The notes below the pieces were generated by a model. The model was not told where the DNA came from. It saw nothing but the letters and a program-made list of their open reading frames with translations, and did no database searches. Of a DNA stretch of 59,597 bases, positions 1 through 59,597 are shown piece after piece (the first letter of the stretch is position 1; each line of letters begins with the position of its first letter). The DNA comes from Planoprotostelium fungivorum (taxonomy: Eukaryota > Evosea > Variosea > Cavosteliida > Cavosteliaceae). The position numbers were made by a program, and so were the translations under genes. The stretch is from the NCBI GenBank assembly GCA_003024175.1, contig MDYQ01000183.1, positions 1 to 59,597 of the forward strand, read 5' to 3'.

Positions 1-3000
1 CCCTTGTTATTGACTTTCACTCTCGGAAAAAGTTGTAAAAATTTTCTTTTTTTTTCGATCTACAAGGCCGTTTGTGACCCTAAGCCATGACAGGGGTGAT
101 GGTTCAGGTATCCCTATACACCCAACCCTTGTTTTAAACCCAACATTACTTTTCGTGTTTAGACACTTTATCTTATGCAGTTTTTGACGCTGAGTCCAAT
201 GGTGCAATTTCAGATCTGTTACGTTGTTATTAGTATCAGAGATATGCGCTCCGCAAGTTTCATTTTTTAAAACCGTACCTTACATCATGAATAATGAGGG
301 AATCATGGGAGTTCAGAATAACCCCTCTTCCTAAAATATTGTTTCTTCCATATCCAGTTTTTTGTTAGAGCTACTGACCTGATTCCTGTTCCATTGGACT
401 TGGCATGTCCGTGAGCACATATTTCGAAAAAAGTTAGTTTCATTTTACATTTGTCTCTACACAATTTCAATAATCGGTCCATACGCATGGTCAGATCTCT
501 TTTTTTCTTCTTCCGTTCGATTCAGCGCCTTCCTTTTACTATCTTTGAGTCTTCATTCTCCTTTCTTTCTTTTAACCGTACCTTACATCTTCAAAATATG
601 GAAAATTTTCACTTTCATCTTTTTTCCTTGTCGTTTTCATCGTTTCTCTTCACTTCCATTCGATTCAGCGTCATTGATATGCTCAGAATACATCCTTCAT
701 CCCTTGTTATTGACTTTCACTCTCGGAAAAAGTTGTAAAAATTTTCTTTTTTTTTCGATCTACAAGGTTGTTTGTGACCCTAAGCCATGACAGGGGTGAT
801 GGTTCAGGTATCCCTATACACCCAACCCTTGTTTTAAACCCAACATTACTTTTCGTGTTTAGACACTTTATCTTATGCAGTTTTTGACGCTGAGTCCAAT
901 GGTGCAATTTCAGATCTGTTACGTTGTTATTAGTATCAGAGATATGCGCTCCGCAAGGTTCATTTTTTAAAACCGTACCTTACATCATGAATAATGAGGG
1001 AATCATGGGAGTTCAGAATAACCCCTCTTCCTAAAATATTGTTTCTTCCATATCCAGTTTTTTGTTAGAGCTACTGACCTGATTCCTGTTCCATTGGACT
1101 TGGCATGTCCGTGAGTACATATTTCGAAAAAAGTTAGTTTCATTTTACATTTGTCTCTACACAATTTCAATAATCGGTCCATACGCATGGTCAGATCTCT
1201 TTTTTTCTTCTTCCATTCGATTCAGCGCCTTCCTTTTACTATCTTTGAGTCTTCATTCTCCTTTCTTTCTTTTAACCGTACCTTACATCTTCAAAATATG
1301 GAAAATTTTCACTTTCATCTTTTTTCCTTGTCGTTTTCATCGTTTCTCTTCACTTCCATTCGATTCAGCGTCATTGATATGCTCAGAATACATCCTTCAT
1401 CCCTTGTTATTGACTTTCACTCTCGGAAAAAGTTGTAAAAATTTTCTTTTTTTTTCGATCTACAAGGCTGTTTGTGACCCTAAGCCATGACAGGGGTGAT
1501 GGTTCAGGTATCCCTGTACACCCAACCCTTGTTTTAAACCCAACATTACTTTTCGTGTTTAGACACTTTATCTTATGCAGTTTTTGACGCTGAGTCCAAT
1601 GGTGCAATTTCAGATCTGTTACGTTGTTATTAGTATCAGAGATATGCGCTCCGCAAGTTTCATTTTTTGAAACCGTACCTTACATCATGAATAATGAGGG
1701 AATCATGGGAGTTCAGAATAACCCCTCTTCCTAAAATATTGTTTCTTCCATATCCAGTTTTTTGTTAGAGCTACTGACCTGATTCCTGTTCCATTGGACT
1801 TGGCATGTCCGTGAGCACATATTTCGAAAAAAGTTAGTTTCATTTTACATTTGTCTCTACACAATTTCAATAATCGGTCCATATGCATGGTCAGATCTCT
1901 TTTTTTCTTCTTCCATTCGATTCAGCGCCTTCCTTTTACTATCTTTGAGTCTTCATTCTCCTTTCTTTCTTTTAACCGTACCTTACATCTTCAAAATATG
2001 GAAAATTTTCACTTTCATCTTTTTTCCTTGTCGGTTTCATCGTTTCTCTTCACTTCCATTCGATTCAGCGTCATTGATATGCTCAGAATACATCCTTCAT
2101 CCCTTGTTATTGACTTTCACTCTCGGAGAAAGTTGTAAAAATTTTCTTTTTTTTTCGATCTACAAGGCTGTTTGTGACCCTAAGCCATGACAGGGGTGAT
2201 GGTTCAGGTATCCCTATACACCCAACCCTTGTTTTAAACCCAACATTACTTTTCGTGTTTAGACACTTTATCTTATGCAGTTTTTGACGCTGAGTCCAAT
2301 GGTGCAATTTCAGATCTGTTACGTTGTTATTAGTATCAGAGATATGCGCTCCGCAAGTTTCATTTTTTAAAACCGTACCTTACATCATGAATAATGAGGG
2401 AATCATAGGAGTTCAGAATAACCCCTCTTCCTAAAATATTGTTTCTTCCATATCCAGTTTTTTGTTAGAGCTACTGACCTGATTCCTGTTCCATTGGACT
2501 TGGCATGTCCGTGAGCACATATTTCGAAAAAAGTTAGTTTCATTTTACATTTGCCTCTACACAATTTCAATAATCGGTCCATACGCATGGTCAGATCTCT
2601 TTTTTTCTTCTTCCATTCGATTCAGCGCCTTCCTTTTACTATCTTTGAGTCTTCATTCTCCTTTCTTTCTTTTAACCGTACCTTACATCTTCAAAATATG
2701 GAAAATTTTCACTTTCATCTTTTTTCCTTGTCGTTTTCATCGTTTCTCTTCACTTCCATTCGATTCAGCGTCATTGATATGCTCAGAATACATCCTTCAT
2801 CCCTTGTTATTGACTTTCACTCTCGGAAAAAGTTGTAAAAATTTTCTTTTTTTTTCGATCTACAAGGCTGTTTGTGACCCTAAGCCATGACAGGGGTGAT
2901 GGTTCAGGTATCCCTATACACCCAACCCTTGTTTTAAACCCAACATTACTTTTCGTGTTTAGACACTTTATCTTATGCAGTTTTTGACGCTGAGTCCAAT

Positions 3001-6000
3001 GGTGCAATTTCAGATCTGTTACGTTGTTATTAGTATCAGAGATATGCGCTCCGCAAGTTTCATTTTTTAAAACCGTACCTTACATCATGAATAATGAGGG
3101 AATCATGGGAGTTCAGAATAACCCCTCTTCCTAAAATATTGTTTCTTCCATATCCAGTTTTTTGTTAGAGCTACTGACCTGATTCCTGTTCCATTGGACT
3201 TGGCATGTCCGTGAGCACATATTTCGAAAAAAGTTAGTTTCATTTTACATTTATCTCTACACAATTTCAATAATCGGTCCATACGCATGGTCAGATCTCT
3301 TTTTTTCTTCTTCCATTCGATTCAGCGCCTTCCTTTTACTATCTTTGAGTCTTCATTCTCCTTTCTTTCTTTTAACCGTACCTTACATCTTCAAAATATG
3401 GAAAATTTTCACTTTCATCTTTTTTCCTTGTCGTTTTCATCGTTTCTCTTCACTTCCATTCGATTCAGCGTCATTGATATGCTCAGAATACATCCTTCAT
3501 CCCTTGTTATTGACTTTCACTCTCGGAAAAAGTTGTAAAAATTTTCTTTTTTTTTCGATCTACAAGGCTGTTTGTGACCCTAAGCCATGACAGGGGTGAT
3601 GGTTCAGGTATCCCTATACACCGAACCCTTGTTTTAAACCCAACATTACTTTTCGTGTTTAGACACTTTATCTTATGCAGTTTTTGACGCTGAGTCCAAT
3701 GGTGCAATTTCAGATCTGTTACGTTGTTATTAGTATCAGAGATATGCGCTCCGCAAGTTTCATTTTTTAAAACCGTACCTTACATCTTCAAAATATGGAA
3801 AATTTTCACTTTCATCTTTTTTCCTTGTCGTTTTCATCGTTTCTCTTCACTTCCATTCGATTCAGCGTCATTGATATGCTCAGAATACATCCTTCATCCC
3901 TTGTTATTGACTTCCACTCTCGGAAAAAGTTGTAAAAATTTTCTTTTTTTTTCGATCTACAAGGCTGTTTGTGACCCTAAGCCATGACAGGGGTGATGGT
4001 TCAGGTATCCCTATACACCCAACCCTTGTTTTAAACCCAACATTACTTTTCGTGTTTAGACACTTTATCTTATGCAGTTTTTGACGCTGAGTCCAATGGT
4101 GCAATTTCAGATCTGTTACGTTGTTATTAGTATCAGAGATATGCGCTCCGCAAGTTTCATTTTTTAAAACCGTACCTTACATCATGAATAATGAGGGAAT
4201 CATGGGAGTTCAGAATAACCCCTCTTCCTAAAATATTGTTTCTTCCATATCCAGTTTTTTGTTAGAGCTACTGACCTGATTCCTGTTCCATTGGACTTGG
4301 CATGTCTGTGAGCACATATTTCGAAAAAAGTTAGTTTCATTTTACATTTGTCTCTACACAATTTCAATAATCGGTCCATACGCATGGTCAGATCTCTTTT
4401 TTTCTTCTTCCATTCGATTCAGCGCCTTCCTTTTACTATCTTTGAGTCTTCATTCTCCTTTCTTTCTTTTAACCGTACCTTACATCTTCAAAATATGGAA
4501 AATTTTCACTTTCATCTTTTTTCCTTGTCGTTTTCATCGTTTCTCTTCACTTCCATTCGATTCAGCGTCATTGATATGCTCAGAATACATCCTTCATCCC
4601 TTGTTATTGACTTTCACTCTCGGAAAAAGTTGTAAAAATTTTCTTTTTTTTTCGATCTACAAGGCTGTTTGTGACCCTAAGCCATGACAGGGGTGATGGT
4701 TCAGGTATCCCTATACACCCAACCCTTGTTTTAAACCCAACATTACTTTTCGTGTTTAGACACTTTATCTTATGCAGTTTTTGACGCTGAGTCCAATGGT
4801 GCAATTTCAGATCTGTTACGTTGTTATTAGTATCAGAGATATGCGCTCCGCAAGTTTCATTTTTTAAAACCGTACCTTACATCATGAATAATGAGGGAAT
4901 CATGAGAGTTCAGAATAACCCCTCTTCCTAAAATATTGTTTCTTCCATATCCAGTTTTTTGTTAGAGCTACTGACCTGATTCCTGTTCCATTGGACTTGG
5001 CATGTCCGTGAGCACATATTTCGAAAAAAGTTAGTTTCATTTTACATTTGTCTCTACACAATTTCAATAATCGGTCCATACGCATGGTCAGATCTCTTTT
5101 TTTCTTCTTCCATTCGATTCAGCGCCTTCCTTTTACTATCTTTGAGTCTTCATTCTCCTTTCTTTCTTTTAACCGTACCTTACATCTTCAAAATATGGAA
5201 AATTTTCACTTTCATCTTTTTTCCTTGTCGTTTTCATCGTTTCTCTTCACTTCCATTCGATTCAGCGTCATTGATATGCTCAGAATACATCCTTCATCCC
5301 TTGTTATTGACTTTCACTCTCGGAAAAAGCTGTAAAAATTTTCTTTTTTTTTCGATCTACAAGGCTGTTTGTGACCCTAAGCCATGACAGGGGTGATGGT
5401 TCAGGTATCCCTATACACCCAACCCTTGTTTTAAACCCAACATTACTTTTCGTGTTTAGACACTTTATCTTATGCAGTTTTTGACGCTGAGTCCAATGGT
5501 GCAATTTCAGATCTGTTACGTTGTTATTAGTATCAGAGATATGCGCTCCGCAAGTTTCATTTTTTAAAACCGTACCTTACATCATGAATAATGAGGGAAT
5601 CATGGGAGTTCAGAATAACCCCTCTTCCTAAAATATTGTTTCTTCCATATCCAGTTTTTTGTTAGAGCTACTGACCTGATTCCTGTTCCATTGGACTTGG
5701 CATGTCCGTGAGCACATATTTCGAAAAAAGTTAGTTTCATTTTACATTTGTCTCTACACAATTTCAATAATCGGTCCATACGCATGGTCAGATCTCTTTT
5801 TTTCTTCTTCCATTCGATTCAGCGCCTTCCTTTTACTATCTTTGAGTCTTCATTCTCCTTTCTTTCTTTTAACCGTACCTTACATCTTCAAAATATGGAA
5901 AATTTTCACTCTCATCTTTTTTCCTTGTCGTTTTCATCGTTTCTCTTCACTTCCATTCGATTCAGCGTCATTGATATGCTCAGAATACATCCTTCATCCC

Positions 6001-8210
6001 TTGTTATTGACTTTCACTCTCGGAAAAAGTTGTAAAAATTTTCTTTTTTTTTCGATCTACAAGGCTGTTTGTGACCCTAAGCCATGACAGGGGTGATGGT
6101 TCAGGTATCCCTATACACCCAACCCTTGTTTTAAACCCAACATTACTTTTCGTGTTTAGACACTTTATCTTATGCAGTTTTTGACGCTGAGTCCAATGGT
6201 GCAATTTCAGATCTGTTACGTTGTTATTAGTATCAGAGATATGCGCTCCGCAAGTTTCATTTTTTAAAACCGTACCTTACATCATGAATAATGAGGGAAT
6301 CATGGGAGTTCGGAATAACCCCTCTTCCTAAAATATTGTTTCTTCCATATCCAGTTTTTTGTTAGAGCTACTGACCTGATTCCTGTTCCATTGGACTTGG
6401 CATGTCCGTGAGCACATATTTCGAAAAAAGTTAGTTTCATTTTACATTTGTCTCTACACAATTTCAATAATCGGTCCATACGCATGGTCAGATCTCTTTT
6501 TTTCTTCTTCCATTCGATTCAGCGCCTTCCTTTTACTATCTTTGAGTCTTCATTCTCCTTTCTTTCTTTTAACCGTACCTTACATCTTCAAAATATGGAA
6601 AATTTTCACTTTCATCTTTTTTCCTTGTCGTTTTCATCGTTTCTCTTCACTTCCATTCGATTCAGCGTCATTGATATGCTCAGAATACATCCTTCATCCC
6701 TTGTTATTGACTTTCACTCTCGGAAAAAGTTGTAAAAATTTTCTTTTTTTTTCGATCTACAAGGCTGTTTGTGACCCTAAGCCATGACAGGGGTGATGGT
6801 TCAGGTATCCCTATACACCCAACCCTTGTTTTAAACCCAACATTACTTTTCGTGTTTAGACACTTTATCTTATGCAGTTTTTGACGCTGAGTCCAATGGT
6901 GCAATTTCAGATCTGTTATGTTGTTATTAGTATCAGAGATATGCGCTCCGCAAGTTTCATTTTTTAAAACCGTACCTTACATCATGAATAATGAGGGAAT
7001 CATGGGAGTTCAGAATAACCCCTCTTCCTAAAATATTGTTTCTTCCATATCCAGTTTTTTGTTAGAGCTACTGACCTGATTCCTGTTCCATTGGACTTGG
7101 CATGTCCGTGAGCACATATTTCGAAAAAAGTTAGTTTCATTTTACATTTGTCTCTACACAATTTCAATAATCGGTCCATACGCATGGTCAGATCTCTTTT
7201 TTTCTTCTTCCATTCGATTCAGCGCCTTCCTTTTACTATCTTTGAGTCTTCATTCTCCTTTCTTTCTTTTAACCGTACCTTACATCTTCAAAATATGGAA
7301 AATTTTCACTTTCATCCTTTTTCCTTGTCGTTTTCATCGTTTCTCTTCACTTCCATTCGATTCAGCGTCATTGATATGCTCAGAATACATCCTTCATCCC
7401 TTGTTATTGACTTTCACTCTCGGAAAAAGTTGTAAAAATTTTCTTTTTTTTTCGATCTACAAGGCTGTTTGTGACCCTAAGCCATGACAGGGGTGATGGT
7501 TCAGGTATCCCTATACACCCAACCCTTGTTTTAAACCCAACATTACTTTTCGTGTTTAGACACTTTATCTTATGCAGTTTTTGACGCTGAGTCCAATGGT
7601 GCAATTTCAGATCTGTTACGTTGTTATTAGTATCAGAGATATGCGCTCCGCAAGTTTCATTTTTTAAAACCGTACCTTACATCATGAATAATGAGGGAAT
7701 CATGGGAGTTCAGAATAACCCCTCTTCCTAAAATATTGTTTCTTCCATATCCAGTTTTTTGTTAGAGCTACTGACCTGATTCCTGTTCCATTGGACTTGG
7801 CATGTCCGTGAGCACATATTTCGAAAAAAGTTAGTTTCATTTTACATTTGTCTCTACACAATCTCAATAATCGGTCCATACGCATGGTCAGATCTCTTTT
7901 TTTCTTCTTCCATTCGATTCAGCGCCTTCCTTTTACTATCTTTGAGTCTTCATTCTCCTTTCTTTCTTTTAACCGTACCTTACATCTTCAAAATATGGAA
8001 AATTTTCACTTTCATCTTTTTTCCTTGTCGTTTTCATCGTTTCTCTTCACTTCCATTCGATTCAGCGTCATTGATATGCTCAGAATACATCCTTCATCCC
8101 TTGTTATTGACTTTCACCCTCGGAAAAAGTTGTAAAAATTTTCTTTTTTTTTCGATCTACAAGGCTGTTTGTGACCCTAAGCCATGACAGGGGTGATGGT
8201 TCAGGTATCC
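1..8210. repeat. Satellite array, 700-bp unit
   Basis: Head-to-tail tandem array. Successive units begin at 1, 701, 1401, 2101, 2801, 3501, 3898, 4598, 5298, 5998, 6698 and 7398, with a final partial unit from 8098. Eleven units are 700 bp, one (3501-3897) is 397 bp, and the last stops after about 113 bp. Copies differ by only a few substitutions each (for example the base pair after ACAAGG near 48, 768 and 1468), so the array is homogenised or recently amplified. The unit is T-rich on this strand. Small open frames recur in every copy only because the copies are nearly identical; none looks like a protein. The array enters from beyond the left edge. It could be pericentromeric or subtelomeric satellite, which cannot be decided here. 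Confidence 0.97.
3501..3897. repeat. Deleted satellite unit (397 bp)
   Basis: This unit lacks 303 bp relative to its neighbours. A full unit carries the 16-mer AACCGTACCTTACATC twice, at 271-286 and 574-589 in the first copy, exactly 303 bp apart. The short unit keeps one copy (3771-3786) and joins the flanks of the two. This is the product expected from recombination or slippage between the two internal direct repeats. Confidence 0.95.
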
Positions 8211-8747
8211 CAAACCCCCAAACCCCGAATCTTCTAAACAATGGATGGGGTCTGAGTGTTTCCCCACCAGTCCTCCAAAAAGCAGGCTCTTCTATCTTTA
8301 GTTCAGTTAAAGAACATAACATACATTACAAACCCAACAAAAATAACGAACATGACGAAAACAACGAACATGACGAAAAAAGAGACCTAGAATACAGAAT
8401 ACACCTTCACAGGAATAGATTTAGGAAAAGACCCTGCAACCAGGAAGGGAATCAGAAATCGAGGAGAAGAAGGAAGCAAACTATTGGCAGAGGACTGAGG
8501 CATAAGAAGTTTGTACAAAGACTGAAACGGAGATATAAAGTGAGAGGACCCATCTTAAGAGAGAACATCCTAAGAGAGAATATTTTGAGAAAGTACATCA
8601 TACAAGAGTACACGGTAAGACGAGAGGACACATCGATGAGAAGACGGAGCCTCAAACATCGTCCCCCATATCATCGGAAAGCTCATTGATCCCAAAGCTG
8701 TGGACTTAAGAAGACAGATACCACCCTGACAAGAGTGATATCAATAA
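8211..8747 (+). pseudogene. Basic 5' region of retroelement (possible ORF1 remnant)
   Basis: An open frame through 8689 encodes an Arg/Lys-rich segment containing repeats of NEHDE and RENILR. It begins inside the last satellite unit without an ATG, so a real start is missing. The position, upstream of the endonuclease, and the basic composition fit the nucleic-acid-binding ORF1 of LINE-like elements, but no zinc knuckle or RRM was seen. It may be 5' UTR. Confidence 0.25.
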
Positions 8748-11700
8748 ATGCTTCACACTCAAACACTCTCTCGTCTCTCCCTCTCTACCTTTATCTCCCA
8801 TATAATAATAAGTATAAATAATATAGAACACACAGAAGAGAGAGGGCAGTTGACGAGGAAGATCACCAAAGTTGGATGTATCAATCTGAATGGCGGTTGG
8901 ATGTTCAAGAAAGACCACATGATGCAACACATGAAAGAGACAAATATTGACGTGCTGTGCATCATCAATACTAAACTGAACGACTAACAGAGCACAAATG
9001 CAAAAAGATACGACATGAAGGGATACCCTGACTATGATCTAGTAACATTTACAGCCAGCGCCAACTGGACGGATGCAACTGCCATGGCAATCATCACAAG
9101 AAGAGACATTGCTGACGCTATCACCACGGAGAGGATTGAAGACCAAAGTGTGCTAATAAAGATCAGCGGAACCAACCTCATCAAAAAGTTGCTCCTGATA
9201 TACGCCCCGGCAGACCGAACAAAAAGAAACCAATGGTGTGACTCAATTAGAGGAATCATCGAGAGGAACACCCCAGACATCATCTTGGGAGATCTGAACG
9301 AATACCCCAACCCTACATTGGACTATCACTGCCTTAATCAGAACATCGTCACTTACCCCACCATACAGGAAACCAAGCTTATCAATATTCTGACCGATAT
9401 TGGATACGCCGATACATTCAGATCGATGCATCCTACATTGAGAAAATTCACATCCATCCACCACTTCAAGTCCCCCAACAGAATCACTTCAACACGAATC
9501 AATCATATCTTCACCCTGGCACATAGAATAGAACATATATACAACTGCGACATCCACAAAGACAAGAACTTCCACTCAGACCACCATCTGATCACCGTAG
9601 AATTTCAAATAGAGACTAACCCACACCCACCACACACAGAAGCGTTGAGACACCCAACTTGTCGACAACCAAGGACGCTGTGGAAGAAATACTCCAAGTA
9701 CTTAGAGAAACATCATGGGACAGATGAGATGAACTGGTGTGACGACATCAACACCATAGAACAGAAGCTTCGAATGGATATACAAGAAGCCATCAACTGT
9801 ACCTTCCCAATAAAAGAAGAAAGGAGAACCAAACGATACAAGTTAACGAAGAAAGAGAGAGAATTAATGAGAGACCACGACAACCTTGATAGGATCTACC
9901 GAATGATAGATACAGACGAACCACTATCCTTCAAAGATATCCAAACAAGGACAATCCTCCAATCGAAATACAGATCGATCTCTAACGATCAAGGAGGAAA
10001 GACGGAACGACTACTTAACATCAACAACATCAGAAGAAAGATACGAATCAGACTACAACGAGATAAACGGACAGAAAAGAATAAAAGTATACGAAAATCG
10101 ATCGACAAGCTCTTCAAGACAATAGGGAACGACCGCAACGCATTGTACAGAATCATAGCAACGACATCTCAACGGAATGACATCACAGCAGTAACTATAG
10201 ATGACGAGATAATCTCCAAACCAACCACTGTCAAGAAAGAAGTGGCAGACAAATGGAAGCCCATCTTCACATCAGGGAGACAGATAGAGAGGATACAGAT
10301 GGATGATCAACCAAACACTATAGGATCAGGAATCACACGAATGATAACGGAGGACGATCTGGATAAGACCCTTAAGAATCTACGAAAGGACAAATCACCA
10401 GGAATAGACGATATTCCGAACGAAGCGTTGCAGTTCCTCCCAATCCAGATGAAGAGAAACCTGTTACACATGATGAACCTGATCTTAAACCAAAAGAAAC
10501 TCCCAGATATATGGAAACACTCACCGGTATCGTTGATATACAAAGATGGTCAAAAGACCAATCCGCTCAACTACCGACCCATCTCACTCCTATGTACATC
10601 ATACAAAGTTCTCTCCAGAATCATCAACGAGCGATTAAATGACGTAATAAGAACGCATCATCTCATTCAACCAGATCAACATGGATTCCAGCGAGGAAAA
10701 GGAACTCATCACAGTATAGCCGAGCACCTGGCATGTATTGAGGACTCATTAGCACATAATAAAGACCTTTACGTCATATACCTAGACTTAAAGAAAGCGT
10801 ACGACTCCGTGGAGCACAATGTATTACTGAACACGCTGTATAGATACAAATTTGATCGCTCAGCTATCGACATCATACAGATGCTCCTCAAAGACAACGT
10901 TCTACAATTCAAAACCGCTCACGGTCTATCTGATGAAATCAAGGTCAGCAGGGGTGTACGCCAAGGAGATGTCATATCACCAACATTATTCCTCCTGTTC
11001 ATCAACCCACTCATTAAACGACTTAACGAAGCGAACCTAGGGTACCAACTGACAGAGACAAGAAGAAAGAATTGCACATTTTACGCAGACGATGGCACAG
11101 TGTACGCAGATACAGAGGAGGACCTCCACAAATCATTCGAGATCGTACAGCGCTTCTCTCTGGAAACAAATATCGACATCAATCCCACAAAATCGAGCGT
11201 AGCGTGGAACACAGAAAGGCCTATCCAACCAATCTATGTACAACCCGGAAACAACAAGATGAACGAGATCGGAAAACACATACCATATCAGTATCTGGGA
11301 ATGACCGTCAACCTTGCAGCTGAATGGTCAACACAGGAAAAAGAATTGGAAAATAAATACAAACGAACAGTTCACTCCATACTACAACGAAAGTGGCTGG
11401 GCACAAACATCCACACAAGATTGATCAACACAATCGCTCAACCTATCATCACATACAGGATGCAAGGATACCCCATGAATCACGACTTTGTAGAAGGTCT
11501 GGACCAGTTCACGACACGAGCTCTACAACAAAATTCCAACATATCGAAAGGATCCGGCCCTGATTTCTGGTTCTTATACAGAGGGTTAAACAGCCTTGCA
11601 CATCTCAATATAGCAGTCAGCACCAACACCATCACCAATCTATACCAATCACTCGATCTGACCCAATTCATCCCAAATGCTATCGAACAGATGAATAAAT

Positions 11701-12695
11701 TGTTATCACCATTAGATTTACGGATCGTAAACACACACCAACAAGACGCAATCTCGCCAGAGATATTTCCAAACAGTCGAAACCTCATCAAAAGTATCAA
11801 TGCACGTCGCATCAACCATGAAACGGAGATGAACATACAAAACCTGACGCAACTGATAGGATCAAACGATGCCAGATCATTCATCGAACAAAAATTTGTC
11901 TCCCACCACCGACGATCAGAGGAGAGCAGACAGAGAACGATGAAAGAGATGGATGACTTTGTACAAATCTTGCAACAACCAATATGGCAACACACTCCGA
12001 TAGAATATATCCCTCGAACAGAACTACAACCGGAAGAGGTATTTCATCACAGAGGAAAAGTATGGATGTTCACGGACGGATCGATCAGAGAGAATAAAGG
12101 ATACGCGGCAGTCTTTATCAAAGATGGATCACCGCACAACACAGCATTTGCAATATCAGGCGTACAAGACTCCCTGAACGCCGAACTGAACGGACTACAA
12201 ACTGCACTCGAAATGTTCCCTCTGTATTTCCCAGGACTCATTTTTACCGACAGTCTAAACAGTATCCACCTGATGAACAAATGGAACCACATGACAATCA
12301 ACCAAAAGAATAGAAGTCAATACAGAGTCGTGATGGAACGTTTGATGAAGAGATACACCCAACTGAACCAGTTCACGACAGTCACAGTGACATTTGTCTA
12401 CGCTCATACATTGGATACCCCAAATAGTCTTCGTATATCAGTACAAAGAACAAAGAAGAGAAGGACGATGAGAGAGAAGTTTGGTGAGAACACCGACTTG
12501 ATCCTCAAAGGAAACCAAGCAGCCAATAAACTCGTAGCATCTATCCATGTTGACACCTCTCCTATCATGCCCATCAACTCAGACATGCCATCAATCCTAC
12601 TCCTGCACAAACAAGGTGGCGTATGGACTACCAACACAAGGAAAGACCTCCTACAACGACTACGAGACAAACTGAAACAATCCTGGTCCTCTTGA
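8748..12695 (+). pseudogene. Retroelement ORF2: endonuclease, reverse transcriptase, RNase H
   Basis: One frame runs 8748-12695 but is broken by TAA at 8985-8987; it reopens with ATG at 9015 for 1226 codons. The endonuclease start (8868-8980) keeps the INLNGG asparagine, but the usual QET catalytic glutamate reads INT. Downstream endonuclease motifs GDLN (residue 93 from 9015) and SDHH (about 188-191) are present. The reverse transcriptase has LDLKKAYDSVEH (Asp 591) and FYADD (Asp 692, 693) with GVRQGDVISP between them. RNase H begins at FTDGS (Asp 1021), followed by NAEL and FTDSLNS; the last catalytic position reads GNQAANKL, Asn where Asp is usual. The polymerase core looks intact while the endonuclease is damaged, so this copy probably cannot move on its own. 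Confidence 0.85.
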
Positions 12696-13270
12696 TGCAA
12701 GGGCCGCAGTAAGCATACCACCGACGATGGTATCGACGAGATAAACTGGTCCACGCTATCAAGACCAATCATACAATACAGTAGATACAGCAATCTACGC
12801 CATCGGATCACATGCAACCTCATATACACCAACTCACGAGTACACCAAACGCATCCTCACTTACACCCGTGGTGTGGTGCATCTACTGCGACTCTACCCA
12901 TAACGCACAAATCCCAGAGACACAAACCCACATATTCATTGACTGCCCCGCAGCGAAGGACATATGGAACGAACAATGGAAGAAGACCAGGACAACATTA
13001 GGACTCAAACATCGGCTGAACATCTTCCAACCAACACCAGACGACAAGGACCCAAAATACAACCCCCCATGGGACCCTCAATACCTGGGCCTTGTACCCA
13101 AAGATGTGGTAAGATACATAAGTGGACATAACGCAAAGAACACAAAAGCAGCTAAAACGATCATGCACCACAACATGATGACGTCGATCATTAGAATATG
13201 GGTGCAGCGATGCATCCGAAACAAACCCATCTTTGACGCCATAAAAGAAGCAAGATACACCACAGTCTAA
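12696..13270 (+). pseudogene. Retroelement ORF2 C-terminal zinc-knuckle region, frameshifted
   Basis: The frame at 12812-13270 encodes CIYC followed about 13 residues later by ETQTHIFIDCPAAKDIW. This is the CCHC-type knuckle usually found after the RNase H or reverse transcriptase of LINE-like elements. It lies in a different frame from ORF2, and 12696-12880 needs at least two frame changes (readable segments include WYRRDKLVHAIKTNH and RYSNLRHRI). The segment is therefore the tail of ORF2 separated by frame shifts, not a separate gene. Confidence 0.75.
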
Positions 13271-13651
13271 TCAACACTCTACAACTCAACACACACGCTG
13301 CTCCCGGTCATCTCAACGACCACAATGATAATAACATCAATATCTCTTCATCTAACAACTACAGCTCAAGAACACCGTGACCGACAGACACCACCACTAC
13401 CACATCCAAACCAATGACCACCCCACGATACAACCATTCGACACCACCTGAAGACAGAGGAATTGTAGATCAGACGAAGTGACATTTAGCCGAACAGAAG
13501 ACCACCCCACCACCTACTACAGCTGAATCCAGCGAGGAATTCCAGACAATGGGATACCTAGTTCTCAACTCTCTCCGCCCCAAATCGGGGAGGGCATTCC
13601 TGCATAAATCGGGAAAACTTTGAGAATAAATATTCGTAATCGTAATCGTAA
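13271..13651 (+). other. Retroelement 3' untranslated region
   Basis: No open frame continues here. The stretch is rich in CCAC and ACAC motifs and ends in (TCGTAA)x3 at 13634-13651. I take it as the element's 3' UTR and its tail repeat. Confidence 0.6.
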
Positions 13652-13701
13652 GAATATATACGCCTGGTGTTATTTCGCTTTGCAGCAGATGGTTGGTCTA
13701 G

Positions 13702-16700
13702 ATGAGATTTTTCTTGGTATTCCTCTGTATTTCTGTCTTTTCTGCCTGTGAGGTCTACGTCGATGGAGATATAGGAAGAGATGAGAGCCAATGTGGATCG
13801 CAAGAGTTACCCTGTAGGACCATCTCGAACCACAAATCGGTCTGCGTGGCACCGTCAATAGTATACACGTTGAATCAGAGTGCGCCGCTGCACATTTCAG
13901 TTTGGAGGAGAAGAGAAGGAGACCGAGAGGTGAGATGACGAAGAGATTAGAGGACTGACAATGGTTGAGATTACATTACGGTGTCTCGGGGTGACGTTGA
14001 TATTTATCAGCGGACTGGGTCAACCACTGAATTGGACAGACACGTCCATTCACGATTGCTCTTTAGACTTCAAAAACATCACCGAACTCTTTATACATCG
14101 CACGTCCTTCTTTAGCTGCAGCATTGGCTTCGAGGTGGGAGATATTCTTCGACAAGTCACCAACTCTCATTGTCAGCCGACCGCTGACATCCATTTCACA
14201 AACAACTCCATAGGCAACAACTCGGACATCAACTTGGGAAGCGTCTCATCACGTAACATCTTCTTGATGGGAAATCGGCTGTTGGATCAGTCTTCCATCA
14301 ACTTGTGGAATTGGATGGGTCAGGTACATTTAGAGGTCACAAACAACGACATGGAACGCGATGCCAAGATGATCATCAGTTGCCTCATGCGGAATATGAC
14401 CTCCATCTCCACCGTCCTTCTACGCAATCGCGGCGGATTCCTCGATTGTACGTTCGCCGACACAGACGATCTCGTCCTTGGAAGTCTCAGCCACGCAGCC
14501 ATTCTCATCTCTGCCAACTTGGACGTTCAGCTGAGCGTAGGCACCGATTCCATTCGAAGTCTCCAACTGAGTCTCTCTGATAACCATTTAGAGTCCTTCA
14601 GATACATATTGGGTACATCGTATGAGGTCCACACTACGGCCCAACGCAATCGAATTACGAATTATGATCTGAAGGTGAAATGTACGGTTCGAATGGAATC
14701 TGACGTTCGCAGCATACATTCTGCCGCTCGTATGAAACGACGTTGAATCACTCGATGGAGGACAATGACATCGATCATTTCAACTACATCGGCTGTACTA
14801 GTCGATTCAATGTCAACATCACGAACAACCGATTCCATCACACTGTTATGGCCGTAGAATCTGAATCGGATAATCATCCAGAAGCTCACGTCATTCGGCT
14901 GGAAGGAAATCAATGGCTAGAAGGCGGCAATACATCCGCTCTCTTCATCGGCAATGCTGTCAACTGTGTGTTGTACATCATCAACAACGACATCAGGGGT
15001 TACGACTCCTCCTACGGTGCAGGTGAGCCCATCACACTGAAAGGAGATCTGACGAGAGGAGGTATCAACATCTACAACGCAATTGGTTCGGATGTCTATC
15101 TCTCACACAATCGGTGAATAATGGACGAAGATGAAGAGAGCTGACGGAATCAGGATCCAAAATTGCACGGCGGCGACAGGAGCTGCCATCTCTATCGTAA
15201 TGAAGGAAGGTACCATCTCTGTGGAGGACAGCGAGTTCACCCACAACCTGGCCAGCATCAATTCCGGCGTATTGAGCGTGTGGGGTGATAATCGAAACGT
15301 GACCGTGAGAGGATGCATCATGTCACAAAATGAAGCACCTCACGCATCCATCACTTCTCTGGGAAAATTGCAGACGACCACGGTGTGAAATTCTTTCTTC
15401 TCCCTCCTGACCTGGAAAGATATCGAACAACACCATCCACGTGTCCAAGTCCAAGTCGAAAGTCGATTCGGACCACTCAGTCGTGGTCAGTGACCGGCCG
15501 ATCAGTCAGATGAATCGACTCTTCTGTCCTCCGGAGACGAAGCTGAAGCTGGATTCTTCCACTGAGCCTTATCTGTGGCTGTGTTCACCTTGCGAGGACG
15601 GAAAGTACATCCTCGGAGCGGGTACCTTGGAAAACCACAAGACGAGCAACACGAAATGCCAAGATTGTCCTTCTTATCTTCAGTGCAGCAACGGAGAGAC
15701 ACCCAAGGTGAGATCGATTCTTTCGACGTTCTCAGTTCAAATCGACGTGATCATGCCCTTCTTTTCTCAGAATAGATCTCTCGTTACATGATCATACCAC
15801 ACGCCATCTCAACGAGAACGATGGAAACACGATCGACTGACCATGTCAGACCCTCCCGGGATATTGGTGCGATCGATCGTCGACAGACAAGACCACACTC
15901 GTCTGTTACGATTGCCCCTCCGATTATTGTAAGAACTGGGTCCACAATTGGAACGACAGCTGTACGGACGGTAGGGTCGGCGTCTTGTGCGGTGAATGTG
16001 CGAAAGATCACACCTTGGGGTTCCTCTCCTCCTCTTGTATTCACAGGGACAAGTGCCACGGTGGACTCATCAGTGTCATCCTTCTCGCCCCCTTTGGCTA
16101 TATCACCTTGCTCGTTCTGCTCCCCATCGGTGATGGTTCCATCTGGAAATCAGCTTCCTTCTTCTTACAGACTTTCCCTCTGTTGGGTGAGCACCAATAC
16201 GATATCTCTTGATTATAACGAATCCATCGAAATCTATGAAATGGATCGTATTGAGATTCAAACAGTGGGAAGAGGACAGTGGAATCGAGTGAAGGGAGTC
16301 GTCTCTTTCGTCTTCGCACCCGGCAGTAACGATGTGTCATCGGGCATGGGCTTCTGTGTGGGAGACACCAACTACGTGCAGAGAGAGGGACTCTTACTCT
16401 ACATCCCCTTGGCCACCGTGGCTCTGTTCGGCCTGGCCTGTATCGCGGTCATGTTGTGGAACAGATACGGAGGAAGAAGAGACAACAGAGTCGAGTTTCA
16501 ACAGTTGTTAATGGAAAAGGAAGGAGAAGAGGAAAAGGAAGAAGGAGAAGAGGAAGAGACAGAAGAGAAGGAAGAGAAGGGGAGGAGTCGATTCAGCCGA
16601 TGCAGCACGGGGCTGATCACGTCTTGTCTCCTGGTGTACAGTGGCGTCATCTCCATCTGTCTCAAGCTCCTCTTCTGCGTTCAGGTATCCCTTCTTCTCT

Positions 16701-17465
16701 TCTCTCTCTCATCCTAGCAGGTACAAACAGAGAATACGAACAGCTGGGTTCTGTACAATGCAGGTAACATCACGTGCGACGGACCATGGAGATACACCGT
16801 CGTAGCGATATCGGCATTTGTTCTCTTACCGTCACCTTTCGTCATCATTCTGCTCAGGTAAATCTTCCTCGTCAGGGGCTCTGTTCTCAGATTCGACAGG
16901 AAAAAAATGAAATCGATGAATTCTCACACGAGCCGGGACATATTGATGGTGCTGGAAGGTTGCTACCGCAAGCGCTGCAAGTGAGAAGAGATGCAAGGGA
17001 AAGGCTGAGATGATTTCAGATATTGGGAGACCGTCTACCTGCTGAGAAAGCTTCTCATCTCCATCATCTACGTTCTCGGATCGTATTTGTACTGGTGAGA
17101 CAGCCGCGATCATCGCGGTCATGACTTTGCATCAGGGCACGCACGGCCATGCGTGTAGTCATTTTGACTTCACTGAGCTCACACTTGGTCATTCAACCGT
17201 TTGGGGACTCGATGGGACAAGCATTAGAGACCGTGTGCTTGTTCTCACTCTCTCTCCTCAGTGTGTTAGACACGACGGAACAACAGACAGGAAACGTGTT
17301 ATTGGAGGTGATGCCACTATTCATCCATGTACTTCCATTGATATCTGGCAGATCGTTTTGGTGGTTGCCCCGTTGTTATTCGCCAGCGCCTTAATGCTGA
17401 GGAAAGGATGGACGAAGATGAAGGGACCCATCATTAGAAAGATACGTCAGTGGAGAGGGCAATAG
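13702..17465 (+). CDS. Multipass membrane protein with beta-helix ectodomain
   Basis: ATG at 13702 opens a signal peptide (MRFFLVFLCISVFSAC). VDGDIGRDESQCGSQELPCRTI follows a pattern common at the start of pectate-lyase-like beta-helix proteins. Exons up to about 15390 carry Asn-rich beta-helix-like repeats (for example ITNNRF, VEDSEFTHN). From about 15520 come paired-Cys segments of the ephrin-receptor-like/GCC2-GCC3 type, including CSPCEDGKYILGAG, CQDCPSYLQC and RVGVLCGECAKDH. About seven or eight hydrophobic segments lie between 16050 and 17440. A Glu/Lys-rich loop (16517-16590) separates two of them. The stop is TAG at 17463-17465. Introns are short, for example one starting after 13929 and one starting near 15385. 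It is a cell-surface protein whose ligand cannot be read from sequence. Exact exon joins are approximate. Confidence 0.75.
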
Positions 17466-17724
17466 TGAGGAGAATGGATGAGGGGGTACGTCTTGTGATG
17501 ATGTCAATTGTTTTGATCAAATCCTGGTTAGTGATCGGCGGAGATAAATTTTGTAACGTTTTGGGATAAGATTTGTTTTTTTGGTTATTTGACTGATGGT
17601 CTATGATTCCATGCGCTGCACCGTGTCACCCCTCTGCTTATCTTTCGACGCGACTTTCGACCAACACGGTTGGTAGTTCCTGAAATCTGATCTACTAATG
17701 GTCTCTGCAATACAATATTTATCT

Positions 17725-20007
17725 TCAAATGAGGGCACCAACCACAGAAAGGAATATCAAAAGAATCGATGCTGTACCAATCGAACTACCATTGGCAGGC
17801 TTGGTGACGATGGGACTAGTGGTGACAGGTGCATCGGTCAAAGTGGTGGGCGTATCAGTCTCAGTGACAGGCGAATCAGTCTCAGTGAGAGTACGAATGG
17901 ATGTTGCAGTGGCCTCAGAGGTTGTGGTCGAGGTGGAAGGGTTGACTCCCGCAGCTGTTGATGTCACCAATGTCACGTACTGTCATCACTTACCAGTACC
18001 CAAGTTGATCGACATCTGCCCTTGTCCTCTCGCGACCACAAAAGTCAACAGAGACGAAGAGGTGTTGGTCTCCATCGTGTTGAATGAAAGAGTAGACCTT
18101 CGTTCGGATGTCTCATCGTCGAATGCGAGGCCTACGACCGAGCCAGTCATGTTCAATGAACGGATACCGGAAGGGATTGTCAGAGGAGGATATTGAACGA
18201 TCAACAGATCACTAACGTTGTAAATCTGTCCGAAAACTCCCTGATGATCGATGGGAACTGTCACTTCATCAGATTATATGTTGAAAATTTACTCACCCAA
18301 AGAAAACTTGACTGTCATGGGTACAATGTTCTCCTGGAGAACCTTCAAAATATCATTCGAGCAAGTGATGGTGAAGAGGCTTGTGTTACTGTCTTCGTAA
18401 GAGAAGGAGCTATCAGACTCTGAGGAGAGGGTCACAGAATTGGTCGAGTTGCTGGCAATGCCATCACTCCTTATACAATATCCCTTTGGTGGCTGAATGA
18501 CGAAAGCACTTGACCAGGCAGGAACGTCAAAAGTGGAATTCATTGTGACCGTGTAACACACTGAAATAGTGTCATTCGTGCTGCATGAGATCATCCACAA
18601 TTGAGCACTCACAGCGGAAGGAGTAGGTGAAAAACGACGAGTCGAGTCGATAGAGAGTGGACTTGACAGAGCTAAGAAGGTTAGCGATATCAAGAACAAG
18701 AGGAGTTGAGGCAAAGGCTCACCAGCCATGTTCGGATCCATAATTACCGAAATAATCCTCGGCGTAGATACCAGCAGGTATATTGTACTCGTACAAATCA
18801 AGTGCAAGCGCGGGAATAGTGGGCTGGGTGGCATCGATGATGACAGATTGAACTGTGTTACGTAAGATGCTTATTGATAAAGAATATCTCACAAGGTCCA
18901 TCGGCCCGAACTGAAAAATTGATACTGTCGCTATCACCACAATTGTACGCTATATCAAAGGCGTCTTGAGGTTGAGTGAAGATGACAGAATCGTTGATGA
19001 ATAACGCATCAATGGTGGGATTTGTGAGCTTGAAGAGAGCGTAGTGGTTGGAAGAGTTACCGTAGATCTGGCAGCGGGCGGTATAGTTACCAGTCGTGTT
19101 CACCACCAGAGTGGGAGGCGTCTGAGTCGATATCAAGGTCACCACATTCAATCCCTTCGCATTTCGGCGATCAACACAAGTGTGTTGGGTCACACGCTGC
19201 ATATCCCGTCAATCTAAATGAAGTATCCAGGACAGACTCACATGACCAGTTTCGTCACTATCGAGCAGGACGACATCCTGAGAAGCACAGATGATGGGAG
19301 CTGTATCATACGTGACGTTCTCGTATACGAAATCGGGAGTGTTGTAATACTCTGTCGTTGCCATGTATGTGAAAGTCTTTGGTAAACTTGTGGTGTAAAG
19401 AGGATGGGCTGTGATTGAGGTGAATACAAGGGATACTCGAATGACTCACGATATCCTCTGGTTGCCACGGTGATGTTAGGGCCAACATCAAGAGTACGTT
19501 CAAAGCCAACGGTGGGTTCATTCGCGTTATTGGTGAAGATGGTAGCATAAGGAACGTCTGATGAAAAGGTATATAGAGTCTGGTTGGGTGAGGTGTAGTT
19601 CTGTCCTAACTCAACCCGGACGGCATCTGCTCTCGTCGATCAGGTTCGACACGGGTGATTCTGTGAGATGAAGATGATGACTCACCCGCTTTAGTGACTC
19701 TGATGAGCACTGGTGCATCAGGAAACTGGAGAGTCGAATTGGATGCAGGAGCCCAAAGGACTATCTGATAGCTGCTGCAGGGCTGAGGGTTCCAGTTGTT
19801 ATAATATCGAACGCCATGGCATTGCTGTTGAAATGTCATCTGTTTCGAGTAGTTCGCCTCTCCATAGAAGATGGTGGGAGACTCCGCAGTGAAAATGGGA
19901 GAAAAATAGCCAGTGGTTGGAATACTGGTGATCTTAATCTCACGGACCAGAGTCGCAGCCTGAGAAAGAGCTATGCAAGCGGCGAAGAGAGAAAGAGCGC
20001 CTCTCAT
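17725..20007 (-). CDS. Secreted Ser/Thr-rich, putatively GPI-anchored protein
   Basis: ATG at 20007 begins a signal peptide (MRGALSLFAACIALSQA). About eight exons can be joined by GTGAGT or GTAAGT donors, for example at VTKA|DAVRVELGQNY and TGH|RVTQHTCVDRR. The body is rich in N-glycosylation sequons (NYTSPNQT, GNSSNH, NTTGNYT) and beta-strand-like segments with scattered Cys. The C terminus is a low-complexity Thr/Ser stalk (TETDSPVTETDTPTTLTD) followed by NGSSIGTASILLIFLSVVGA and the stop. A stalk ending in a hydrophobic tail with no basic residues after it is the layout of a GPI-anchor signal. I do not recognise the family. It converges with the upstream plus-strand gene, about 260 bp apart. 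Confidence 0.7.
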
Positions 20008-21088
20008 CTTCTGATTGTTGAAGGGAATGAGAAGACGCAAACGTGATTGCTCGTTGACCAATGGAGAAGAACAGAAGCGGAGAAGTGTGACAGTAGGAGG
20101 CCCTATCGCTCAGTATCACTGGGGTCAGTCTGCAGATTTACGATGAAGCATTCGAGAGCCTCGGTCAGAGAATCTTTCCGTCAAAAGGCGGCGATCTTTG
20201 CTCACCTGACATTCACCCCATCAAATCCACACAGATCAAGACAATTGCGCTGGATTCCTCTTTCTCTTTGATCACCGATCGATGCATTCTGGTCTGGTGA
20301 TCAGTCGTGAATGCTCGATCCGCGAGAGTAATGACAGCTGGTGCTGCATACGCGGCTCGAGGACGCGGACAAAAGCGGCATCCGAGGGCAAGCTGTCATG
20401 AAGGTGAGCACATGTCATTCTCTTCTTGCCCACATGAGATCATCATTCAAGTTATGGTGATGTGATATCCTTCGGACAGGTATACCTGGTCATGTCAATT
20501 TACGAGTGATACAGACCAAACACTCACTGTCGCTTCTTCCTGTTCGATCTGCAATTGAGAAGTAACATCGGCTGATTCGATATGTGTTCTTTTTCGACTG
20601 TTCTGAGTTGCATCTTCTCTCTATTCAAAGACCTCCTAACATTCAGTTGAGACGCATCACACAATGTGAGAATTAATTCGATGTTTATTATTTGTGGCGT
20701 TAGTAGACGCTTGCGCAGGAGCTGAATGATGACATAGTTCGCCCATCGAAGTCTCCTCTGTTTGTGGTGAGACAGACAAACAGGAAATCAGATCCATTTA
20801 CCTGAAAAATCATGTCTAAGCGAATCGCCGTCCTATACTGCCTAACACAGGCTTGATTTCACTATCTATTTGGATACTCTTCGTCTGCGAGGATGAATCG
20901 TCTCGCCTTCACATTGAGGTGATCGGTCAGTAGATTTGGTTTCGATTCAATATCCTATTCATCTATCTTTCGAAACGAGAAAGCCAATCGCATTTATGTA
21001 TCATATCCATTGAACATACATCCCGATACGATGGCAGAATCTCTCGACCGAAATTCTTCTGTACATCTTGTCCTATATTGTTGGTCCA
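20008..21088. other. Intergenic region with one inverted repeat
   Basis: About 1.1 kb without a gene I can support. Open frames here lack start context, family motifs and splice continuity. The one local structure is ATGACAGCT at 20331-20339 with its exact reverse complement at 20391-20399. These enclose a GC-rich 51-nt segment that could fold as a stem-loop. No tRNA or other known RNA was recognised. Confidence 0.5.
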
Positions 21089-22553
21089 TCAAGGCGTATC
21101 GTCGGCTCCTTTCTCTGGATCACTCGAAATTGCCTTCTCTTCTGCCGTGGCCTCCTCCATGCTATCTGTCTCCACGTCAGCCCGCGCTGTGCGCTATGCA
21201 TTCCTCTACAACTCACACAGTTCATCCTGTATAGATCGTGATATGGCATGGCTCTCAGCCTCTTGACTCGCTGTCTTCTGGTTCAATCTCTTCGAGAATA
21301 AAAGATTGATGGATACGATGGCTCCCAATTCGGCGACTGCGATGAAAAATGAATTCGATTAACTTTGAAAGTGAAACTCACTGCGTGATACAGTTTGTAT
21401 GATGAGATAATTGACGCGGTTGACTGTGGCCGTGGCAAAATCGACAATGGAGATGATGGTGTATGCTCCCAAAAAGAAGGCGATGACTGAGACTAGGATC
21501 ATCATCTGATGGAACGTGAGATGACGAATACAGAAGGTTCACTGACCCTTCTGAAGGGTAAAGAAGCAGCCTTGTTCTTCCTCAATATTTTGAGGTGAGA
21601 GTACAGTTTGTAAGCCAACACGGCAGTGGTACCACAGAAGAGGAAGCCCATCAGGATGACGGTGATGTTGTAGATGACACGAGTGATGGGAAGATAGATG
21701 GTCTTCGATACACTCGTTTGAATTGTGTTGGGTGACGTAGACACTGCAACAGTTCAGCTCAAGACCACTTCGGACATCATGATGGTCACCTGCTATCACG
21801 GTGATGCAGCAGATGGCAGTGGAGATGACCAAGACCCATTTGAATATCTTGAGAATCCTTCGTCCTTCGATCTGAATACTCTTCTGCAACCTGTTGAACG
21901 TCAATCACTGCTGTCGAAATCCATCGCGTCATTCAAAATCTTCTCACCAGTAGATGTCCGCGGCGAGCCCAACACTGAACCACAAGACGACGGGGACGGT
22001 GAAGAAGACACGGTAAGGTATACTCGGAAGGATGAGCTTTATCCGATTTGGATCTACAGCCCACAAGACTGTTCGACCTGCGTTCATGTAAGAATTGAAC
22101 ATGACGACATCACCTCATCGACTCACACAGGGCTCCGAAAGCGATGGCAGAGAGGGCATATGTTACAAGACTCAGTCGTTCGTGAGTGGAGAATCGAAGG
22201 ATGGTGTAGATCTCGTAGACGGACCACAGAAAGACCCATCCAAAAGCAACAACGGTACAGACTTGGAAGGCTGTGACCCATTTCATGAATCTGCGTGCGA
22301 TCTCAGACGAAAAAGAAGAGCAGATGACTCACTGGGCGTCAGTGTACCAGGGGTCCCTGCAGGTGCTTCCTCCATAGTATAGCTGACATACACAACTGTA
22401 GGAAGGATCCGACTGATTTGTGGTTGTGTTATAGACTTGTCCAGTGACGCTGCAGAGCCCGAGCGGAGAACATGCTGGATTGCAGGGTGATGCTTCCACT
22501 TCCATTATGCAAGGAAGGACGAATATCAGCAGCCAGACGGAGAACATAGACAT
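21089..22553 (-). CDS. EGF-like multipass membrane receptor
   Basis: ATG at 22553 begins a signal peptide (MSMFSVWLLIFVLPCIMEVE). A Cys-rich EGF-like module follows, with C-x3-C-x5-C spacing and CVCQLYYGGSTC. Joined exons give about six to seven hydrophobic helices: AFQVCTVVAFGWVFLW, YALSAIAFGAL, VFFTVPVVLWFSVGLAADIYW, WVLVISTAICCITVIA, VIYNITVILMGFLFCGTTAVLA, MILVSVIAFFLGAYTII and VAELGAIVSINLLF. The C terminus is an acidic tail (EEATAEEKAISSDPEKGADD) with a stop at 21089-21091. An extracellular EGF-like module plus about seven helices suggests a receptor, but no GPCR family signature was seen. The last intron is uncertain because it would be unusually short. Confidence 0.65.
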
Positions 22554-23039
22554 GTTGTTGTTGATCCGATCTGTTGTGATGGGTGGTTGCTCTGGATTTC
22601 TTAGAAACGAAGATCTTTCCCCTGGGAATATCTCATCTTTTTTCGAGCCAACACATTCGGACGGGGAGATTTATGTCTCGACAACGAAGACACAACAGCT
22701 TACGAGGGCTCCTAGATTCCAAGCAATCTCATCACACATCGCAGCTTGAGGTTTCCACCCACAACAAAGAGGATTCATATCCTCAACACGTGGAAGAGAA
22801 AGCAAGTGAACCCAATGCTGAGTCTTCACCGTGTGTCGTAGCTTTTGATCCATCCAGTGTTCAACTTTATGTTACCGTCGTACATACTGTTTGCGATGAT
22901 CCACGTCGATGGTGTGACGAGGTCGAACCCAGCAACACTTGCAAAGACGATGTAACTCTTTGAATGCTCTTGACTTGAGCTCATCAAATAATACATTATT
23001 CTGCCCTTTACGGTCGTCACGAGCACAGAATAGAATATC
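22554..23039. other. Intergenic region
   Basis: This 486-bp gap separates two minus-strand genes and presumably holds the promoter of the EGF-like receptor gene. I see no supported coding, RNA or repeat feature. Confidence 0.5.
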
Positions 23040-23807
23040 CTACAATCTATTTGGCTCTACATCTTCCCTCTCTTCTAACTCCATCATCTCTTGCAACAAG
23101 ATCTCCGTGCTGTCTCTACTTCCATTCACCAAAGTCTTCCCATCGCTCGGCATGCCTCTCAAGACAAGACTGGCCGTGATGACACCCAGACCGACAGCAC
23201 AGAGGAGATAGACATTGAATGTCATCACGATCAGCATGACGGCCAGTCCCCAGACGGCCTCGAAGAAGGAGAAGAAGCAACGAGGCACGTCGATCATAAA
23301 GTCGAAGGGGTAGACGACATCGTTCCTGTATGAGTCGGTGATCGAGCGAGAATGATTTGTGTCTCACGTCTCATCTGAGTTCGACACGATGTGTCTCCGT
23401 TGTTTCTTCTCCCATGAGGTCTCACAAAAGCATCGAAAGATCTTAAGACAGCGGTATAAGGTGGAGAAGAGATAGACGGAGAAAACAGACACTGTGAATT
23501 GGATGGTAGATTGTGGGATCCAATGCTGTCGTTCTCTATCAATCGAATGGAATGCAGCCTTGACTCACACGAAAGAGGATGTACTCATTTTGTCCAATGT
23601 GAAAGTACATTCGCATCTGCGCGACAACTGTGTCTTCAGGGGGTGAAGAATGCCCTGAATGCCTTTGTATGTCATATGACCCCACTTGGCGCCTCTACAT
23701 CCATTCAGAATAATCATCGGACACCTCCTCACTTGAAAATGTATCTCAGCGGTAGATAAGACAATCAACAGAGAGAGAACGACGATGCATGTCCGTGCCA
23801 GATGCAT
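23040..23807 (-). CDS. Ctr-family copper transporter
   Basis: ATG at 23807 begins a signal peptide (MHLARTCIVVLSLLIVLSTA). After one intron comes AQMRMYFHIGQNEYILFR, which matches the Ctr N-terminal MxM followed by a Phe/His-rich strand before the first helix. After a second intron lies TVSVFSVYLFSTLYRCLK (TM1). TM2 is FFEAVWGLAVMLIVMTFN, containing the MxxxM (MLIVM) that lines the copper path. TM3 is NVYLLCAVGLGVITASLVL, where the usual GxxxG appears as a looser GLG. An acidic cytosolic tail ends at 23040. The family takes up Cu(I) as a trimer in the plasma or vacuolar membrane. Length and order agree with SLC31 proteins. The first intron boundary is approximate. Confidence 0.85.
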
Positions 23808-23926
23808 CAGGCCGAGGTGATGTACGAAATGGATTTATTTTCGAATTCCCCCCTTCAACTTGAAACAGCCAGCAGCTCGTCACATCAAATGAAATGAGCA
23901 GAACTCGTCACTCGATATAGAGTGTT

Positions 23927-25951
23927 TTATTCTCCTCTGATGCTAATTCGTTTGAAAACGACGTTGAATATATATGTGATCACTTTCTTACTCATGATCT
24001 CTCCCGTCTTGAGATCAAACTTTTTCGGGATGTAATGCACGATCTGATGACTGTTGGCGTAATATCCTCTCTCCGATAAGACGTCCAACACCTGTCCGTA
24101 TTCAGATCATGTGCATCCATGCCCTCTCATCTCACCATCTGTAAAGCCAAAGAGTTGTCTCCTTCAAAAATGGGATTCTGGATTCGAATCTGTGCGTGAC
24201 CAGAGATCGTATGTTTCTCCATCACAGGAACGAACTGATTCATCACGATGCGGATGACCTGACATCGTTGAGACGCTTGATCCTCCGTCTTCTCCAAGTG
24301 TAAGTCACCTCATTGAACAGCTCTGGGTTCTTCAGCTGGTAGTTGTCTAATCTGCGGACGAGATTCTGTCTCGCATGCTGAGACAATTCTTGAACGAGTG
24401 GAATCTTCTGCACGAGATCGAAAGTCTCTTCGGACAGTTCCAAACTGGATTGGTACATGAACTCTCTCATGATGTTGTTCCGGACCTGTCCATCGTTCGT
24501 CATCGATGGCAGAGATGGTCCATCACCTCATCGATGGAGGCTCTCGTGTTGATGACACTGAAGGGGAAGTACTTTTGCAATTCTTGTAACGTGCTGTAAT
24601 GGTTCTTGAATACGGCGTAACGAGTCGTCGCGAGCTGTCGAGTGTCAATTGCTTCTCTACTCCTCTATCTTTTACCTCTGGATTGAAATCTGTCTCTCTC
24701 TCTTCTTTCATCTCCCCCATACCAGTGTCTCTGACCTGTTCATCGTCATCATCAAGATCGAGATGGAGATCATCATCACCTTCTGATTGTGCTCTCTCGC
24801 CTCTCTTCCTCTCTTCAACTGTCTGGCGACGGCCTGTTTAGCGTGTCAAGATTTCTCCCCAAAGGAATATTAAAATACATTTATGTTATTATTATTGTTT
24901 TATGATATATTTCACCTCGGACTCATCGACGAAGAGCACGGCGACACGGAACACTGGCCTCCTGAAGTACTGAGACAGGTCGGTCTCCATGTATTCCGAT
25001 CTCATCTCCTTCATCTTGTCATGCAACATCTTGATGACATCCACTTGGACCTGCCATCATCAACACCGAAACCCTCGAACGTCATCGCATGTCGTGTCTC
25101 CACCGTCACGATCGTCATCGTGATGACTCACTTTCGTTCTGGGGAAACCATCAACTAAGACACCGTTCTGGTATTCTGTCTGTAATAATTTGTCCAACAA
25201 GATCTCCACCACGGTTGCATCGCCGACGAGACCGGCCTCCCTCTTAATCTTCTCGGCCTCTGGACTGTTCAACAGAGATGAGATGACGATCTCGGGCGCC
25301 TCTAATCCTGGGGAATGTGTGAGTTGATGAGAGGCGTGAAGAGGTGGTGATGATGGTGTCACCTCTCGCTTTCAAGATCCACGGTGTGTTGAAAGATTTT
25401 CCTGAACCAGGGGCTCCCATCAACCAGATGATCTCCTTTGGAAATCTCATGTTCTCTCTTCCGTATTTTTCCTCTAATTTGGTCCACACTGCAGATGGTG
25501 TGAGAATGGTGGAACGTATAAGACGTCAAACCTGTGTTGAAGATGATCGCTGGGTCCTTGATCTCCAGAGAGATCGGTTTGCTGGGTCCCTTGCCTGGTC
25601 GAGAGGTTTCGGGTTTGGGAGGAGTTGCAGTGTTGCTGTCCATGGTGGTGGTACTCGTGGTGGGGACAGTTGGAACCTCTTTCGATCCTTCAGCCACCTG
25701 TGAAATAGGTAATCGTCGTGTCTGTTGTTGTGTGGAGGCATCATTGGTCTCAGTCGCCGTGGCAGCTAGAAATCGATTTATCTTTCGATCTCATATGTGG
25801 TGTGATTCTCACTGTTGTAGCGTCTTTGGAACAATGGATGGAGTGTCTTTGATGTCTGATGATTGAGATTGTGAATCGTGCGTGTGGAAGGTCTGGCAGA
25901 AGCGAGTCTCCTGCTGGACCTGAATGCTACGTGACTAGACAGTGCGAGCAT
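23927..25951 (-). CDS. Mitochondrial-type adenylate kinase-like protein
   Basis: The joined reading starts at ATG 25951 with an Arg/Ser-rich, acid-free leader ([19 protein letters not shown]), like a mitochondrial transit peptide. A Thr/Pro linker follows, then [20 protein letters not shown], a P-loop. Next come a lid/AMP-binding-like segment ([18 protein letters not shown]) and [11 protein letters not shown], which is the DGFPR motif of adenylate and UMP/CMP kinases. About 200 residues extend beyond the kinase, including [19 protein letters not shown] and a C-terminal region not seen in short adenylate kinases, ending [16 protein letters not shown] and about 50 more residues. It should transfer phosphate between nucleotides, most likely ATP and a nucleoside monophosphate. 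Acceptor specificity and the role of the extension are unknown. Confidence 0.8.
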
Positions 25952-26038
25952 GTTTGTGCTTGAGAATAAAAGTGGTTTGAAATATCACAGCAAACAACCC
26001 AGGTGTTTTCGAGAAGACAGTGGCTCCGACTTCATCTT

Positions 26039-26573
26039 TTATCCATTGTTTCCTCTCGTCTTCACCATCTGGAGAGGTTCATATTTATACAAGGTGTTCT
26101 GTTCAAGCCCATCCACATCAAAATTATCCTATAGTTGCATGTTCACAGGTCTTTGTACGGAAACTCTGTGACGTAGACTTCGGGTGTGATCGCTGGCATC
26201 TTCTTTGGAGTGCTCGGGTGTAGACGATATGAGTATTCTGTCACAGACGCATCGGTCGGAGAGAAGTTGAGTTCAGAGATGGAGGCATATGTTGAGGTGC
26301 GAGGCCTACCAGTCGGCAGGGATTGTTGAGATGTGGCGCTGGTGGGTCGACTGTTTCTACCTAGACTCGCCGTTCTCAACCGGCTCAAATCGATGTGTGT
26401 CTGATTCCTGACGAGTGAGGGAAATCGTATAGAGCCAGCCGCTGGTGCCTACCCGTACAAATCAGCTGCAGGTCGTGTGAAGATCGAGTTCTCCTCATTA
26501 CCTCCTCAACACCAAGTGAGGGTGCCCTTGTCCTCCAGAATCCTTCGTCTAAGCTGTTGCTCTTGTTGCTCAT
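26039..26573 (-). CDS. Small uncharacterised protein
   Basis: Exons join from ATG at 26573 (MSNKSNSLDEGFWRTRAP) to a Ser/Arg/Thr-rich exon (RTASLGRNSRPTSATSQQ) and end in TPKKMPAITPEVYVTEFPYK|DNFDVDG, with a stop at 26039-26041. The product is about 130-150 residues, hydrophilic, and has no membrane helix or family motif that I recognise. It lies 88 bp upstream of the adenylate kinase-like gene on the same strand. Frame across the second intron is uncertain. Confidence 0.45.
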
Positions 26574-26909
26574 GTTAGAGCGGCTGTGAGGGGTTCGGGA
26601 CTTTTTGAAATGAGTCCAAGCTGACAGCCTAGCGAAAGGAGATTCACAAAGGACTCGAAAATAGAGCGGAGAAACTGACACGATCCTATGTAGCCCAGGC
26701 AGTCACGCAGGTGTATCCCTCAACACGAGAGACATCGCCTCATGCGAGCAGCCTTGGCTGACAGTAAAGGGTGAGATTAATTTACCTGTACGGGAACAGA
26801 GGATTGTTATAGACGGTTCCTTCCTTCATCAGCTCAGCCAGAAAGTCGTGAATGATTTTGAGTTCATTGTATTTCCCACTTTTTTTCCGATGTTGGGAAA
26901 ACGAAAAAG
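26574..26909. other. Divergent intergenic region
   Basis: Between the start of the small minus-strand gene and the start of PDCD2. No supported feature; presumed shared promoter. Confidence 0.4.
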
Positions 26910-28340
26910 ATGAGCAGGGGACATCACATCACGAAAGAGGAAGAAGAATTCATCACTCTTGGCTTCTTAGGTGATGCGATCGGTGACACTGATGATGTCG
27001 ATGTGTTGATGACAAAGATTGGTGGTCGTCCAGTGAGCACATCGTGATTTAAGACAGAATCGTATTGACGTGAGGAAGATTACGTTTGGAGAGACCATCA
27101 AACCGCAGTGTCCCAAATGTGGAGGAGATCAGGCCTTGCTCCTACAAGCGTACTCGCCACTTGATCATCTTCCATACGAACATCGCACATTATTCATCTT
27201 TGTTTGTCCTCTATCGAGTTGTCACTCCACCTCTGAAGGGTGAGAGGAGATCATCTGGTCATACACATGAGATAGACATAGACACAAGTTGAGCGAACCA
27301 GGTGGATAGCTTTGAGACATCAAAAAGAGATCAGTGAAGAAGAGAAGAAATATTATTACCCAGAAGAGGATAAAGAGGAGAAGAAAGAAGAGAAGCCTTC
27401 AGAAAAGTTATTCGAGGAGAGTGACTGGGGAGCAGGTGATGACACGCATGTGCATCATCACCCACCATCCTGAAATGCATAGAAAGACTCGAGCGATTGG
27501 GGAGCCGAAGAAGAGGAAAATCTCACGAGAGACATAGAAGAGAAGTTGGCCCTCAGAGATGACGCATCATCGTCCAAGAAGGAGAAGAAGGAGAAGAGAA
27601 CAGAGGAGACCGCAGGAGAAGCACCACGACCCACCTCAAAGATCTGTGGAGAGAGGAACATCGAGTGCATCGAAGTTCAAGTTGCGAGAGAGGAGAAGGA
27701 GGAGAAGAAGAAGGGAGATAGGACGAAAGAGAAGGAGATACTATCGACGATGGATGTAGAAGGAAAGCAGAATACGGAAGAAGTATGGGGAGGAGAGCAG
27801 TATGAGAATCCTGACAGAGTGAGTGATCCACATCTTTGAAGTGATCGCGATCACATGATCGTGATGTCCAAGATCATTTAGAGATCACGACCACCTCTAT
27901 TTCTCTTTTGTTTTCATCACGACCCAATCCTGACTCTCTCAGAACTTTAACAAATTCCAAAAGAGAGTCGAAAAGAATCCCGAACAAATCTTGAGGTGAG
28001 TTCATTCAAGGTGAACATCCACTGAAGAGTCCGACAGGTACAGTCCCAACGGTCAAGTTCTATACACGACAGAGAACGATGCACCTGAAGTGCCACCGTG
28101 TCCACTCTGCCAATCACCGCGACGATTTGAAATGCAAATCCTGCCCACTCTCATCTCACTGGGAGGTCAGTCGATGCATACGAGCGAAATTGACTCTTCT
28201 CAGGAATCCAATGGAACAACCGAGGAGAGAGCGGTAACTTTGAATTTGGAAATGTTATCCTCTTCACTTGCCCCAACAGCTGCACGACGACCACTTCGTC
28301 TTTCTATTCCGAGTTCGTCACCATCGAAAACGCCATATGA
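26910..28340 (+). CDS. PDCD2: PDCD2/TSR4-family protein
   Basis: ATG at 26910 (MSRGHHITKEEEEFITLGFL). The N-terminal block has VLMTKIGGRP, then after an intron QCPKCGGDQALLLQAYSP and RTLFIFVCPLSSC, the zinc-binding MYND-like region and strands typical of PDCD2/TSR4. A long Lys/Glu-rich exon (about 27300-27820) contains two ESDWGA/SSDWGA repeats. The PDCD2_C domain follows across three exons: FNKFQKRVEKNPEQILRY, CPLCQSPRRFEMQILPTL and GNVILFTCPNSC, ending TIENAI and TGA at 28338-28340. Family members act as dedicated chaperones of ribosomal protein uS5 (Rps2) during 40S assembly. The charged insert, more than 150 residues, is longer than usual. Confidence 0.9.
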
Positions 28341-28367
28341 AACAATAAATCCAGAATTACAGTCGTT

Positions 28368-30293
28368 TTATTGCGCTCTCTGTGACGGAAGATGATTCGA
28401 CAGGTGCCAGTGCAAATTCTGCACCAGGATCTGTTGCAATTGATCTGCCTCCTCTGTAGACTGCATCTCCCACTCCTTCTGAAAGAGAACAAATCTCTCT
28501 CCCAGCAGGGACGTGAATCTCTTCACGGCAGATTGCAGGGCGTGCTGCAAGCTGTCTCTACCTTGCATCCTCTCCTGTGAGAAATCGAACAGCTTTCCAC
28601 TGCGTACTGCGGCTTGGATTTGATCGTGACGTGCTGCGAGTGAAGTGATGAAGCGATGGAGGTGGGAGGTCATTCGAGTGAGGAGGGATTGATAGTGAGC
28701 TGGGGAGCATTTACCGTTGATGGTATCTTTGCAGGCGTGAACGTATTCAGCTCCCAGCTTCTTCAGCTGCCAGTACATGTTGATCTGGTGGAGATCAGGA
28801 GTGGTAGAGGATAGATAAGAGCAACAGTGATTATGATGAATATGTTGGGGGTAGTTGGGATATCAGGGTGACAATGTTGATGAGACGGTGACATGGTGAC
28901 GATCAACGAACCTTGAAAGATTGGTCGATGTGAAGGAGTCGATTCATGTTGGCAACGAAGATAGGTGTGGCTGCTAAGAAGATGGCCGAGTCCGCCGTGG
29001 TCACTGCCTGTGACATCTGAGTCAAGGCGTCTCTCAGTTGACATGCACAAGACACGAGGCTGTCTAAGGTCTTCTTCTGCTGCTGTTCGTACTTCTTCCT
29101 CTCTTCGTCCACGACGCTCGTGCTCTTGGCGATGAGCCCTCTCATCTCCTCCACGATCTTCTGACTAATGGCATTAGAATGAGATAGATTCGTCGTCCAG
29201 CTATCTCACAAGGAGGCGGTCAGCTCGTTCAGCATCTCCTGTGACATGCTCTTCTTGTGAGCGTTCGCTGTGGTACATCTCTCTCTGAAAAAACGAAGCA
29301 GCTTGAGAGTATCATACTGCACGTTCTTCGCTTCCTCCTGCATCTCAGAGATCCTCCCTGATTGTTCCTTCTTCAGCATCTCGTCGCAACCATTCACGAC
29401 GGTATACAAGCTGAGAGCTGAATCGGCTCCTGAATGAGCCAGCTGGAGGACTTCTCCCGGTCGTGTGTCTTTGTTCAAGGTCCCTTCGAGGCTGAGAGTT
29501 GTTTCTTCGATGCAATCACCTTTCAGAGTGGACAGGGTGGACAAGACGTTGCGGGAGCTGCTGACTACCTGCTCTTGGAACTTCTTGGCAGTGGTCAAGA
29601 GTCTCTTGTCGATGTACATGAGGGTCTCTGGTTTGTTCGATTCCTCCACTTCTTCCTTTTTGTTCTGTCATGAAGGTGAGTCGACGGGAGGTGATGACAT
29701 CACTCATCACCTCGGGGGGTACGTATTGTATCTCTTCTTTCGGTGGGGGTGTTTCGGTCTGTTTGTTCTCTTCGGTGGGTGTGGGTGCTTCCGTGGGTTT
29801 AGGCTCAACGACGTTCTTGTTCTCCTTGGGTTCTTCGTCATGTTTCAGCACACGATCATCATCGAGTACACCCACCTTCTTTCACATCAGAAACCGGATT
29901 ATCCTCTTCTTTCTTCTCCTCGTTGTTCGTGTGAGTGACGCTGTTATCCTCTGTGGGGGTCGACTCCTTTCTCTCATAATTCGACTCAGATTGGGGTGTG
30001 CCGAGAGGTTGGCTGACTTCAGACAGAAAGTCTTGAAGTGATGCGATGATGGTGCTCTTTGTTCTGACTGGAGCCTTTTCGACTGTCGGCTCTCCATTCT
30101 GCGATCGTCCATAGACCGGGTTTTTGTATTCAGTCTGTGTCTCTGAACCTTTGAATTCTGCTGATGAACGAAAGGAAGAATTTGTAAAGTAGTTCTGTAT
30201 GCTGTGCGTCTGCTGGCTCTTCTTTGGTTTACGAAGAGATGAGAAGAGATCCTCTCTCTTGTTCTTGGCAACAAAGATAGACAGAGATTCCAT
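28368..30293 (-). CDS. Coiled-coil protein of unknown function
   Basis: ATG at 30293 (MESLSIFVAKNKREDLFSSL). The N-terminal third is polar and Pro/Thr/Glu-rich (EPKPTEAPTPTEENKQTE). Exons then join into a long helical region: NKPETLMYIDKRLLTTAKKF, then EMLKKEQSGRISEMQEEAKN, and after further introns EERKKYEQQQKKTLDSLVSC and INMYWQLKKLGAEYVHACKD. The last exon ends near 28368. No membrane segment and no catalytic motif were seen. The alternation of charged and hydrophobic residues suggests extended coiled coils, so a scaffold or cytoskeletal role is possible. It converges with PDCD2, about 28 bp apart. Confidence 0.6.
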
Positions 30294-30786
30294 ATTTGAC
30301 AATGATGATGAGTGTTTGAGATTGCAACTGAGGTTCCATCGCTTGGAGAGACGCCTATCTACCTTTCCACCTCATGGAAGTTGTGTCAACACCCAGCAAC
30401 GGGCTTAAGCGACAACGACGGCAACGTTTCAGCACCGCAACAGTGACATTTCGTGCATCACATACAGTACGGTACTTTGGTATATGGATGTATCTGCACA
30501 GTATTCGAAGTAAATGGCAGAGGAAGACATCCCCCACATGAACTGTGATCGATTTGTATGAAAGATGAAGATGAAACTGAAACTATGTATAGGATCGTCT
30601 GTGGTCATCAGATCTGCACGTTAACGATTGCCACAAGGAGCTGTTCAATTGTCAGCAACATCGTAAAAAGACGGTGATGACATGCGCTTGTCTGCTTCTT
30701 GGAAATTTTGAGCTGCAGCTTCTCGTCCGGACGGCTCTTCTTCTTTCGATTTTTCCCTCCCCCAACTTCTGATCCACATCAAAGAG
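30294..30786. other. Divergent intergenic region
   Basis: About 490 bp between two divergent gene starts. No supported coding or RNA feature. Confidence 0.4.
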
Positions 30787-31487
30787 ATGTTGAGGGTCCT
30801 ATTGTTCGTCTCTCTCTTCGCCTTCTGTCTGTCTCTCAATGGCACTCGGGTGAGGACGATGTGTGGAGGTTGTTCGATTGAACCGATGCCACAGGACTAT
30901 CAGCTCACATTCAGCGCTGGTAACCTGTCCGAGGAAGGATTCAAGAACCTGATCGGTAACCTCCTTCACATTGGCGCTGCAGAGGTGTCGACCACCGATT
31001 ATCACAAGTCAGAGGACAACCCACGCACGTATTCTACTCAGCTGTCTTTCAACAATCAATCGGGTGTCCAACAGTTGACTCTGTTCAGTCAGTCAGTCGA
31101 TGCACAGAAGGCGGGAGGTAGAGATCCATTTGCGGTCGCTGCTGTCTCTGTCAACACCTCCTCCATCATCGTCCTCACTTTTGAGGAGATCACTCTGAAC
31201 GAGGTACGTCTGAATTTTCCGAATAGACGGTTGACATCTACCGACAGTTACCTGAGGCCAAGATCGAGCCAAATGCAGGAATCGACACCGGTCTCCAGGT
31301 ACAGATCCATCATCACATTATTATTCTATCACGCTCGTCATATACGATGAATAGAAGAAAAAGCTCATTTAAACAGTGGGGAATGGCTGCAATTGTATTG
31401 GGAGCTGCCATATTGATCATCATCATCGCCCTCATCATCGACAACCACTACCGCTCGAAGAAGCCAGAGTATTCTGTTGTCGCGTAA
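30787..31487 (+). CDS. Small type I membrane protein, unknown
   Basis: ATG at 30787 begins a signal peptide (MLRVLLFVSLFAFCLSLNG). A compact ectodomain with two early Cys (CGGC) and sequons follows. Introns lie after LTFEEITLNE (near 31203-31247) and after GIDTGLQ (near 31290-31376). The last exon gives WGMAAIVLGAAILIIIIALI and a short cytosolic tail (DNHYRSKKPEYSVVA), TAA at 31485-31487. The product is about 200 residues with one pass. Nothing in the ectodomain is recognised. Confidence 0.7.
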
Positions 31488-31919
31488 TCTTTATAAATTC
31501 AGTGTTTATCATATGTGATCTCTGCATCACGAATGTCACAATCGAGGAAGAGCACGTGGATTGTGATACCAAACGCCATCTTCCAACATGGTCTGTGCCT
31601 CATACCAGAAGGACCACGAGACTATGTCTTGGGAAGGATGACTCTGTCGGTTATTTGTTTCTAACGCCCAGCTGCCACACGACTCAGCCAACTCCAACCT
31701 GTCACATGGAGATGCCATGCTCCCTCCACACAGACGAAACGACACTGGTAGAATAGAGAAGGAAAGTAAATCTTTAATCAGTGGTGGATGAAGGAGAGGA
31801 AAGGAAATATGGAGGGCTGATATGTTGTGTGTCGCGGAATGGTGACGACACCGAGAGAAAACTTGCGAGGCCAATTTTCAATACAAACAACAGCATCATT
31901 AACGGCCACACGAACTAAC
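31488..31919. other. Intergenic region upstream of PP2A
   Basis: About 430 bp with no supported gene. An upstream extension of the PP2A frame to 31827 has no ATG at its start, so 31920 is kept as the start. Confidence 0.45.
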
Positions 31920-33258
<1,339 letters not shown>

Positions 33259-33293
33259 AAACAGTTTTATTCGATTAGATAAAGACATTCAAC

Positions 33294-33859
33294 TCATGGC
33301 TCTTCTCCCTCTGAGTCGTTCTGGAGGGTATATAGTCGTATCTGTTCCAGCCATTCTTTGTTGTCTGATATGGTGTCGGCATGAAAACGGGCCAAAGAGC
33401 TCTGAGATGTAAATCCATGTTGATCCTGACGCGATCAGAAAGAGGGCATGGAGAGGTAGGTCTCACTGTAATGTGTGCGAATTGATCCGATTTCGAGACG
33501 AGCGTGAAGCCTGGCCACAGTCCTCTCATCTCCTGGATTTCGAAGCCTTGGTTGAGATTGACAGTCATCGAAACCTCCTATCGATCAATTAGTATCACTC
33601 TCACCGTCACCTCATCGTCTGTGACTGATTCCGTGCTCACCTCTGATTTTCCCTTCAGACAATGGTTATTGAATTCGAGACGACAATGAACTAATTTATA
33701 CGCCATCGTCTTATCTTGCACCATCAGTATTCCTTTATACACGTCTTCTTCTGCGGCAATGATCAGACCGTGATAATGTAATCAATGTTCACCTTGTTCC
33801 ACCTCTGGTGCTGATATTTCATCGTCTTCAGAATCTGTAAAATCCCCTTTTCGCTTCAT
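33294..33859 (-). CDS. Small uncharacterised protein
   Basis: Chosen start ATG at 33859 (MKRKGDFTDSEDDEISAPEV). Four exons join cleanly in phase: VEQ|GLIIAAEEDVYKGILMVQ, then CLKGKSE|EVSMTVNLNQGFEIQ, then QFAHIT|DQHGFTSQSSLARF. The end reads DNKEWLEQIRLYTLQNDSEG followed by EEP and a stop at 33294-33296. About 150 residues with an acidic start, a beta-rich middle and an amphipathic C-terminal helix. No family recognised. It converges with PP2A (35 bp) and diverges from FAAP100 (about 90 bp), so its regulatory DNA must be very short. Confidence 0.6.
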
Positions 33860-33948
33860 CAATCTAGATCGTCTCGTTTTTGTTTGAGATGAAGAGCTAC
33901 GGCTGCTCAAATGATTGGTCCCATTTACAACCTCAACGGCCACATCTG

Positions 33949-36900
33949 ATGGCCATAACACCAGATGGGATGGCACAAAGTGAACCACACCTTCCCATTC
34001 ATATCCATGGCCAGCCTCTTCTCGTACATGATAGTGAAACCGATCTCACACTACTGACGGTCGCACCCAATCAACTCCACCTATATAAGGGAATCATCTT
34101 GAAGGTGAACAGAACATATCCTTCAAATTTTCTCCTCCAAATTGATAACTTGCTAGAGGGTGTTCAGATGTGATGACATGATTGCGTCTCTCTCTTCAGG
34201 CTACGATGAAAATGGACTAGGTATCGTATTTTTACTCACCACGAACGGATCACTCTATCTCTTCTCTTTTTCTTTCTTTGCTGGGGCAGGTAGAGTTCTG
34301 ATCACCCATCGTCTGGCTGATCCGAGAAAAGACTCCCAGACAGAGACGAACGAACCGAAAAGGAAGAAGAAAAAGACGATCGTTGGAGAGGACAGTCATC
34401 ACAAGATGGACACCCTCCGAAGTTTGAGAGGCAACACGACCGTCTTGTCTTTCCGAAAATACGATCCCATCATCTCTCAGGTGAGCCACTCATCTTCGCG
34501 TTACATTTTGGAGTGATCGCAATGTTGATGAAGAAAGAATGATTGAAACGGAGCAGCCAGGTAGTTATCGATACCATTGGACCTCGTTCGGTCTCTTCGC
34601 TTGGGATATTCACGGTCCGTCATCCATTTATACTTTCAATTCTTCTCTGACCCGCCTGGTACCACCGTTACCCACACAGACGGAAGTCACTTCCATCCTC
34701 TATATCCTTTCTTCACGACCCTGCCACTGCCGAACGTGATCGGCATCCTGATGATCATGATCCTTGACTCGACCACGTCTGTCGCATGAGAACGAACCGA
34801 TAGAACATTCGGAGAGAGTCAGTGGGGATTTCTTGTCCATGCTATCAACCGACTCCATCAGGTGATATCTATCTCCACACACACCACAAACTGACAGATC
34901 AAAGACAGAAGGTGATGCTGTTGGGGGACAGAGAAGGAAAGGTGAGGAGAGAAGTAGGAGAAGAGAGTGAAGATAGTCAGGTGTCTCTGTGGTGTGTGAA
35001 TCGGGGTGATCGTGATCCGTACGATACAATCTGTTCGATGAATGAACCCATTCACAATATCTTGGTGAGTCTCACGATGTAAAGATGAATCATTTCGCCT
35101 CACAACGATCATCACATCGTGACCTGATGACTCATCAGCTGTGGAGGGGTCCTCCCAACGATCCCAGAGAAGTTTTGGTGATCGTAGGGTACAGATTTCA
35201 ATCAACTATTCCACCACTCACACCTCCAGGGAGAGAGGAAGATTTATCACTCTGGAGAGGAAGAACGGTCAGAAGGAAACACACAGGTCACTCGATCTGC
35301 AAGAGAACATCACCAGTTCAATCATACGAGACGATCACTTGGTCTACGTCTCCACGGGCATCACCTTCTCTCTACCCCTGAATGAGGATCACAAGGAGAA
35401 GTCGAGAGCCGTCGTTCCAACTCGTCACGAGAACTGTGGAGTGAGAGGGAAGATCTTGTTCGATCGCAACGACGATGGACTCTTCATTCTGACCGAAGGG
35501 GGAATGAAGAAGGTGGAGTGGACGACATCGAGGTGAGAATGTGTAGATGGGTTGAAGACTGAAGGAGAGGAGGAGGAGGAGAGACAACGAGACGCAGAAG
35601 AGGATCCGATTGTCTCTGGAGACGTTGAGCGACATATCAAATCGACAGAATGAATTCAGAGCATTAGAAGACGAGGTAAGTGCAGGGGGGAAGAGAGAAA
35701 TCTGAAATGTCCACAGGTCAGTGAAGAGTTGAGAGAACTGAATGTGGCCAATCACGTGTGAGTCACACGGAAGAGAAGGGAGTGACAGAGACAGGGTGTA
35801 CGAGCATATGAAGAAGAAGACGATACGATGCGATGTGATGGGAGTCATTCATGTGACGAGAATCAAGCATAAGACGTGCATCAGAGTCACCTTGGAGAAC
35901 AAGGGAAGTTTTGATCTGTCTCCCCACCATTGGTCCTGCATCGTCTTGTTAGACAAAGGAAACGGAAGTACCGTGAGCTTATCTTATCCTTGCGAGAACG
36001 TACACAAGAACGTTCCGTGGTGAGTCATCGAATCAACATCGCCGATGTATCATTGATGCGATGCAGGGTCATCGATCTCCCGTTCGAGTATGGAAACTAT
36101 GGAACATTAGACGTCTCTGTCTACCTCTCCTTTCAATTCTTTCCAAAGACGGGTGAGAGGGAAGTGGAGGGAGAGAAGAGAATGAAAGAGAAAGGCATGA
36201 ATCCCAAGGGAAGAGAGAAGGGACAGAGCCGCTGCACACTCCTCACGAGAAAGACACTCGATCTCTTGCACTTTGTTGACCTGGCACCGATATCAGCCCA
36301 CCTGCTGCCCAAAACGAAGAGCGTCGTCTTGCCTCGTTTCTCACCGCTGGGTGAGTGCCAAGAGTGATAAAGAATGACTTGGATGACCACGAGCAGATGC
36401 AAACAGTCGATGGATGAGCTACCGAGGAGAGAAGAGGGAGGGGACTCTGCACGACGTTCAGTTGGCCGTGGCGGTGGCGAGTGAAGAGAGAGTGAAGGAA
36501 GTGATGAAGAAGCTGATGGAGGGAGGGAAGATCGATGTGATCCATGCAGAGAGTGGGGTGGTGATGATGACACACAGAGACGATAAGTTGGCTTTCAAAA
36601 TCAAATCGGGGAAGAAGAGTGAGTCGATCGTAAGGAGGATGGAGGTGACCGCCTGCAGTACTCCAGATGAAGTTTCAATGTCCTTTGACACTCCTTCCCT
36701 TTCTCAGGGCCTCCATCGTGCGAAGGCTCATTCTCTTGTGCGGTGTGTCTCGTCACACATCATTCACAACTGATGAGAGGTAGACGAAAAGTCTTTCGAA
36801 ATCGAAATTTCGGATCGGAAGGTGAAGGCGAGTGATGTGGGGAAGACTCAAGTTGAAACAGGAAGTGGAGGACATGTGCAGGGAATTGAAAAAATTGAGC

Positions 36901-37080
36901 CTTCGACTGGAAGAACTGCGCGAGGAGGGAGAAGACATTGCCATTCAGAGGGCCAACCGGATCCTCTCCCACCAAGGTTCTCTCTCCGAACTCTCTCAAC
37001 GCATCGTCGACAACTACGATCGAGTGAGGAGAGAATACCTCCTCAGCCGAGAGAAGGTCTACATAAAGATGATCTTCTGA
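33949..37080 (+). CDS. FAAP100: FAAP100 homologue (Fanconi core complex subunit)
   Basis: Start taken at ATG 33949 (MAITPDGMAQSEP); ATG 33889 in the same frame is an alternative. Exons to about 35540 encode beta-propeller-like strands (LTLLTVAPNQLHLYKG, GKILFDRNDDGLFILTEGG). A short coiled coil follows, rich in Glu/Leu, across about 35600-35750. The C-terminal part aligns block by block with my recollection of vertebrate FAAP100: VTLENKGSFDLSPHHW, the DLPFEYGNYGTLDVSVYLSF strand pair, LLTRKTLDLLHFVDLAPI, and a final Leu/Glu helix (EVEDMCRELKKLSLRLEEL) ending at 37080. FAAP100 pairs with FANCB and FANCL in the ubiquitin ligase module that monoubiquitinates FANCD2/FANCI at DNA crosslinks. The identity rests on memory and block order, not a search. 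Confidence 0.7.
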
Positions 37081-37087
37081 TGTTTAT

Positions 37088-39548
<2,461 letters not shown>

Positions 39549-39656
39549 GTCAACTTGTGATGTGGGTTGTCCTTCAGAAGATGTGAAAAGGATGGGAAAG
39601 TGATGTGATGTCACACTACAACACATCACACGAGCTGACGCTGAGCGATTCTGGAG

Positions 39657-40271
39657 ATGGCGTCATCGAGCCAACATGGACTGTTAACATACGCAGCAGC
39701 GATATCCGGTGGTTTACTCTCTTCTTCTTGCTGTGTGGTACAGCTGGTTCTCAATTATTTTTCCATCGGTTGCGCTGGCTTCTCTGTTCTCGATCCCTTC
39801 AGAAACACTTTCTTATCGATCACATATGGGACTCTCTTCTACAAAGTGTGGAGAGATCAAACATTGGGAAGAGGCCTGCTGACGCGGGAGAATGCGATCA
39901 CATCGCTGATCGTTCTCGCTCTATCCGTATCACCGACCGTCGTAAGGTGAAGTCAGCACTCATCTCTTTATGACTCTTCTCAGGTCCATCAATCACGGCA
40001 GATTATCGTCTGAAGGAGACCTCATCGTGAAGCGAGTCGAGATCACTGGCATGAACTGCGAAAGTTGTGCTAATTCAGTTCGAAACGGCATGATGAAGCT
40101 GCCGGGAGTTGAACAAGTCCGAGTAGAATTAAAAGACAAGTCTGTCACCATTTGGTCCAAGAGAGAGGTAAGCCTCTGACGAAAAGTGAATCGCTGACAG
40201 AGAATAAGATATCGATGGAACATATTGAGACGGAGCTGAAGAGCAGAAACTTCGGAGTAAAACGAGAGTGA
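39657..40271 (+). CDS. MerT-like membrane domain fused to HMA domain
   Basis: Exons 39657-39946, 39984-40167 and 40209-40271 join in phase to 178 residues. The N-terminal half has LLTYAAAISGGLLSSSCCVV followed by a second helix and VLDPFRNTF. This pattern (vicinal Cys pair in helix 1, then an LEPYR-like turn before the last helix) is that of the bacterial mercuric ion transporter MerT. The C-terminal half has KRVEITGMNCESCANSVRNG, a heavy-metal-associated fold with GMxCxxC, equivalent to MerP. A MerT-MerP fusion would hand metal from the HMA Cys pair to the membrane Cys pair. The substrate, mercury or another soft metal, is not shown by sequence. The gene diverges from RIOX1, 108 bp apart. 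Confidence 0.75.
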
Positions 40272-40512
40272 CAGAGAGGATAAATATTGTACATGATCTT
40301 GTAACGTTCATGATCTGACCATCATGTCGCATTGAAGCGACCGAGAATATATCTAATTCACAGATGCGAATGTCAATGCGCTGGTAGTAGTTAATTGGCG
40401 TTCTCCCCAATATCAAAAGTTGATGGACCCCTCTGTAATCATGAAAAGTTCGTTTCCATCCTCAAGGGCCGAGAATGAAGTAGGATTTATGAGGAGCTTA
40501 AGTCGAGAGCGT

Positions 40513-43117
40513 TCAACGAGTTGCATCCTCTTCACAAAGATTCTCCACGTTATCGTAGTGGACCTTCTCGGTCCTATCCGTAGGTTGGTCGTCACTCTCA
40601 TTGACGCCCAACATACTACAGATCTGTAGTATAAAATCGGGTCTGCCCTGAGGTTGTGTAGCCCAACACACTGACATCGTCAATCGTGTGGTATCGATAC
40701 CTTACTACTCACAAATCATCAGCCGAGCTAGTTTAAACTCCTTTTGAGGTGGTATCTGCAATCTCAGTCCTTTCGTCGTCACTCCAATGGCCACTTCAAT
40801 GCCGCTCAGCTGGGGATAAGGCTCTTGACCAGTCAATATTTCCCTGTATCGTCTTATTTCTCTTGTTCTATATCTTTGAATTCACCAGCACATGACGCCA
40901 TAACTGAAGATATCCGATTTTTTGGAATACTCTTTGTGTAGGATGGCTGAATCAAGTTGGTGAATCAAACGAAGACGATGTGAGAGACGTACCCTCAGGA
41001 GCCATTTGAGTGGACCCACGTTCGATTGCGTCTTGCCTGCCGTCTCATCGTCACCGCGGGTTCGACTCATTCCAAAGTCTGCCACTTTGATTTCACGATG
41101 TCCTGTCAGCAGGATGTTTCTCACAGCCAGATCTCTGTGTATCTGATCTTTGTCACGTTCATCATATACTCTCACTCACGCGTGCAAGTGAAGCATGCCG
41201 AAAGCTGCAACGGTTCAGTACGATTCATTGCGTGTAAATTGCACCTATCCTTCGATGAAATGGATACGCTGGGAGAGAGGAGGGTCGTTCTGGGCGATGT
41301 AACTGTCCACAGCGCCACCCGCACAGAATTCTGTCATATGGTCACGAGATGCTTCGATGTGAGATTGCCTCACCTGTGATGAGGCTGAGTGGCTGTGGAG
41401 GGAAGGTCAGGCCTACAAAAGAGACGACATGAGGATGAGCTCTCAGGTTCTGAGGTGGACTCAGATCAGGTGACGAATGAGAGATAGATCGATACCTGAA
41501 TGATGGAGACCTCCTGAAGGAAGTCTTTCAGCTGGGACTCAGTTACCATCTCTGCTTTGATTTGCTTCACAGCGACTTGTATACCCTATTATCTCTCGAT
41601 CACGACATCATATGTACTCTCTCACTCTGAACATAGCCACACAGACAACGCCGTATGCTCCTTCCGCTATCTATGTATCTTCAGTTCGAATCCTCTCGTC
41701 GTTCTCACCTTTCCCATATTTTGAAGATGATCAAAGTCGATCACGCTACGTTTCGCCGCTCCCAGCTGGATGACTGAAAAGTTGATCGAGTTGTAGGTGT
41801 TGCTGTACTTCGCGTCCCGTATCAGCACTCTCTGCCTCTGTGATCTTCTGTACATGACCAGGCTGTTGTTGGTACAATTTGTATAACGGCTGACTACCGG
41901 TAAATGCATCATGTGGTAAGAGTTGAAACTCACAAGACTTCTTGTTCACAATGTTCTGAAAGATGCTATTCTTGATCTGCATATAGTTGTGTTCTATCTG
42001 ATGTCAGAGATGAGTATATGAAAGTTTTACTTGTTTGGATGACACCCTCGTATTCATTTGTGTGGTGAACGACTCTCAATGAATCGATGGTAAAGCCAGT
42101 CGCAGAGTTCGTTTGGGTACCATATATGGGCCCAGAACAATTCATCCACGTCTCGCCCACAGACAAGAAGGACGACTGCATTTGTCAGTCGATGCAACCT
42201 CGCACGACTCACCGCAAGATTGCGAACTAATGGCGATCCGTCGGATTGCAAACTGATATTGACAAAGAGATTGTTCCTTCCAATGTAGCTTCCTAAAACG
42301 TCTGCAGCATTGAACAAATTGGAGTCGGTGAATGTACAGCCCTCGACTAAGGTAGTAGCCTGAGGTGAAGAAGGAATTCGCAACGGTCACGTTCGTGTTG
42401 CTTTCGTCTGACTGCGAGGAGATGATGAGAATTTAACTCTTCTGTAACTAGACACTCACCCATATTGCCAAAGAGTAGGAATTTTTCAGATTGGCAGTCA
42501 TTCCATTGACCATAAGACTACCCGAATGAAGGAAGATGAGTATGACAGGAGCTTGTGCGAAGTCGAACACAGTGGGACCAAAGAAAGAACAATTGGTGAA
42601 CTCCGCTTCGCTTGTCGTAAGATCAACCAGTGCCACTGGAAGTGTTTCAGTACCCATCCTCGGATGTCATCTCACGATTTGAAATATTTCCAAACGTCAC
42701 ATCGTAAAATGTTGCAATATCTCCGACGATCAAAAATGGATTGTTGTCGCCATTGGTATAGAGTTGAGCCTGCAATCTGAAGCCTTGTGCCTCAAACTCT
42801 CCGTCTCCTGCATCGCGCATAAATTGGAAGTAGCACTCGTTGATCAGGGTCTTCGAGGATCCGAGTCCAACCATCTTCAATTTGAGAGGCTTCTCGAAGA
42901 CATAGTATGGCTGAGTGCAACTCGACTCGGTGGTGTTGAAGTAGATGGTCACTTCGTCATTGGCATCCTTGACTGCCAGTGATAACACTGGAGTGGTGGA
43001 TGAGCGTAGATGGTGAGAAAATTGGCCCTCACCCTGATCGGCGTCGGGGCCTGATATTTGATATACAGAGGTGGTGGCAGAAGCTACTGTCTCTAAAAAG
43101 CAGATGCTCAACCACAT
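40513..43117 (-). CDS. Beta-helix receptor kinase, tyrosine-kinase-like
   Basis: ATG at 43117 with a signal peptide (MWLSICFLETVASATTS). The ectodomain is a run of short beta-helix-like repeats (EFTNCSFFGPTVFDF, TLVEGCTFTDSNLFNAADVL, SFLSVGETWMNCSGPIYG). The kinase domain is built from small exons: DFDHLQNMGK|GAYGVVCV, VAVKQIKAEM, HPHVVSFVGLTFPPQPLSLI, HRDLAVRNILL (near 41121-41141), KVADFGMSR, SDIFSYGVMCW, and CWATQPQGRPDFILQI near the end. HRDLAxRN is the tyrosine-kinase form of the catalytic loop, though TKL kinases can look similar. VAIK-type Lys, HRD and DFG are all present, so it should be active. I could not find a membrane helix between ectodomain and kinase. Stop at 40513-40515. Confidence 0.8.
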
Positions 43118-43526
43118 TCTCTTCTTAATGGTCGAAAGTGTGCTTGTCTTCGGCAGTTGGTTGCGCTGTTTTACTACTCAATTCCCATCAAAACCCTCGC
43201 AAGATATGGATATCCAACGTCGCGGTTGCATTGGTGAACGTTGCGGTTGCGCTGTTTTACCGCCCAATTCCCATTAAATCTCCCCGCAAGTCTGACACTG
43301 GATCTGCAGTGGAAGCTTCCACTGACTTGCATCAGAAAAATATCACTTAACAGAACACCAAAGATACGCGCTCAGATTGCCGCGGCGCTCAATTCCCATT
43401 AAATCTCCCGCAAGTCTGACACTGGATCTGCAGTGGAAGCTTCCACTTGCATCAGAAAAATATCACTTAACAGAACACCAAAGATACGCGCTCAGATTGC
43501 TGCGGCGCTCAATTCAAGACGCACAC
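43118..43526. promoter_or_regulatory. Shared upstream region of two divergent receptor kinases
   Basis: About 410 bp between two head-to-head gene starts, holding the repeats listed separately. No coding sequence is evident. Its position makes it the candidate bidirectional promoter; no core promoter element was identified. Confidence 0.6.
43265..43515. repeat. Tandem 120-125-bp direct repeat
   Basis: CAATTCCCATTAAATCTCC opens a unit at 43265 and again at 43390; a third copy starts with CAATTC at 43510 and stops. Unit 1 is 125 bp and unit 2 is 120 bp. They differ by one missing C, one 4-base gap and about one substitution. Two shorter related pieces lie upstream (43160-43203 and 43247-43290), each with GCTGTTTTAC followed by CAATTCCCAT. 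Confidence 0.95.
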
Positions 43527-48299
<4,773 letters not shown>

Positions 48300-48870
48300 A
48301 GTGCATCGATGTATTACCTCCTGATCATTTCGTAGAAGGTAAGATACCTCCGGTCATGTTCACAGGCAAGGAGAAATACGTGAAACGTATGGTGAAAGCG
48401 ATGAGAGAATGGAAGGAGGATCCAAACAGAACGGAAGCCTTGTGCTATGAATACGATTTTTACGTCGGGGCAGACCCCACAAGGGATCAGACGAGAAAGA
48501 GGATCGCACAGGTGTCGAATCTCCATCAATTCCGTGTGATGACGCAGAAAAGATCTTGAAGAAGGAGTTAGGGTTGGGATATTATCACGGCACGGTCAGG
48601 TGAGGTTAAACTCTGTTCGATATTTGAACGACGTCAGTCGTGGACACGGTGGGCCCTCCATCCTTTTCGATGGCCTGGGATTATGCTCGTTTCCACGTGA
48701 TCCATCGTCATGAAATGCTGGAGAGAATAACTTGATCGCAGCAGCGTGCTGGCTACACAAGACGGGTCCTGGCAGAGCAGTGATGGTGTTTCTCGTACAC
48801 GATGATGTGGTGAGATCGTTTCGTGTGTCGACGTCATCTCAAACGTAGACGACAGGAACAGCTCTTGGTT
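48300..48870 (+). CDS. Unresolved coding segment after receptor kinase
   Basis: An open frame to 48559 reads KCIDVLPPDHFVEGKIPPVM, then KYVKRMVKAMREWKEDPNRT and CYEYDFYVGADPTRDQ. Beyond it, frames contain LGLGYYHGTV, PPSFSMAWDYARFHVIHRHE and KTGPGRAVMVFLVHDDVV, with plausible GTGAGG/CAG splice sites between. These pieces faintly recall ADP-ribosyltransferase-fold proteins (YHGT, then SFS) but I could not join them in one consistent phase. It may be a 3' extension of the kinase gene, a separate small gene, or a decaying one. Confidence 0.3.
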
Positions 48871-48906
48871 CAATTCGGAAGCACAGCTCATTACTTTAAA
48901 TCTCTG

Positions 48907-49695
48907 ATGTCGCGTGTGAATCACACCATGGAGAAGAGGGAGAAGAGTGATATGGGGACATTACAGAACGTACCGAACGACATACTGGAATACATACTGA
49001 GCAGTTACATATCTGCGAAAGATATGGTTCAGCTAGACCAAGTGTCCAGTGTCATGACAGCCAGGGTGGATCGCAGCGTGCGAACAATCATGAACCGATT
49101 CACACAGGTGAGAGACACGAGAGATTGAATCACCCTTCTCATCTTTGCATACAGAAAGCCATTTCAAAGGGAAGACACGAGATCCTCACTGACTGGTATG
49201 AACTCGAAGAGCACCACGAACAGTTCAAGAAGAACACGCCGTACGAGGCGATCATCCAAATCATGCCTGATCTTGTCACAACGCGTGATTCTCGCATGAC
49301 CGACTATGTCACCTTCTACGGAGGAGTCATCATGATGCCAAAAATCATCGGTAACCTTCACTATCTACTCGATACGTCCGAACTCTTGGAACGGGATGAT
49401 TGCAAGCAGATCGTCGGGCGGATGATGGATCAAGTGCATCGATCGTACGTGTCTCAAGGCATCAAACTCGATTCCACCACGGTGAAATCATCATGTCGAT
49501 CAGTCCACTCACTCGCATCAGCCGTACTGTACCTTCATCGAATCTTGGATAACAGCCGTTCTGAACGACACACTGTCACAAACTATTCCTCTCTTGAAGC
49601 ATCTCTTCTTTGCAGAAAGGTACGCCGACATGGAGAAGATCGTGGAGAGCAATGGCATTCGTTTCAATAACCTGAAGATTGAATGTTTTGTATAA
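48907..49695 (+). CDS. F-box-like protein
   Basis: ATG at 48907. Residues about 18-50 read LQNVPNDILEYILSSYISAK and DMVQLDQVSSVMTARV, an F-box-like pattern (LPxDIL, hydrophobic spacing, L..V). Introns lie after MNRFTQ and after IKLDSTT. The remainder has helical pairs (DWYELEEHHEQFKKNTPYEA, HLFFAERYADMEKIVESNGI) that could form a repeat solenoid, and ends NNLKIECFV with TAA at 49693-49695. F-box proteins link a substrate to an SCF ubiquitin ligase through Skp1. The substrate is unknown; its place among receptor genes may be chance. Confidence 0.6.
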
Positions 49696-49761
49696 TCTTC
49701 AAAAAAAAATTGATCAAAGAGGAAAGAGACAGAGAGACTGGCCATTCAAAAAACCAGAGAT

Positions 49762-52700
49762 CTACCTGGCAAATTCGTCCAAGAGACTCTGCAGCTTGGC
49801 ACAGTTGAGATCGTAAAGGCTGAGTAATGTGGGGTTCTTGATGACGGGTATGACTGCGATGTGTAGCCAGAAGAAGTGGGTGCTGTCGTCACCATCCACC
49901 CAAACTGACATGTTCCGTAATGTCTTGTCTATACTCGAGCTAAAACACTGAATAATTCAGACAAGTTGAATGACAACCGATGGAAGCCGCGTAAAGAAGA
50001 CAAGGGCGTCACACAATTACCTTACGAAAATTTTTACAGAGATATTCCAGTCTGCGTCCACACGAACAGAAGACGTCCTCTCAGATTTCCCGTGACGATA
50101 CACCTTCACACGGCGTCAGATGATGATGATCGTGACAAAGACATCACCTGACACTCAAGACTCTTTCCATCTGATGCAATGAACGAGAGCAAGAGACCGA
50201 AGCTCCACACGTCAGCGCTGGTGTACTGCACGCCGTATTTCACTACCTCGGGTGCCTACAGGTATTTCAAATCGACAGATGAATCTCTGTGACTCACCGT
50301 GTGGCCTGACGTCTCACTACAACGAGTTCCATCCGGTACACATCGACTGAAATTGGAGACTTTCGCTGTGACAGTACCCTCGACGATCTGCTATAAGATC
50401 TGGAGGGTGATCAGAGAAGACGAGTGGGTGGTGATCACATGATGAGGGGTGAGAAGAGTGTGGACGATGCCTTGCTCTGATACATAAACCATGGCTCTTA
50501 CCACGTCTCTGATTCTGTCGAAAATTTAGATAGGGTGATGCTCATCGGATCACATGATAAACGTAAGGGGAGACACAGAGTGAGAGAGTGAATAAGGGAA
50601 GAGACTCTTCTCGTTCATCCACTCCATCATCAGCCACTTTTCTGTTCGTTCTTCTCAGCTCTAGTCTGAACACAGCTACCTCACCTGATAGATTCTGCCC
50701 CAAGTACAAGACGATATTGGGATGATGGATCGACTGTTCCATCTCAACTTCGTTTCATCTACAATCGCACTCACTCTCATTGTCGTCGCCTCTTGCACCA
50801 ACTTTCTCACATTCCTCTCGAATTTCTTGACGGCTACGATTGTCGTTCCTTGATGCATGGCCTTCCACACTTGTACGCCGTCGTCATTGGATATCTTCTC
50901 CATCCATTCCACTTTCTCCTCCATCTCATTCTTCTCTACTTCAAACTGCGATCGTCTGTCTCTGTTTCGCGCGTGGAGAAAGGTTCACCTGACGGATGCT
51001 GACTTTACGGCGGTAAATGATGATGCCGATGATGATGGTGATGATGATGACGGCAGCAGCCACGCAACAGATGATGATGATGATGAACGGGGGGATCGTG
51101 CTGCGGTCTGCAACTCTCTCGCTGGGTATCTGATTGGGCCTCGCACCGATGGAGAAATTCGTCAGATGATTCGTCTGACAGATGGCGGCATCATCCACGG
51201 TGATGAGTCGACATCCATCGGTCGACCAGCCGTTCTGAGAACCATTCCAATATTGACAAACAGCATCTGATATCTTTGAATCATCTGGTGATGAATGCGA
51301 CTCACGGTGACCAGACGGAACAGCTTGGATGATGCCCATCGAAATGTTGATGTGCTGTCTGGCATCTGTGACATCCATTTCGATACCACTTCCATCGTAC
51401 ACGTTGACTCCAACCAATCGACTGTATCTATCTCTTCCATCAATCGTCTCAACGTAAAGTGCAGTTCACATCGTTTCGTTGGATAGAGACAGAAACGGGT
51501 TCACAGATGATGAGATCAATGCAACGGACACTGTGCGATGTTATTGTTTCGTTTTCATCTCCCAATCACCTTGCGATGAGAAAGCAGAGACTGGCAGACT
51601 GACAGAGACGTTCTCATGAACGATGGAGTTGTAGATGGATTCTCCGGTCAGATTGTATGTCATCACACTGATGGATACATTCTTCGAAGTGTATTCGAAA
51701 ATAGGTGAAGTTCGCACGACCGCTGAAATCACGGCTGAAATCAGCTTGACCGTCTGCAATCAATCAGTCTCGTTACGATTCAGTTCCTCTTCGCACGGTG
51801 AGATTGGCGGAGTCGATCAGTCCAGCGTCCAGCACGTTCTGTACATCATTTAGATCATGGTCATCCATCTGATGAGCTCATCGTCTCACTTTGGCATCCA
51901 GTACGGTTAGCTTTGTGTTGCCATTGAACAATTGGTCGATCTGTTGCTGATTGCACGGTGCATAAGAGACGATGCACAGAGAAGAGGTGATCAACGAAGG
52001 ATAACAATGTGACACATCGATCTGGCAATCTCGGATCTGATCTACAGACACTGTAAGTCCAGTGCTGGTGATGTTCTGCCAATCTATTCCAATCATCTGA
52101 TATCTATCAATACCACTGAAGATCGGCGCAATTGAATCTCACACGAAGAGACGTGACGTTCGCTACTCTGATGGAGACGTTACCGTTCAGAATTGCGGCC
52201 GAGCAGTTGATGAGAGTGATATTGTTACCGAAACCAGTGTAATCTATATGGAAATCGTCGATCGTCCCCGATATATAGATCGTAGCATTCTCTGAGATAT
52301 TGGCGGCAGCATTCAACACTACATTGAGTTATTTCGGCACAATTACACCAGACGATTTTACCTCCAGTGGCATTACTGTTAGGAAAGATAGTATAATGAT
52401 CTGAACTCGTCAAATGGATTGAAGATGAAAGGGCTTACCATCATATGTAAGAGTGAAGGGAGTCACTCGATTCAAAGATGTGATATTGCCGTGATACGTC
52501 TCTCCTGGTCTCACCAAATTGCATCCGAAACATGTCTGGCCTGCATACAATCGTATGTACAGATTTGTTCCTTGAACTCGAACGACCTTCGTTCCTTCAA
52601 TATTAAACACGCGATATTGAAAGCTACCTGACAATGTAGCCGAATATCATCGATATTGCAATTCATTGGCATGGACGAATCGAATCCTGAAGAACATGAA

Positions 52701-54905
52701 TCGAGAAGCGAAAGATGCGTCAAATGATGGTCACGATGAACTCACCTGTTCCAGTTAAGATGACAGTGGAGTTGAAAGGAAGAGTTATAGGGATAGACAA
52801 TGGAGAGACAACACTCAGCGGGGCAAATTCTGTGATCAGGAACGAATCGAGGAAGATCGAGTGATCACTGACATCACTTCCCACTTGACACATGTATGGA
52901 TCACTCCACACACCCACGCGATACCTATCTCTTCATCACCCTTCCGTAACCCGAAACTCTGTCACTCACAAAGTCTCGTTCGTGGATGGCCAATAGGCGA
53001 CGGCTGATGTCCACGGGTTTCCTTGCGTCGTCTTGATGGATACGACGTCTCTGTTGCTGTCGTCGTTGACAGAGATCCTACCGGCAGTACCGTTCCATCT
53101 ACCATCGTAGAAGAGAGGGGGACCACCGTCCGTGCGTGAAGCGTACATGAATTGAAATCGATAAGCTGTATAGGGTCGTAGTGTGACCCTCTGTTCGATG
53201 TAATGACAGGACACTGGCTCGTGGTGAGATGTAGAGAGAGATTGAATCTCTCACTCCACTTGGATTGAATCAAGGCGAAATTTGATCTCTTCGTCGATTG
53301 CGATACACCGAAAGGATGCCTATATCTCCTATCGTACGGTGAGGAGGTGGTCTTCACGTAGCGCAGGCTCACCCTCCCAACACGGGTAATCGAATGAAGG
53401 ATAATAACCAGATGTAGGCCCATCTTCGAAATCTGGGTTAAGGAGAGATCCAGTGGTAGACACTGTAAGAATATCAAAAGACGATCCGGATGAAAGAATC
53501 GAAACACACCAAAATGTGTATGCTGTAGTGCCGTTTGATCGATGAGTATGGTCTCATCATCAGAGTACATCGACGATATGGAAATGTTCACGAACGTCAG
53601 CTGGTTCAGAGTGAAGGGAAAAGAATGATCGATCCACGGTGACGACGAATTGCTGTAGATGGACCAAGAGAGGGAAGAACCAAGAAAAGACAGTGCGATA
53701 TTTGCTCCTTGATCTCCCTGAAACGATCTTCCGGCAGCTGAGACAGTGAGAGAGCGAAGGATGAAGATTGGCACCTTGCAGTGTGAAATTATAGTAACCA
53801 GCAGTAAGGAGTAGATGCGTGGAGATGGTCGATGTGCTCTGCAAGCTGATAACGATCAGTTGAAATCAGAAGAGGCATCAGCAATGCATGTCAGAGACTC
53901 ACAATATGAAAGGAGAGCGACCAGCAGTATTAGAGAATCCTCCACCGGTCGAAACACCAGACAGATTGAGAGGAAGAGGTCCATACGTCCAAGGGGGAAG
54001 GTAGGGCGGCTGATACTTGTATGTACCATTACCGATCTGTAGGTTGTCGTACATTTTGATGGGATTCAGACCGTTAAAATAGATGGAGGGCTTGCCGTAC
54101 GTGTCGTAATCGACGACACCGTAAGTGCAACCTCTAGATTGACTACCACTACCCGCGTAATTGACTCCGACGTAGTAGAAGAACGTGTTGGTCACTTGGT
54201 ACATCTGACCGACACGCCAGACCGAAGAATTGGTGCAGCTGCGGCAGTCGGTGGTGGGACACGAATATCTGATGACGAGTCAGCCGAAACGAAGATAGGA
54301 GAAGGTACCTGGTGATGTATGCGTCTTGTTGGCCCTCTGAACATGAGTCATTTGAGAGGAAATGAGATCGCGTCACCTGTCTGTTGGAGGCTCATTCGAG
54401 CTACACCCATGAGGGGGTTGGTGTCGTCATATACCGAGCAGTATTGAGACAAGGTTGCTATGATCCGAAAGACATTCACGCATGCCTTCGACTCGCAGAA
54501 GATCTGCAGAACACCGTCATACTGCGTGGGCTGGGATTCGATGGTGACTTCGATTCCGTTCGAGCAACCGAGACCCCAGCGGGATTGATTGATGGAAGGT
54601 CCAGAGCAATCCGATGTGTTGAATGTCCATTCTGAACCACATGAACATCTGCTTCGACATAGAACCGCCTCACTCGTGACGCTTGCGGAAGAAGAATTCG
54701 AGGACCATAAGAAGTATAATCCGTTGTCTGTCTCTGGGTAACAGAAGCTGGGGTTGATAGGGTAGAAGCTCGCCGATAACATCCATCCGGCGCAACTCTG
54801 CCGGGTGATGACCTGAACGTACTGACTGAAGATCACAGCTACGAAGAGGAGTAGGATGATCAGGCGTGGCTGGTGCATCTGGTGGCTCTTGAGGATGGAA
54901 CACAT
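49762..54905 (-). CDS. GPS-domain single-pass receptor pseudokinase
   Basis: ATG at 54905; HQPRLIILLLFVAVIFSQYV is the signal segment. The ectodomain (about 54800-51300) is Cys- and sequon-rich and beta-rich (CGSEWTFNTSDCSGPSINQS, PYTAYRFQFMYASR). At about 51262-51150 lies CQYWNGSQNGWSTDGCRL, then about 13 residues, then NHLTNFSIGA. This is a GPS motif with the HL/T autoproteolysis site; one of four usual Cys is absent. One helix follows (PPFIIIIICCVAAAVIIITI), then a kinase domain: VAVKKFERNVRKL keeps the Lys, but the catalytic loop reads VHTLLTPHH instead of HRDLxxxN and the DFG position reads KVSNFSRC. DVWSFGLLL and an APE-like PEVVKYG remain. The last exon ends AKLQSLLDEFAR, stop 49762-49764. 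Catalysis looks lost, so signalling would be by scaffolding. Confidence 0.8.
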
Positions 54906-55275
54906 AGGTCGGTTGTCAGAGAAGTAAAGTGTCGTGACAGGATACTCAACCGTTGTCACCAGTGAGTATTCCAGTCCAGCGCTTAAGGTATTTTTCCGGC
55001 GGATCTAAGTACCGTTGGGCGGGTCACACAGTGGAGTCATTGCGCTGGCTTGCGGTGATACGAGCAGTGAAATGGACACCCTATATTTCGCTGTTTGTTC
55101 TCGTCAAGTTTGTTGATGAACACCATACATCGACATGGATCTATCTGTTGGTGAAAACGGTGAGTTCTGCACGAGTGAACAAGAAATCGCTTTACGCTTC
55201 ATACTCGACATTCACAACATCGAAAGATCAATCGAGGATTATAAGCTCAGGGTTGGTGCAATTGATCGTCGGCTG
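54906..55275. other. Intergenic region
   Basis: 370 bp between two minus-strand genes; presumed promoter of the GPS receptor gene. No supported feature. Confidence 0.4.
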
Positions 55276-56683
55276 TCACAAGGCGAACAATTTATGTGAA
55301 CTCGGCATCCTCTGGTAGATTTCGGTGACCAACATGTGCGGCAGCGTCAGAGCGTTGAGTCCGATGAACATGACTCTGGCCATTGCCCCTTCGTCTACGT
55401 TCTCGTCCACGGTCAACTGTTGTCTCGTCATCATCGTGATCATCGCGATCACCATCGTTCATCTTACCTGCGTACAATACGGTTGTAGAGAATAGAGGAG
55501 ATAACCCAACGCCACAGTTGCCACGGTAACCGGTACTGACCTCTTGACAACTCTCTTTGAATGCTCCAAGATGTTCCTCTTCTGGAACGTCTCTTCTTCA
55601 AACAATGTGGCGAGCAACAGAATGTGCCTGATTGAATGCCAGAGGCAAAAGTAGATGCCGAACGACAGGTGAGAAGTTCGACTGCGACAGAAGAGGAGAG
55701 GTAAGACGATGAGCTCCGCCGTCTTGCTGACGAACAGCTGCTTCGCATCGTTCTGGCCTCTCAATGTGCTCTTGATGTCTCCGACGATGGAGAGGAGAGA
55801 GAAGAAGAGGAAAGCGAAGATGAGGCCGGAGCTGATGGGTCTGCATGTTGCGTCAGTTTCACGATGGAGATCGCAAAGATGATGTTCATACCCTCGGATG
55901 AGTTGCAGAGTGGCGTGGTCTGGAGGCAACTCGAGTAATACGGAGATGGATTGCATCATTCGGTGAGGTTGGAAATAAAGAGGACAGGCGATGGGAAGTA
56001 ATCCGTGTGACATCACGTCGCTGATGAAGAAGATGGGGTCATTCGGTGATTGGATACTGCTCGGCATGTCACCCACACCAAAGTGAACTGTGACGATTAG
56101 CGATGGAAGACGTGCATGTGCTCAACTGATGGAGATGATGACAAAGAACAAGAGGGAGAAGGCTCGGTCGATGTACCACGAGAGAAAGACGACAGACATC
56201 AGGAACAGATATAGAGGTACGAAAGCGCACCACCAATAGCTGTGGGTGGATGAGTCTGGTGACGATGATGGATCATTCACTTTTTGAATCGGGGCTCAAA
56301 GATGGCCTTTCCAAGGAACCAGTCGAGAGCGCCGTGAGGCAGACCGAAGATGATGACAAAGAGGGCTAACAGGTACAAGTCCACAGATGAAGCCGTTGAA
56401 GATATCAGTGGAACGATTAGGCTGATGGTAAGCGTGAAGAAGATCATGAAGAAAGAGTGTTGGTAGTAACATCGATTGAACCATTCGGATGAAGCCGGCG
56501 TCTGATTTGAGCATTGAATATTCATTCCAAACATTACATTACACTCACTTGAGCGACACTGAACGAAGGAAAATCCGCTGGCGTGGAGTGAAAAGGCGAG
56601 ATCTTCTTCCCAATCATCTCGTTTCGATTGATGACATCTTCCAGTACTGATCCGCTCGGCCAGTACTGAGGTGAAATTGTCAT
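55276..56683 (-). CDS. blh: Brp/Blh-type beta-carotene 15,15'-oxygenase
   Basis: Start taken at ATG 56683 (MTISPQYWPSGSVLEDVINR), read through a short intron into TPASSEWFNRCYYQHSFFMI. It is a multipass protein carrying the conserved His motifs of the Brp/Blh family: FGLPHGALDWFLGKA, VHFGVGDMPSS, SHGLLPIACPLYFQPH, FGIYFCLWHSIRHILLL and LTLPHMLVTEIYQRMPS. The final exon ends SHKLFAL with TGA at 55276-55278. Family enzymes cleave beta-carotene into two retinals using iron held by membrane-embedded His residues. They are known mainly from bacteria and archaea next to rhodopsin genes; no rhodopsin is in this window. The gene has introns and the same splice style as its neighbours, so it is part of the nuclear genome. 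Confidence 0.85.
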
Positions 56684-57072
56684 GATGAATAAAGAGCGTA
56701 TATCGTAGTTTCGTAGTGTCGGGTTGGTGATGAACGAGCGGAATTCGTGATGATGCGCCCGACTTTGTATGTTCCGAAACTTCGTTAGATTTTCTCATTG
56801 ACAGACAGATGATGATAATAGCCGTTGCCAACGTATGTATTGACTCGATATCATCTATAGAAGGTTAGCTCTGTTCACATCACCTCTCCCCGGTGGTCTT
56901 GGACTTTTGAATTATGAGTTTCATTGTAGATCGATGAATCAAGAAGGCCGAAATTTTGAGAATGCTCTTGTTGCGATCAGGTCGATCTATCGTACAATCA
57001 AAGTCACTCGTTCTTCCTGTCTTCCGACCAGTTGAAATCACTTCATTTCAGAAGCGCTTAACATCAAACAGC
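56684..57072. other. Divergent intergenic region
   Basis: About 390 bp between two divergent genes; no supported feature beyond presumed promoters. Confidence 0.4.
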
Positions 57073-59597
57073 ATGCCAGGAAGGGGTACGATTATCATTC
57101 GATAACGATGTAATCGATATAGGTGAGTATTACAAACAAAAGTATGGAGGTGGAAGAGGTGGCAGAGGTGGAGGAAGAGGTGGTCGAGGTGGTCTTGATA
57201 ATCATCACCAAGAATCGTTCCAAGAGAGCTACGTCAGCCAACCATCACAATCAGGTGTGTTCTTTCAGATATCTTTTCACTCTGATGTATGACAGACACC
57301 AAACCGAACACATCATCCAATGCAGCAACTCAAGACTCACTCGTTCGACTTTTGAGGAGAATAGACGGGCAGAGTTACAACGCTTACAAAGATCTCTACA
57401 GAGGTGACATCCTACCACCTGTGTAGACAGTGTACATCTCATCGCTGACATCAACTCCAGAACAGAGTTGGAGGTTTCCACAGTTCTCCCTGCACGTCAC
57501 CCGCGTCCAGTCCGATGCCTTCGCTCCCCCCTCTTGCTTCAGAGTTTACGTCCCCGCCGCCGACGCAAAATTTCCACGAGATTTCAGCACCTCACAGATC
57601 AGACGCGTCGCCCTCGCCGACTACCTCCACAGAAATTTTCACGCCAACTGCAGGAGCAACCGCTACGACTACAAAGAAGCATCGGGTGCAGACTCATCGT
57701 CTTGAACTTTCCCCCTCACTCATCACAGGTGGATGGAGTGGATCGAAAGGTGGTGATATCAGCGTCGTGCAGCCTTGTCAGCACGTGATGGAACGCACGG
57801 CCGTCGTGGTGCATCCTAACGGTGACGTGGAAGCGAGATTCACGGTGGGGCTTCCAGCGAGGGGCAGGACGATCATGGGGGAGATGGCGAGTCAAGTTCT
57901 GACGGAGAACGTGAGTCACATGGTGAGGGAGACGTTGTTGTACGGAGCTTATTCGAACGAATCGAAAGGTGAGATCGGTCGATGGTGATCGCGATCGCGA
58001 GATGATGATGATGCGAGATGATGATGATGATGCAGATGAGATGAAGCAACATATTCTGAGTGTGGAGGATCAAGACAGTTTGAGGGCGAAATTGAAGGAA
58101 AAAGGATTAGTCGCCTTCGTCTGCAACGGCGCCACTCTGCCCAGAATGACGGGAGACAGTGACAAGCCACTGGTGGAGGCAGGAGATGACAAAGTGGTCA
58201 CCTTTCAGAGCCCGAAAGACATGGAGGTCTCTTTTGATCTGCCCAATCGGTGAAAACTCACGGAGAAGTGTCAGAAACGTCTGACGAAATGTCACAGAAA
58301 AGTCGTTGGCATGGGGATTCCTGCGGGTATCACTATCCTCGTGGGTGGTGGTTTCCACGGTAAGAGCACTCTACTCAATGCCCTGCAGATTGGTATCTAC
58401 AATCACATCCCCGTGAGTCATCTCATGACATCAGCGTTTTCGTATCATCATGAGAGAACTATCACTTCATATCATCGATCATGACATTGTGATCGTTCGA
58501 TCATCATCACATCATCACACATCATCATCATCATTTCATCCATACTAATGCAATACACAGGGCGACGGCAGAGAATTCGTCGTGACCGAAAACTCAGCCG
58601 TCAAGATCCGCTCAGAAGATGGAAGGTCCGTCCAATCGGTGGACATCTCTCCGTTCATCTCTAACCTTCCCTACGGTAAAGATACAAAGTCCTTCTCCAC
58701 CACCAACGCATCAGGCTCCACTTCACAGGGTGACGGATGATGACGTCACCATTCGTCATCTGATGAACTCAGCGGCGAACGTGATGGAGTATTTAGAGAT
58801 GGGATGCATGACCCTGTTGATCGACGAAGACACGTCGGCGACAAACTTCATGATGAGAGATGAGAGGATGCAGATGTTGGTGTCTGACGAGTGTGAACCC
58901 ATCACTCCATTCTCTTATCGGGTGAGATTTTCCTCGGATGTCGTTTGTCATTTTATTGTATTTTATTCTCGCTCACGCGGCAACAGGTGAGAGAGCTGAG
59001 AGAAGCGGGTGTCTCATGCATCATCGTAATCGGAGGCTCAGGTCAATACTTTGGTATAGCCGACCACGTCTGTAAGTCTTCCCCGTTCCTTCTTATTCCT
59101 TCTATCTCGCTCACCATCATCGCAGTGATGGCCAACAGCTACCGGTACACCGTCGTCACAGACAAGGCGAAAGACATTGCAAAGATGTTCGAAGAGAGAG
59201 AGAAATTAGAACCGACGAAAAAGAAGTCAAAGAAGACAAACCTTCATTGGACCGACAGAAAGTCTAAAGTTCGTGTATCTGATGAAAGATGGGTCGCCGA
59301 TCGACATGGGTACCTGAGAAGTAAAGACTCGCCCGAGTTGGACCTGTCCCTCGTAGAGCAGCTGGTGGATATCGGACAGACTAAGTTCATCGGCAACCTC
59401 TTTGAGAATAAGGTGATGATGTGAGAATCTCGGATGACGCGATCGAACATGTCACAGTTGATGGGCAAGTTGAATGAGACGACGAAAAACATGAAGGACA
59501 TGGGAGAAGAGATGGACAAACAGATGGACGAGAAAGGAATCGACGTCTTCAACCATCAACAAGTGGGGACGCTCGTCCGACCCAGAAGATACGAGAT
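57073..59597 (+). CDS. Predicted ABC-class ATPase, 3' end outside window
   Basis: ATG at 57073 (MPGRG, intron, GEYYKQKYGGGRGGRGGG). The N terminus is an RGG/GGR tract. Further exons give DSLVRLLRRIDGQSYNAYKD, then WRFPQFSLHVTRVQSDAF and DYLHRNFHANCRSNRYDY. The ATPase core has GIPAGITILVGGGFHGKST (Walker A), YNHIPGDGREFVVTENSAVK, SFSTTNASGSTSQAANVMEY and CMTLLIDEDTSATNFMMRDE (Walker B), then CIIVIGGSGQYFGIADHV. These are hallmarks of the predicted ABC-class ATPases of COG3044 (ABC_ATPase), a family of unknown function, mainly prokaryotic but also in some eukaryotes. The last readable exon runs to the edge (TLVRPRRYE). The RGG tract suggests RNA binding and is the eukaryotic addition. Confidence 0.88.

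Follow-up and report, generated by a model that had tools for sequence, protein, structure and literature searches.

The genome containing this stretch of DNA appears to encode a receptor family, about 140 strong or larger, whose single-pass members carry a GPS motif and one membrane helix followed by a mostly dead kinase domain. One member lies in the window, which is the whole stretch of 59,597 nucleotides that was analysed. The combination of GPS, single helix and dead kinase may be a new receptor design, and a literature search returned no published description of a GPS/single-helix/pseudokinase class among the matches listed. The reading preferred here, with a little over even confidence, is that these proteins are self-cleaved tethered sensors in which the pseudokinase would regulate partner kinases allosterically, that the design is family-wide, and that the window gene is probably a damaged duplicate.

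The window gene and its paralogue

The gene is on the minus strand, as are all the features given below, and extends from about 54905 to 50017 in the spliced model. The model has about 22 predicted exons and introns of 39-123 nt. Exon models were obtained by ad hoc gene prediction from sequence, with some splice sites and the key kinase exons set by hand from landmarks. The modelled protein is comprised of a signal peptide, an ectodomain of ~700 residues, a GAIN-like region, the GPS, one membrane helix and the kinase domain, in that order. The limit of 49762 given in the initial annotation is unsupported, since identity to the paralogue, C327, stops near 50023 and the frame meets a stop codon at 50019-50017. 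A tRNA scan and an Rfam scan of the whole window gave no match.

The first exon (54674-54905, ~77 residues) carries the start codon and a signal-peptide-like hydrophobic stretch (MHQPRLIILLLFVAVIFS); the C327 model begins differently. The ectodomain exons (51839-54631, about 700 residues) have no Pfam match, and the two models agree in most of them and disagree around 53.9-53.25 kb. A Pfam scan of the spliced window protein detected the GPS and the kinase only, with no match to LRR. The GAIN-like region (51306-51838, about 134 residues, ..VSISVMTYNL..LVGVNVYDGSGIEMDV..INISMG..) is a putative assignment from profile comparison. It is followed by the GPS at 51261-51148, where the motifs CQYW, DGC and NHLTNFS had been noticed in the initial annotation and where PF01825 (cut-off 22.5 bits) scores 45.1 bits, or 40.3 bits in the spliced protein. 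The predicted self-cleavage tripeptide, HL^T, is at 51160-51168. When an alignment of the GAIN-like region together with the GPS was compared with the PDB (alignment A1), all 23 of the 23 matched sequences were adhesion GPCRs, and in the best case the region-plus-GPS profile was colinear across positions 10-176 of 180. The GAIN-like region without the GPS had no PDB match below an E-value of 0.86; in hhalign it reached a probability of 48.7 and, in a separate run, a score of 26.8, where none of 100 column shuffles exceeded 16.6. A search with PF16489 (GAIN) gave no match and is uninformative, because its control was equally silent.

The single membrane helix proposed after the GPS corresponds to the one strongly hydrophobic segment that follows it (51013-51087), with a best 19-residue mean hydropathy of 3.56. 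The kinase fold beyond it is confirmed by profile search of the spliced protein (PF07714, 60.2 bits; PF00069, 49.5 bits), and the kinase of C327 scores 84.0 bits with PF07714. LRRK2, Src-family, TYK2, CSK and Eph kinases are among the best 60 of 954 PDB matches of C327. The N-lobe exon (50775-50945) contains the VAVK lysine (VAVK at 50837-50826). It is followed by the exon SIHHPNIVLYLGQNLS (50685-50733), which the program had skipped and which was placed by hand, and by the exon KWLMMEWMNEKSL.. (50554-50641). The catalytic-loop exon (50439-50514) reads HTLL (50462-50451) in place of HRDL and has H where the catalytic Asn would stand, and the next exon (50298-50390) reads SNFS (50357-50346) in place of DFG; both substitutions had been noticed in the initial annotation and hold. 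C327 has identical letters at these sites, and in one alignment they are paired with the HRD-type loop of LRRK2 (YRDLKPHN) and with its DYS. The exon at 50148-50255 carries APEV and DVWSFG. The last exon of the window copy (50017-50103) ends in ..NISVKIFVR and a stop. Alternative exons that would supply HRD and DFG were sought on the minus strand between 49500 and 51200 with the patterns HxDxxxxN, [HY]RD and D[FYL]G, and the sole match, an HRD inside a predicted intron, led to their rejection. The window protein is thus a single-pass protein with a kinase fold after the helix and with both the HRD and the DFG Asp lost, as in a receptor pseudokinase. The kinases of both genes are predicted to be catalytically dead by motif loss.

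The two copies differ in their state of preservation. A stop codon at 50393-50391, just upstream of the SNFS exon, falls in a frame that is open in C327; a nearby downstream acceptor would let the window copy avoid it. The last kinase segment of C327 (..ECTEEEPRKRPSFFNIGKRLK..) is missing from the window copy, which may be 3'-truncated. No frame-breaking indel was found in the 16 of 22 model exons that were compared, ten of them before the GPS exon, the codon comparison covering in-frame segments only. Over the six kinase exons (192 codons, no indel) dN/dS is 0.19. Damage to the window copy is likely, and it probably arose by recent duplication of the complete C327 gene and was then damaged, unless it represents a divergent allele of that gene. 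Because it is perhaps truncated and has an in-frame stop, it is a poor type specimen and C327 a better one.

The family in the genome

GPS motifs number at least 150 in the genome, all above the PF01825 cut-off; 150 of 176 candidates were scored. The genome-wide PF07714 listing scored 134 of 1388 candidates, and the kinase counts were taken instead from the DNA following each GPS. A kinase-like domain is found downstream of the GPS in 144 of the 150 loci, and in 111 of the 117 that had been left out of profile building; the family kinase profile matches none of 300 null sequences. The six loci with no kinase match are L052, L053, L074, L081, L104 and L003, the last of which is interrupted by the end of its contig. 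Pfam recognised GPS and kinase together in seven of seven further members scanned from GPS to kinase, and the spliced models contain a single TM-like segment in 134 of 150 cases and never three or more. The proposal that GPS, one helix and pseudokinase belong to one gene is supported by this recurrence, with similar spacing, in most of the 150 loci. The architecture had been called unusual: the layout is supported by sequence, but some 140 genes share it and the window gene is not a lone case. What the sequences show is competence for cleavage and loss of catalytic residues, and the shed or tethered ectodomain and the scaffold role suggested in the initial annotation are predictions.

Loss of catalytic residues is the rule in the family. 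Among readable loci, 12 of 138 still have the HRD Asp and 28 of 137 the DFG Asp, and 102 of 136 have neither. HxD, Asn and the DFG Asp are all retained in four of 136 (L098, L100, L132 and L148), so that the family is not uniformly dead. Nine of ten kinases of the same genome without an adjoining GPS match keep both motifs, as read by eye. In the kinase tree, L153, which has no GPS match and itself lacks the HRD and DFG Asp, nests within the family, and the GPS receptors therefore do not form a clean single clade.

Proposed working and alternative explanations

Each receptor has a variable ectodomain, often with LRR in the members sampled, a putative GAIN-type region ending in a cleavage-competent GPS, a single membrane helix and a kinase domain of TK/TKL-like type. 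In nearly all readable members this domain lacks at least one of two residues, the catalytic and the metal-binding Asp, but retains the kinase fold. The GPS would cut itself and the two halves would remain joined non-covalently. A ligand or a pulling force could then remove or rearrange the outer half, and the freed stalk, helix and pseudokinase would alter their oligomeric state. As a result an active partner kinase, perhaps itself among the few family members with intact motifs, would be switched allosterically. In its broader form, the proposal is that more than 140 genes arose from a catalytic ancestor as a receptor class separate from GPCRs, serving as non-catalytic sensors of prey, kin or surfaces and paired allosterically with a few active kinases; the chances of this broader form are judged to be even.

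The strongest alternative, though an improbable one, is that the proteins are mainly shed or cleaved adhesins in which the kinase fold serves only trafficking, endocytosis or anchoring. The ectodomains are indeed large and diverse across the family, with LRR in nine of 13 sampled, and the GPS would be competent for cleavage. The kinase landmarks, however, are kept far beyond the apparent need of an anchor: the APE Glu is present in 111 of 115 readable loci and the Asp of DVWSFG in 80 of 114, with His in 27.

Somewhat less probable still is that the GPS stays uncut and has become a structural relic. Certain GPS domains of animals escape cleavage, and in this family 17 loci lack Cys4 alone, among them the window gene and C327, and 17 more lack both Cys2 and Cys4. 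With the misread rows L032 and L136 set aside from the tally, Cys2 loss is seen only where Cys4 is lost, which fits the expectation for a disulfide pair. The tripeptide HLT is nevertheless retained in 146 of the 150 GPS of the genome, also in members without Cys4, and suggests that the family sites are competent for cleavage, with self-cleavage itself a prediction. L147, L149 and L150 read HVS, probably because the GPS runs into an intron donor, and the GPS of L138 contains a stop codon and may belong to a broken copy.

Some divergent kinases phosphorylate by an unusual route, and it is conceivable, at perhaps one chance in ten, that these domains do so. The VAVK lysine is kept in 96 of 106 readable loci, and nucleotide binding may therefore persist; the retained APE Glu also speaks for such a route. 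The HRD Asp, however, is replaced by R, Q, S, A, N, H, I, L and others, and the DFG Asp by G, C, S, N, A and others, and so varied a set of replacements gives no sign of a substitute catalyst.

That the kinase looks dead since the gene is a decaying pseudogene is quite unlikely. The stop and the lost segment of the window copy speak for decay, but the complete C327 shares HTLL and SNFS, its kinase exons differ from those of the window copy in the constrained manner described above, and the motif losses are family-wide. Among kinase regions, dN/dS with masking has a median of 0.17 and a maximum of 0.38 (153 pairs among 84 loci), and without masking 0.21 and 0.53 (207 pairs); where both members lack both Asp the medians are 0.18 (131 pairs, masked) and 0.21 (167 pairs, unmasked), the pairs overlapping throughout and hence not being independent. 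These values indicate that purifying selection maintains the kinase regions, including those without both Asp. Damage to the window copy therefore does not explain the dead motifs, and decay is rejected as their cause. The least probable explanation, two adjoining genes for a GPS membrane protein and a kinase misread as one, draws on the introns being predicted ones. It is rejected because the order and strand of GPS and kinase are shared by 144 of 150 loci and because the catalytic loop, wherever its score is strong (130 loci), lies 764-980 nt after the start of the GPS, a recurrence that also argues against alternative exons.

Comparison with known receptors

The sensor design preferred here shares with adhesion GPCRs a GPS with HLT, a putative GAIN-like region and a large ectodomain preceding them, and with the polycystin-1 family a GPS ahead of the membrane part. 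Those proteins have seven and eleven helices, respectively, whereas the GPS-kinase family, and by hydropathy the window protein, has one helix, followed in the family by a kinase-like domain. To our knowledge, work on GAIN tethered-agonist activation has dealt almost exclusively with 7TM receptors; a natural family of this size, with the GAIN/GPS module on a single helix, makes it possible to ask if the module functions outside a GPCR. The animal receptor pseudokinases HER3, ROR and PTK7 are likewise single-pass proteins with a kinase fold devoid of catalytic residues. We know of no GPS in them, and the present family, with over 100 members, is dead almost in its entirety. With some 130 broken-motif receptors beside four intact relatives, and the kinase region under selection, non-catalytic roles of pseudokinases become testable by comparison.

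In plants, the LRR receptor kinase EFR acts non-catalytically on BAK1, according to PMC11259431. Plant LRR receptor kinases resemble the family in the LRR ectodomain of the sampled relatives, the one helix and a kinase fold that would be allosteric by analogy. The family differs in adding the GAIN/GPS module and in losing the HRD and DFG Asp, and no LRR is matched in the window member itself; the likeness is one of layout and implies no kinship. PMC12716839 describes GPCR-TKL/K and GPCR-TK receptors of choanoflagellates and 7TM-kinase fusions in oomycetes and amoebozoans. These too join a receptor of the GPCR world to a kinase, but as described there they have seven helices, against one helix and a mostly dead kinase here. 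The single-pass isoform of Drosophila Cirl (PMC13197933) is, like the family, a GAIN receptor with one membrane helix, but it is the product of a 7TM gene and no kinase is mentioned in the passage on it. Family 2 GPCRs of Amoebozoa are described as being without GAIN domains in PMC10445921; if the present genome is amoebozoan, its GPS modules would occur on kinase-type receptors instead.

The window receptor and its paralogue

The genome search covered 36.9 Mb in 471 contigs, of which the window is contig C128. The receptor gene lies on the minus strand and was modelled by simple exon chaining, the program having been trained on loci of the family itself (median intron 45 nt). The model has 22 exons running downward from position 54905; several kinase exons were placed by hand afterwards. 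A separate model of the complete paralogue on contig C327 yields a protein that is similar except at the start and at window ~53.9-53.25 kb. The pairing of a GPS motif with a kinase, proposed in the initial annotation, is found by Pfam within one spliced window protein, which matches GPS (40.3 bits), PK_Tyr_Ser-Thr (60.2) and Pkinase (49.5). At an E-value of 0.01 no further Pfam domain was found in this protein, the ectodomain being without a match.

The initial annotation had also read HTLL for HRDL and SNFS for DFG. Alignment to LRRK2 bears this out: IVHTLLTPHH of the C327 copy stands opposite IIYRDLKPHN and KVSNFS opposite KIADYS, and the window has the same letters as C327 at both positions. 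Thus neither the catalytic Asp nor the loop Asn nor the metal-binding Asp is kept. Alternative exons that would supply HRD and DFG did not emerge. The catalytic loop is contained within a single exon, the only other HRD on the minus strand of the kinase region is inside a predicted intron, and a search of this strand of the window kinase region for D[FYL]G found none. The window gene is predicted to encode a receptor with one helix, whose GPS is competent for cleavage and whose kinase fold lacks the catalytic residues.

The window and C327 copies are 92.7% identical over 4,909 nt, ending near window 50023; past this point the final kinase segment of C327 has no counterpart in the window. In the frame open in C327 the window has a stop codon, avoidable via a nearby downstream acceptor. 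On this assembly the two may be duplicates or divergent alleles. Between the two copies, dN is 0.033 and dS 0.17 in the kinase exons (ratio 0.19, 192 codons). The ratio is 0.34 in the last GAIN exon, GPS and helix (130 codons), and 0.16, 0.16 and 0.10 in three ectodomain exons. Of the 16 compared exons, the six in window 52924-51470 are 100% identical to the C327 copy (L151); divergence in the remaining ten is 1-13%, a pattern suggesting that gene conversion between the copies took place recently.

Kinase motifs and descent in the GPS family

The PF01825 search scored 150 of 176 candidates, so that the genome holds at least 150 GPS matches, all above the cut-off; one (L138) contains a stop. 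All 150 sites were taken together with flanks of up to 250 nt on the upstream and up to 1,350 nt on the downstream side, a few being shortened by contig ends, and form 147 clusters at 98% identity. The predicted cleavage tripeptide is HLT in 146, HFT in one and HVS in three. Another GPS gene lies within 20 kb of 68 of the 150, with ten on contig C351; such arrays fit family expansion by local duplication. In 134 of the 150 spliced models the single helix of the initial annotation recurs, a TM-like segment being present once downstream of the GPS. Eight models have no such segment and eight have two, which may be splice errors.

A kinase profile was made from family loci and same-genome kinases without a GPS match (33 and 4 aligned, five loci then dropped) and scanned over the three frames downstream of each GPS, the scores being summed. 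It reaches at least 15 bits in 144 of the 150 loci and at least 25 bits in 135; among loci outside the aligned set, 111 of 117 score at least 15 bits. No match was obtained in 150 reverse strands and 150 shuffles, nor after the GPS in six loci: L003 (cut by a contig end), L052, L053, L074, L081 and L104.

Motif readings, which included a second pass by position matrices, found the HRD Asp in 12 of 138 readable loci and the DFG Asp in 28 of 137. Both are present in six of 136 and neither in 102. Counted by cluster the picture is unchanged (11/135, 27/134, 5/133 and 100/133, respectively). Among these six, the near-copies L023 and L024 lack the His and the Asn, leaving four intact-looking members (L098, L100, L132 and L148). 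The VAVK lysine is present in 96 of 106 readable loci, the APE Glu in 111 of 115 and the DVWSFG Asp in 80 of 114, with His there in 27. Both motifs were read by eye in nine of ten contrast kinases without an adjacent GPS match, a set picked for long open matches and hence biased towards active kinases.

Five loci (L090, L106, L126, L140 and L145) keep HTD and the loop Asn and have AGFG or SGFG for DFG, possibly a half-way state in which the catalytic Asp is kept and the metal-binding Asp lost. A separate group (L002, L005-L010, L014-L017, L022-L024 and L029), much of it on contigs C1, C196 and C335, has WDFR or WDLR for DFG and no HRD or VAVK recognised by the profile; its kinase fold is the most degenerate in the family.

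With poorly aligned windows masked, dN/dS of the family kinase regions has a median of 0.17 and reaches at most 0.38 (153 pairs, 84 loci); the corresponding unmasked values are 0.21 and 0.53 (207 pairs). These pair sets exclude the four intact-looking loci, and the pairs are not independent. Where both members lack both Asp, the median is 0.18 (131 pairs, masked) or 0.21 (167 pairs, unmasked). The substitution pattern shows the kinase regions to be under selection. With ratios this low, also in pairs lacking both Asp, neutral decay does not in general explain the dead motifs.

A FastTree phylogeny of HMM-aligned kinase columns was built from 138 sequences, including ten kinases that have no GPS match. 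Members with intact motifs fall in one region, L148 and L132 close together and L098 and L100 near by. This region adjoins members that have HTD and have lost the DFG Asp; the large HTxL groups occupy other parts of the tree. Support at several deep nodes is low (below 0.75). Inside the GPS family lies L153 (G000:C27:45500-46450), a kinase-like frame with no GPS match and without the HRD and DFG Asp. This topology is consistent with an ancestor that was active and with later loss and radiation, a single loss or a single GPS-receptor clade not being proven.

Extracellular region and proposed signalling

Cys2 of the GPS is absent only where Cys4 is absent: both are kept in 114 loci, Cys4 alone is lost in 17 and both are lost in 17 (uncorrected for kinship, two misread rows, L032 and L136, set aside). 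A 14-sequence alignment of the GAIN region and GPS matched 23 PDB sequences, all adhesion GPCRs. Without the GPS, the GAIN region gave no significant match in PDB; profile-profile comparison with adhesion GPCR GAIN segments gave a probability of 48.7, and our own profile-profile run scored 26.8, where the controls reached 16.6 over 100 column shuffles and 11.7 on reversal. The region before the GPS is likely, though not proven, to be homologous to GAIN. To sample ectodomains, 3.1 kb upstream of 14 loci was modelled and 13 (without L030) were searched with Pfam. LRR matches above the cut-off occur in nine (L080, L036, L060, L004, L061, L065, L103, L017 and L086) and a right-handed beta-helix below it in two (L126 and L098); L146 and L041 had no match.

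In the proposed mechanism the GPS would be cleaved, the halves would stay tethered until ligand or force led to release, and the pseudokinase would pair with an active kinase. Receptor kinase domains can work without catalysis through allosteric activation of a partner (PMC11259431). Among the matches listed in PMC searches, no title or abstract start joined GPS, one helix and kinase in one protein, a silence that is weak evidence of absence; the nearest systems among them are 7TM-kinase fusions (PMC12716839). PMC10445921 reports no GAIN domains for Amoebozoan family 2 GPCRs, and a domain list in PMC7852580 includes a GPS entry. The GPS-kinase pair may already appear in automatic database annotation.

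Other features of the window

Just upstream of the receptor gene, on the same strand, a frame at 55462-56121 (minus) matches beta-carotene 15,15'-dioxygenase (PF15461, 72.1 bits). Two further kinase matches lie at 40633-41337 (minus) and 47674-47925 (plus), neither with a listed GPS match next to it. The former equals G000:C225:2112-2816 in score, length and stop pattern, and part of the window may therefore be duplicated in the assembly or the genome. The long open frame at 8988-12692 (plus), which matches PF00078 (reverse transcriptase, 137.5 bits) and PF00075 (RNase H, 45.1 bits), is, at a guess, a non-LTR retroelement. A 397-base unit occurs at 3374-4183 in two tandem copies, 99% alike. 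Composition over 1-14000 has a strong strand bias that flips near 8000, the AT skew being about -0.25 before and 0.25 to 0.32 after.
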